A stretch of 64,000 nucleotides of DNA from Liolophura sinensis (Eukaryota; Mollusca; Polyplacophora; Chitonida; Chitonidae). Both the position numbers and the translations under genes were made by a program. The stretch spans positions 63,960,984-64,024,983 of the forward strand of contig NC_088300.1 in assembly GCF_032854445.1 (NCBI RefSeq), written 5' to 3'. The number at the start of each line of letters is the position of its first letter. Within the stretch, counting starts at the first letter, position 1. The notes below the pieces were generated by a model, which worked only from the letters and a program-made list of their open reading frames with translations, had not been told where the DNA came from and made no database searches. Positions 1-64,000 of the stretch are shown piece by piece.

Positions 1-2333
1 GATTTTCACGTGGATAAATAAACCTGGTCATCCTGCCACAGGGCCGGACAGACTTGAATTAGACCTCTCTTATTCTCAAATGCACCGTGCTACATTTTGT
101 ATAAAGTTAGAGAGAAGTAATTATACACCAATAATACAAAGATGTCATGATACCCAGCTGATACCCTGCAAAAGCAGCCCACATGGAGTCACCAGTACTA
201 CAGCTTTCTTTCATGTTGATGTAATTGCAGTACTGGTAAAGAAAAAAAAGTGTAAAAAATGTGAAAAAACAAAAAAATGGACAGAGAAAGAAAAAACTGC
301 ACAGTGTTATAGATGTGAATAAGGCATCATCTGAATGTTAAAGAACCAGTGTCCAGATTTATTATTCATTCTTAATTAAATACCCCTGTATATATTGTGA
401 ATTTGAGATTAAAATAATATTGAAAAAGGGTACATTAATCTGAGCAATATGCATTTTTTTCGGCCAACACTCAGTAGTCTCCGTCAAATTCCGTCATACA
501 AGTTCAACCTTTCTAAGCTGTAACAGCTCAATCATTTAGTATAGTGTTAAGAAAGAAAGCTACTAGAGTGACAGAAGCATTTTGAATTTCTCCTTGTGAT
601 GTTGTTTTTACATACGGTTGTAAAACTAGGTCGTCAAAGAACCTTAGAGTTAGTTTTTCAGGCGACCCACAAAACAGCTGTTTCCGCTTGCGCCATTTTA
701 CAACTGAAAACTATGAGAGAAATATTGCTGAATTTTCCACACCTGCACACAGTAGTTATAAAACTAACTGAACTGAAAAGTAATAGGTAGTAAATCTCTG
801 TGCCGACGTCTACATCGTACATTTATTTATATTGTACACAACTATATGCCCCTATAGGCTTATGCATTCGGAATGGCAACAATAAAATTTTCCGCGGCAG
901 TGGTTATGGCATATAGGTATGAGGTTAGAATCCCTTGGGGATAGAATGATGGTTATTGTGAAGTAAATCTTATTAAATCTGAAGATGAACACATGAAATG
1001 CACAATGTGAGACAGGATAAAGCTTTAGCATACCTGTTCGTAATGCCAGTGGGATTAGAAATGCCTGAACAAAGATCAAATTCAACGTCTGAAAAATCTG
1101 AATTCTAGCCAGAAATGTCAGCATCATATCTCGGAACTTCTGTGTCGTCCACTATGGTTCAAATTGATACAGCAGTATATTGTTTTCTGTGTAGCTAGAA
1201 TCCATCTAGAAATTGAGAGCATTTTGATACAAATTCCCAGGTTATTTGGGCCAGCTAGACTTGGGTTGGCCATCTGTGACGTCACCCGCTGAGCCTTACA
1301 GGGCGGCTGGCTGAGATCGGCTCTGGCAGTAAATCTATTGTTTTTGGTCCGATTTGAAGTCATTATTACATTCCTAGGAAGCCCTCCGGTAACACAGTGT
1401 TTAAACAGGATATAACCTTTATAATTAGGACCAGTAGGTAAATCTGGACGCTAGTCCTTTAACTTTACGAATAAGCAGATGAAAAAAAGAGTAGATAAGA
1501 GGAGATAACTGTTGTGCATTAGGAATACACGCACACGTTCATTGGCTATTTATGCGAGATCGTTCGCTATTGCCTTGTTGATGTCGAATATTACTTTGGG
1601 AGTTTGATGTTGCTTTGCTTGAGCAGATTATATAAAATTGCAATAACATCATGTATTGCGACAAACGTGACCCTGTATTGGCCAATGAAAACCCAAGAAT
1701 CACTATTTGAGGTATGTTGTTATACATATAACTCTGAATTGTTCAGTACTGTATTATGTTGATGTATCAGTCATTGATAATGCATTAAGCAGTTTATTAT
1801 AGGCAGTTCAACGTTGGGCCATCTATTTAGTGATACATTTTCTGATTTCCGTTCTATTTTATGTGTGCAAGGAGCACATAAGTAAATTTACGACCTAAAT
1901 TTAAGTTACAAGTGTATAGATTGCGACAGAACTGAACAGACTACTGTCACCCGGATGTAGCCTAAAATTAAAAACTCTGACAGTAAAGTTATGTGTCTTG
2001 TCAATGGGTCTTGTCAGGCATCGTGTCTGCCTGACTATATTACATGTATGGGTTGTACTATTCTGGGAAGTCTTGTATTTGTGTGGTGTTGTATAGGATC
2101 AGCTGTATAATGTATACTGTGTACGTGACTCATACCTTGGAGGTGTTGCCTGTGTTTTTATGTACTTAATACCGGTTTTACAAGCATGAAGTGTCAGCTC
2201 TGTTCTTAAGGTGAACTATCTGTCGTTCAAGACTTTCATTATGTTTTTCATAAGAAGGTTACCCTGAAAAAGTAGCTTACTACCCGACAGAGTTAATGAA
2301 GTGTTATAAAATATGAGCCCTGATAAGTTTTGC

Positions 2334-2372
<39 letters not shown>

Positions 2373-2788
2373 TCAATAACATTGCAGGCTGCACTAGGTA
2401 GTTTGTAGCTACTTTCTTATGAACCCAAGCACTCCTTGTTGTCTTGTATTAGTAGATAAGGATTTTGAAGTAAAAGGTTTGCAGAAATGGTTTGGCACTG
2501 CTTATATAAATACATCTAGTGTTACAATAACAGGAGTATATAAATCAAACTATTATACATGTACATGTAGCTTTATATCTGTCCTAGATGTAAATGTGTT
2601 AGTAAAAAATTGCTGACTGCAATATTTCCTCTGTGTGTACATGTAAATGCAATTAACTGAGATGATCCTTGTAGAATATCCTCCCCTCACCCCCCCCCCC
2701 CCCCAGACTGTCCCCTCAATCATTAAATGTCCATAATGTTTGCTGAAGATTCAGTGTAATGCTGGTGTTTTATGTATATCCTTCTCAG
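1..2788. other. Non-coding stretch upstream of the PH-PDZ gene
   Basis: I see no convincing coding exon here. The open frames are short and unrelated to known domains. The stretch may hold an unrecognised 5' untranslated exon or promoter of the gene to the right, since its first recognised coding exon starts after a good acceptor (TTCTCAG) rather than at an obvious promoter. It contains a run of about 33 T (2339-2371) and a run of about 15 C (2690-2704). Confidence 0.5.
2339..2371. repeat. Poly(T) tract
   Basis: An uninterrupted run of about 33 T. It could be a microsatellite or the tail of a minus-strand retroposed insertion, but I see no recognisable SINE body next to it. Confidence 0.9.
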
Positions 2789-2920
2789 GATAGACCAGAA
2801 AGAGGAAGCACTGTGGTGACAATGACAGGGGTACCTGTGGCCCAGTCAAGCATGGAGAACGTTATCAAAACTGGATATCTGAAGAAAGGAAGGCTATCAA
2901 ACAGATTCTCCTCTGCTTTT
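2789..2920 (+). other. First recognised coding exon: start of PH domain
   Basis: The acceptor is TTCTCAG and the donor is gtaaat; the exon ends in phase 0 after the codon at 2918-2920. It holds the likely start codon (2822) and the first PH strand (GYLKKG). The 3' boundary falls in the loop before the RWF strand, so the PH domain is split over three exons. Confidence 0.75.
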
Positions 2921-5900
2921 GTAAATACTGCTTTGCACATACATATATTTAGTGCACGTACATATATTCTGGTTTAAACTGAGCTTACCTGCAATAATGT
3001 GGCTATCCATGAACAGCCTTTCAAAATAAAAGACCTTTGCTTCAGCCACAATGGAATTACTGTCATGTGAAAAGTATTCACTATGCAAATTCACACCAAT
3101 TTCTGTCAGTCTTGTTTCATTATTAAAGTATGTTAATTCATTTTGTTGTTCAACCTTTGTTTAGAGGGCAAAATAAGACCATGACCAGCTGTCATGAAAG
3201 AAAATTCTCCCTAAGCAAGGCTTTCCAAAACTGAAAAAATGTAACAGTATTTTCGTGTTTACATTTTCATTATGTCATGAGATTTGATCATCTTCTGCAA
3301 CCTGAGGATGGTCATGGGTTTCCCCCAAATACTGCCAGATTTTATCCCACCATAGTGGTGGTTGCAGTAGTATAAGTGAAATATTCTTGAGTACAGGTTA
3401 AAACATCATTCAGATAAATAAATAAATAAATAGTCCACTATTTTGTAAGGTGAAATAGTAATAAGAACAAAAAAAACAACAGTATATATTTCTACGATAT
3501 TATGTTTTATTTCTGTATAAGTTTTGTTCGCTGGATAATCGACAGATTATTGCCTGATATTATATTTGTGGATATTACATTCACGGGTGTAATATTCACG
3601 AATAAATGACACTTACGTGTACTCTGTAGTTAATTCAACATTATGATTTCTGTCCTGTAGGGGCGCTGTCCACGGAGGTGGTTTGTGTATGGTGTCCGAG
3701 ATGGGACACTCCCATTTCTTGAGTACTACGAGAATGAAGAGGGAACCTTCACTTCAACGCCGATCAACAGCTTTGACCTCACGGGCTGTAAGAAGATCAC
3801 TTATGTCTTGTCCCCAAGAAATCCGTCATTCACATTCTGCATTGTTCTTCAAGATCGTGTTATAGAACTGACAGCAATGACCAGGTCAGTTAATTAGCGC
3901 ATGTAGGATTACCCATAATCTGGTTCTTGTAGCCCACCGTAGAATTTAATATAGATTAATATAATAAATTAATATTATAGATTAATATAGATTACATTAA
4001 TTCCTCATGTTATGAAGCAGTTACAACTTTAATTTTGTGTGACAGTTCACTTCAGTTGAAGATTTGGGTAAATATCTCCTAAAGAATTACGGACATTTGT
4101 GGGAATTTAACTGTGAAAAACTATAGACTGAGTTTTCTATTTGTATAGAAAACCTCATGTGTTTAGTTTTCTGGTCCTACATGCAGCTACAATGGCTTTG
4201 ATACTCTATCTACAGACCTGGTCCATGTACCAGTCTTCATTGCACTGAATCTGTGTGCATCGCAAGAGTTTTAGTTGAAATGTAAAGAATTGTACAAAGC
4301 TTTTAGTGCACTTTTGTATGAGACGCTTGTCTTTCAATCCCAGGATCAGACACAAACTGGAGATGTGGGTATAATCCCAGGCATGGAGAATGAGTTTGTG
4401 GATTCCCCTGATCTCATTGTCCATGTTGATGACATGCTGTCAGTGATCCTTGTTTGGCACTTTGTGTACTTTAACATTAAGACCACTTGTGTGTTGTGTA
4501 TATGTCTACAATGTGAGTCATACAAACCAGAGATCAGCAGCTACTATTTCCGAGGCTGCCTGGTTTTCTCCACTCCCAAAGCTGATCGCCTTCTTATGAA
4601 TGAACAACTTCTTGAGTTCTTGAGTGGCATAACAAGAATCAAATGAATAAATAATACACATTTGGAGAAGTGATGAGTTAAACTGATGAATCAGTCAGGT
4701 TGCTGATAAGCAATGTTCAGGTTAATTTTGCTTGAATTTTATGCTTCTCTCATTGGTCGATGTCTGCATGTCTGCTTGCAGGGCAGATCTGATTGACTGG
4801 TGTGATCGCATGGAGCGTTCATTACGTCAGCTTGGTCATTTAGAAACGGTGAGTACTGCCTGATGTACCCCCACACAGGTCTTAGTTAGACCAGTCTAAT
4901 CCTTGTCATACATATAACTATCATTCTTTCAACCATATTTATACAGTCGCTGGGCATGTGGAGTAGGGCAATCAGCAGGTTCTGCTTAAGTGAATATGGC
5001 ACTGATTGTATTCTATTTTGCATATATAATGATCTTAAATAAACCTGAAGTAAATGTGTTAAGAAATAACCTTTTTAGCTTTTGAAAAGAGATATTCCAG
5101 ATAATCTCATCTCGGACATGATCGTGTATTCTAATATCACATATTGTCACATATCAGTCAAAATAGCGTATAGTAGTATCGGTTTTTAAGTTTGGGTTTT
5201 CTACTCATTTTAAGCTATACGTATTTGTAGCTGTCCTTTGCATACATATTAAAAGCGTATTGATCATATTTGCTAATATCTGCGGTCTTTCACTCCATAT
5301 GAATTTATTAAAATTGATATAAACAGACATTTGTACTCATTCATCCAGAATGTCTGGAAACTTTCTTGAAAAGAAAACACTGCACCGGACTAAATGTATT
5401 ATACATGTGTGCATCATTAAAATATCCCAAATGAAGTTCAAAAAGCTTGTTGTCTTGTTTTTGTGATGCAGCACAACATCGCAGTTAAAACTAAACAAAA
5501 TTTTGATCACTGAGGCAGTCAAAAGCCCTGCTATGTTATTAGATTTATAACCATTCAGACACAAGTTTCAGTGTATTTCTATAATCTAAGAAGCAACTGT
5601 TTCCGTTTATGTCACCCGAATTATGTTTTGCCTATTATCAATATGAGGCCGGGGGGCCATGGAGTGTTGTGTTTCCATTTGCTCTATCACAGTGCTTCCC
5701 TGATCATGACCATGGCCTTGTAAACATTCCTGATTTGAAGATGATTTATAGTGTTAGTCTGGAAAAGTTTCTGCCGATTTAGGTTTGTTTCCAACTTTCT
5801 TCCGAAATATCTCAAGTTAATATCTCATATTAAATGTTGTCTTTTCTTTTAAGTTGAGGGGACCCGATGATGAACATGTGTACGTAGATGCACCATTCTT

Positions 5901-8900
5901 ACTGAAGCGGAACAAGTCACATGTGGTTGTGGAGGAGTCCTCAAACGAGGGAGACATCCACACCAGCGTTAGTGAGGTGTCTCGTGTAGGGACGGCTAAT
6001 CCAGACCATCCGGAGGAGGTGCCCGGCATGATATACCTCCCTTCCGCCGGGCGCATCCGTCCCATAACCATTAATGGCTGGGATTCTGAAGTGTTAGCCA
6101 CCTTCAGAGAAAGTGGAAGATCGCTGGAGAGAGGGACAACTCTAGACTGTGCTTCCCGAGAAGGCATGAGGTCACTGACACCAAGCTTAAATTCCTTTCT
6201 TGTGGAGGAAAAGGATAATAGACCTACGAAACACCCCTCTAAGGGCCTAGTAAGAAGATCAACAATGGCAGTGCCAAGGAGGAATGTGGAAGCTGTGTCT
6301 AAAGCTGAAAGTAATGGTCTGGTAAATGGCTTTGGTTTGAATACAGAAGGCCCTACACTGTTATTTGATGAAAAGCCGAAACCAAAGGAAGACATGACCG
6401 ATGAAAATGCTTACGGGAATCTAAGTGATTGGACTTCTTCATCCAGAACTAATACCTGCTTTTCCATTAACTCAGACTCACCTGAAGTCACCAGTAACAA
6501 AAGCAACGACAACAAAATGCAAGAGGGTTCGACATTGGGCTCGTGTGAAACAGATGAAAATGCTAATCACAAGTGTCCGGAAGAGGATTTGCCATTAAGG
6601 GAATCAAGAAAGTTCCATCTTGGTATCAGATCTCCAGGTCTTTCCAAAACTTTGGCCGTGGAAACTGATTTTTTGTCATCACCAGTGGCACAGACATCTT
6701 CCATTAGAGAGGTGTGTGTCAGTCCTACATCTCCACTCTCTCCCACTGGATCTCTAAGTGACTGTCTCCCGGATGATGAAGAAGTTCATCACAATGTCCG
6801 ACAGCTTCTTAAGTTCTTTGAGGGTTCAGAAGTATCTGGGAGTAGTGATCCAGATCCTGAGGATGCAGGAACCAGAGACCACGACACTGGCGCTCATGGG
6901 GTTATGACTCACGACAAAGCAGTTGAGTTAGTTGATACTGAGGCAGATGACCAATTCAGTGTGTTTGCGTCTCTGATAGATTTAGGACTGACTGCATCAT
7001 CACAGCCCCCTCAGGTGCCAGAACAAGATGCCTCATCAAAATTACCTGGCTCAAATGTTCCACTAGATCAGACCAATCGCTCAGATGATAACCAGTCCCC
7101 TGACATGGGCTACATGTCCGACAAGTCTCCCCCTGGGACTGAAGACTCTGATTCCACTATAGTGCTAACCTCCAATTTCTCGGGCACAAATGGTTTGCCT
7201 AAAAGATACACGAAAAAGAAAGACCAGATCCAAGAGGAGACGGATGTACCTCCACCCCTGCCGATCAGACCGCCTAACCTGGTCAGATTAAGACCAATGA
7301 CGATCTCACAAGGGAGAAGTGCCGGGTCTGCTCCGGCCATTCCGCCCCGGAGAAGCCTGTCCATCATGCAGCAGGTGTCAAACTGCAGCGGGGCACAGTC
7401 GGTGGTCCCCCTGAAAACCAGTCAGGTGGAACTGTTCAGAAATAACATAACCAGTCCTGTGGCCACCGCTGTGGAGCTGCGGCGAAGGGACTGCCTTGGC
7501 ACTATTGCATTTGTTGATGCTTTTGGCAGTGTTTGGTGAGTATATAAACATCGTAACTACAGGGGACAGTTGCTCCTTGTACATGTTGAGCGGAACATTA
7601 TTAAAGCATGCTGCAAAGTAGAGGTTGTGGGCATTTTTGTTCGGATGGATGTAACAGTTTTAGAAGATTGTAATTTGAATGGATATGATTTCCTTCACTG
7701 ATAAAGCAAGACCAGTCGTTAGAGAGAGAGAAGGTTTTTTTCGGTTCACTTGTCTCACCTGTTTAATTAGTGAATGTGACACTGGAATATACATGGAGAT
7801 AAATAAATATCTTATTGAAAACGAGATTTCTTAATTCAGACAACAAAGTCCTTACGTTGTCTTTACAATGTGGAAGATACATGGAGATAAATATCTTATT
7901 GAAAACGAGATTTCTTAATCCAGACAACAAAGTCCTTACGTTGTCTTTACAATGTGGAGTATACATGGAGATAAATCAGTTAATGATTAATGGACGGCAC
8001 CATTCTTTTCTCCATGCAGGATTGCAGGCTGGAATCAACGGGCCAGACCAAGGCTTCACGGGGCATTCCATCTGGGTGACCGTCTCCTCAGTATAAACAA
8101 TGAGCCAGTGCATAATGCTGCAGCTGCACAAAAGTTTATCAAACAGTGCCCGAACGAGCACCTTGTTCTGGAGGTGAAGACTGCCCCTAAGGCAAAGGTG
8201 GTCTGCATACAGCGGAGAGTGAGTGGTCAGAGTCTGGGGCTCAAGAGGGATGGGGGCACAGCAGAGGTATGGCTTGGACTTCTCACATTCACTTAGACTT
8301 TATGGTGTACAAAATCATGCTGAATGGCTGACAGTAGAGATAGAATTTCCTTGGTGTACAAGCTGCGGGGTCAGTCATGCTTAAAGGGATACAGAATCAA
8401 CTCAGATTATCTGAGCGGAGACAGGATTTCGAGAGTTAAACCCTGCGGTCTTGGTCACACTTGAACAAGTGTATAAACTACACTTGCCTCCCTCTTACAA
8501 CAGCCAATCAGAAATGGTTTTGTAACACTTTGTATCTCTCAGACCAGTATCCATTTAAAGTGTGAATGTAATATGCTGCCATTGTGTAAGTTTGTTTATG
8601 AACTAAAAATGTCTTTGCCACAACAGTATTAATGCCTGAAATAGGAAATATTCATGAAATCATTTGACTCGCACTTACTATAGCCACATTATATGAGAAG
8701 CTGAAGCACTTTCTTTAAGTTGAAACTGAATTATAAATGTACTTTGGCCTGATGATGGGTCATTGAGATATTTGTTGCTGTACACAGTTGTGTTGTTACA
8801 AGCATTGGCTTGATGATGTTGTCACGTTATGTTATGACATCATGTTTTATGGTTCCAATGTTGTGTTGCGCACTGAAACTCCCACATCCATTTGGTCTCT

Positions 8901-9522
8901 GTTGCAGTGAAGTTGAGTCACAGTACAACCACTTGTGTGATAAGTCAGTATTTTGATTTTATCCTCATTTTCAATTTGTTCAATCTTAGATCATCTACAT
9001 TGACCCTAATGGCCTGGCAGCAGAGCATGGTTTGGCAAGTCGAGCGTCCACCATGGACAACTCAGGCTTCTGTAACTGGGTGCTGACAGAGATAAACAGC
9101 AGACCACTGAACCTCTTCCTCAAGAAAAATGAGGTGAGTCTGGTTAAGCTGTCTTCTGTCAGTGTGTCTTTGTTTAATCATTGTGTCTTTGTTTAAACAT
9201 TTTATCTGTGTTTGATCATTGTCTTAGTTTAATCATTGTTTGTGTGCATCTGTTAAAACTCTCCCAGTGCATAATATTGTCGCAGAGAAACTTTCTTTAT
9301 GAAAGTTAGAATTTTTATGCGCAGATTGAAAATGGGATCAAGGCTTTTGATATACATTGTTTCTGGAAGCAAACATGTGTATGCTTGATGTTTCAGGTTG
9401 CAGCGATGCTGGATGCTGTTGGCTTGGATATTTCACTTGTCGTTCAGCCTGTAGACTTCGTGGGTGCACTGAAAAGACAGCTGAAATACCTAAAAAATTA
9501 CAAGGATTACATCCTACCTTGA
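2789..9522 (+). CDS. PH-PDZ-PDZ scaffold-like protein, seven coding exons
   Basis: Exons read as 2789-2920 (coding probably from the ATG at 2822), 3661-3884, 4782-4848, 5854-7535, 8020-8266, 8990-9133 and 9397-9522 (TGA). All junctions are GT/AG and all phases match, giving about 862 residues. Residues 10-130 look like a PH domain: GYLKKG, then RRWFV, LEYYEN and a C-terminal helix ADLIDWCDRMERSL. Residues about 130-670 are low in hydrophobic order and rich in S, P, D and E, with proline motifs such as PPPLPIRPP and PAIPPRR (the latter fits PxxPxR, an SH3 class II site). Residues about 670-760 and 762-850 read as two PDZ domains, including LGDRLLSINN and SLGLKRDGG. The protein ends in a basic tail, LKYLKNYKDYILP. 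PH domains usually bind phosphoinositides and PDZ domains bind C-terminal peptides, so a membrane-associated adaptor is inferred. I cannot name an orthologue. A further 5' exon is possible because the frame is open before the ATG. Confidence 0.85.
3290..3435 (+). repeat. SINE family A fragment in intron
   Basis: It matches the 3' half of the family-A SINE: a GGGTTTCCCCC-like core, a TATAAGTGAAATATTCTTGAG segment with small changes, and a tail of AAATA repeats. It is diverged and lacks the tRNA head. It lies in the intron between PH exons. Confidence 0.8.
5854..7535 (+). other. Large central exon coding the disordered linker and start of PDZ1
   Basis: This 1682-base exon follows the acceptor CTTTTAAG and ends at TG|gtgagt, phase 2. 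It codes about 560 residues of mostly polar sequence with acidic and serine-rich patches and a cluster of proline motifs near its end, then the first PDZ strand. The 192-residue open frame on the other strand at 5817-6395 is its shadow. Confidence 0.85.
7790..7977. repeat. 84-88-bp tandem duplication in intron
   Basis: Two nearly identical copies and a partial third begin at the TACATGGAG motif at 7790, 7878 and 7962. The first copy has four extra bases. The duplication sits in the intron just before the exon that codes most of PDZ1 and ends about 45 bases before the acceptor. Confidence 0.9.
9166..9245. repeat. Short degenerate tandem repeat
   Basis: Repeats of TTTGTTTAATCATTGTGTC-like text occur about four times with indels, just after the donor of the second-last coding exon. 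Confidence 0.6.
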
Positions 9523-9775
9523 TTATATATCAGAATTAGGAAATTGTACATATTTCTCAAAAGGGTGCCTTTGTTTATAATCTGAGGTCTCTAGAGGTCA
9601 CAGCTCAACTGTCAAAGAAACATTGGGTGACTGTCAAATGCCCAGCAGTAGGACCTTGACTCCATTGTCATGTGTATTAACGTCAAATGTTGGTTTCCCA
9701 AACTCATCATTATGTCATATTCAAGACAATACAGTGTTACAGTAGAAACTAATAAACTGTTATATTGTAGACGTT
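9523..9775 (+). other. 3' untranslated region with poly(A) signal
   Basis: The sequence follows the TGA of the PH-PDZ gene. An AATAAA at 9751 is a plausible poly(A) signal, giving a 3' UTR of roughly 250 bases. The exact cleavage site cannot be read from sequence. Confidence 0.5.
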
Positions 9776-9779
9776 GGGC

Positions 9780-11815
9780 AGCAGTGATTTTTGTGATGAC
9801 AATGGTCCTGCTTCCTGCTTCACACCAGAAAATATGCTGACCTCCACCACCCAACCCCCATCATTCAAGTGCCATTCCAGCTATAAAATGTAAATTCGTG
9901 ATGTATAAAGCCCCACTAGTTAAGTATCTTATATGTAAAATATTATTAATTTTTTGTTACTTTACTGTTTTAAACAGCAATAGTATGAATACAGCTGATA
10001 ATGTACCTGAAAGGTTTCAGGCTACAGCCAATTTATTCACAGGGAACTGAACATAGTTCAGAAGCTTATCTCTCTCATATTTCGATGTTTGACTGATTTA
10101 TTTGAGATGGTTTGATGTTTTATGCATGTTTTACTTGACTGCTGATGGTGGTACAGTTTGTTATATTGATCATAATGAGTTTAGTTTCAATTCTAAGGCC
10201 ATTTACAGGCAGATACATGTACATATATTTATGCACGTTGAATGAATGTGGTAGCCCTGGGCACTTAGTATAAGTATGCAAGTGAAATGTAGAGGCTTGC
10301 TTACACACATGCACGTTCTGCTGCAGAAAGACTGCTTTCCATGCTTGTGGAACGACTGTTTGCAAAATTGGTTCCATCTGCTTTAACAGCTTGATGTTAA
10401 ACTTGCCTTTTGCAGTTTAACTCTTGCTTCTAACCTGGGAGTCAGTCTGTGGTGGGCCCGTTTTTTTTCACAGGATATGCACGTGAATGGGATAGCAATT
10501 TGCTGTGATAGACTGCCTTTTAATGTGTCAACAATCCAGGGATGAATCTAGGGGGCGATTCAAGGTCAAAATTTCATATCTCCACATTTAATGTACTGTT
10601 TATGGTCAGAGGAGTTAAAATTTGGCTATAGTTCTGCACTTTTTAAGTGTTCACAATTTTTGGCATCATGTGGTACAAAAGTAAGCCTGTAAATCATATT
10701 TCCAATGTTGACTTCAGTCAGAACTGCCTTTGTGTAATCGTCCGTTTGTTTTCTGTGTGAGAAAGTCTTGTCGTGCTATTAAACTGGTCAGTTGTTCATG
10801 AAACACTGCATGTATGTCAATGCAAGGGGTTGGACACAGACAGTAGACAAATGTTTAAGCAGACATGTAAAAGTAAATGTATGGTAAGATGCCTGTATAG
10901 TAGGTGTTATATTTGTAAAAAAGAAACCAAAAACTTTATTTTTATGAATTTATTGATTTATTTGAATTGATAAAGCAATGTGTTGTGTTATGATGTGTAT
11001 CTAACCATGACACAATGCTATTGTATTGTATTTTTTTCATGCAGAAAAATGGTGCTAGACTGTGATCTTTACATTTTCCAGATTAGTTTCAGAACAGATT
11101 CTAAATTTCGCACTGGTTATGATGGCTGTGTTCAATTCACAATTACATTTGATACAAGAAATAGAGACAGATATCAAAATCTCACACTTTTGATGGCTTA
11201 AATGCTTTCTATACGACATCAGGGCAACTACTTCTTGAAATGGTAGTACATTTTGTCTCTCCAGCATGTCTTTTTTTCTTACGCATTATTAAAACTATTG
11301 TCTTTAATGTTTTACAACCTCTCCTGCAGATAGGATGCTGCAGTGTTAAATTTAAACTGTATATCACTATTTGTTACATCTGAAGCTGGGCGTCCCAATA
11401 GCTTTGCTTTAAATTTGCTTTTCTAGTTAGGACGCAAAATTTAACCAGGAAAAAAAAAAGAGACCATTTTGCCTGGTGCTTTCCGTGCGTCTATTTCCAC
11501 GCGTGTCCAAGGACATAGTCAAGTGAAGTGTTGTCACCAACAGTCAGAATGAAACGATGACTTTGGGCCATGCATGAGCAGACAGAAATACTAACGTTGT
11601 CGCCAGCACTTCAGTTTGTTAAGCCTTGGTATGCGCACTACTGACTTAATGTCAAGATTGGCGATATTTACACCTAACGTAACAACATACACTACATTTT
11701 ACTGATTTCTTCAGGTTTTAACATATTTTACTTTACACTTTGTAAATTTGCGTGAACAAGCCTAGGTCTATTTTTTAACCACTTAGCCATAGTTGGGATA
11801 TTGTTCTCAGATTTT
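9780..11815. other. No gene seen
   Basis: AT-rich sequence with only short open frames and no recognised repeat. A 73-residue frame at 10980-11201 has no familiar motif. Confidence 0.5.
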
Positions 11816-11816
11816 C

Positions 11817-12060
11817 ACAACTCGCACACCACGTCAACAGACCTGAAGTCAAAGCTTGTTCACCACATCAATAGACCGAAAGTCGAAGTTTGCTCACCAC
11901 ATTAACGGACCTATTCCAAAAGCTTGTTCACCACTACAACCGACGCAAAGTCAGAGCTTGTGCACCACTATAACTGACACGAAGTCACCACGTTAACCGA
12001 CGCAAATTCGACGCTAACGGACATAACGTTAAGGCTTGAACGGTAAGTTAACGGATGCAA
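11817..12060. repeat. Degenerate 34-bp minisatellite
   Basis: The motif GCTTGTTCACCAC and its variants start at 11854, 11888, 11922 and 11956, a regular 34-base step. Each unit holds CACCAC, a TnAACnGAC element and AAAGTC. The array decays at both ends into partial units (CACCACGTTAACC, GTTAACGGATGC). Confidence 0.8.
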
Positions 12061-14650
12061 AGTATCGCATGCTTTGGCATTGTGAAGATGAAATATTGCA
12101 CTTTCAGACTAAATGTCTGCACTGTGACTGGAAAGTATTTACTACTAAAAAGCCGTCCGATGCTTGTCTGACCGTATTCAAGTAAACCAGTGAATGATAC
12201 TCAAATCACAGTAATAAGTGTAAAGTGTGTTACGCAGTGTTAGCATGTTCACTGGTCATGCGCATGATATATCGTGGGATAGATATTGTATCCCAGATAT
12301 GATAGTAACAAGCCGGCAGGTTGGTCTTTTGGAGGATAATTATGGGATGCTTTGTGCAGCCATGTGCATGGTGTTTGGGGTCAGATGTCAGAATCTGTAT
12401 TATTATATGATAACAGAAATGGCTGTTGAACGATGACTCACAGAACGGTTGTGAGTTTATTTGCTCATTATTTTTGTACATAAACCGTTGTTTGAACAAA
12501 AAACAAAGTACATATTTCTGTGAGATCTTCTTATCCATGAATGTTACAGCTGTTTGTATAGATAATTTAACCGTTGTTATTGCCCTATACATATGTATAT
12601 GCAACAAGCTTGTTTTTTGTTTTTTTTTTTTCTTTTTTTTTTGCATGTTGTGAAGACTTCATATATTGCGCGAAACGGTGCTGTGATTTCAATAGGCTGT
12701 ATGCATATTAATTCTGCTCGTGTAGGTTAGAGCAATTGCTGCCTTCAGTTAAGAAACAAGTTGATCTTTGTATATGACTTTTTAAAAAGGTTTTATATAT
12801 GTTTTGATGTTTGCTCAAAGTGTACAGATTATGGTTGGTGCCTTAAAAATCCATGTTGTTCTCAACCTATTAACTTGTGCCGCTAGTATTAAATGTATAT
12901 GCAGTTTCGCTTGGGTGAATCAACCTGTTGTATCATCACTTATTGCCAAGGAACTAATACGCTGTCATTATATGAACCATGAACAATTAATATTCAGATA
13001 AAATCAGAGATGGTCATCAGACATTTCATTCCAGTGTCATACAGAATTTGAATGTTGATATAACGGTTTCCTCGAATACATGTTGTACATACTACTTGTT
13101 GGCATGTGAAGAAAACCAAAACCAGTATAATTAGGCGCGATATTATGTGCTGAGCCAGAAAACCTATTTTACTGTGAACTGCGATGATCGGCGGATGGTA
13201 ACCTGTATGGTAGCTAGACTGGAGATTGAGTGATGCGTTCCGCGATTTGATTTTCAGTCACGCATATAAATGTGACGCAAGGGCTTGCCTGTAATGAGAT
13301 CTGAGTCGCTATCCGTGAAATGCAGCCATTTTTCCCGCGCCGTTTATGCTATGGCTTTGTCGGTAGGCTATACTGTTGTGGATATACATATATGAAAGCT
13401 ATTCTTCCGCTCAGCAAATCGTTTGTCTCTAATCCACGCTCTAATTATATTCTGTTTCATGACGCAAATCACTGATGTTTAGCGATGACAACTGAATTTC
13501 AGTGAATCGGATGTTCTGTGCTTAGACATTACACATGCCATGGATTTTTGTGTAGAATCATGGAATTCAATTCATGTGATAGACAAAGTGAGTTTCGGAG
13601 ACTATTTAGATGCGTTCTTTGAGAGTGTTTGAAGGATTGTCAGACAATACGACATTATATACATTGTCACAGCTGCTTGTCTTCGTTTCTCTTTTATTCA
13701 TTTGTATCGTAATCTGCTGTTTTCGATTTTTCTTTAAAGAGAAAAGCACACTTTTAAAGTGATTAAAGTAATTGTGGTAAGGTGGACCACCTTTTGTATT
13801 AATTAGTATTTGTGTGATAATGTTATAAATGAGGATGTAACGCACTTCAAAAAATGTATTTGCGTCATAGAATTTGGTTATTTGAGCCAACAATTGTGTT
13901 CAATCTGGATTTTAACCATATTTATATTTGTGATATATTCAAAGTAGTATCAAATTAAACTAAACTTTAAATTAATATGTTTGGGTATAAAAAACAAAAT
14001 TACGTTCAAATAAATTAGACATAAATCACATCCTTATTTAGAACATTATTTTACAACAACGATATCAACAAAAATATTATAGACCATATTTGCAAATAAG
14101 TTTGACGCCATTTCATCTGATTTTTGCATTATTTTTTTCGTTGTTCTCAGTTGTTAGGCTCCTGCTGGAGAGGGAATGAAGAAATGAGTTTACTCCACCC
14201 CGCCCAACCCCCCCACCCACCCTCCTATTTGAACTTGACAAGTCGAATAAGTAACATATTCTTGAGTAAATAAACAAAAAGACAGAATATGTGAATAAAA
14301 TGTTTCCCATTGTTTGGTATTCGGAATATGAATATATACAAGAACTCATGTACTACCAGTGCATGCAGACCATTATAAACACCCCAAATGTCATTCATCA
14401 GGAAATAAGTCAAATAAATGAGGAATTAAAATTGTCCAGTTGTAAGATCACAGGCGTCATTAAAAGGGGAATGTAAATGTTGTCGCGTAGCGTGCAGACC
14501 ATCAGTAAAGCAAGTATTTTAATCTGCCCTTGGCAAAAATGTTGCTTCCTCATACATGTATTTATGAAACTTGAACATTTTAGTTCCTGGTCTTGTTTCC
14601 TCTTAATCTGAGTTTCCTTCTCGTGTCTTTGTGACACGGTTAAATGTATC
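12061..14650. other. No gene seen
   Basis: AT-rich DNA with T-rich tracts near 12610-12642 and C-rich text near 14200-14225. Open frames are short and lack domain motifs. Confidence 0.5.
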
Positions 14651-14654
14651 CGAA

Positions 14655-14975
14655 CCAAGGTGGTTCGGTGGCCTAATAGTTGGAGCGTCGGCTTCGAAAT
14701 CAGGAGATCTGGAATCAAATCCGGGTTGGGTCATGACAAAGAGTTTAAAAATGTTACCTGCTGCTGCCTCGCTTGGCGCTCGACACTGAAAAGTTGAGTG
14801 TCAGTATAATGTGACTGGGTGGGGGTGTCCTATCTGGTGTACTGGGTATGATACTTCAGTGGCTTCAGCACTTTGAAGGCATGGATTAACTCTTGACACA
14901 AGAAGACACAGGATACACACACCTAATGGCTTCTTGTCCTAATATGACTGGAAACCCCAAGCACACTTACTTATA
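14655..14975 (+). repeat. SINE family C (tRNA-derived)
   Basis: The head is tRNA-like: GTGGCCTAATAGTTGGAGCG resembles an A box and GGAATCAAATCC resembles a B box. The body includes GTCAGTATAATGTGACTGG and a tail similar to ACCCCAAGCAC. Related copies are at 33640 and, reversed, at 46695 and 47640. Confidence 0.8.
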
Positions 14976-15007
14976 AAGTGGGTCGGATGATGTTGGTTCA
15001 CATAACA

Positions 15008-15365
15008 ACATATAGTCCGGTTCATATAGCTCAGTTGGTTGAGCGTGCCCTTTTGGGGCGGTAGATGCAGAGTCAATCCTGGGACGGGTCACACCTTAAA
15101 AGAACACCTCGCTTGGTGTTCAGCATTAAGGGAAGGAGTGCAACGACTGGTTAGGCCGTGTCGGCATGTTGGCTCGAGCCAGGCAGTTTACTTACCTTCG
15201 GTATGTCATCCAGTGAAGCAGCACTAGATAAAAAAACGTTGGAAATTCCTCCTTCAACAAGGAAGCACACTTGTTGAAGAAGCAAACGTTGAAGCACACG
15301 TGCACTTTAAGGATTCATTTGTCGTTATATGGCTGCGTTAAAACCCATGCACTCAGTCACTCAAA
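15008..15365 (+). repeat. SINE family B (tRNA-derived), near full length
   Basis: The head ATAGCTCAGTTGGTTGAGCG is a clear tRNA A box, followed by a B-box-like GAGTCAATCCTGGG. The body has TACCTTCGGTATGTC and AGTGAAGCAGCACTAGA, and the degenerate tail ends near ACTCAGTCACTC. It matches copies at 32140 (+) and 48540 (-). It is a retroposon rather than a tRNA gene, because the stem pairing is poor and the body is shared between copies. Confidence 0.9.
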
Positions 15366-15539
15366 ACTGCGCACAAATTATGTCATACCGTGTGGTGAAT
15401 TATGTCTTGCGTTTACGAAGCAGTTTCCACAGAACAGTGTATCTCGTTCTTGCTTAATTGTGAAAGGGTTAGATAAATTAATATTTGACCAGGCGAACTC
15501 CGAGGGCGTAGATGTTTCAGTTCAGTCATACGCCGAGTT

Positions 15540-15795
15540 ATCGACAACTGGTTTTCTATCATTGTACGCGATTTGAACACTGATTTTACTCATTCGCCCT
15601 AAACATCCTGTGTGTTTCTAACATGACTGAAAACTTGTTGACTGCTTCTCTTTGCATGACTCCGACCTGTTTTCGTACTTTGTATACTTTCTTAGATCTT
15701 TAGTGGTTTGTGTTGTACGTCGTTTTTGGAATTGGCTTTGTGATTATTGACCTGGAATGTCCTTAATGGTTGACGACTGGTATACGTATGTCTGT
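15540..15795 (+). repeat. Block M repeat, first of a tandem pair
   Basis: It contains the block-M marks TTGACTGCTTCTCTTTGCATG, GGTTTGT...ACGTCG, a GGTTGACGACTGGTATACG-like piece and TGTCTGTTTC...GCATAGA. The next copy follows directly, so the repeat is locally tandem here. The copy number and both orientations in the window suggest a transposable element or satellite-like unit of about 300 bp. Confidence 0.75.
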
Positions 15796-16440
15796 TTCAA
15801 TGCATAGATTCATTGTGTTGATTAGATCGCCACATTATCTGAACAATTGCAGTCAAACCGCCACTGAGATAAATATTTTACTATCGACAACTTATGCACA
15901 AGCATGGTACACTATTTAAATACTGATTTCACTTATTCACGTAGATCATACCTTGCGCTTTTCCAACAGAATTGAATATTTTATTTATTTATTTGATTGG
16001 TGTTTTACGCCGTACTGAAGAATATTTCACTTATACGACGGCGGCCTACATTATGGTTGGAGGAAACCAGTCAGAACCCGGGGGAAACCCACAACTATCC
16101 GGAGGTTGCTGGAAGACCTTCCTACTTACGACGGGAGAGGAAGCCAGCATGAGCTGGACTTGAACTCACAGCGACCGCAAAGGTGAGAGGCATCTGGGTC
16201 ATTGCGCCATGCTCGCGTGTTAACCCCCTCGGCCACGGAGGCCCACTAATTGAAAACTGTTCACTGCTTCTTTTTGCATGATTCCGTCCTAATTTAGTAC
16301 ATTATATACTTTCTTAGTTTTGGGGTGGTTTGTTAAACGTCGTTTGAGGAATTGGACTTGCGATTTTTGACCAGGAACGTCCATATTGGTTGACGGCTGG
16401 CTTGCAAATGTCTGTTTCGGCGCATAGTTTTAGAAGATGT
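15796..16440 (+). repeat. Block M repeat, second copy, split by a SINE
   Basis: The unit starts ATTGTGTTGATTAGATCGCC, runs to 15976, is broken by a family-A SINE, and resumes at 16248 with AACTGTTCACTGCTTC. Removing the SINE and one target duplication gives the same order as the uninterrupted copy at 47825-48160 on the other strand. Confidence 0.85.
15977..16247 (-). repeat. SINE family A, full length, with target duplication
   Basis: Read on the minus strand, the head GGGCCTCCGTGGCCGAG resembles a class II (Ser/Leu-type) tRNA A box and GTTCAAGTCC its B box. The conserved core and the TTCTTGAGTACGGCGTAAAA region follow, ending in an (ATAAA)n tail. The 7-bp direct repeat AATTGAA flanks it at 15970-15976 and 16248-16254. 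Confidence 0.9.
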
Positions 16441-16764
16441 ACTTAAGAATCGTTACTTTAATATGACGACGCGCTCAACTGTACAGGTATTCGACAAAAC
16501 AGTATTTAAGAATTCAAGAAAACTGTTTTTAAAAACAAAACAATAGGCTGTTTTACTTATTAAGACTTTTCGTTCATAACGGGTACAACTCTTCCGTGCT
16601 AATATTGCATCCACTCATACAGTCCGTGATGTTATTTTGAATCTGATTTGCTTTAACTTGGTAATATATTTTTCAAAGATTAGCATTATATTAGGAATAT
16701 ATACATACATTAGATTATATAGATTTAAACAAATAATTAATGAATTAATTAAAGGATTAATAAA

Positions 16765-16915
16765 CCGGAACGATGTGAAGGCATGTAGCAACCTCCGGAT
16801 GGTTGTGGGTTTCCCCCGGGCTCTCCCCGGTTTCCTACCACCATAATGCTGGCCGCTGTCGTATAAGTGAAATATTCTTGAGTACGGCGTATTACACCAA
16901 TTACATAAATAAACA
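16765..16915 (+). repeat. SINE family A, 5' truncated
   Basis: It runs from GCAACCTCCGGATGGTTGTGG through the core to ACGGCGTATTACACC and an AAATAAA tail, without the tRNA head. Confidence 0.9.
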
Positions 16916-16919
16916 GGAT

Positions 16920-18055
16920 CGTCCATTATGGTGAGCTGCTGGTGTACGAATGCTTGTTTCAGCTATTCCATCAAAATATTTAATTTGAGCATATTGAATT
17001 TTACTTCAGGAGCGACGGGGCTCTACTTTCTAATTTTAATTACACTTAATTCAGAGCTAATTTTAGTTTACATGCATCGCGTTTAACAAAACCACCACTC
17101 TGCATAAACGATCACTTGAAATGAGAGTTATCTCGACTGTCGAGTTAACTTGAGTAAAGCCAACATCGACTTTGGACATTCTCAACGCGTCACTGTGAAA
17201 TGAGGGAGTTATGGCTGGCCACATTCGGTGGGTGCACGTGTACTAGTACCTTGACTGTCGGCTCCTTGCATCCATCACTTGGCCTTGCGTTTGTGGAAGA
17301 AAAGAAAAGAAATATTATGAGGTCGCTATTGAATCGGTCAACGGTAGGATAGCATTTTTCATCGTTAAACAGTAATGTATATTTTGGGCCAAATTCTTTC
17401 CACTGAATAAGATTGAATAGACAGTGCACATGTGCTCACAAACATGTAGAACTATACATTGTTTATAGGCACAAGAGGCAATCAAGTCAATCCTTAAAAT
17501 TAACAGGTAGCATAATTCTGGTTATTTCGGATTTTTTTTAACTGATCAGGAAAGTCCCAACTTGATTTAAAGTAAGTTAAAAATTAGATTAAAACCCTGA
17601 CTGAGGCCAACTGACAACAGGTCGTATTTCACAGGTGAAGTGTGACCATTTGCCAGCAAGCACACTGCAACTCTCTATAATGTACGTCTTTACTTATATT
17701 GTTAACGACCTTAGAGGGATAGGAGGGGGTAGTGAGATGATATCTAGCGACATATTTATTAGTCCTGTCACAAAATAATGAGTACATTCTGCCAGAATTA
17801 TTACACTGGGTGCTGATCTGCCAGAACGAAAATATTGCTGACAAATGGATTAATGAATTTGTTCAACACTATCCTGATTTTTTAAAATGCCATATGAGCC
17901 ATAGTTCATTAAAGGCTACCCTACGATAAATCGCCAAAGTACCACATTGTTTTAATACTTCTTTTAGTGCTTTTTTTTGCTAGCGAGACGAGATGACATA
18001 GTGTTCTATCTGGTGACAAATGTGATGATGCAATTTGGCCAGGAAATATCCATTT
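16920..18055. other. No gene seen
   Basis: Only short open frames and no repeat that I can match inside the window. Confidence 0.45.
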
Positions 18056-18059
18056 CAGA

Positions 18060-18400
18060 TTATACTTGAAGTAATAACAGAATTTATTGTGTTAACATAT
18101 TAATTATTTAGTTACAGCCTTACAAATTTCAAGAGAGAAATAGGTCAAGGTATAAAACTGGTCAGATATCATACAACAGCATGGATAGCACAATGTGAGG
18201 AGCGACAATGACCACACGTAACCGGTGAAATCTGAACTGTTGTCCATTTACCTCCTTTAGGACTTCATTCTTATTCCTCATGTAAATTTCAGTTTAGTAG
18301 CAACTTAAAGACTAACCATGGCTTAAGCAGAATTACGTAAAAATACTGTTATGTTAATAGTTATTTAGTCACTGGTCTAGAATTACACCTAAGTAAATAC
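18060..18400. repeat. Dispersed repeat, copy shared with 51840-52150
   Basis: It shares ACACGTAACCGGTGA, a TTTATTC-TAAC-TC-CATGT stretch, CATGGCTTAAGCAGAATTA and GTCACTGGTCTAGAA with the region at 51840-52150 in the same order and orientation. No protein is apparent. Confidence 0.75.
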
Positions 18401-18961
18401 AATGCAGGACGAAGGCAATGCATATGGACCGGGCCTCCTGGATGACCTCCTGGATGACCTTACGTGTAGTTCAGCAGAAGATCCTGTCATACAGAATAGA
18501 AATAGACATTAGTGCGATAACTGGCAAATGGTCACGCGTGGGTTGGCATGGGAAGCATAGGTGACCCAATCCTCCATAATGTTCACGTTTATTCCTGCCG
18601 CTCACTTTTATCGCTGTATATAATTTCTTGGCAAAACATAAAGCTGTGTTAAACTGAAAAAGTAAATGGAGTATGAGCCCCACAGGTTTTATTCATGTGC
18701 AAAAGACGGACAAAGTTGTCTCCCCTTTAGCTGCAGCCAAAGCTGGCAGTTGTTCGGTCATGTCTTAACGGGCGCATTCATTTTCCTTACTTTTTATTTT
18801 ATCAACTTAAATCTCAAAAACATATATCCCCTAACTTTCGCGTGTTACCATGCCGCAGTGCCACATGCTGGAAGTGAAGCCACAGCATTTTTGACCTTGG
18901 TAACTTGGAGTTCAGTTGAGAAGCAAACCCAAATTGCCCGAACTGCGCGTGTGTAACCTTA

Positions 18962-19497
18962 AGCCCCGTTTAAACCTAGCCGAATGTTGTAACGAACCGC
19001 CCCGACATAAGATTCGTATAGCATATGCTTCGTGCAGCAAGAGGTAAATTGCCGAGAATTTCACGAACAAGTTGCGAAACTGTTAGGATCGATGACGTCA
19101 TGTTTACGACAGTCACTGAATTTTTGAAAAACTTCAAAAGAGTGATGACGATTCCCGCATTACGTTTATGACAGACTTACGAATAATTAAGAAGTATTAC
19201 TTATTATTATTTCGTATCTATTCTGCCTAGCAATGCTTCCGGAATGATAGCGCTACCATTAGGATTGTAACTAACAGCTTTGCAAATATTTACGAAGCTT
19301 TTACGAATACTTACTAAGGAGACTACGAACTTACGTCCAGTTACGTATTTTTTGAAATTGTTGCCGACATGAAAAATAGAACACGAATTCATCACTGATG
19401 CCCGATAATCAATACGAAAGACAACAAAGGCAAACACGATTACATTAGACGTCCTTTCGTAACGGTTCGGCAGCAAAGTGTAAGTGGGAAAGGGGCT
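18962..19497. mobile_element. MITE, 536 bp, TTA target-site duplication
   Basis: The element starts AGCCCCGTTTAAAC and ends in a sequence whose reverse complement is AGCCCCTTTCCCAC. TTA directly flanks both ends (18959-18961 and 19498-19500). A 3-bp TTA duplication with short terminal inverted repeats and no transposase fits a non-autonomous PIF/Harbinger-type element. The inside is rich in TTACGAA/TTCGTAA. The 89-residue minus-strand open frame inside lacks recognisable domains. Confidence 0.65.
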
Positions 19498-19500
19498 TTA

Positions 19501-20820
19501 GGCAACTGGCTGTGTGTTCGTCATAAACGTGGGTCAGTCCACACATGCGGTAAGGGTCAGTTTCTGTGTCAGATATATTTGTGGGCTGATCCCTCAGAAA
19601 AGTCTCTAAACGACTTTAGATCGTGGACTTAATTCGAGACCTAACCTTGCGTGGAAAATTTAGATCAGTACGTCGTATCGTGTATATACTAATAAAGAAA
19701 AGCCTAGACCAAATTGTGAATTAATTCTAACAACATTCCTCACTGAGAAAAACTGTGGATATTGATTAAACCATATCTTGTGCTTATTTGTTCATTTGTT
19801 TATTTTTATTCGATACTTTGCTTTGCTTGGAGATTAACGTTGGATTCAGCTGTAATTAGTTCATATCACCACGCTCCCTCTACATATTAACATTGATAAT
19901 CTTGGTTCGTTGAAACATTGTGCCGAGGACAGCAGACGCGCATAGTCTCTCTCATGGCTGACTCTGAGCCGGCCAGCTGTAACATCACTCTCACCCACCC
20001 CGCCTTCCGTTCCATGTCACTCGGCCGTCTCAGTGCATATGGTCTGTGTGTAATTTATTACTTAGCACGATAAAATGGTTTTAGACAATTACTAATATGT
20101 ATACAGTACTTCCTGCGCACACACGCATTTTCTCCATAATAGTTTCCGGCACAATTAATTCAACCCTGAAGCACATTTCCGGAAAGTCCCCGTTACAGAC
20201 GACCAATCTGCGCATATAGTACAGGTAACCTAATCGATATTCACAAAGCTTTATATATCAGTGAGGTCATGAAAATAGCGAATGATGGAAGGCCTATTTG
20301 TGTGATATACTTATGAACGGATGTCGTATTAACGATCATCACACAACCTTTTATGTGGCGTCCCCAGGGGCCTGTATGACCTGCACTATTATTCGAGACT
20401 AAGTGTCGGAGGCTGTAGAACAAATCACTGAAATGCGGGTTTGACAGAGGAATGTGTTTGTACACCACAAGTACTTTTCACTTCCTGCCCGGTCTGCACT
20501 GCGCTGTCACCTCACGCACATGTATCCACTCGCGCCAATTTATGGAAAAAAGTAGAGAATTTATATTGATACAATCTGTTGATGGCAGTGAGAGTAGAGG
20601 CAGACTTACGAAATGATTTTTAAAACCAGGATGCAAACCTGTGACTTTCAGCTCTTACTCTTCACTAATAGCAACACCCAGAAGGTTTTTTTATACATGT
20701 ATATGCTTAACTAGGATAGGTCCTTGTATATTCCATATTGGAATTAGACTGCAAGATTGTTGAAATGTCGAGTTGTCGTCGTAATCTCTACTAGATATCG
20801 CACTGTTGTTTAAATATAGA
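19501..20820. other. No gene seen
   Basis: No coding exon or repeat is recognised. Open frames are short. Confidence 0.45.
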
Positions 20821-20822
20821 TG

Positions 20823-20998
20823 TATCTGATTTATGACTTCCATGTTGATCCCGTAATCTAAACCACTTTCTTTTACGTAGCATCCAGTATTAACATTTCG
20901 TGGTTGTGGGCCTATCTGATTTATGACTTCAATGTTGATCCCGTAATCTAAACCACTTTCTTTTACGTAGCATCCAATATTAACATTTCGTGGTTGTG
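20823..20998. repeat. 90-bp direct duplication
   Basis: Two adjacent copies starting TATCTGATTTATGACTTC at 20823 and 20913 differ at few bases. Directly after it, TACTGCAAACT recurs at about 21013, 21074 and 21125, another loose tandem pattern. Confidence 0.9.
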
Positions 20999-21423
20999 TA
21001 CCTTTCCGACACTACTGCAAACTGCTGTTGCATGATAGTCGAAGTTTCCGGTGACCTGAAGCTCACTGACGTTACTGCAAACTGCGATCGTCTTACCAGG
21101 GGTTTAGACTGTATATCCCGAGCATTACTGCAAACTACTGAACATCCATAGAACCAGGAACTTTGCATGTGCCACCGTAACTTTACTACACTTAAACTGT
21201 TAAGTTTGGTCATGGTACCAAAAACCTAACTGACTTATTACAATTTAGAACATTCTTTGTTGGCGAGCTTCTCATATTCTGTCCATCCATAAACTTATGT
21301 TTTAGGCACACCGCGAGAAAATTTAATTTGCAAAATGCCAATGCTTGAATACCAGACTTTTTATGCCAATTCATATCTGTGACGTTGTGCTAATGACCCC
21401 TAACTCACGGTCGCTTGTTTTCG

Positions 21424-21564
21424 TCATAATACCACATTTTTTGAGACCGGGTTGCTTAAACTGTCCACATTTTCCACAGTTCTTTGAACGTGTTTAACAC
21501 GCACAATGTCCGTAAATCGATCACTGTCGTCATCTCCCTGGTCATTGACGACTATCCCGACCAT
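21424..21564 (-). CDS. Conserved 46-residue open frame in U1, possible first exon
   Basis: The frame starts at an ATG and shares IVxNDQ, SDRFT, a KH-QRTV segment and a VD-S-VS segment with the U2 frame at 23960-24118. Many codon differences between the two copies are silent (for example CGA/CGG, TTT/TTC, ACG/ACA), which suggests past selection on protein. A minus-strand CCAAT-type motif (AGCCAATCACAG) lies about 120 bases upstream. The ends of the two frames differ, so a splice donor or a frameshift near the end is likely. No known family is recognised. Confidence 0.35.
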   Translation of the reverse strand: MVGIVVNDQGDDDSDRFTDIVRVKHVQRTVENVDSLSNPVSKNVVL

Positions 21565-22402
21565 CCTTGAGACTAAGCCTACAATCCGGTCATTTGGGTA
21601 AGACGGCGGCAAAAAGAAACAAAATGTCAGAGACAAAACTAGCGAGTGTTCACGGTGATGTTTATACCCAATCTGTGAACTGTGATTGGCTAAATCTGCC
21701 ACGACCTCCGAAGACAATTTAACTAAGGTGATGATGACCGCGGAGTGTGACAAGAGGGAGGGTTACTGGATCACGTCCTTTGAGCTAGTCTGCGCTGATC
21801 ATCTGAGCTATCAGCAGCCCACCGAGGCTTGTTCAATCCACAAATCCCATTATAATGGCTCACTCGTTAATCCTCAATCCGAAAATATACACCGAATAGG
21901 ATGACAGCAATAACAGGTTCTGTTGTTAAAACTGTAAGGGAAATTAACAATCGTTTCTGTACGTATACCCGGGGCGTTTTGTCTCCCAGTCAACCAATGA
22001 TCTGTCACCTCGGATAATATACACCATACGGCGAGTGGCGTTATTGTCAGAGCTGGGTCGGGAAAGACGCTACATGATACCCTGTTCTAGCCCAGGGGCA
22101 AACAGATCACGTAATTATTCCATGTTGGTTCAAAATAAGCCATTGTGTGAAGTTTGGTTTTTAGAAACTTCAGAGAAAAGGTCGCAAAAATTGAAAGTTT
22201 TCAGTAATTGCCAAGCTAACAAGTTATTTATTGATTTTTTTTTGGACAGCAATCGCGTAATTATAGGGGAGAATCACTTTTTATGTTGAAAGTTGAGTTC
22301 GCTCTGGTGCGTGAAGGGTTAACGCCTCTGATATCCAAATTCGTGGAGTAACCATTTTATACTGAGATTCCTCAAGTGGATGAAAAGTATTACCTTTAGA
22401 GT

Positions 22403-22500
22403 GAGTGAGTGAATGAGTTCTTGGGGGTTTAACGTCGTACTTAACAATTTTTCAGTCATATGAAGGAATCCTTAAAGTGCATGTGTTACCTTTAGAGTAA
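22403..22500 (-). repeat. SINE family B tail fragment
   Basis: AGTGAGTGAATGAG followed by GGGTTTAACGTCGTACTTAA and CAATTTTTCAGTCATATGA matches the reversed 3' end of family B. Confidence 0.85.
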
Positions 22501-23278
22501 GCACAGCTTACTGCGGTTGGCTTGGTCGAAATCAGATGAGTGCATAAGATGTTTCACGGTGACCAGTAATGGTACCCTTCTTTTATAGTGGATGCCTACA
22601 ATGGCCTGTGGCCAATCAGGATATATACGTGTGTGTATAAGTGGACCCATGAACTTCGCACACGGAGTACTACTGGAACGATGGGTGGAACCTTACGGCT
22701 ACTTGAAGCTATTCTTATTCTGTTCGAGCAAACTAATTTTACTGATTTAGCCGGACGCTTAATTTCAAGCTCCTTCTGGACTAGACAATGAGGGGGTACG
22801 ATGGACAGCGAGATGTCCACCCTCAGGCTAGTCCAGGGGATATCAGCTGATGTACTAATCTGAAACCGATTGCTGGTATGTATATATGAACATGCAGGGG
22901 TGGTAATCAACCAGAATACTGTAACTTTAAGACTTTCGGAAAGGGGAAAACATGGTCCTTTGAAGTTAAATCTCTCTTTGAATCATGTCAAAATGCGATA
23001 AAGTGACGTATTTACTCGGAGTAAACCTGACAGTAAATGCTAATGTTTGACATTATCTCTTTTACCAGAACAGATAGCTGTGTGCTTCATTAACACGGTA
23101 CAATACACACACTATACCGTCAGGTCAAAGATATCACTCAGAGAGCATAAAACCCTAATGAATTTTAATAACCAACTTCAGATAACAGTAATTCATTTCG
23201 CTTATTCTAATAAAATGCCAGCAAACATAAACTTAGGAGAGAGGCCAGGCAAAGTCAACATGATTACGGTCTAAACAG

Positions 23279-23470
23279 TCAACGATTGTTTTTTTTTTTA
23301 TTATCGGCAAGTACCGAGTCTGTTGTCACGCATCGTGTATGTCTGTCCGTACCGACAGAAGCATTGGTGATCAGAGGTGCCATTTTACTGGACGAGAAAT
23401 CCATGCCTAACTCTACTAGCTTGTCAATTTTGTAAATGCTGATAAGTAAATTGGCTTTGGTGTCCTTCAT
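23279..23470 (-). CDS. Conserved open frame in U1, possible exon (63 residues)
   Basis: It begins MKDTKANLLISIYK and is matched by MKDSKPSLFIGIHK at 31026-31319, with shared SSK and ITN later. A third, broken copy lies near 26300-26430. Conservation of the reading frame in two of three copies suggests an exon of a duplicated gene or element. No motif identifies the family. The region downstream of ITN differs between copies because of indels. Confidence 0.3.
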   Translation of the reverse strand: MKDTKANLLISIYKIDKLVELGMDFSSSKMAPLITNASVGTDRHTRCVTTDSVLADNKKKNNR

Positions 23471-23959
23471 GGCAAGACATCAATAGTAATAAGCGGAATA
23501 GCTCTACTGTGTAATCGTATAACTATTGATCATCAGGTGTGGCCGTTAGTTCTCCATCGCAAACAAGAATAGACCGCTGATCACTTGCAGAATATACATA
23601 ATGTAAAACAAAATGATAACCAACAATTCATAACGTACTTCTGAAAGAAGAATAGTTAGTTCGACAAAGATTGATTATGGTTATAACAATTATTTTGTAA
23701 GTAATCATGGAAGGAGTGTCCAGAATCTCTAGCCCCATGTTAAGCTGAATCAGACACAATTGTGAATGAGACCGCATATTGCCATGCAGTGGAACAAAAC
23801 CGGCACTTTGGATATTTGCGAACAGTAATAAGAAGCTCGAGAGTACCATGAGCCTAACTGACTACTACAGATTTGTTTTACGGCAGTAAAATGGGGAAAG
23901 GAATTCATCAAAACCAAACTGTTCATGTCCTTTGACATTTTTGAAGTTGTGTTAAATGA

Positions 23960-24118
23960 CTACGATTTATCCTCGCTTGCTTTTTTCATAATGCTAGAGA
24001 CAGTGTGACTGGAAGCGTCCACAATTTTCACAGTTCTTTGAGCGTGTTTAGCACGGAGAACGTTTGTGAACCGATCACTGTTGCCATTTCTCTGATCATT
24101 ACCCACAATAGCGGCCAT
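23960..24118 (-). CDS. Conserved 52-residue open frame in U2, possible first exon
   Basis: It starts MAAIVGNDQ and is the best preserved copy of the frame also present at 21424-21564; it reads SDRFTNVLRAKHAQRTV in the middle. A CCAAT-type motif in minus-strand sense lies about 120 bases upstream in U1, and a decayed version lies at the same place here. A stop follows KASEDKS, unless splicing occurs near the GCGAG|GATAAA point. U3 has a scrambled version and U4 lacks it. Confidence 0.35.
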   Translation of the reverse strand: MAAIVGNDQRNGNSDRFTNVLRAKHAQRTVKIVDASSHTVSSIMKKASEDKS

Positions 24119-24313
24119 CGTGGAGACTAAGCCTACAATCCGGTTATTTGGGTAAGGCGGTGAGAAAAAGAAACAAAACTGACAGATACAAAACTGACGA
24201 GTGTTCACGGTGACATGACCTGTCCGAGTCTGTGAACTGTGATCGGTTAAACCCTGGGAACAATCTAAGGTGATGATTGAGGACTGCGCAATGGAGGAGG
24301 GTTACTAAATCAA

Positions 24314-24329
24314 GGGGGGGGGGGGGGGG
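24314..24329. repeat. Poly(G) run
   Basis: Sixteen G in a row. It is prone to sequencing and assembly length error. Confidence 0.9.
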
Positions 24330-26452
24330 TGGTAGTTTCCACGTCCTTTCAGCTAATTTGCGCCTATCCTATTCAAATCCCACCAGAACGACTTCGTCGA
24401 TAATCTGTAATCCGATAATAAAGCGGAGTAGAGATCTAACAGGATGACGGCAAGGAGAGTTCTGGCTAACAGGGATAGGGAAATTAACAATTCTTTGTGC
24501 ACATCTAACCTGGGCTTTTTGTCTCACAGCCAACCACTGAACAGTCACCTCATAGTGAATAATCATATGTAAGGTAATGAGAAAGTCTTGAACATGGTGA
24601 TGTTCTGCTGTAATTACGTGGTTGCTGTCCAGCCAACATTTTGCAGTTGGCATGGTTGGTCACCAATTAACAAATTGTTGCCTAGTTACAAACTGACTTT
24701 ACTCTGGTGCATGGATGTTGGTAAATGTGGGTAACTTCTGATATCCAAATCCGTGGATACGCAGCTTTAAATTAACTCTTGAAATTTACGATGAAGTATT
24801 AACTTCATGGTAAACACAGCTTAGTGTGGCGAAATTTAGTCAGTGTACATGCTTCACAGTAATCGTTAATTGTGTCCTTATAACATAGTCCAGGCCTACA
24901 CTGTCCTATGGCCAATCAGGACATACACGAATAAATCAATCCTGTAAAGCCGTTATGTTTATTTCTAATTATGTTCCCAGAAGTCAGCCAAGTGCACTGA
25001 TCCAGTGCTTACATGGAACGAGGACCACTGCAATAGTGAGTGGATAGGAACTACCGAGTATCGTTAGGCTGTTCGAGCATTCTAATTTGGGAATGCGTTG
25101 GGTGAAAATAGGAAATTTACCATTCCTGAAAGCTAAAGGGTTCCAGGGGACATCAGCTGGTATACTAATTTAAACAGATTGCCGACATATAGATATCGCC
25201 ATGGACTGGTGGTAACCAGGCAGAGTATGATGAAGGGATACTTTTGGTTTGACAACAGTTTGATCAGTTTCAATGTGACCTTTGAAGGTCGTAAGGCATG
25301 TATTATGAGGGGTGGAGTAACAGTTTTACCAAGGACTATTTGGTGTTTGGATGTTAACTCTGAGGAAAGTCTAACGCTGTACTCAATTGGATGCAGTTCT
25401 AGATAACTCGCCAATACAATTATACCTTATAACATTGTCATTTGGGGCTAAATCCCCCTTTCAATGAAAAGGTGTGTTGAAGTGACGTATTTACTCAGAG
25501 TAAACTTGACAACGAAAGTTTACCCCTTTCCCCAGCATCGATGAGTGTGTACATACGGCTTTGTTAAACAAAAAACAATACATAGTTTGCTTTCAGGGAC
25601 AAAGATTACCCAGGATTACTCAGTGAAACACGGCATAAGACACGGGGGAGTTTAATTTTTTCCATTTACAAATTCCAACAACAATAACCCATCAGGCTTA
25701 TCCTAACCAAATGTCAGCACAAGTCAACCAGGAGAGAGGCCAGGCAAATATAGATCTCCAGGAAAGTCATCACAATATAATATTGTCGACAAAACAAATG
25801 TGTTGAGCACGCATGTTTGACTTCCCGTACTGACAAAAGCAGTGGCATTTCTTCTGACCTAGATGGTCATCATTAATTACACCTGGGAAATTTACGATTT
25901 CGGTACCGTGGTGATGTTCTCCCCGTTTCTCTTCCTATAAGCACTTGTACAAGAAAAGATGTGACTTCGATATCTACTTTACGTCCAGATAAAAACTCAA
26001 AGATCTTAATGACCTTGGGGCATAAACTAAATGTATTTAGTCGTGAAGTGTCGAATTGCTGCTCCTGTTTCATGTCACGATCTGCTTCTTGCGACAGGTC
26101 TGTTTAGCGAAGTGACTTCAAACAATGTGATTGAAATACAGCAAATACTTAATATATTACATGCTTTAAGATACGCGTCTGACCAGCAACCCGTTTCCAC
26201 TGCACATAACCTAAGTAATTTGGAAAGAATTATCAGTATTCGTAAATGTGACAATTACATTATACTTCCTCTACCCTTGTAATGTTTCTGGCAACTTGAG
26301 AAGAAATACTTGAATACTGGATCTCAGAAGTGGCCATTTATCGGAAGGGAAAACTGTGTCTGGTTTCACTAGGTTGTCATTTTTGTGAACCTGATAGGCA
26401 AAGTGTCTTTGGAGTCCTCATGACAAAACAGTTAAGTGCTAACTCTGAGAAG

Positions 26453-26522
26453 AGTGAGTGAGTGAGTGCTTGGGGTTTAACGTCGTACTCAACAATTTTT
26501 CAGTCATATGACGACGAAACTC
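26453..26522 (-). repeat. SINE family B tail fragment
   Basis: GTGAGTGAGTGCTTGGGG, TTAACGTCGTACTCAACA and CAGTCATATGACGACGAA form the reversed 3' end of family B. Confidence 0.9.
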
Positions 26523-26839
26523 TGAGAAGAGTCCTAAAGAGTATCGTATAATTATTGATCGTTAGGTGTGGTCGTCAGTTCTCTATGGCAATTAAGAACC
26601 ATCCCGGAATAACTGAGTATACAGAAAGCTGAACAAAACGGTAATTAACTTTTCCTAAAGGATTTACGTGTCCTTCTCCAACAAAAATCGTTAATTGCGT
26701 GCTGGTTGCCTATGGCTATGAGTAACTGTTGAAGGACTAACCAGAATCTCTGACGCTCTGTCTCCCAATTGTATTAAATCCCTCTCAACATGGAGATGTT
26801 GAGCCCGTATCCGCATCGAGTAGAACAAAACGGCCAGTT

Positions 26840-27150
26840 TGTGTATATGAACAGCTGCAATCAAAGCGCAACTGAAATAAGGTTTAATTAGTTACATCTT
26901 AAGAATTTGAATACACTATTTGAATACTGATTAATTTTATTCGCCTAAAGAGTATTCGTTGTGACTCTCTGTAATCGCTTAAACATTGTTGACTCTTCTT
27001 TACATGAATCTTTATTTCTGTACTTTTTGTAGTTTTTTGGTGGATTGTCTTCTATGTGCTTTCGGAAAATATTTTTGGGGTACCGCTCGAAACGTTAACA
27101 ATGATTGACGGCTGATGTACAAATGTCTTTTTCTAAGCATAGATTAAGGG
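26840..27150 (+). repeat. Block M repeat
   Basis: It has the block-M order: TGCAATCAAAGCGCAACTGA, a TTATTCGCC piece, GACTCTTCTTTACATGA, GATTGACGGCTG and AAATGTC...GCATAGA. Confidence 0.75.
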
Positions 27151-28260
27151 TGTCAACAGATTATCAAGGCTTGGCAATCTACTTGTTTCGATGTACCCAT
27201 ATGTTAGTCGATCCTTCATTAGTGTTACGATTATCAATATTTTCTGTGTATATTATATTATTATCTGCGACTTTATAGTGATATGCACTATGTATATGTT
27301 TCATGTTATCTGAGGCATAAAAACCTTGGGAATCTCCACTTTCTTCCCAGACACACTCTTTTCCCCAAAGGTATGTTTAATGTGTATACATCTATGGATA
27401 TGTCCAGCTAAGTCAACGATATCTGAATTTCTGTCAGCCCTTTGATCTCCCCGCCAGTGTTACCAGGAAAATACTTGAAGAATGGCGGAGTTAATTTCTG
27501 CGATCAATTGTTCAAGTTTATTGTTCTATTTAATTTTATTTGCTACATTATCCGTACCATCCGAGGTTCAATTTAATATCTCACGATTCTTTCTTTTGCA
27601 AAATATAGTTGTTCACATGAAAAGTAATGCTAATTTCACCTCTGAACTCGGACATTCCATCGTAGTATATAAGACAATGTACTGTTCAGCCAAATCATTT
27701 TGATCCTTTGGTTACCTATTGCTGTTTCCATTTCTACACTTTTGTTTCTTTCTTTGTCGCACATCTTCTGTTGCTTGTTGTTTTTTTTCTTCTTGATATC
27801 CGCGAGAACGCCCATAAATCGTAAAGCTTTAAGACGGGTAATTCGCCAAACTTCACTACCTTTTCACGTTCAGCCAACCTTTTTCTACAGATCACCTGCA
27901 AGACCAAATATCCATAGTCATGAATACTTTATGAACAACAGTAGTGTTAGTCAAACATAATTGTATTCGATTAGATGCCATCCCATGTTCTCAATAACAA
28001 TGTCCGATATCCGTGAATGTACTTTGTAGCCCAAGCGTTTTGATCTTTTAAGTATCTATTTCCTTTTTTCCACAACTTTGTCTCCTTTTTTGTCATATAT
28101 CTTCTATTTCTTGTTCTTTTGTCAGATCTTGAAGTATTATACATGAATATTATGTTCACTCCCAACAGATCTTGTAATGCAGTATTTCATACAATATAAA
28201 TGATGCATGATATGTATGATGAATAATAAAAGATTCGTGGCTGGCGGAAATGCTCTCTGA
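27151..28260. other. No gene seen
   Basis: AT-rich. A short internal similarity exists between about 27700-27960 and 27995-28160 (TTTTGATC...TATTTCC...TTGTTTC...CACATCTTC-like text), and a further related piece lies at 31920-32050. These may be parts of another dispersed repeat. Confidence 0.45.
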
Positions 28261-28264
28261 AGAG

Positions 28265-29010
28265 GTTGGCAAACACTCAAAATCTAAATATTGTATCTAC
28301 TCAACCAACCTGCAGTTGGCCAAAGCCTGATCATAACGATGGCGAGCCTATTCTAAACTATAATACTGTCAACATAAAGTTTCATATGAATTGTTTATGT
28401 CGCCTTGTTTTGCCTGGAATTAATCAAACCTCTTTACGTAATGATCTTCAAAGTTTGTGCCAGATAGAACAATATCCAAATTCGGTTATGTCCAACAAAA
28501 GCGGTTTCAGTTAATCATCCTCAAACTAGCCGAATAACAACAACAACGTCTCCATTACAAGATTTACTAGCTCATTTTTTATTAACGTCAGAGAAACACA
28601 CCCACAGTGTTTTCTGGCTTCAGTAGGACCTGAGGCTTTTTGCCTTGACATTAGATGTCTTCTTCGGCTCATTTATTCCCAGTGATCGATGCAGAGTGGT
28701 GAAGATAGCCACGCGAATTGCTTTGTCCTTATAAAGGGGTGTAAGTAAAGAGAATGTTCAAACCCTATATGGATATTACCTCATAACATGTGTAGCTAAA
28801 AACATTTCTGCGATTCCAAACTCATAAATCAAGGTCATCATTACCTCGCTTTAGCCTTCATGTCCAGGTGTGATCCCAAATGAGATAAACGTTTATCCAT
28901 GCCTGTCGTTAGTGTATACAATGTTACTTCAGTAAACCCACCGCCTCCATCTAATTTCCTGACGTCGTTAACTCTTACACAATGTTACTGTGTACATGAT
29001 GATCCCAGTG
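28265..29010 (-). repeat. Module Y, copy 1 (decayed)
   Basis: It matches 34045-34760 over CCTGCAGTTGGCC-like text, ACTAGCC-AATAACAACAAC, TCCATTACAAGATTTACTAG, AGGTGTGATCCCAA and GTTAACTCTT. Frameshifts and stops break the frame that stays open in copy 2. Confidence 0.75.
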
Positions 29011-29699
29011 CCGTCGAGTATACATAGACACTGAGCAGCCCTGTAAATATAAGTTTGAGTCGGCTCTAGTCACCGACACCGAGTCACCTTCAGTGACATT
29101 GTGTCTCCACTGTACATGAGAGATCACCGAACAATCTATACAGTGAGGTGTCAACACCATCCCCGCCCACCTTACTTAGCATCGCACACATACGTCTTCT
29201 ACTTACAGGTGCATATTTATACTTGAGTTTCAAATACATCCACCGTTCCAAGAAAAAGGTTATGTGGAAAGCATCCTGATTTGTAACGTATTCGAAGTAT
29301 CTTCAGTGGAGCCATTTTTATTCTATTTTTACGAAATCATTGTACCAGGTGTACTTCGACCGTACCTCATGACATTACTGCAGTCTTCTATGCATGTTAT
29401 TTGGGACTACAAACTGTTGAATGTCTTCATGATAGCTCTTCAAGTGTAAGTTCAAGTGACGTCAGGAAAGCACATATTCTGATTTCTTGATAACTTTGTT
29501 CAAGGTTGAATGTACCAAGAGTTTCACTGACTACCACAGTGTAGAATAATTTTGTTGTTGTTGACCCATGGATCGCGTGTTCGAATCCAGTTTTTCCTTG
29601 TTCCGATGTGGGACCTGGTCTGGAGCAGTGCTTTCCTGTTTGCTCTGTCTTGTTCTCTCCGCCCATAAATTCAAATTGAAGTAATAAAATTCATGACAA

Positions 29700-31620
29700 A
29701 AAAAATTTCATGAATGTCCTTTGATAACTGTGAAGTTGTGTTACTGACTCGACCTCAACCTCGCTTGTTTTTAATTCATTACATTACTACTTTTTTCCGG
29801 ACTGTGTTAATAAAAACGTCTTTGGCTTTTCCACAGTGTTCAGACTATTGGAAATTTGAATGTTTTTACCATGCACAATGTTGGTATAAACAGCCCGATC
29901 AGGTCATTGTGAACACTCACCAGTTTTGTCTCTGACGACAATCTCGACCAAGCCTGTACACCTAGCCAACCACCATTTACCTAGGTCATTTACATAGCGC
30001 GGTGCAAAAACAAAAACTGAAAATGCCCAGAGAGATGACAATACAGATCGATTCACAAATTCTGTGAACTGTGATTGGCTAAATCTACCAGGACCTCTTG
30101 GGACAATTTAACTAAGGCGATGATAAGGGTTACTTGATCACGGGGATGGATTTCCACGTCCTTGCCACTAATCTGCTCCCATCCTCTCAGTGAGCTATCA
30201 GCGGCTCATCGGGGATTTTTCAATCACCAAAGTCCCAATCGGCTCAATCGGTAATCTGTAATCCGATAATAAAGGGCAGATTAGACATAATAGGATGACT
30301 GCAATGATAGACTAGCTCAAACGGTTAGGGAAATTAACAATTGCTCCGATACCTATAACCTGGGCGCTTTTTCTCCTAGTCAACCAATGATCAATCACCA
30401 TAATATACACCATACGGCGAGTGGCGTTTTGAGTTGCGTCGGATAAGACGCTATATGATACCCTGTTCTAGCCCAGGGGGAAACAGATCACCTAATTATC
30501 CTATTTTGGTTCTAAATCAGCCCCATACAAAGTCCACTTTATTGCGGGGACCCTGGTCTTCCACCACTTCATATCAGTTAATGTACTAATCTGAAATGCT
30601 GGCATGTAGATTCTAGGGTGGTTGTAATCAACCAGAATACGGTAAATTAAAGATTTTCTGTAAGGGGAAACCTTCGGATAAACGATACTTCGATCACTTT
30701 TATTGTGTCGTCAAAGCAACCCATTTATTCAAATGGATGTTGCCAAACATGCAGTATCTGGAGAGTTATAGCAGTATTTATCCCAGGACTATTGCTGTTT
30801 GGATCTTAATCCCAAGGAAAGCCTAACGCTGTCGACTCACTTTGATACTAGTCTTGATAGCCGCTAACATAGTTATACCCAATAACACGGTCATCTGGAG
30901 TTAAATCTCTCTTTGAATCGCGTAAAGATGTGTTGAAGTGACTCTGTCAAACAACAATGAAATAGAGAAATAAATATCCACTCTTTTTCTCTTCTCTTCT
31001 CACTTTCCGTTGAAAGCTTATAATTTTACTGTGTATGGTTGTATACGTATTTATGTGGGCCAAATATGCATCTGACCCACAAACCGGTTTTTACTGTACA
31101 CAAGATAAACAATTTGGAAAGAATTACCACTGTTCGCGAATGAGACTTAATTGCATTATTCTGACTCTCCCATTGCAATGTTTCTGACAATCTGGTAAGA
31201 AAGATTCGTATATTGGTGATCCGACGTGCCAATTTACTGGAAGCGAAAACTGTGAGTGAGTCAGCTATATTGTAACGTTTGTGAATCCCGATAAACAAAC
31301 TGGGTTTGCTGTCCTTCATGGAAATGCAGCGAAGTCCTTACAATAGGATAATGAGATTAGGGCTGTCGACTAATTGTATAACTATTGATCGTTAGGCATG
31401 CCCGTTCGTTTACTGTCACAAACAAGAACCATCCGCTGATCACAGATCATATAGAAAAGAAAAACACAAGGATAACTACCTTTTCATACCGGACTTTCCT
31501 ACGTGTCATTCTGAAATAAGAATCGATAACTGGGTACAGATTGTCCATGGTTACAGCAAGCCTGTTGTAAGTAACTGTGGAAAGAGTGGCTAGAATATCT
31601 GGTACTCTGCTCTAGTTGAT
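29700..31620 (-). repeat. Local duplication unit U3
   Basis: It shares the U1/U2 block order with larger deletions: GATTGGCTAAATCTACCAGG, CGATAATAAAG, CACCATACGGCGAGTGGCG, CCTAACGCTGTCGACTC and ACTATTGATCGTTAGGC. Parts of the first-exon-like frame are rearranged. Confidence 0.65.
31026..31319 (-). CDS. Conserved open frame in U3, possible exon (97 residues)
   Basis: It is a homologue of the frame at 23279-23470, beginning MKDSKPSLFIGIHK with SSKLARRITN downstream. It stays open for 97 residues. I recognise no domain. Confidence 0.3.
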   Translation of the reverse strand: MKDSKPSLFIGIHKRYNIADSLTVFASSKLARRITNIRIFLTRLSETLQWESQNNAIKSHSRTVVILSKLFILCTVKTGLWVRCIFGPHKYVYNHTQ

Positions 31621-32135
31621 AGAGAAACTTAACGCATGTTATTTATTTGTTTTGGGGGGGGGGGGGGTTGTTTCTTTTTTTATACGTTTTTTAAAATGTT
31701 TTTTTCTAATATACCTTAGTGATTGAATAGAGTTAATCTGTTTAACAAGCACACGGTTTAAAGGTGTTACATTTGGGGACAACTGTAGCAGGTCACAATC
31801 CAACATACAGCTCAGACCTCATACTTTGTACTCCCTCACACGAGGAAATATTGAAAATATTTATAAATATAGCTAGAATATGCTCTCCACATTTACTAAT
31901 ACTGAGCGTTGTTGTTCTGGCTAGATGTTTGATCCTTTGGGGATCTTTTGCTTTATTTTCCACATTTTTGCCTCTTTGTTTGTCACATATCTCCTATTGC
32001 TCAAATCTTCAAAGTCGATCTATATGTACTAGTATTTTTTTTTTTATAAAAGACAGTATACTGAATAGCGCAGTTAGGGATTTATTGTAACTATTCCAAC
32101 GGTGCCCACTTCCAACATATTTTGTGAATGAAATA
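31621..32135. other. No gene seen; poly(G) run
   Basis: It contains a G run (31654-31667) and a T-rich tract at about 32036-32044. The 108-residue frame at 31764-32090 has no recognisable motif. Confidence 0.45.
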
Positions 32136-32139
32136 TCTG

Positions 32140-32478
32140 ATACTATGGAGCGTCTGGTTCGGGAGTAGATCCAGCGTCAATCCTGGATCGAGTCACACCT
32201 AAGACTTTAAAAGAGGAAGTTGCAGCTTCCTCGATTGGCGTTCAGCATGAAGGGGATAGTGCAAGGACTAGTTGACCCGTATCAGTATAATGGCTCGGGC
32301 GGGGCAGCTTACTTGCCTTCGGTAAGGCGTCTCAGTGAAGCAGCACTAGACAAAAGAGCGGTGGAAATCTGTCCTGCAACAATGAGGCACATTACATGCA
32401 CTCTAATGATTTCTTTGTCGTCATATGACTGAAAAATTGTTAAGTACAACATTAAACCCCAAGCACTCACTCACTCTG
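32140..32478 (+). repeat. SINE family B, 5' truncated
   Basis: It starts inside the head (CGTCAATCCTGGATCGAGTC), keeps the full body (ACTTGCCTTCGGTAAGGCG, AGTGAAGCAGCACTAGA) and ends AACCCCAAGCACTCACTCAC. Confidence 0.9.
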
Positions 32479-32984
32479 ACGCAATGTAAATGCATTATAT
32501 ACAATAAAACACTTGCAACTGGCGTAAATACTGTCTCTTTTGAGCTAAATAACCTCCCCAAAAGGTAAATATCTTATGTTATCTAACCAAATTACAGCTA
32601 GCCAATGGCCAACAAACAAACTGATTTGCGAGGAAAGCAGCGCGACGATGAGCGAGCGGGGGTCTTCTTTAAGAAAATTTCATCCTTCAACTTGTCATAT
32701 AAGCTAGCTCCTCTGACATCTGATGAAATGATAGATTGCTACATCTATTTGATTGATGTTTCACGCTGTGGTTAGGTGTTGGACGAGACCTATAGCGATG
32801 GTAGTTTCAATTTTCACATAGTAAATTATCCATGGTTGGACAGCAGTATACCGCAGGGTTACATATTTCGCCATGTAGCATTTGTTAGATTCCGTGTGTT
32901 GCGTGACGAATTCACAAGTTATTATTGCAAAAACTAGTGTGTCAAGGTTATTTCAGGAAACGCCTTCGCTCTAAGTTTCTTAAG

Positions 32985-33620
32985 ATTTACGATGAGTACA
33001 ATTCTCAAAAGTAAATATGGATAGACCATCCAGAATCTCTAGCCCCGGGTTAATCTGAATTGGACACAGTTACGAAGCAGGATTCCGAGGCCACACGCCT
33101 ACATATCCACGTGGCTATATGATGAGTTGCATTATGGTTTATTGTGGTTGACGGATAGTACGCGAATGTCTGTTTCGATTGACGATGGCCTGATCGGAGA
33201 GTTTATACCGAGTGCATGAACTTTAATTTGCTAAATCTACCAGGACCTCCAGGGACAACCTAACCAAGGTTATGATCGGAAACTGCGCGGTGGGGAAGGG
33301 TTACTAGATCAGAGGGATAGCTTTGCATATCCTTTCAGCTAATCGCGCCGACCCTCTCACTGCGTTATCAGCGGCCCACCGAGGTTTGTTCAATTCCCAA
33401 ATCACATTAGAATGGCTCAGTCGGTAATACGTAATGCGATAATAAAGTGGAGTGTAGACCTAATTGAATGACAGCAATAACAGATTCTAGCTAAAACAGT
33501 AAGGGAAATTAACAATTGCTTCTGTGCGTACGATCAGTCACCTCGGGTAATATACACCATACGGCGAGGGGCATTATTGTGACTGTTGTGTGGTATAAGG
33601 CGCTACATGATTTCTTATAC
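32985..33620 (-). repeat. Local duplication unit U4 (partial)
   Basis: It has only two U blocks: AGAATCTCTAGCCCC (33030-33050) and the segment from CTAAATCTACCAGGACCTC to CACCATACGGCGAG. The blocks between them are missing. A small block-M piece (GGTTGACGGATAGTACG...TGTCTGTTTCG) lies between. Confidence 0.65.
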
Positions 33621-33634
33621 GAACCGATTTGTAC

Positions 33635-33950
33635 CCGCTTCGGTGACCCAATCCATAAAATGTTTGCCTCGGGAGACCCGGAGATCAATTCCGGGTTGGG
33701 TCATACCAAAGACGTTCTATAAATGGTAAAAATGGTACAGGTTGCTGCATCACTTGTCGCTAAGCACTGAGAGAATGCGGTTAGAAAACAGAGCTGGCTG
33801 ATCCGTTGTCAGTATAATGTGACTGGATGAGTTGTCTGAGCATTGGTAACATGGACTCCTATAAGAAGACATAGTGTATGAACTCACACCGAATGACTCC
33901 TCGTCGTCAAATGCAAAATCGTTAAGTACGACGTAAAACCCCGAGCATCT
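33635..33950 (+). repeat. SINE family C
   Basis: It has a decayed head, a B-box-like GATCAATTCCGGGTTGGGTC, GTCAGTATAATGTGACTGGA and an end AAAACCCCGAGCA. It is close to the 14655 copy. Confidence 0.8.
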
Positions 33951-34044
33951 GGCAACTGACATAAATACCCTATAGAGAACTGGATCAGATATCGATCCAC
34001 ACTAAGACATCAGTATTTTACCATAGTTTGCCCTCTTTATCTTT

Positions 34045-34760
34045 AGGTTTTGGCTAAAAAGCCAAAAGATCTGGTTGGATCAGATAAGACATTTAACACA
34101 TGGAAACTAAAATACTGGCAATATGAAGCTATATGCCATTGTTCATGTCGCCTCCTGTCATTTGCGATTTGTAAAACCTCTTCAAACAACTTTCTTGAAA
34201 ATAACACACCATGCTGGGGCGAGGCATTTCTGACTGGCTTCAGGGTATCCTGTTTTTAACTTTCAGATCATAAAAGATTGATATTGCTCAAACTAGCCAA
34301 ATAACAACAACTTCTCCATTACAAGATTTACTAGGTCATGTTAATTTTCTCCGAGTGTTTTCTGGTTTCACTAGGCCTCGAGGCGTCTTTTGCGACAGAT
34401 TTAATCTCAATGATCGATTTAGATTGGTGAATGAAACCTTGCGCATCATGGATTTGTTGTGCTAAACCGGTGAAGGCGGATTGATTGTGAAAAGCCTGGA
34501 TAAATATCACCCTATCACTTTCGTAACCAAACTGAAACACTTGTGCAATCCCAAGCCAGTAAATCACGCGAACTGGGATACTATTTCCATGGGTATTACT
34601 AACCCGCAATAGCCTATATGCCCAGGTGTGATCCCAAGTGAGAATGATTGGACGATGACCCATGTCTGACGCTAATGAATACAAAGTTACTTCAATAAAT
34701 ACCCCGTGTCCATCGATTTCCCCTCGTCATTAACTCTTGTACAATGTCATTCTGTTATAA
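34045..34760 (-). repeat. Module Y, copy 2 (best preserved)
   Basis: Partner of copies at 28265-29010 and, in two separated pieces, 40085-41290. It contains the open frame at 34331-34720. Confidence 0.75.
34331..34720 (-). CDS. Open frame in module Y, possible exon (129 residues)
   Basis: The frame runs from a possible start-of-exon at GAAATCGATG through TEVTLY/IEVTLYSL-like text, LTWDHTWAYRLL and ESDRVIF to a TAG at 34331. Copies 1 and 3 place a plausible acceptor AG just before the same GAAAT point and keep the EVTLYTL-like stretch, but are broken later. The protein is soluble-looking and mixed in charge. I recognise no family. It may be an exon of a duplicated gene or of a transposon. Confidence 0.35.
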   Translation of the reverse strand, partial: EIDGHGVFIEVTLYSLASDMGHRPIILTWDHTWAYRLLRVSNTHGNSIPVRVIYWLGIAQVFQFGYESDRVIFIQAFHNQSAFTGLAQQIHDAQGFIHQSKSIIEIKSVAKDASRPSETRKHSEKINMT

Positions 34761-35639
34761 TGACTTCATTGTCGGGTATTGCATAGATGCCGATAAACCC
34801 TGACAATATAATTTTGTGGAGAAGCTGCCGATGCCGTTTGTCCTTCTGTGCGTCCAATCCCCAAGAGCGACCACCCACCGATCTGACTTGTGTACAGTGA
34901 TGTGTTATTACTGTTTCCACCCACCATATTCAGCTCGTAAACGCACGTCATCTGCAGGGACAGGGAATGTTATCCGAACCTTAGCGGTATTGTGTGGCTT
35001 CATCTACTCCGTATAGTTTACACGCCTTGTTCGTGACCCAGGTCTTAAACGGTCCCTTTTTGTCAACACGGTCTGTATTTGAAGAGAACCTTATCGATGA
35101 TTAATACAACTGACGTTAAAATGCGTCATGTTTACATCTGATAATGTCAAACATGTAGCGCGAGCAAGGCCATAAGCAGCCCATTCTTGTCAACACCATT
35201 ATGGGGTCATTTGAATATGTTTACAGTTCAGAAGGTTTTCATTGAACTTTGTTGTTGTAACAGTTGTTGGGATTTGAAATGGAATTAGGACTAAAAGTTT
35301 GATTAGAGTGTATATACTTTTATACTACAAATTACTAGAAACGTTTCTTGAGTCAAATGACGGCTAATTATGATAAAATGCCGTACATATTGATGACTAG
35401 AGTGCTCTGGTATATATTATGCATAACTACAGCAAATATCCATAATTATGAATATTTTATGAGCGACAAATCCGGTAGTCAAAGATAACATTGTTTTAAG
35501 CCCTGATTTATTCACCTGTTGTAACACGGTGTATTATAAGTGACATGGTTATAGAATACGCAAATATATGGGTCATAATATGAAGGTTACTGACACCATA
35601 CATTTCTATATCCTATCACTGAGTAACCATGTAACAAAT

Positions 35640-36265
35640 TTACCTTACAAAGACCCATCATTTCAGTGCAGAAGACCGATGTACAGCCGAATCGCTTCAG
35701 TGATGTGACCATTGTATGCACAATCCAGCAAAGGGAGATAACCTACTCAGCAGACAAATTGGATGTCGACTGCAGGATTCGAGAATATATCTGTAGCCCA
35801 CTTGACCATTGTTGTCCAATGAAAAGCGGAGTAATATCTGATGGGATATAAAATTTCAACTCTTTCTGGACTCGTCCAGGCTGTTTATGCCGAGTTCCAA
35901 ATTTGACTCGCAGTGAACACTGTCCGAACTGTTTGATTTCCCTTAATAAAGAGTTGGCCAGCCATGTTGACTTCTTTGGTCCCATAGCTGTAGGTGAGAG
36001 CGGCTATAACACCAGACGACAAGCGACAAGAAAACACATATGTACGTTGACCGACATCTATGATTTAGGTTTCCAGACGTCTAATCTTCTGTAAAGGCTA
36101 CGTGATGAAAACTCCCGGGAAACATTCGATATTTTATAACAACAGAATCCTCATTGGTTCATTGAAGAACAAATGACAGAGTCATTGATAGTTCGGTCTT
36201 TCTTGATTCCACACTGTTGGATTTCAAAGGATAAGTGAGGGTCTTATGCTAAAGTGAACATGAAC
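35640..36265 (+). repeat. Module Z, copy 1
   Basis: It is homologous to 44450-44960, from TTTGGTCCCATAGC...GGCTATAACACC through TTCGATATTTTATAACAACAGAATC to CATTGATAGTTCGG. Confidence 0.75.
35852..36094 (+). CDS. Conserved open frame in module Z, copy 1
   Basis: It codes an 80-residue frame with several cysteines (CLCRV, EHCPNC) followed by FFGPIAVGESGYNTRR and a stop. The second half matches FCGPIAKGGIGYNTKRRR at 44478-44771, with mostly silent third-base differences over the core. It may be the last exon of a gene. No family is recognised. Confidence 0.35.
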   Translation, partial: NFNSFWTRPGCLCRVPNLTRSEHCPNCLISLNKELASHVDFFGPIAVGESGYNTRRQATRKHICTLTDIYDLGFQTSNLL

Positions 36266-37230
36266 AACTGACCAGCGAGGTGGCGCGTTGGAATCGACCA
36301 ATCTGTAAGCTTCATGTGAGGCACCGTTTATTTTTTGTTTTTTTGTTTTTTTTTTTGTTTCGTTTTTTGGCTCTTTTTGCCTATCTCCATAAACCTGGTG
36401 CGACTTTCACAAGACTTCCTAAGTGAGATTTCTTGAAATATTTTTACCTAAATGGCATCGTCGAGTTAATAGACCATAAAGCGTCGAGATTTACAAAGAA
36501 AGAAGATGAAGAACGGAATTTTCTTAGAGAAGGCCCCTCGCCCTTCTTACTGTCATGTACCCTAACCTGTCTTAACCACAACGTGAAGCAGCAAATAAAA
36601 TAAATATATCAACTAACTGATGAGATGTTAGTCCTGGAGGAAACCTATCGCCGGCTCATCAGTTTTTATAAAGACATGGAATATACTGAGATATACATGT
36701 ACATCGTATCGGAAAGAGTCCGATTAGGTGGGTTTTATTCAGTTATTTTTCGCACAAAATCGTATTCATCGTTACCCCAGAAGCAAGGTCCCATCTGTGT
36801 AAAAACAGGACTTTGCATCCTCATATATATACGTAAGGGGTGGGTGTTCATTAATAGCTGATAGCAGAAACACATGTGAGCTCAAGCCTGAGGACAGTAA
36901 CATTCGACTTCACAATGAAATTTGAAAGGGACGCAATAACAGGCCAAGGTCAAGACTCGCTACACTGGAATTCGCTCTGGCTTCTTTGTCGATCTGGCCA
37001 GACGTTTCGGAGCTTAATCCAACCTACAGCTATCGGTACTGGGCGAAAGAGACAGGAGCACAATCTGTTCTAGGGTATGTAGCAGTGTTCGTCAAAGATA
37101 CATGAAGGAACTAATTGTACTTCATCTAGTATTGTATTATTTTGTTTTTCTGTGTTGTTTGCAACACCTAGCGTCAAAGGATGAACACATAAACACGAAT
37201 ATTGTAGAAATCGCCGGTTACTTTAAATGT
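36266..37230. other. No gene seen
   Basis: T-rich tract at about 36330-36372. The 78-residue frame at 36625-36861 carries no known motif. Confidence 0.45.
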
Positions 37231-37234
37231 AGTC

Positions 37235-37640
37235 ATTTACGCAATACTCAAAAATATTTCACCTATACGACTGGCAGCATTATAGTTTGAGGAAACGTAA
37301 AAGAGAATGGGAAAAAATTCACGACCATCAGTAGATTACTGCAAGACCTTTCCACCTACGACGTAGCATGCGGTTGGTCGTGGAGTTCAGTTGGGCTCTG
37401 CCAGGTTTCCTCCAACTATAGTGCTGGCCGCCGTTGTATAAGTGAAATATTCTTGAGTACGGTATAAAACAACAATTAAATAAATAAGTAAATAAATAAA
37501 TAATAAATCTCACCTACGACCAGAGAGAAAACTAGAATGGGCTGAGTTTGAACTCACTGCGAGCAAATTAGTGGGGTGATAGTGAGCATTTGCTCTGTGC
37601 TGGTACGCTAACCTCTTGGCCACGGATGATTCATTATCTT
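37235..37640 (-). repeat. SINE family A, interrupted by another SINE
   Basis: The outer copy reads on the minus strand: the tail side (TACTCAAAAATATTTCACC) is on the left and the tRNA head (reverse complement of GCTAACCTCTTGGCCACGGA) on the right. It is split at 37363-37510 by a second copy in the opposite orientation. Confidence 0.85.
37363..37510 (+). repeat. SINE family A nested insertion with 10-bp target duplication
   Basis: The insert is 5' truncated, starting GTAGCATGCGGTTGG, keeps the core and ends in (AAATA)n. CACCTACGAC is duplicated at 37353-37362 and 37511-37520, which fits target-primed retroposition into the older SINE. Confidence 0.85.
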
Positions 37641-37849
37641 ACATGCATTAAAACACACTGAACATTGATTTTCACATTCACATTACGCTCACTGGACAGA
37701 AGTGGTAATTTTTCCATCGTACGTAAACATCCTTATTTTATCAGTCATGAAGAAAAGACAATTCAAAGGTTGGTGAAACCTTTTTAACATGCCATCAGAA
37801 TCTTAAGTGTAGATCTTCATTCGCTAAGATTCGATGGAATCTCAGCAAA

Positions 37850-38235
37850 CAAGTAATATGACCCGCAAGACGTGTGATGAATTTGCAGCAAATAATTAGT
37901 TTTAGATCTTTCAGACGTTTGGCTAGGCGTCCAATCACAATAACTGATAGCGAGGTTCCCTAAGGGCTGTAAGATGGAACCAACGCGATTTTGTCACGAC
38001 CGACTTTACTCCAGGTCTTTGTTAATATCACCTTGTTAAGCTTTAGGCATAATCATGCCCATATTTCTACTGGTGGGATGGGTACAGTGAGCCAAGAAGT
38101 TAAAAGTCATTAGCTATCAAAAATATGTTGAAAGGGTCATAATATCTCGCTTAAAGTGCAAAATCGGAAATAGCCAGATTATTCAAGGTCAGATTAGTCA
38201 TTGATAAGCGATTTTTAACTGTGCAGACTCGATGC
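37850..38235. repeat. Module R', copy 1
   Basis: It shares AATAATTAGTTTTAG, CAATCACAATAA, CACGACCGACTT and AAAATCGGA with 41590-41960 and 44970-45345 in the same order. Minus-strand frames are open in parts only. Confidence 0.7.
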
Positions 38236-39400
38236 GGGTATCTATCTAAAGCCCTGGAGACGACAGTGAGACTTTGGGAAGGAAGTAAACAGTCATGGAA
38301 TAGATCCTCGGTAGAGTGGAATTCTGCACAGGTGACTTTTGAACTCATTTGGCCAACAGAGATGTCTTTCAGAAAAAGGTTCGATAATCGCCTACAACCA
38401 CATGGCGAATTGTGTACATTGTACATTGTGAATGGAGTAAAGACAAGGTCTCGTATTTAATGAGACTAAAGTCATAAGTTGCACGTGCTGAAAGCCCCAA
38501 ACTAAGAACAAGAAGGGACTCAAGTTATAGTTGGTACATTGCTCTACAATAAAGAATCGCTGTACAAATTTCAAACTTCCCACACCAAAACATTTTAATT
38601 GTAAAAGTCTCAAAAGGGTCCAAAATTCAATTATTGAAGCAGTTGGATAGTGTTAGCATTTGATGAATTGCTCTAATGGGATATGTAAGCACCTTTATAA
38701 ATGTTGAAAGCGTGTAATTAGGGCATGTGTAATCACATGATTAATGTTGCAAGCAAATGATGATTAGCATAAGCGCATTAAAAGCTTTATGGTTTATGTT
38801 ATAAACATAACACTAGGCGTGTTTACCTAGTATATAGTCTTGGGACTATCGGATGGTTTATGTAATATATTTATGGATGGGATAAGCACACAACAGTAGC
38901 TTAAACGGCCACATGCTAATGTATTGGTGTTGGGATTATGGCGAAAACAAACACTGAACACGGGATCGTGTCGCATGTTAAATCGCGTAAAAAAGACATA
39001 CTATAAAGCGTCAAGGCGTACGGCCTGATCTGTATTGAGAGAATCGTAATAGTATTGCATTTTTTCCCCAAACGAAATTGGCCCTTAAGTAGGAAAGCGG
39101 CGCAAGAAATTCGCCACAGGAAGATATGCTGATGCGAACTTTTTTCTGCTGTTAAGTGTAAAGTTTCTCATCTGCCTTTCGCAGGACATTTCGTTGCTCC
39201 TTTAATTTACATTTACTATTCCTCCTATGCTTGTAACATTTATCACGTGCTTAAAATGGTTCCTGCAACCTTCACGTATGTAGGTTACTTAGCGAAAGAC
39301 ATTTACAACACATCACGGGCATCCACTTTTCTATGGCCGAATGATGACGGCATCCGCGTTAAACTAACTGGGGAGTCATTTCTTTTGTCTTTGCACGGAG
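38236..39400. other. No gene seen
   Basis: A short piece at 39060-39180 (AAGCGG...GAAGATATGCTGAT...AACTTTTT...CTGCTGTTA) matches 44170-44250, so the dispersed modules extend here. Nothing coding is supported. Confidence 0.45.
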
Positions 39401-39402
39401 AT

Positions 39403-39650
39403 GTAGTGCATTTCCGGTGTCTTTGGCATGGTGTTCTAGTGCTTTTTGTTATCTTTGGAACGGTGTTCTAGTGCATTTCTGGTGTCTGGGTATAGTGTTC
39501 TAGTGTATTTTTGGTGTCTTTGATATGGTGTTCTGTGCTTTTCTGGTGTCTGGTTATGCTGTTCTAGTGCATTTTTGGGGTAATTTCTTGGTGTCGTAGT
39601 GCATTTCTGGTGTCTTTGGCATGGTGTTCTACAGATCCAGTCTGCATCTA
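39403..39650. repeat. Degenerate 31-33-bp tandem repeat
   Basis: About seven to eight units of GGTGTTCTAGTGCATTT followed by CTGGTGTCTTTGG, with substitutions and small indels. Confidence 0.85.
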
Positions 39651-40084
39651 AATCGGCATTGAAACACCTCAGTTCGTCGATACATATGAAAATTATGTTA
39701 GAAGTGACGACGAATCCAAGAAATAACGCGTTACTGATCATATTTAAATGAGACAGCTTAGTGATCGTTACACCAATTTCATAAGGTTGAGCAGAAAAAC
39801 CTTCAGCCTGCAGTACGGTTTGGTATTTTTTCTCTCAGGTTACTGCTTGCTGGGCTTACTGAGACAAGCATAAGTTAGTTCTGTCCACCCAAGCTCTAAA
39901 TATCCTCATATTATTTTATTTTCTTGTTTCTACTAAATCTTGAAATTTGTTATTCATGTAAATTCTTTACATTCACAAACATCTTGTATAATTCCATATC
40001 TGACACCATATAAATGCATGCAGACTTTTAAAATACCTGAGGGTTTAGTAAGTACTCTCTCTCTCGAGAATTATAAATGCTTAA

Positions 40085-40410
40085 CTGTTACAACATCTCA
40101 TCTGATCACACTGCATAATTTGCAGTTGGCCAAAACCTGGAGATAAACGATCATTTTGAAATACATCCAACACGAAGATTTATGAAATTGTTGTATTTCT
40201 CGTGGGAGTAGTGAATCCTTTCCCACCTAAAGTGTTGAAAATAGCAATATATAAATATCACACTATCACTGTTATATTTACATGATAATGGCTGTAGTAT
40301 ATTTCGTAAAGAGAGTCGCCTATATTCAGTGGTCTGTAAAATCACACTGTAACTGTCATACTCGCTACCAAAATTGCCCTTAGTAAGTGATACGTAACAA
40401 CACAATGTTA
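40085..40410 (-). repeat. Module Y, copy 3, left piece
   Basis: It keeps TTTGCAGTTGGCCAAAACCTGG and AAATATCACACTATCACTG, as in copy 2. Its right end is also one arm of an inverted repeat with 41056-41150. Confidence 0.65.
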
Positions 40411-41150
40411 GAAATCCCTATTCTTTCAAAGAAAATCAAATTAGAACACTTTTTCTAATGCTTAATGTTAAACTGCATAAGTTCAGTTTCGACGCCAAGA
40501 ACTCATTGCCTCGAGTGACGCCGTAATTATTCAAAAACTAGTGCATGCTGGGGAATGGGTGTTGAGAGTAATTAGTTTTACACTAGGTGCACTAAGATGT
40601 GGTTAAAACAAACTCCACGCAGTAACACAGCTTTCACTACTCTCTCAGCGAATAGTCTACATTGTTTTTTATATCAAAATTTTCTAATATCCAGCTCTAA
40701 AACCATACTGTTGTGAGATCATATACTACAACAAATAAAATTTAACCATTTATTAAGGTTATATTATACTAAAACGTGTAAACAATTTAAAATATGGCAG
40801 AGTAAGAAACAGGGTTTACTGTAACATCGATAGCAGTTTTGGTAAGTGGTGTCGCCCCCCATCAAAAGGTTGTTGAACTCCGTCAAATATCCAGCATGTC
40901 ACTGTTTTTTAAATAATTATGATGTCACTCAAGGCAATGGGTTCTTGCCGTCGAAATCGAGAGTATAGACTTTACCATTATGAACTGGAAAATTCTGACT
41001 TCATTTTCCTTGCAATAATATGAATTTCAAACATATCAATGTGTTGTTGTGTGTCAGCGACTAAAGGCAATTTTGGTAGCGAGTATGACTGATTTTACAG
41101 ACAGCTGAAAATAGGCGACTCACTACAGGAAATAGACTATAACTCGTATA
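40295..41150. repeat. Inverted repeat, arms about 100 bp
   Basis: The arm at about 40295-40398 (GTCATACTCGCTACCAAAAT, GTCTGTAAAATCA) is the reverse complement of the arm at about 41056-41150 (ATTTTGGTAGCGAGTATGAC, TGATTTTACAGAC). The spacer is about 660 bases. One arm continues into module Y, so part of the module was copied and inverted. Confidence 0.85.
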
Positions 41151-41290
41151 AACCTTTATGCCTAGAGGTGATCGCAAGTGAGAAACACGTTAAACCATGT
41201 TTAGCGTCAGTGTATGCAATTTTACTTCAGTACATTCTCCGTCTCCGTCGATTTCCTTACATCGTTAACTGTTTGTAACGTTTTCAGAGA
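41056..41290 (-). repeat. Module Y, copy 3, right piece
   Basis: AGGTGATCGCAAGTGAG, ATTTTACTTCAGTA and CCGTCGATTTCCTTA match copies 1 and 2. On the minus strand a short frame reads EIDGDG then TEVKLHTL before a stop. Confidence 0.7.
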
Positions 41291-41589
41291 ACATATACTA
41301 GGTTTGTATGTATAAATCCCCGGCATATTCTTGATGTTTTACACGTTTGACATTAAATGTAAGTAGGACCCATTTCAACGTATATATTCAAGACTGAAAC
41401 AGTTATCATCGATACTCTTCAATGGAGCCCCGTTTTTCAAAAAAATGAGCGGCAATATAATCCTCATTTTTCCCCACACGTATGTGGGTTTGACTAAATC
41501 GCACAAACAATACATATACATCACGTTACTCCTAAAATCAATAAAATCTACGCATAAATAATATGAGGCACTATAAACGTTTGATGAGT

Positions 41590-41960
41590 ATCACCTTGAA
41601 TTCTTGAGTAAATGGCAGCAAGTAAGTCGTCTTAGGTATTGAAACCCGACGTGTAGCTAGCCGTTCGATCACCAGAAATTCCCTAAGGTGTGTAATACGG
41701 GACCAGTACAATTTTTCACGACCGACTTCACTCTAGAGCCTTAATAAAATAATCTGTAGATATACCCTTACCCAAATTCCCACTTTTGGGTTCTGTTATC
41801 TGGCCGTGTACAATATTTTTCTCGAAAGATGACAACATCCCGCTTGTATAATGCCAAAATCGGACATGGCTGTGATGTAACATGTCTTTGAGGTCAGCTT
41901 TGGCATTAATTGCTACTTGGTCAGCGATTAAATAGTTGACATCGGCGTCTAACATGCCGC
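41590..41960. repeat. Module R', copy 2
   Basis: It has the R' order: CACCTTGAATTCTTGAGTAAA, CACGACCGACTTCACTC and CCAAAATCGGAC. A 75-residue minus-strand frame at 41728-41955 is open only in this copy. Confidence 0.7.
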
Positions 41961-42164
41961 CACTTCCTTCCTAGGGCTATTATCTAGTGGCTAATTTCGG
42001 TCGCTTTATGTTGATATCCACGAGTTGAACAGAAGTGGTTTAATGGACTTTTTCTAACCATCGTTACAACGAACTTCTCAGCTAACGACATTTTATTATG
42101 TAATCCCAATCAATAATAATAAGACTTCAGTATGACCAGAATTGTATAAGGGTATTCACCAGTG

Positions 42165-42445
42165 CTAGCATGTGTGTGCTCTCATTCACGGACTACGAAT
42201 TTGAACTTTGATATGGAATTCATGCCTGGAATATTCATTGTCTGCCCGGCATCATTGAGAACTGATGACCGCTTCTCTTGTGTGTTACCGGCTTTATTTC
42301 TTATTTGTATAATTTCTTACATACCTTTGTCTTCGGGAGTTAGTGTTAAACGTTGTTGTGGAAATGGATCTTGCAATTATCGACTTGGAACGCCCTTTAC
42401 GGACTACGAATGGTATAGGAATGTCGGACTTGACGCTTATATTTA
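42165..42445 (+). repeat. Block M repeat (decayed)
   Basis: GACCGCTTCTCTTGTGTG, GTTAAACGTTGTTGTGGAAA and ATTATCGACTTGGAACG follow the block-M order. The 94-residue open frame here is probably a by-product. Confidence 0.6.
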
Positions 42446-43535
42446 GAGAACCCAGTCATAGAAGAAAATATTTGTATCACTACTTGACAAATGATGTACA
42501 TGTGTTACGAACACCATCTTTAAATATTATATTATATTTTTTCTTCAGCTTATGAGGTCAGTGTCTGACCTACACTTTCCCCTCTGTCTACGTTATAAAC
42601 TGCACTGTAATTCAGTGGAGCGTTCTCGTGGATTTGGTGTTTACGAGTTTTGTACCATTGTAAATAGGGTAGACGATCAAACCATCCAGAATTTTCCTTA
42701 CGTTGGTCTATAAATATGAGCGACGGAGTTGTGAAGTTCGCAGTTATTTACTCAGTTCCACAGGAGAGCAATCATTTACCCATTTCCATTTGAGAGCAGT
42801 CATATTTTCTGTCATCCACTGTAAAGGATTTTGCTGGGTTTGGAGATATCGGCTTTCACGCCATTCGACATTAGTCATTTGTACTCCATTTTTCTGTACG
42901 TAAGACTTTGTGTGTTTCCCCACTTGCTAATTTCTTGAGACGTTAGTTTGGAGCTGGTGTTGCTCATTGTCTCTTTGTGCGATTGCGTACATTTCATCAA
43001 AGTTTACCCTGAAAGTGACTTTGTCTATATTTCTGAGGAGTGAAACATACATCACTAGCTCGGCATTCACGGACGCTACTGTCAATCCGTCCGCCCTGAG
43101 AAGTTACACCTTCCCAGGCAGATGGTGATAAACATCGTCAGCGTGCGGTGCCCACTAGCGCTTTTCACTTACCGGACTAACATCCTCTTAACTGCTGATT
43201 CAATATTTACGTGGGACTGACTCGCCTTTGGAAGCCAGAATATTCCATCCGGATTTGGACGCTGTCATCGGTAAGAGACTAAACACTTTTGTAATTATTT
43301 GTATTGTTTTGTCTATTTTGTACAAATATATGTACAGAACTTATTCAAGCATCGTCGTGTTCCATTGTTTGATCTCGTGTAAGGCCTATCGCTGATCTGA
43401 GAGTTAAACAAGCCAGCTGTTTCTCATTTTTACTCTTCGATAGTGGTACTCTTATACATTGCTTTACATTGTGGATGGCGCAATCTAATTGACGAATCTT
43501 TCACTGATTGTTGATCAACATATCATCGTTGCTAG
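42446..43535. other. No certain gene
   Basis: A possible 5' exon ends at CTGTCATCG|gtaaga (43271), with a 32-codon frame starting ATGGTGATAAAC at 43121, but there is no partner exon that I can prove. Confidence 0.35.
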
Positions 43536-43537
43536 AT

Positions 43538-43635
43538 TTGATTTATTTATTAATTTGATGATTACGCCATACTCAATAATATTTCACTTATACGACGGCG
43601 GCCAGGATTATGCGGGAAGAAACCAATGTCGTAAG
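43538..43635 (-). repeat. SINE family A fragment
   Basis: The reversed tail (TTATTTATTAATTTGATGATTACGCC) and ATATTTCACTTATACGACGG are present. The core is truncated after GGAAGAAACCAATG. Confidence 0.85.
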
Positions 43636-43864
43636 AATCTAAAGGGTCTTTTATGCCGTGCATCAAGTAACTTTAACATATTGTGGAGCTATAAAAAGTT
43701 TATATTTTGCATGGACTGACAAATGGCGTGTTTGCCCTCTTCAATGCTGGAGGGCCTAAATGAATTGTTGAAACAGAGAAATTTTTTGGATTAGATATTA
43801 TCGTGAAAGAGTATTTTAAACACACTTACTCTAGAGTAGGTATAAGAAATTTTGGATGGGGGTT

Positions 43865-44260
43865 ATGAGTCGAAACAGACATTCACTTACCAGTGGTCAA
43901 CCAATAATGACGTTTCGGGTCAATAATCGCAAGCCCATTCCCAAAACGACGTATAGTAAGTAAAATGCGAAAATATAGGACAGAATCATGCAAGAGAAGC
44001 AGTTAACAGCTTTGACTGATGCTGGAAACACTTATACCGGATTAAGATCGCATCTAATGACCGAATTGCATGTAAAACAACGCGCCATTACGTTTCCCGT
44101 TCTACAGTCAGCATTATATCTTGACTTTTTTCAACGTGTTGCCTTTTTTTGCAACAAAAATGGGACTTAAAGGAGAAAAGCGGGGCGAGAAAATGTATGA
44201 AGCCACGAAGGGAGATATGCTGATCTGAAACTTTTTCAGCTGTTAGAAGAGTTTTTAGTT
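43865..44260 (-). repeat. Block M repeat upstream of module Z, copy 2
   Basis: It reads GTCGAAACAGACATTCACTTACCAG, CCATTCCCAAAACGACGT and ATCATGCAAGAGAAGCAGTTAACA, the reverse of block M, and then continues into a piece shared with 39060-39180. Confidence 0.75.
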
Positions 44261-44449
44261 TGACTTCCAACAAAATTGCATTAATCTTTAAATCTGTATC
44301 TCTATCTATGCCTTTGTGGAAAAAAGGCTGTATACTTTGCCCACAAAAATGTTTGACTGTTGTAATAAACATTGTGTGTATGTATTTGTTTAGGCTACTT
44401 GGGGATAATTGTCTGTGAGTAGATGCTTTCAAATGCCTTTGTAAACGTT

Positions 44450-44960
44450 TGTAAACGTGTCCCCTATTTTCCCAGGTAGTGATGTGCCCATGGCAGATAT
44501 GTTATCAGCGCAGATTTATTCAACTGTCATCTTTGACACCTCTATGTTGTACATGCCGGAATCAGAATGTCCGCAAGCCATCTCACCAGCACTGGTCAAT
44601 TCCCTAAGTGTGCGATTCTCTTTGAATAAAAGATTGATCTGCAGTCTTGAATTCTGTGGTCCTATAGCAAAAGGTGGGATCGGTTATAACACCAAACGAC
44701 GGCGGGTTAACTTTGACCTGGGGATGGCCGCAAGGAAACTTACAAGAGCGTTTGCTGGCGGAGACGTCTGATCTTCAGTACAATAAATAAGTGAAGCAAA
44801 CTCCCGAGGTAACGTTCGACATTTCATAACAATAGAATCTTCACTCGTTCATTGACAATCGTATGACAGGGGTCATTGATAGTTCGGCCATTCTTGATTC
44901 AACACTGCTGGACCTCAATAGATGAGTGGGCCCTCGATGGAAAGGCCTCGTGATTCGTGT
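44450..44960 (+). repeat. Module Z, copy 2
   Basis: It pairs with copy 1 at 35640-36265, through the GGTTATAACACCAAACGACG coding core and the downstream GTCATTGATAGTTCGGCC. Confidence 0.75.
44478..44771 (+). CDS. Conserved open frame in module Z, copy 2 (97 residues)
   Basis: The sequence follows the acceptor-like TATTTTCCCAG. The frame reads GSDVPMADMLSAQ, then CPQAISPAL, FSLNKRL, FCGPIAKGGIGYNTKRRR and ends RAFAGGDV with TGA. The core matches the module Z frame at 35852-36094, while the N-terminal part is specific to this copy. It looks like the last exon of a short secreted or basic protein, but no signal peptide exon is proven and no family is recognised. Confidence 0.4.
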   Translation, partial: SDVPMADMLSAQIYSTVIFDTSMLYMPESECPQAISPALVNSLSVRFSLNKRLICSLEFCGPIAKGGIGYNTKRRRVNFDLGMAARKLTRAFAGGDV

Positions 44961-44969
44961 TTCAGGAAG

Positions 44970-45345
44970 ACTAGAAGCTGTCTCACCTTGAATTCTTGAG
45001 TAAACTTGCCACCAATAATTAGTTTTAGGTATCATAGTCAGATGCTTAGTTAGACGTCGGATCACAATAAATGATGGCGAAGATCCCCTAAGACCTGCCA
45101 TAGTTGACCCGATTTATCAGTACGGCCGAGTTTTGCCACGTCCTCCTTTTCCAATGTTCTTGATTACTTTCGCCTTGTAAACCTTTAGCCACACAGTCGT
45201 CTCCAGACTTCTACTTGTTGAATGATTAGTAAGTCATTGGCCAGCCAAAATATGTTCTCGAAGCAAGCACAATATTTTGCGTAAGGTCCAAAATCGTAAA
45301 TGACTTGATTTCACGCGATTAGCATTGGTGTTTAGCAATTGTTTT
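44970..45345. repeat. Module R', copy 3
   Basis: It has the same order as the other two: CACCTTGAATTCTTGAGTAAA, AATAATTAGTTTTAGGT, GGATCACAATAAATGATGGCGA and TCCAAAATCGTAAATGA. It directly follows module Z, as copy 1 follows Z copy 1 at a larger distance. Confidence 0.7.
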
Positions 45346-45448
45346 CTGTTTGTTCAGTGTTTTGCAGTTGATGGGACAGTCGTTCGCCGTGATGGTTATG
45401 TGTTACTATACCTATATCATTAGTTATATCATTAAATGACTTTAACTT

Positions 45449-45545
45449 ATTTCTTTGTTTGATTGGTGTTTTAAGCCGTACTCAAGAATATTTCACTTAT
45501 ACGAAGGCGGCCAGCATTACGGTGGGAGGAAACCGGGCAGTGGCT
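45449..45545 (-). repeat. SINE family A fragment
   Basis: GTTTGATTGGTGTTTTAAGC, CGTACTCAAGAATATTTCAC and GGTGGGAGGAAACCGGGCAG; truncated after the core. Confidence 0.9.
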
Positions 45546-46595
45546 TTAATAGATGTTACCGAGCATCGTGGGTAAGTTGACGTAGTTCTGCATGGCTAAG
45601 TGCATCTGTGATATTAAATCAGTATATTGTACATAACATTATGTCAAGTTTCATTTCTTTTAAGATGGGTTGAAATGTATTTTCCTGTTAAACATGACGT
45701 TATTCCTTAAGTGTAAGTGTACATATGCATTAATTGGGTACCTTAATATAGTACAAAATGATGATCCTTGGAATCTGCTCAACTTATTTTATCGTACTAG
45801 GTAATATTTGAAGGTTAGAGAAAATGTTATATTATTGTCAGCAAAGATTCGCAGAATTCATGATTTGTCACAGAAACATATGAAAATTTAAAATTAGAAA
45901 ATGATGGAACTAAGTGATTCACAATGTCCAACCAGAAAAAATGTCATTCCCTTCTCCTTCTAACCATTGTTCAACGTCTGAATCATAAGTAGACCAGATG
46001 TCGTGGTTGATGTGCAGGAAAGCAACAACACATAACGTGGAGAGAAAAGGGAATATAGACTAATATATTCTCAGTCCCTCTGTTTTATTTCCAGAATTAC
46101 CAGTTTGCAATCAGAAATGCACCTACCATCTCTTACCGTCATTGCCTACTTATTTTCAACTTAGCAGCGTAAATGTTTCTACCTAAGTTTCGCAAAGTAA
46201 AGTGTGATGCAGAACTAACAAATGACACAAAGCGATTCAACATTTCCTCTTAAAATGATTTAAATAAATCCTGCAATTCTGAAACTTTTGAAAATTCGGA
46301 TGGGCATGTCCAGTATTCTACAGCGTAAATTCGTTTCCTCTGTTCTGGAATAATAACCTTTTTACACCAACAACCAAAGAGTCGTATTTAAGATACCACA
46401 CTAGATTCTCAAGGAAAACACACACACTTTATCACTGGAAAGGCAGGCTACATCTCCTGTCCCATGATTTGAACATATAAATAGGCCTACCTTGAGTGGT
46501 GCCGCAAAAGCAGGCGAACATCAAATTTACTGTCGCGAAATCGAAGGAAAATTAATGGTGCACAAAAAAGTTTATCTTTTTCATCATATATCTAT
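45546..46595. other. No gene seen
   Basis: AT-rich sequence without recognised repeat or domain. Confidence 0.5.
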
Positions 46596-46599
46596 ATGG

Positions 46600-46688
46600 T
46601 GTATGTATGTATGTATGTATGTATGTATGTATGTATGTATGTATGTATGTATGTATGTATGTACCTATTTATGTATGTATGTGTGTAT
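46600..46688. repeat. (TATG)n microsatellite
   Basis: About 15 uninterrupted GTAT units followed by interrupted ones. The predicted MYVCMYVC peptides in it are artefacts. Confidence 0.95.
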
Positions 46689-46691
46689 TTT

Positions 46692-46912
46692 CGGGGTCGT
46701 ACTTAACAATTTGTCAATCATGTGACGACGAGGAGTCATTGGGTGTGTGTACATATATTGTGTCTTCTTGTGGTAGAGCGAGTTCATGCCGCCAAAAAGC
46801 TGCCCCCACTTAAGTATCATGCCGAAAACAACAGACGTAACACCCAAGTCCGTCATATTATACTGATACGACCGCGACCCAGGTTTTGATCCAGGGAGTC
46901 TCTCGACTTCTA
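46692..46912 (-). repeat. SINE family C, minus strand
   Basis: Reversed tail GGGGTCGTACTTAACAATTT, GACGACGAGGAGTCATT and the B-box complement TTTTGATCCAGGGAG. It lies directly next to the TATG microsatellite. Confidence 0.8.
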
Positions 46913-47637
46913 TATAGTGTATACAGTAGTTAGATAATTTGTTTCATTAATTGTTTCGTTGACACATAACTATACACTTTAATCACTGGTAAAACAAATA
47001 CAATACGTTTTCAGCACAAGGCACACTACTGATAACTGTATCGGAAATGTACCTCCATTTCAAACACTTTGTATAATAAACATTAAATGCATTTAAATAT
47101 TTAAAGGCAAAGGTGACCCTTCGAGTGCTGCAATCACCACATCTGGAATTTTTTCCCTTTGATATTGTAATTACACTTAAAAATATTATATTTCTTCACA
47201 AAATGTGATCAAATCATGTGATCTACGTTTATGATAATAACACTTCGTCAGGATAAGAACTGTGACAGAGTATTCATACATAGAAAAAATGTGTGTACAA
47301 TCAGGCTGTTTATTGATATTTGAATTTAAATGAACCAAAAATTGTTCTTGCATACTTATTTATAAATAAGATAGGCCTATAACAATTTTAAAGCATTCTA
47401 TTAATCACATAACGCGCCTTTCCTATGTGAGAATGTGGTGACTTCTGGAAGGGAGTAAATTGTCGTAGAATAGTTCTGCGGCGCAGTGGATCAGCGCAGG
47501 ACGCGCTTCTTCAACGATGAGTTTCCGCACCAGGTGCTTGATTAATGGAAATCTCCATGGTGAAAGCGTGGGCGTGTGTGTGCGGGTGGGTATGTATGTG
47601 CGCATGCATATGTATGTCTGCATGTATGGATGACTAA

Positions 47638-47818
47638 CTGGGCTTTTACGTTGAACTTAACAATTTTCCACTCATGTGACGGACGAGGAGTCATTAGGTG
47701 TGTGCACATATACTGTGCCTTCTTGTGCGGGGCGAGTCCACGCCACCAAAGTGCTGCCGCCACTGAAGCACCATGCCGAAAACACCAGATATGACCACCC
47801 ATCCAGTCACAAAACAGT
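47638..47818 (-). repeat. SINE family C, 5' truncated
   Basis: ACTTAACAATTTTCCACTCATGTG, ACGAGGAGTCATTAGGTGTG and AAGCACCATGCCGAAAACACC match the 46692 copy in the same orientation. Confidence 0.85.
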
Positions 47819-47824
47819 TAATCT

Positions 47825-48160
47825 ATGCGTCGAAACAGACATTCGTATACCAGCCATCAACCAAGATTGACGTTTCAAGTCAAAAGCCATAAATGCCGTT
47901 TAACACGAACAACCAAATAATTAGAAAGGTATTTAAAGTACGTTAATCAGACGGGATCATGCAAAGAGAAGCAGTCAAATGTTTGCAGTGATGTTGGAAG
48001 ACGCACGGCATAATCCAGGCGAATCAGCGAAACATGCACTCAAACTGTTGTATCATGCTAGTGTATAAGTTGTCAATAGTGATATATGTATCTCAGTTGC
48101 GCTTTGATTGCAACTGTTGAAGTATACATTCTGGCGAACTAATTCAACACAATGAATGAC
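47825..48160 (-). repeat. Block M repeat, most complete uninterrupted copy
   Basis: It runs from GCGTCGAAACAGACATTCG to AACTAATTCAACACAATGAATG. It gives the order needed to see that the 15796-16440 copy is split by a SINE. Confidence 0.85.
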
Positions 48161-48537
48161 AGTCCCTTTCCCGGGATAAGCGGACCCAGACACAACAGTG
48201 AAGCAGAGCGTCGTTCCTTGCTCTAAATTGTATTTGACAACTCCGCATTTTTTTTTACCTCATTCTGCTTTAGCTATTATGTCTATGTGCCGCTTACGTT
48301 GCCTACTTTAGTGTTTGCGTGATGAATTAGAATGACACCTTAAGTGAGGTAGAAAAAGAGGCCAAATTTCACGGTTACGTGCATGGGACCGTTTGCCAAC
48401 TTGCACACTGTCGTTAGTTCTTTGGTTTTACTTCCCATGCTAATGTCTTTTGCGTTGGCCTTTAATACTCCCTTAAGTTTAATTATACCTGAATGTACTC
48501 CTTTGTTGGAAAAGAATGTTGACTTTTTTTACAGACA

Positions 48538-48897
48538 TCAGTGAGTGCTTGGGGTTTAACGTCGTACTCAACAATTTTTCAGTCATATAACGACGAAGGA
48601 ATCATTAGAGTGCATGTACGTGTAATGTGCCTCCTTGTTGCAGGACAGATTCCACCGCTCTTTTTATTTAGTGCTGCTTCACTGAGACGACTTACCGAAG
48701 GCAAGTAAGTCACCCCGCCCGAGCCATTATACTGATACGGGTCAAACCAGTCGTTGCACTTTCCCCTTCATGCTGAACGCCAAGCGAGGAAGTTACAACT
48801 TACTCTTTTAAAGTCTTAGGTGTGACTCGATCAAGGATTGATCCTGGATCTACTGGTCCCGAAGCGGACCGCTCTGCCAACTGTGCTATCCGGGCCG
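48538..48897 (-). repeat. SINE family B, full length
   Basis: Reversed tail AGTGAGTGCTTGGGGTTTAA, body CTGCTTCACTGAGACGACTT and head complement GCCAACTGTGCTATCCGGGC. It is the best-preserved copy in the window. Confidence 0.95.
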
Positions 48898-49049
48898 GGT
48901 TTTACAGACATCAGCGCTGAAATATTTGAAGTTGCATGGAACAAACCATGTTTAGATAAACTGGTCGAAGGACACGTTTAGAATCATTTGGCCAGTACAC
49001 GGGACAATGCGCCGAAGTCGGTCAGTCTTACTAGCCGAGTAGTTAAAGA

Positions 49050-49063
49050 GCCCCCCCCCCCTC
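49050..49063. repeat. Poly(C) run
   Basis: A short run of about ten C between an unrelated stretch and a SINE fragment. Confidence 0.6.
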
Positions 49064-49107
49064 AAGCCCTCGAAGATTGACATTCTCAAATAAAGTTCAG
49101 ATAAAAT

Positions 49108-49208
49108 TTTCACGGGTTCTGCCCGGTTTCCTCCCACCACAATGTTGGCCACCGTCGTATAAATGAAATATTCTTTAGTAAGACGTAAAACGCCAATCAA
49201 ACTAAATA
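49108..49208 (+). repeat. SINE family A fragment
   Basis: GGTTCTGCCCGGTTTCCTCC, CCGTCGTATAAATGAAATATTC and GTAAAACGCCAATCAAACTAAA; 5' truncated. Confidence 0.9.
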
Positions 49209-49575
49209 AAGTATAAGTATAAAGTTGATGTCTAAATTCCGTCCTTTATACTGAGTATAGTCTGTGCTGGACTGAGTTATATGTAGCTCTGTTTACACAA
49301 GACTCCGATGACCGATATGCATAGTTATATAACGGATGTTGTTGATTGATGTGTTATTTTGTACTAAATCTGTATGGAATGTTTGGGATTTATTACCGAT
49401 ACATATTTTCCTTCTTCGCTTTGCTTGCCCAGCTCCTACTTTAGCGCCATTCTGGGTGTTCTGTTTATGTAAAATACCATCAGATAAGCTTCGTATCCGG
49501 CATGATGGCCCGTTTAATGTGTATGACACGGACACGTGCACTTGTCGAGAACAAGCAGTATATAACGCCACATGA
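49209..49575 (+). repeat. Block N repeat, copy 1
   Basis: It shares TATATGTAGCTCTGTTTAC, TCCGATGACCGATA, CATAAAATA-like and AGATAAGCTTC text with the reverse complement of 53460-53800. A frame at 49336-49575 is open in both copies with protein similarity (LFCTKS/LYCTET, DKL-IHHD/IRHD, DTCT). Confidence 0.7.
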
Positions 49576-49793
49576 AACACTGCTGTGATTTCCCCAGTCT
49601 TGTAAATGCCCTGACCTCTAATACTTCGTGCCTTTTACAAAACATTAGCCGCACAAGTATAAGGATCGCACGAACATATTTGTACAGCTCCCCCCTTTTT
49701 TTTAACATATGCCGTCCTGTGAACATGAACTTAATGCGAGCCGTGTTTCCTGGATTTTGATGTGCCGTTCGTGACGTTAAAGCCTGTGCGCTG

Positions 49794-50775
49794 GTGCTTG
49801 TTCGTGTTTACCTGATTGCGATGATGTGCCGTTGTATCTGGATTGCTGCCGTTTGCGCCTGTGCGCTGGTGCTTGTCGTGCTTACTTGATTGCGATGATG
49901 TGCCGTTGTATCTGGATTGCTGCCGTTTGCGCCTGTGTGCTGATGCGTGTCGTGCTTACTTGATTGCGATGATGTGCCGTTGTATCTGGATTGCTGCCGC
50001 TTGCGCCTGTGTGCTGATGCTTGTCGTGTTTACTTGATTGTGATGAGTGCCGTGGTATCTGGATTGCTGCCGTTTGCGCTGTGTGCTGATGCGTGTCATG
50101 CTTACTTGATTGCGATGATGTGCCGTTGTATCTGGATTGCTGCCGCTTGCGCCTGTGTGCTGATGCTTGTCGTGTTTACTTGATTGTGATGATGTGCCGT
50201 TGTATCTGGATTCATGCCGCTTGCGCCTGTGTGCTGATGCTTGTCGTGTTTACTTGATTGTGATGATGTATCGTAGTATCTGGATTGCTGCCGTTTGCGC
50301 CTGTGTGCTGATGCTTGCCGTGCTTACTTGATTGTGATGATGTGCCGTTGTATCTGGATTCATGCCGCTTGCGCCTGTGTGCTGATGCTTGTCGTGTTTA
50401 CTTGTATTGTGATGATGTGCCGTTGTATCTGGATTGCTGCCGTTTGCGCCTGTGTGCTGATGCTTGTCGTGCTTACTTGATTGCGATGATGTGCCGTTGT
50501 ATCTGGATTGCTGCCGCTTGCGCCTGTGTGCTGATGCTTGCCGTGCTTACTTGATTGTGATGATGTGACGTTGTATCTGGATTGCTGCCGTTTGCACCTG
50601 TGTGCTGATGCTTGTCGTGCTTACTTGATTGCGATGATGTGCCGTTGTATCGGGACTCCTGCGGTTCGGCCTGTGTGCTGATGCGTGTTCTTGCGGTTCG
50701 GCCTGTGTGCCTGATGCGTGTCTTGTTTACTTGATTGTGATGATGTGCCGTTGTATCTGGATTCCTGCCGTTCCT
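49794..50775. repeat. 74-bp minisatellite, about 13 units
   Basis: Units start TTGATTGCGATGATGTGCCG at 49886, 49960 and 50034 and so on, a 74-base step with rare one-base indels. Each unit holds GTTGTATCTGGATTGCTGCC and GCGCCTGTGTGCTGATGC. Since 74 is not a multiple of three, the long open frames with repeated CRCIWIAAACA-like text are by-products. The array decays after 50640. Confidence 0.95.
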
Positions 50776-51538
50776 TCATACGTGAAGGCTCTATTGATTT
50801 ATTTGCTAGTTCCCAAAAGCACTAGCCTACGGGGTGCTTAACTGACTCTTTCGTGTATCCAATATATAACCATATTACATAAATATCTGTGTGTTTCAAT
50901 CATCCATTTAGGTCCTTGTGACATTGACCAGGTAAATGCGCTATTTATTTATGCTGACATATGGCGCCGCGGCTGTTGATATTTATGCAACCACTTGGTG
51001 TTTATACAATTCAGACCCCCTGTGTAGCGTTTTTACGGAGCCGCCGTGATACCAGACTAACGAAGCCGGGAGGTGGTTCCCAGTTGTGTCTTATTGAATT
51101 TGCGTATTAACGTAGACAGGTATCTATTCGATTATTGACCTCGAAAGTGCTATACGAATTCTATTTTTAGACGCATAGACTCATTGAATATTCATGAGCC
51201 GGAATGAACTTCACTCTGCACTTTGTACGGTTTGTACCCACAAGCCCACCGTATGTCTGCAATATCAATCCCTGTGTACAGCGTAAAATTTAACTAACAA
51301 TGACCAAGGGTAATTGTATCAGGAGCACACACGGAGGTAGGTTTAATATCACAATATGATTACGTTTGAAGTTTGGATGTCAAAATTGTATGAATCCAAA
51401 ACGAAGAAATCATAAAGCTTAGTAAGTCTACAAAATAATACGGGATAATTACGTGTATATTAAAAGGTAGTGTTGAGCAAACTAAATTGCGACGGCTAGT
51501 TTCGATTTCTATCAAATACATGTTTTATTTTTAAATAA
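50776..51538. other. No gene seen
   Basis: Unique-looking AT-rich sequence with no open frame of note. Confidence 0.5.
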
Positions 51539-51540
51539 AA

Positions 51541-51655
51541 GTTAAACGTAAGACGCTAAAATGTATATTTTTTTCCAATGAGACCACACCAAAAATAAAT
51601 ATAAGTTAAACGTAAGACGCTAAAATGTATATTTTTTTCCAATGAGACCACACGT
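51541..51655. repeat. 63-bp direct duplication
   Basis: GTTAAACGTAAGACGCTAAA starts at 51541 and 51604. The copies are almost identical through CAATGAGACCACAC. Confidence 0.95.
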
Positions 51656-51831
51656 GTGAACTTTTCAATAAAACGTCAGTAGGAGTGGTTCAAGTATACA
51701 CATACAGCTTTGGTGATGTCTTATTGTGTTCTTGACATCCCTTGAGGACATTAGGACATATTCGTAAAAAGCCATACACCAAGTGAACTATTCCATTATC
51801 ATATGGTATAAAGACGTAAAGAATAGGGAGA

Positions 51832-51979
51832 AAAACCAGAGCAGCGACGACACTGTGATAGCAGGGAAATGGTCACACGTAACCGGTGATACACGGCTAC
51901 AGCACAGACTGTAAAACCAGAGCAGCGACGACAGTGTGATAGCAGGGAAATGGTCACACGTAACCGGTGATATACGGCT
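51832..51979. repeat. 81-bp direct duplication within a dispersed repeat
   Basis: AAAACCAGAGCAGCGACGAC starts at 51832 and 51913. The unit includes GGTCACACGTAACCGGTGAT, which is also in the relative at 18060-18400. Confidence 0.95.
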
Positions 51980-52150
51980 TCTTGTCAGTTCACCTCAGTT
52001 AGGGTTTTATTCTAACTCTTCATGTTAATGCATAAACAGTACCAAATTACACGCCCCCTTATGCCATGGTTTAAGCAGAATTAGGAAAAAAACATACAGT
52101 GATGTTATTTAGAATTTGTTACAGGTCACTGCTCTAGAAAAACTCAAACT
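51980..52150. repeat. Dispersed repeat, copy shared with 18060-18400
   Basis: CATGGTTTAAGCAGAATTAG and GGTCACTGCTCTAGAA follow the 81-bp duplication, as in the earlier copy. Confidence 0.75.
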
Positions 52151-52182
52151 GCTGTCTCGCCAGTGCATTTAACATACCTTGA

Positions 52183-52348
52183 TATTATTTATTTATTTAT
52201 TTGATTGGTGTTTTACGCCGTACTTAAGAATATTTCACTTAAACAACGGCGGCTAGCATTATGATGGGAGAAAAGCGGGCAGAGCCCCGGGTAAACCCAC
52301 GACCATCCTGCTGGCAGACCTTTCCACGCACGGCCGGGAAAGATTTTA
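52183..52348 (-). repeat. SINE family A, lacking the tRNA head
   Basis: Reversed (TTTA)n tail, GATTGGTGTTTTACGCCGTA, core and CCACGACCATCCTGCTGGCA. It stops after GGCCGGGAAAG. Confidence 0.9.
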
Positions 52349-53459
52349 TAACATTATACCATTGCAAAGGGACCATGATCTTGGATTAAAAATAGGTATA
52401 GTTGTTACCGAGATGTGGTATCTGTAAAGTTTGATGGATGTACAGCTTAAGGCTGTTTTCTACAAAGATATTATTGACTTATATGTGAAGGTAACTGTAC
52501 CACGATGAAGACATGTCTTGATTGTTACAATCAACTGAGCCTGGAACAGCAATATGCACCATGCAGTCACCAGGGGCAAGTTGTACAAAACTGTTGCAAC
52601 ATTATGCCAAGCGCATCATGACATCATGACCATGGTGACGTACATGTGCGTCTTCACTATGTATTCACTAAGCTACACCAGAGGAAATTTGCGACTGCTT
52701 CGTAACAGATGTCCCAGGACTGGAAATTATTGCCGTGTTGGCAATGGAACTAAATCTCTATTTAAATATTTTGACGCAAAAAAAGAGTTCAGTTCTCAAC
52801 AACACTTTAGTCAATTCATGCACATTTCATTGAAAATCAGTGAAATAAGACGAGCTTTGTTGACAAATGTTCGAAGCCACATAATGAACTTTCACCATTA
52901 AACACGTAGATCTGTCTGCTGCTAGTAATCAGCTCCTTAGAGCCACCCAGTGTGTTTATCAGCATTTTCTGACGTCAGTCGCGAGTGACGACTGTGATTG
53001 TTTGCGTATTCTAGCTCGTACCTTGTTATCGGAGAGCTGTCATTTGCTAACAGTGCACAGCTGGAGATACCTATCTACGTTTATGCGCCAATTCAATAAG
53101 AAACAACATGGGGAACGTTTGCCTCGTCTTCGTTACTTTCGTATCATTACGGCTGACCCTGGATGAAAAGATGTTTACAGTTCCAGATGGCAGCCTAACG
53201 AAGGCTTGATGCTGTAGATGGAGCAAGTGCGGGTCCCCCGGTAAAAACCCTGCGGGGGAGGGGTACCGTCTGAATTGAATTCAGACCTAGTGGTGTATAA
53301 ACCCTTTGTGGTGCATTGTGTAAGCATTAATAAACAGCTTATCTATCTGGTGAATGTCACACGGACATAAAGGGATGGTTGAAACATGTTTATGTAATAT
53401 AGTCATAGATTGGATAACCCCCCTCCTCCCACCCTCTTAAGGAATAGTTTAACTGCCCG
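52349..53459. other. No certain gene; one 115-residue open frame
   Basis: The frame at 52554-52901 (+) starts at an ATG but has no domain, signal peptide or splice context that I can use. Near 53235-53270 a GC-rich CCCCCGG...CCGGGG-like stretch could form a short hairpin. Confidence 0.35.
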
Positions 53460-53800
53460 GAGGGTAATGTGCAGGTGTCCGGATCATGGTGTCGTAATAC
53501 ATGGAATAGGGAATCATGATGGATATGAAGCTTATCTAATCGTATTTTATGTAAAACGAACACATTCTTAAAAATAAATATATGTGGCTTAATCCAGTGA
53601 GAGAATTGTAATATTGTTGCCAGCATGTTCCATGCAGATACCCATGCAGTTTCAGTACAATATAACACACCAATAAACAACGTATGTTATATGTCTATGC
53701 GTATCGGTCATCGGACTCTAGAGTAAACAGAGCTACATATAATACAGTGCAGTACAGACAGTACACAGCACTCAGTAGAATGGGTGAAGACTGGATTTCA
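53460..53800 (-). repeat. Block N repeat, copy 2
   Basis: Reverse-strand partner of 49209-49575; see there for the shared text. Similarity ends abruptly beyond the open frame. Confidence 0.7.
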
Positions 53801-54660
53801 CAAAAATGGTGACAACATCCACACTTTCTTCCATGTGACAAAATCTCGAGGTTTTCACTTTTGAGGTAAACACAATATCATTTCTGAAAACCAAAGAGAA
53901 CAAACTGTCATTTATAATCAGAAAGAAAGGCAACAGTGCCATTTCGCCTAATTTATACATAAAGAATTTAAGTTTGGCGCCTGTAAAGTTATGTGCGTGG
54001 TGATGTTTGAATTGAAAGTGAAAGGTAAAATTGACTAACCTGATATGTGATACGTTAGACAGCGCAAACAGCCAAACGGGCGTCGCTAACCATTTATCGT
54101 TACCAAGCAGTGAGATTGTTTCAAGGAACAATGGCCGTATGTCATGCAGATCTATTGCCAGGTAGCTAAGGTACCACCAACACGAGGAACATCGACCAGT
54201 AATATGCCCGAATGTTGTGTGTGGAGGTAACAGTAGTCGAGTCAAGTCGAGTGACTGGAGACCTCTGATGATTTGGCATATTGTTTCATATCGATATAAA
54301 CTGGGTCATGTGACAGTATCGGGTATTGGTGAATGAATGAACGAATGATTTTATTTCGGCAATACTGTGGCCATATCGTGGAAGGACACGCTTAACTGTG
54401 AGATATATCGCGATGAAATCCTTGATCCTACCATTGTGCCACATTTCGTGCGAAAACCATATCCATAGAGCTCGACTTGTATTTATACAAGAACCATAAC
54501 CCACAACTACACAGACCAGTGAGTTGTTTGTCGAGTTTCTGTAATTGGATGTCATAGCAACTCTCCCATGACCAGCTCTCAGTCCACCTGAGACATTATT
54601 GGACGTGAAGAGATGATCTCTTGTATCAGAATCTGCACATGGAATTAATGGCTGCCACAA
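53772..54660 (-). other. Two hypothetical minus-strand open frames
   Basis: Frames of 124 residues (54286-54660) and 157 residues (53772-54245) lie in different reading frames about 40 bases apart. They contain several NxS/T sites but no recognised motif, and the second overlaps block N. Chance or a decayed repeat is as likely as a gene. Confidence 0.2.
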
Positions 54661-54999
54661 CAGGCAATTCAGGGGTTCACCAGTAGTATGTCAGGGAGGG
54701 CTCAAACACTGAATAATGCAGGTGGATGTTAAACATGTTGGTATTAGTTGATTTGTGGCAAAAAGTCACTTCTCCAGGGTGAAAATAAGCTTTCTGTAAC
54801 ACTAAATGTGACAAGTTTTTTCGGGGTGGGGGACTGGCGTGGAGTTTTTTCAGCGCGTTCATGGCTATAAAAACACAAAGGAATTCGTATAGTTCCTGAA
54901 ATTAACATAAAACTGCTATTTATACCATTTGTAATACATGTATCAATAAAATTTACTACACAATTCTATTTTGACTTTCCCTGTCACTGTCTCCATTTC

Positions 55000-55058
55000 G
55001 TATAGGTGAAAAAATCTTGAGTATCGCCTTAAACGCTAAAGAAAGCTAGATAAATCAA
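55000..55058 (+). repeat. SINE family A tail cut by the assembly gap
   Basis: TCGTATAGGTGAAAAAATCTTGAGTA and a GCCTTAAACGCTAAA stretch resemble the family-A tail, diverged. The gap begins right after it. Confidence 0.55.
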
Positions 55059-55258
55059 NNNNNNNNNNNNNNNNNNNNNNNNNNNNNNNNNNNNNNNNNN
55101 NNNNNNNNNNNNNNNNNNNNNNNNNNNNNNNNNNNNNNNNNNNNNNNNNNNNNNNNNNNNNNNNNNNNNNNNNNNNNNNNNNNNNNNNNNNNNNNNNNNN
55201 NNNNNNNNNNNNNNNNNNNNNNNNNNNNNNNNNNNNNNNNNNNNNNNNNNNNNNNNNN
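55059..55258. other. Assembly gap, 200 N
   Basis: Exactly 200 N, a usual placeholder length, so the true distance is unknown. It may hide the first exons of the SWIM-finger gene to the right. Confidence 0.99.
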
Positions 55259-55629
55259 AGTGAATTGGTGTATAATTATAAATATCTTGTAATGTTCATA
55301 AATGTAGATTTAAGTTTAACATGCTGCGGCAGGTATTTTAACTGTTGTCGTTGTTGTTTCGACGTTAGCCTTGGATTTAGACTTATAGTTTGTTATCCAA
55401 AGCGCGTTGGCGCCTTCAATTTTGTTGTATACGTTATAAAATAAAATCTGTACCATAGAAACTAATAGAGACTTAGCTTGTACTTCTAATTCTGAGGTTA
55501 AGACTGTCTAGCGATGGTTCACTTACGTTGTATATTTGCATACTACGAAAAAATATTCGGAGCTGTTGAGCCCATAAGTTAACTCACACTAGTGTTATGG
55601 TACCGGTATCTTCTTTTTTATTTTTATAG

Positions 55630-56358
55630 AATAACTGGGCTATGTTCTCATGCTGTTAGCGTCGTCTACACAGTTGGCCACTATAAACGTTTGGCACTGA
55701 AAGATATCCCTTCACAGCTGGCTTGTACCAGTTTGCCTCAACAGTGGCACAAACCGCGGGGCCCAAAGATCAATTGCCGAGCCCGTAGCTGCAATAGTTT
55801 TCGCTAAACCAAGGCCAACACCTCGCCGAAAAAGGCCAGTGTGTTGTTCTACACCAACACTTAGGTAATTATTAACCGCAGTGTGAACAGCAGTGCAAAA
55901 TCCTTCCTCTCATCAGTGACCAGCCTGTGCAGCTCAGTTTATTGGCCTGTAGAGCATCACTAATTGCCTGAGAGAACCAGGTTAAACCCTTTGTCAATTC
56001 AGTAGGAGCTGCTGTTAGGGTAGCCTGGTTGGCCAGGTGTCCGCATGATGTGACCTAATAAGCAGATTTACAAGCGCCGTCAATCGCCAGACCACAAAGG
56101 CCTCATATTTTTTGAAAAATGTTTTCCATCAAGCAACAAATCAAGTCATCAGTGCACTTTTTGTGACAGAAACTGATAGTTTTTTGTGACAGAAAGTGTT
56201 ATATTTTTACCAACAGGATCCCAGAATTGAAGGAAGATGACATAAAGAAGTTGAAAGTAGACAAGTCCACACCATTATCATATTTACTGCAAGATGAACT
56301 GCACACAGAAAAAACAGAGTATGGAATTGTGCAGAAGGGTTCAATGTTACCTTTACAG
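55630..56358 (+). pseudogene. SWIM-zinc-finger partner protein of the transposon, partial and frameshifted
   Basis: Two exons, 55630-55864 and 56217-56358, are bounded by ATTTTTATAG / gtaatt and CCAACAG / gtatgt. The first codes TGLCSHAVSVVYTV, the C-x-H half of a SWIM finger, then LACTSLPQQWHKPRG, a pattern usual in YqaJ-linked transposon proteins. The frame stops soon after, but the next frame over continues AEPVAAIVFAKPRPTPRRKR to the donor. Only that shifted frame gives phase 2, which joins correctly to IPELKEDDIKKLKV in the next exon. One extra base in about 55740-55775 therefore explains the break. The start lies in or before the gap, and the rest of the protein is missing. Confidence 0.6.
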
Positions 56359-56613
56359 GTATGTATAACAATAACAAGAAATTAATTATTTTGGGGTTAG
56401 GATCCTTTAATACACTTCACGTATATTACAAATCCATCAGTCCACACCAGATGAACAATCAATCATAGTCATCCATATATCTCGATCATTTATAATGGGT
56501 TTTTTTTTTACACAATTTCCACATCAGTTTCTAAATCTTTTATGTATGTCACGACTCCATATTTCCCCTGATGATGAAATTGTTTGTCCACATTGTAATA
56601 TATGGTACAAAAG

Positions 56614-57468
56614 TTATAATTTTACCAAAGTATCTTGAAAATTAGTTAAGTTTGCAGCAACAAACCAATTTTCATTAATGCAGTGAAACAAGCTAACTGG
56701 AATTTTTCTTCTCAGTAACTTAAAACATTTTATTTTATTAATTGCCCGTTCAACATGAATCCTATGTGCTGCAATTTTTTTAGTCACATTTACTTCTGAT
56801 TCACTTGATGGTTTTGCACTTGAAGCAAGTGGAGGTATATTCAGATTAATATCAAATTCTGACAGAATGCCTTCAATCCTAAACCCCTTATCTGCCATTA
56901 GTGCATCTCCAGCACCAATGAAGCCCCGTTCTTTCAAATCAGGTACAAAATCATAGAACCCACTTTGTTCACAAATTTCATTGTCTGAAATTGACCCAGA
57001 AAACAAATCTGAAACAAACATAACTGATCCTCTAGGGTCACAAACAACTAATGACTTCAAGGTATTGGATGATTTATAGTCTGAAAAGCACTGACTCTGT
57101 ACTTGTAAGGAAGACGGTTTTTCACATTTAAGCTCTGTACAATCAAGGATTGCTAAACAAGTCGGAAAATCAGCTTTGTAATTCTCAGGCATGTTTTCTA
57201 TAATTACATTTCTATGTGGCCAATAGCTAAGGGAGCCTAACCTGACATACATATATTTTGCAACACCGGTGAGAACTGTTGACACTGTTGGCACTTTCAC
57301 ATTAAATCTGAAGGCCAGGTCTTTAACATGTAACCCCGTTCTGAGTCGACACAGGTACATAAAAACTTGTTGTGATAAGGGGAATTTTTTTACATTAGTT
57401 TCCTTTCTTTTCTGTGGATATGAAATTGGATTTGCACAATCACTGGGAAAGAGGAATGATAGTAACAT
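56614..57468 (-). other. DDE catalytic core of the transposase (284 residues)
   Basis: An open frame from an ATG, with catalytic residues at about D109, D193 and E240 and a helix-turn-helix at about residues 50-70. The spacing fits the DDE_Tnp_4 family. It ends at LVKL with a stop. Confidence 0.85.
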
Positions 57469-58377
57469 CAGAAATCTGGATATGTTAAGCCTGTATAAAA
57501 CTTAAACAAATTTTTAATATTTGACTCAACAACTTCTTCAATTTCAAATCCACCTCTCTGTTTAAATTCTTCAGTCTGACACTGTTTATCGCACTTATTA
57601 ATATTTAGAAGTTCCCTCTTGGCAAAGTCTCTGATCAATTTATTGTTTTCCTCTTCCAGCTGCCTGATTCTTGCAACCATGGAGAACACATCCAACTCAG
57701 GATAGACTGAAATAGTAAATAGTGAACAGGATTGATTAACTGACTGGGCAGTAATGCCATTAAATAGCTACTGGAAAATTTCTCACAACAACGAAACTCA
57801 GTTTGGAATGAGATGGATATTCCCCGTTTCCAGAGTATGGAGTTATCTTTCCTTTAGACCCGGTATCTGCCTTCTGTCGTGTCCCACAGTGACCACATAC
57901 TAAGCATACCATCTTTCAACTGTCTGGCTTTACAACATGAAATAGGGAGTATTCACCCACTACAAGGGAAGTAAAGTAACTTGCTACTAATGGCAAGTGG
58001 TGTTGTGTATCTAGATTAAGTAAACTGTGCCAAAGTTCCTATAAGCCTCAATAAATTTTAGCTGGACACTTAACTGTGTGAATATTCAGAGTTAATGACA
58101 CACTAATGAAATACTCTTGGTTATTGTTTACATAATGATAAATATTGTTCATATCAACCTACTGTGATTGCTTATAATAAAATATTAATGTTACCTATTC
58201 CTGGAAACAGATAATGTGTTGTTCTGGGCATATGATACGTGGCGGCGTGATTTTCTAAATTCCCCACTTAAAGCATCATTTGGATCAGGATATTCTTCAT
58301 TAGGTCCACTGAGAGATATGAAATGCTGCAAGTAAATAAAGACACATATGAGTTGGTATTCGTGAGATTTCATTAAA

Positions 58378-58690
58378 AGTGAGCGAGTGCTTGGGTTTAA
58401 CAACCTAATGAACAGTATTTCAACCATATACAGACGGTGTCTCCTTGTTGCAGGATGGATTTCCTCCACTCTTTTAAGGTGCTACAGTTGTACCTCAGCA
58501 AGACATGTCTAAAAAGACACCCAGCAAGCCCCCTCACCCAGTCACATTATGCTGACACCGGGCCGACCAGTCGATGCTCTAACCCCACAACAGCTCCCAC
58601 TGTTAGAGTTTCTGGTCTGACTAGACCCAGGTTTGACCCTGGATCTCCCAGCCCAGAAGCGGACATGCTAATCAATAATGACAGACTTAA
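58378..58690 (-). repeat. SINE family B-like, in transposase intron
   Basis: GTGAGCGAGTGCTTGGG, CTCCTTGTTGCAGGATGGATTTC and GACCCAGGTTTGACCCTGGATC resemble the reversed family B with a differing middle. It lies within the first intron of the transposase. Confidence 0.75.
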
Positions 58691-58980
58691 CATGTTAAGG
58701 CAATCCCTCCCCTCTCCTATACCCCATAAAATAAAATAAAATAAAAACAAAAAAAATATTGCACTTAGGGACGTGGGGGCAGTGGAACATTAACAAAAGA
58801 GTCTAAATTTCGGACACAACTTTGTTACAAGGAATATTCGCAAACGCACATGCACAGGCCTTTTACATGTACAACAACACCACCGCCTTATGAATATCTG
58901 ACAGATAAGCGGCGATGGAGCCTCACAGAAAGTTACCAAGCTTCGACAACCATTACATACATCAAAATAGATTCTCTTAC

Positions 58981-59178
58981 CTTTGAACAAATATATGTAT
59001 GCTTAGTTATTTTTTCCACGTAGAGATGGGAATGTGGACGGCGACACAAGGCTATCCAGCGCAGGCATTTTTGCAGGTCAGACTTTGGCTTCGGGAAAGG
59101 AATAAATTTAGCTCCTCCTAACTTTTCCGGGTACCTGCTATCAGATTTGCAAGTCCCATATGAACAATGCTTCACCAT
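58981..59178 (-). other. THAP zinc-finger exon
   Basis: 66 codons from ATG to donor. The C2CH ligands are C5 and C10 and the C of TYICSK, with the H at the start of the next exon; W41 and PFP lie where the THAP consensus has them. A 42-codon upstream extension in frame is probably untranslated. Confidence 0.85.
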
Positions 59179-59461
59179 TTTCACAAGAGGCAAACATTCA
59201 GACAGTATATAGGATGTCTTGAGGCTGAGTTTACTTAGACTTCTGCAACCAGTTTCACGCGTCATGTAGTACTGTAACAGCCATGTTGTCGGAGTTTTGT
59301 CCAACCTGTGGGCGGAGCTAAAGGGGTGAACGCGTTGTGCAATTTGATTGGCTTATCGTCCGTCAATCATATCGCGAATGGATCGGTGTATTGCAATTAT
59401 GCGATCCCGTTCAGATTTATGGATGTGGGAAACCCTGAAGTGCAAAGCAGAATCAAGCGCC

Positions 59462-59585
59462 TCTTACTCAAAAATATTTCCCTTATCCGACAGAGGCCAC
59501 CATTATGGTGTGAGCAAACGGGGTAGACCCCAAGGAAACTCACAACCATCCGCAGGTTGATGACAGATCTTCCCAGTGAGATTCA
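59462..59585 (-). repeat. SINE family A, diverged
   Basis: TACTCAAAAATATTTCCCTTAT, CCACCATTATGGTGTGAGC and CACAACCATCCGCAGGTTGA; both ends are missing. Confidence 0.8.
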
Positions 59586-60300
59586 AATCATTTCTGAACC
59601 CCGTGCTTACAGCTTAGCCAGACTTCATAATTTTGCTGGCAAATGTTTTCCATATTATTTTGGTAGTAGCAACTTTCCAGTCCCTTACTTATCCCGGTGG
59701 ATTTTTTTTTAGGCCAACATTTTAGTAAGCCAACAATTCATTAAAAAATCTTCATTTTGTAGAACGCGAAATATCCACGATGGTAATGAAAGTAAAACGT
59801 CAATTTCATTTTGAATAGTCTGGACGCATGCAATAGTCTGCTATAAGCGTTTCTTTTGTACAACTAGAGAGAAATAGAAGGTTACCAGAGTAGCGTGTAA
59901 CTCAATACTTCCCTTCGATTCTTGGTTAACATGTTATAATCAAATTTCTTGACAGTGGGTTTTTCAATACGGATAAATGGAATGGCCAACGACTGTTCTC
60001 AGCATAATGTAGGCCTAGTTCCGCCTCGAGGCAGACACCGGTTAGGCGACATGAGGCAAATGGATGACGCAAGACGGGGAGAAAAGCGGTTTGTCTTCAG
60101 CCATCAGTAATATCTCACAGTTGTTGGTGACAACGTCTGGCCTGTGGTACATTACACGCTGCTTTATACATGAATAAATGACAGCTGTGTCTACCAGGTG
60201 GGCGATGAGAGGACAACAGCGTGAACGATACGAAAGTCAAGGACGGCATCTGTACAGACATATTGTCGATAAACCTTCTAATTGGTGTAAATCTAGTGAG
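59586..60300. other. No gene seen
   Basis: Unique-looking AT-rich sequence with no supported feature. Confidence 0.5.
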
Positions 60301-60304
60301 CATT

Positions 60305-60500
60305 CACAATCTATAGGCGTCGAAACAAATATTCCTATACCAGCGGTCAACCATAATGAATGCCGAGTTTCAAAATCACCTTTGGACACAAACAACCACA
60401 GAGTTAAAGTTTATAAATTAAAGAAATTTATAAAGACGAATTCAAGTAAATAGAAGCAGTGAACAGTTTTCAATGGTATCAGAAAGGCCCAAGACACATA
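60305..60500 (-). repeat. Block M repeat
   Basis: GGCGTCGAAACAAATATTCC, ACCAGCGGTCAACCATAATG and AGAAGCAGTGAACAGTTTTC read as the reverse of block M. Confidence 0.75.
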
Positions 60501-60589
60501 AGTCGCTATTACTCACCATTTATGATTTTATTCCTACGAAAACAATATATATCTCAAGACGTTTAGACACGGCGCAATGGAAAAAGACG

Positions 60590-60885
60590 TGTTGGTTTTA
60601 CTGAAATGGGCTTTGATATTTATATCGGCGTTTACTTTCTCCCGTAGATATTTACATCGCTTCGTTGTATTTGTGAATCTATCACATAGCTCAAACTTTG
60701 AGTATGATACCATTTTATCTGGGTCAACTATCGCCCCAAACCTATGACTTGACTTGGACATAGTTCCGTTGTAGTCCTGAACCCGTGGTAAGAATCTGTG
60801 GTTTAGAACCTGTTGTACCATTGCAGCTGGATCCTTCTGAACAGGATACCCATGCTTCTGTAGGGTACCTTGGAGGCATTTAGCT
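60590..60885 (-). CDS. Module D open frame, possible exon (about 98 residues)
   Basis: After the acceptor-like ATCAAAACAG the minus strand reads EAKCLQGTLQKHGYPVQKDP, continues VLNHRFLPRVQDYNGT, SSHRFGAIVDPDKMVSYSKF and KRCKYLREKVNADINI, with no stop until about 60534. The composition looks like a folded protein rather than random DNA. A diverged copy at 62930-63330 keeps YRFGA, a VQFSRF stretch and GEKVNIQANIS, but with stops. The family is not recognised. A downstream donor is not obvious. Confidence 0.45.
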
Positions 60886-61280
60886 TCCTGTTTTGATCAT
60901 GGTATATACCGGAAAAGGAATTGTAAGATACAGCCGCTCCCCTCCCATTGATTTCTCTCCGTATTTATGAAAGTTGTACACCTAGTGATAATAATATCAT
61001 CATTAAATGGAGAAATGCGAAACACCGAGCCTTTTATGCCAGAGCAGCAATATTTGGAAACAACATAGCCGAGAAATATTAAAAGTATTCAGTTTTATTC
61101 GCTTCAAATTCTAAAACATTGGGGCCAGGCCTCCGGTATGCTTAATCTATCATTTTAACATACCTCCAAAAGTGTTAGCATCAGGAAAGCTACAAAAGTG
61201 CGTTCAAACTGAACATCTGCCGTCCACGTTATGAACGCTCGTACAGATCCATTTCGTTAATTAAATAGGGGCGTTACGTC

Positions 61281-61484
61281 GTGCTGCCAGAACGTCTGTT
61301 TCCTCAGAATTTTATCTTTTTGACATTTTTTCAAATTGAAGCAGGCGTTTCCAGTGTAAAGACAGCAGGAGATGTTTTTGCATTTTCATATTCGAACTGT
61401 ACTTTTTACATTAAACCTGACATCTCGTCCAAGTATTACGACATCTTCTGTGACAACTGCTCCTGTGGGTTCAGTTTGATTTGA
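61281..61484 (+). other. Hypothetical open frame with Cys pair
   Basis: After the acceptor-like AATTGAAGCAG the frame reads GVSSVKTAGDV...CTFYIKPD...CDNCSCGF and stops. It lies where module Z would be expected after a block M copy, but I cannot show homology. Confidence 0.2.
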
Positions 61485-61799
61485 AACCGACGACATGCAT
61501 GTGACGACATGTTATTCCTTGCCTGTCTGTCCTATGCTAACGACAGGTGTGTTAAAATCTTTGTCAAGTGTAAACTTCCAGACACACAAATAAGTAAAGA
61601 AGACAGGCACTACACCCTGTGCTCAGCCACACCCGTTCCATTGGCATGAACTGGCCCAAAACAATAAGAGCACAATCACAGACACCTTCATACAACAAAA
61701 AGCGGAGAGCGAATGTCTTTTTCTTTTTATCTACTACTCAGAAGGCCCTATTATGTTAGAATACAAATCACATGTAGCTTACCATGTTGAAACAACCTT

Positions 61800-62005
61800 G
61801 ATAACACACAGCAGATTGCGGTTGTTTGAATGCGTCGTACACCATCCATCAACCAAACGTTCCAGGTCATTTAATTGCATGGTCAATTCCCAAAACAACA
61901 TTTAACAAAAACTACCAAAATACGAAGTATGAAATTAAGACAGAACCCTCGAAGAGAAGCAGTTTTCAATGATATTTGAAAGACGCAAGGTACATGTATG
62001 TTCTA
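61800..62005 (-). repeat. Block M repeat
   Basis: CCATCCATCAACCAAACGTTC, GGTCAATTCCCAAAACAACATT and AGAGAAGCAGTTTTCAATGAT read as the reverse of block M. Confidence 0.75.
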
Positions 62006-62031
62006 GGCGATCAAGGCTGTGCGTTATCTAG

Positions 62032-62483
62032 ATGATTTCAACATGGCAAGCTACGTTTTATTTTTTAAGCTCAATGCCGGAAGTGTCACTATTAAACTCA
62101 ACATACAACATGTGCCTACTAAATCTGCTGGAAAAAGCAACAAACTTCACCCCGGAGCCCATGAAAGTGCTTCGGTTTGAACAAAAACACCAATTATGGT
62201 TTCCCATAATTCCTCAGTGTCGCGATGTTCTATGCTTTTATGGTTACATTTTCTCCGGTTGCCACTCAGACCAAAGGACGCGCCGACGCGCATACTTCTA
62301 CATGATGGAGTGTCGCTATGGAGTCAACTAGGATATATTTATCTTGAACAGTTCTTGGATCTTTCACAAAAAATATATTTACCTAAAGCTGACGACGAGA
62401 CCAAAAGACGTCTCTCGTCGGCCTTGTTCCTTTTCATGGCTATGGTTTCTTTGATAGTCACGCTCTTGCTTTGTGGATACTAG
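62032..62483 (+). other. Two overlapping hypothetical open frames
   Basis: One frame (62032-62331) has FYGYIFSGCHSDQRTRRRAY, loosely like the FFGPIAVGESGYNTRR core of module Z and in the same place after block M. The other (62196-62483) ends in a hydrophobic SSALFLFMAMVSLIVTLLL stretch that could span a membrane. A frameshifted member of the Z family is possible but unproven. Confidence 0.25.
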
Positions 62484-62929
62484 AAATGAGGTTTGGGGCA
62501 CTATAATGTATATCAATCCATCGACCTCCACGAGCCGTTCATTGATTAATGATTTGTTTAATGGCAAAACTGATCAAAGACTCACAAATGGGAACTTATC
62601 AGCATCAGCCGCCAATCACATCGGCCAATTCTGAATGTTGTGGAAGAAGCAATATAAGACGCATTACACATTTTCCACAGATGTACTACTGTGTGTTTGT
62701 GCAAGGATATTGACACAGAGGATTTGTTGTTGGTTTGTTGCTTATTAATTATTGTTTGTAACAGGGCAAATGCTATATAAAATCACCACGGGCACGAATC
62801 AAGCGCTTAAATATGGTACGGTCGAAAGACACTAGACGTGTTTTTATATTGATATTTTATTGACATAAATCGTTTGTAGAAGGCGGTACATGTTTCAAGT
62901 TCCATTTAACTTCTGGCAACTGATCAAAT

Positions 62930-63330
62930 GTTTTGATGCTGATATATTTGCTTGTATATTGACTTTCTCCCCTGAAGGTGGTCACCATCTATCCTTGTAT
63001 TTACAAACCTGATATTCCCAAACTTTACAACCTGATATTCCGAAACGTGAGAATTGTACTATTGTATCTGGATAACCTGTAGCCCCAAACCTATAACCTT
63101 ACATGGACATTATATTGTCTAACCTGTGGTCTCCGGCCTGTGGTCTCACTGTAATTGGTACATGTAACATTTCCCCTCGAGCCCTGATATCCATATTTCA
63201 TTATGGTGCCATTGTATTTCAAACTGTTCCCTGGTATCGCCTCATCCCGACCTCAAACTCTGCCTCTAAGGCATTTAACTTCCTGCTTTCATCACAATAT
63301 GTATAAAACGGACCGGAAAAGGACATTTTA
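62930..63330 (-). pseudogene. Module D, second copy (decayed)
   Basis: It aligns with 60590-60950 over GACTTTCTCCC, CCCCAAACCTAT, GACATGGACAT-like text, AGGCATTTAACTTCCTG and ACCGGAAAAGGA. Stops and indels break the frame seen in copy 1. Confidence 0.6.
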
Positions 63331-63399
63331 GCATATCGCCACTTCCTAGGTACTGTTTTCTCTTCCCATTTGGTTAATAATTCCGGTTGTGTTATTCTG

Positions 63400-64000
63400 A
63401 CTGTTTATTTAGTCCGAATGTACTTGCAGGGAGTTTTTGTATATGCTATTGCTGAACTGTCGTGAAATGCATCCACTGGCGGAACAAATATGGATTTAGG
63501 CCTACATGTTAAATTCTATCATCTGATAAATAATGTATATCTTATCTTATGGCACGGCCTGGTTTATATCGTACAACACTGAACTGTCAGGCGCAAGTCA
63601 TTTATCTGGGCGACTTTAACAGATTACGTATTTAATGGTCAGTATTTTCAAATCAGCTTTTCTATTTCAGAAAATAGTGATGGAGTCTTTCAACAGACAC
63701 TCGGTTTTGTGAGGATCTAATAGTCAAAGTAATTGTTTGGAAGTATATAAAAGGACGGCAATTAGTCGATATACAGAATTGCTTAGTTGTTAATGGGCTT
63801 TACTTCGGTGAGTCTTTTTAAACACATTGGAAATAATGTTTTGAAAGTGCAGAATGAAACCATAAAATGGAATATGCACGAAAGTCTCAGAGGTCGTTAA
63901 AACTGTACATTCAATAAAGCCAAACAGAGACCGGAGCCCAGGGCTTTCTATTTTCCTTACCTTAATCACTGTAGTATGGAATAAATGCATTAAATAAATC
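63400..64000. other. No gene seen
   Basis: No repeat or coding feature could be supported up to the end of the window. Confidence 0.5.

Follow-up and report, generated by a model that had tools for sequence, protein, structure and literature searches.

The locus analyzed here raises the question of whether an ordered series of diverged 2-3 kb units represents a gene family or large element that has not been described before, as an earlier note had proposed, or the residue of duplication in non-coding DNA. The window is a stretch of 64,000 nt, analyzed as C6:63960984-64024983. The published description of the Liolophura assembly gives 632 scaffolds, 609,495,693 bases, a longest scaffold of 96,433,062 bases, and an N50 of 37,343,639 (PMC11068029). 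The species name given for this assembly, at first L. japonica, has since been changed to L. sinensis (PMC12441733).

Organization of the U Units

In the self-comparison of the window, the reported units appear as clear direct diagonals. Five remnants of the unit, designated U and 2-3 kb in length, were recognized, all in the same orientation; the + strand label given to them below shows this shared orientation only.

21298..23830, + strand, U1, long copy with a head (~21298-22141), then a body, then a tail (~23363-23830) (self-BLAST and four-way alignment)
23902..26854, + strand, U2, long copy directly after U1, with a short SINE-like insert
29646..31609, + strand, U3, shorter copy with one gap of 497 columns relative to U1
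33009..33076, + strand, tail-only U remnant, matching 23699-23766
33195..33611, + strand, head-only U remnant, matching 21653-22078 and 30065-30459

The direct pairs in the self-comparison join U1 21298-22141 with U3 29646-30522, U1 21340-22011 with U2 23902-24551, U1 21653-22078 with the head remnant 33195-33611, and U2 26171-26760 with U3 31064-31609. Within 21300-33620, 26 pairs were detected at E ≤ 0.001; every one of 50 dinucleotide-preserving shuffles gave zero. Eighteen of these pairs are direct U-U pairs, three are direct pairs of the T/S element described below, three connect short SINE-like pieces (one direct and two inverted), and two are weak inverted pairs of 33 and 71 bases, which suggest that a small part of the U3 head (29864-29936) was inverted.

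The order of head, body, and tail is kept in U1, U2, and U3 in the four-way alignment, and the identity of the U copies is 65.4-77.0% over six copy pairs. The shared blocks in the same order and orientation described in the earlier note are borne out, and the diagonal lines it named as a check on the units are present. It had counted four copies with U4 being partial. The repeated unit stands, but the count does not: the piece at 33009-33076 is tail-type and precedes the head-type piece at 33195-33611, and thus "U4" is what remains of two units, the tail of one and the head of the next, on either side of an old tail-to-head boundary. The ends of the unit are worn. Tandem Repeats Finder, with 500 as the longest period, reported no array covering the U unit.

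Other Duplicated Elements Around the U Units

The duplicated zone is larger than first reported and reaches 45.35 kb. Elements designated T/S, V, X, W, and Z are each present in two or three copies, extending to position 45349.

27667..28340, + strand, T/S copy 1, two 130-base pieces (27667-27796 and 28007-28132), then 28093-28340
28355..29200, + strand, V copy 1, partners at 34104-34953 and 41140-41273
31928..32605, + strand, T/S copy 2, pieces 31928-32001 and 32477-32605, separated by a high-copy SINE-like repeat
34104..34953, + strand, V copy 2 (self-comparison and genome-wide search)
35901..36237, + strand, X copy 1, partner at 44580-44928
37875..38222, + strand, W copy 1, partners at 41588-41790 and 44980-45349
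39052..39219, + strand, Z copy 1, partner at 44136-44305
39906..41273, + strand, T/S copy 3 (39906-40151) and V copy 3 (41140-41273)
41588..41790, + strand, W copy 2 (self-comparison and genome-wide search)
44136..45349, + strand, Z copy 2 (44136-44305), X copy 2 (44580-44928), and W copy 3 (44980-45349)

The partners of T/S copy 1 in the self-comparison lie within 31928-32605 and at 39906-40151. From the 162 pairs of the window, 130 were set aside using a hand-made list of repeat stretches. Among those left, all 29 located at 21.3-45.4 kb are direct, and three further pairs are located at 60.7-63.4 kb.

A PH/PDZ gene lies upstream of the array, and no downstream exon was recognized. A PDB search with a 572-aa exon found nothing.

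Distribution of the Copies in the Genome

The genome, 609,464,459 bases in 632 contigs, was screened with a DNA search of limited sensitivity, which skips very common words. All matches fell in the window for the U1 head (5 matches), U3 (11), V (2), W (3), and T/S (2). The query composed of the rest of U1 and U2 yielded 47 matches, 8 in the window and at least 39 outside, and the 39 outside matches are all on query positions 4287-4378, corresponding to the short SINE-like insert. Because this insert filled the scoring of the U1/U2 query (40 of 2999 candidates), the locality of the U body is drawn mainly from the U3 search, in which 5 of 5 candidates were scored. The V search missed the known window copy at 41140-41273, and the T/S search missed the known window copies at 32477-32605 and 39906-40151; therefore, equally worn relatives elsewhere could be missed.

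In these searches, which covered U, V, W, and T/S, the copies were confined to the locus. Adjacent copies in direct orientation are observed, as in a local tandem duplication array, while the many dispersed copies characteristic of a transposable element were not found by the same searches of limited sensitivity. The transposon reading of the U array is thus not supported. The local copies, their direct orientation, and their differing indels support tandem duplication followed by decay and the view that no transposon signature explains the whole unit, both of which had been put forward from the first inspection. Copies restricted to this locus had also been expected to indicate a local gene array. 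The restriction was found, but its reading as a gene array was not supported.

Interspersed Repeats and Relative Age

Two SINE-like insertions bear on the order of events.

26441..26531 (piece ~26455-26517), no strand assigned, short SINE-like piece in the U2 tail (genome-wide search and alignment)
32148..32476, no strand assigned, SINE-like interspersed repeat outside the U unit, between the pieces of T/S copy 2

One 14-base word is present on both sides of the short piece in U2, at 26441 and 26518. The piece has at least 39 matches outside the window among the best 40 of 2999 candidates scored. It is missing at the corresponding site in U1 and U3, and the U duplication is therefore older than this insertion. 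The repeat at 32148-32476 was found at no fewer than 39 outside places with 89-93% identity among the best 40 of 7447 candidates scored. A palindromic foldback repeat with many copies elsewhere occupies ~40295-41141, between T/S copy 3 and V copy 3. The insertions of the longer SINE-like repeat and of the foldback repeat were probably also later than the duplication. The spacer piece at ~32912-32998 matches one place on contig C2 at 81%.

Coding and RNA Potential of the U Units

The minus-strand frames described as conserved in the earlier note behave like the other frames. The head block of U1 and U2 (21443-21624) is 79% identical without an indel, and one minus frame is stop-free in both copies. 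In this frame, 8 synonymous and 23 non-synonymous changed codons are observed, and the other five frames of the block show 5-9 synonymous changed codons. Across the copies, the counts of synonymous and non-synonymous changes revealed no frame with a consistent synonymous excess. A few short blocks have more synonymous change in a single frame. One of them, 72 bases long at 23514, has 14 changed codons in a minus frame, 8 of them synonymous, but the frame is interrupted by stops.

Codon-position bias between copies was seen at p < 0.05 in none of 32 blocks, defined as gap-free alignments of at least 45 bases with at least 68% identity. A separate pairwise alignment of the U1 and U3 heads gave an uneven spread of 38, 19, and 26, but these were counted across gaps, and none of its 11 indels is a multiple of three. 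Over the six copy pairs, 30 of 135 indels of up to 30 bases are multiples of three, below the third expected by chance. The longest open frame in the copy consensus of 2754 bases is 133 aa; 300 shuffles gave a median of 125 aa and a 95% value of 185 aa. In the interval 20.5-35.5 kb, 105 frames reach 50 aa or more; the Pfam search with them returned five families with one member each and a best E-value of 0.013, which was taken as chance, and no credible protein domain was recognized in the array. The data hence do not support the proposal of a new gene family or large element, as codon-position bias, frame-preserving indels, a credible Pfam match, an Rfam match, and an open frame above the shuffled expectation are all lacking.

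A structured RNA was also considered and rejected. Rfam gave no match at the gathering threshold in the window. The consensus fold of the three heads has an unfavorable covariation term of +4.79, calculated from three sequences only, and 6 of its 83 pairs are kept through double changes.

Conserved Short Blocks

In the alignment columns covered by at least three copies (1471 columns), 53.7% are identical. Conservation is more clustered than in shuffled columns, with a variance about twice the null mean for windows of 20, 40, and 80 columns and above all 300 shuffles, while the best 40- or 80-column window is no higher than the best among the shuffles. A run of 21 bases (22015-22035) is identical in U1, U3, and U4 and falls in a gap in U2; 20 of 10000 shuffles matched that length. 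The second conserved run comprises 15 bases at 21937-21951. The clustering could come from an alignment that varies in quality, from copies that differ in age, or from gene conversion, and selection on short elements could also be its source. Uneven alignment quality and gene conversion offer a simpler account than selection on short blocks.

Inexact matches of the two runs outside the window numbered 7 against 7 in the reversed controls for the 21-base run, and 10 against 16 for the shorter one. Six outside places that were inspected share just 16-20 bases with U. When up to three mismatches were allowed in the 21-base run, one identical variant was found at four outside places, which belong to a dispersed repeat that is ~99% identical over ~600 bases. 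This repeat was taken as unrelated to U, having only 17 bases in common with it. A satellite on C137 (~550 bases), with two matches to the shorter run, was likewise taken as unrelated, with 16-20 bases shared.

Comparison with Flanking and Control Regions

The window with its flanks (124 kb) was compared with regions of C2 and C9 (60 kb each) and of C1 and C12 (50 kb each). The control regions were picked by round coordinates, and anything matching another region was masked. Pairs of at least 80 bases located roughly 1-15 kb apart were counted, minisatellites included. The unmasked bases covered by such pairs amount to 17.1% in the window region, 22.0% in C9, 16.1% in C12, 10.4% in C2, and 3.5% in C1. 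In C12, the 48 pairs fall in two stretches that resemble short-period arrays by appearance, and C9 and C2 hold some of these too. With minisatellites set aside by eye, C9:15003200-15015552 contains a comparable decayed array, partly inverted, C2 a weaker and wider-spaced set, and C1 small pairs only.

Another array is made up of pieces beyond the window, at 69.3-73.9, 79.2-84.3, and 85.7-91.1 kb in window coordinates, that is, 5-27 kb past its end. A query from this downstream array gave three matches in the genome-wide DNA search, all local. Of the matches to the query from the C9 array, 10 are local, and the 39 that lie elsewhere fall on a single small dispersed piece. Nine pairs from the downstream and C9 arrays contain 123 small indels, of which 22 have a length divisible by three. 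One frame is open over 130 aa at C9:15007404-15007800, where none of 14 indels is a multiple of three; with this open frame, the C9 array is less surely non-coding. Such clusters are not peculiar to this locus, with two strong cases in the small sample of ~280 kb of flanks and controls.

Origin of the Cluster

The locus very probably consists of non-coding DNA that was tandemly duplicated in place long ago, in several layers, and was subsequently altered by mutations, deletions, and inserted SINEs. The neighboring copies would have been generated through unequal crossing over or replication slippage and may afterwards have drifted, with no selection acting on them as a protein or a structured RNA.

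A decayed tandem gene array, whose units were once multi-exon genes and are now pseudogenes with frames too worn to see, would have the same tandem order and shared orientation. In both U1 and U2, the corresponding head block carries a minus frame 112-113 aa long, and blocks of 60-180 bases resemble exons between less conserved stretches. Such an array is nevertheless improbable, given that no frame shows a consistent synonymous excess, none of the 32 blocks is biased in codon position, the copy consensus has no open frame above the shuffled expectation, and the best of the 105 frames searched against Pfam reaches only E 0.013. It is likewise improbable that the units are tandem regulatory or non-coding RNA units in which the short blocks at 22015-22035 and 21937-21951 are still under selection. 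The clustering of conservation and the long identical run would fit, as presumably would the CCAAT-like motifs read by eye in several U blocks. However, the outside matches of the runs are no commoner than those of reversed controls, with 16-20 bases shared at the six inspected places, no Rfam family reached the gathering threshold, and covariation among the three sequences is unfavorable.

Remnants of an unrecognized low-copy large mobile element, repeatedly inserted at one place, would account for the varying unit lengths and for two units reduced to a tail or a head alone. Such an element is hardly credible when the copies lie within one 12-kb stretch in a single orientation with an old tail-to-head boundary, the genome-wide DNA search yielded no copy elsewhere, and the array contains no credible transposase-like domain.

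As a local tandem duplication, the cluster resembles local tandem (segmental) duplications formed by unequal crossing over in its adjacent low-copy units, one orientation, locality, and partial copies. It differs from them in its strong decay (65-77% identity for U) and in its layering, several types of unit being spread over ~24 kb. Satellite and minisatellite DNA also consist of head-to-tail copies of one unit, whereas the array here has few copies of a kb-long unit with low identity and many large indels. Tandem gene family clusters share the tandem order and orientation, but no coding signal was detected in this array. A striking "family" in raw sequence can thus be ordinary decayed duplication.

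It is conceivable, though doubtful, that recurrent kb-scale local tandem duplication and decay built a large part of the seemingly unique intergenic DNA in this chiton, this cluster being one visible layer of it, and that short blocks kept in the copies were perhaps retained as regulatory elements. If this wider pattern is true, local duplication would contribute measurably to the sequence of chiton genomes. Libraries of interspersed repeats may miss such sequence because each family sits at one place. Among the titles of mollusc papers listed, none concerned such duplication arrays in chitons, which says little about novelty, and among those listed on decayed non-coding repeats none was relevant. 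The partial genome duplication in Liolophura is described at the scale of linkage groups (PMC12005716) and, as so described, is a different matter from the kb-scale array reported here.

A Putative Gene Upstream of the Array

A plus-strand gene likely lies upstream of the array, and its exons would correspond to the following three stretches of the window:

3661-3894, plus strand, PH-like stretch (Pfam E-value 0.0003, a hit falling short of Pfam's cut-off)
5821-7536, plus strand, open frame of 572 aa, candidate exon, with no Pfam match
about 8018-8264, plus strand, PDZ half (Pfam E-value 8.7e-7)

The PDZ hit was attributed to this frame through motif search alone. Additional exons of this putative PH/PDZ gene were sought downstream of about 8018-8264, and none were recognized.

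Other Local Duplications

Another set of direct duplicates spans the right end of the window (60699-63371, extending to 65510).

Pairs of the right-end direct duplicates (window coordinates, continued into the flank)
60699 and 63048
60874 and 63269
60986 and 64646
62349 and 65236

The flank beyond the right end also includes a decayed local array (window coordinates 69319-91126) whose copies are offset by about 10 kb and by 5-7 kb; some of its pieces are present in three copies, and the matches were confined to that place in one genome search. Another decayed local array, in the control region on contig C9 of the same assembly (C9:15003200-15015552), consists of both direct and inverted copies and contains a 130-aa open stretch in one piece.

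Transposase and Other Repeats

A 295-aa open frame on the minus strand (window 56617-57501) encodes a DDE_Tnp_4 transposase domain (E-value 5e-40) with its helix-turn-helix, and is Harbinger-like. The window also contains a minisatellite (49782-50688), composed of about 12 copies of 74-base units with a higher-order period of 297.

Pattern searches with two conserved runs of the array unit U led to two further repeats, which were taken as unrelated to U. The dispersed repeat on contigs C4, C8, C11, and C13 shows about 99% identity across some 600 bases, and it is therefore probably young. The other, at C137:1200-5200, is a satellite that repeats about every 550 bases at 94-98% identity; contig C137 is 91,535 bases long.
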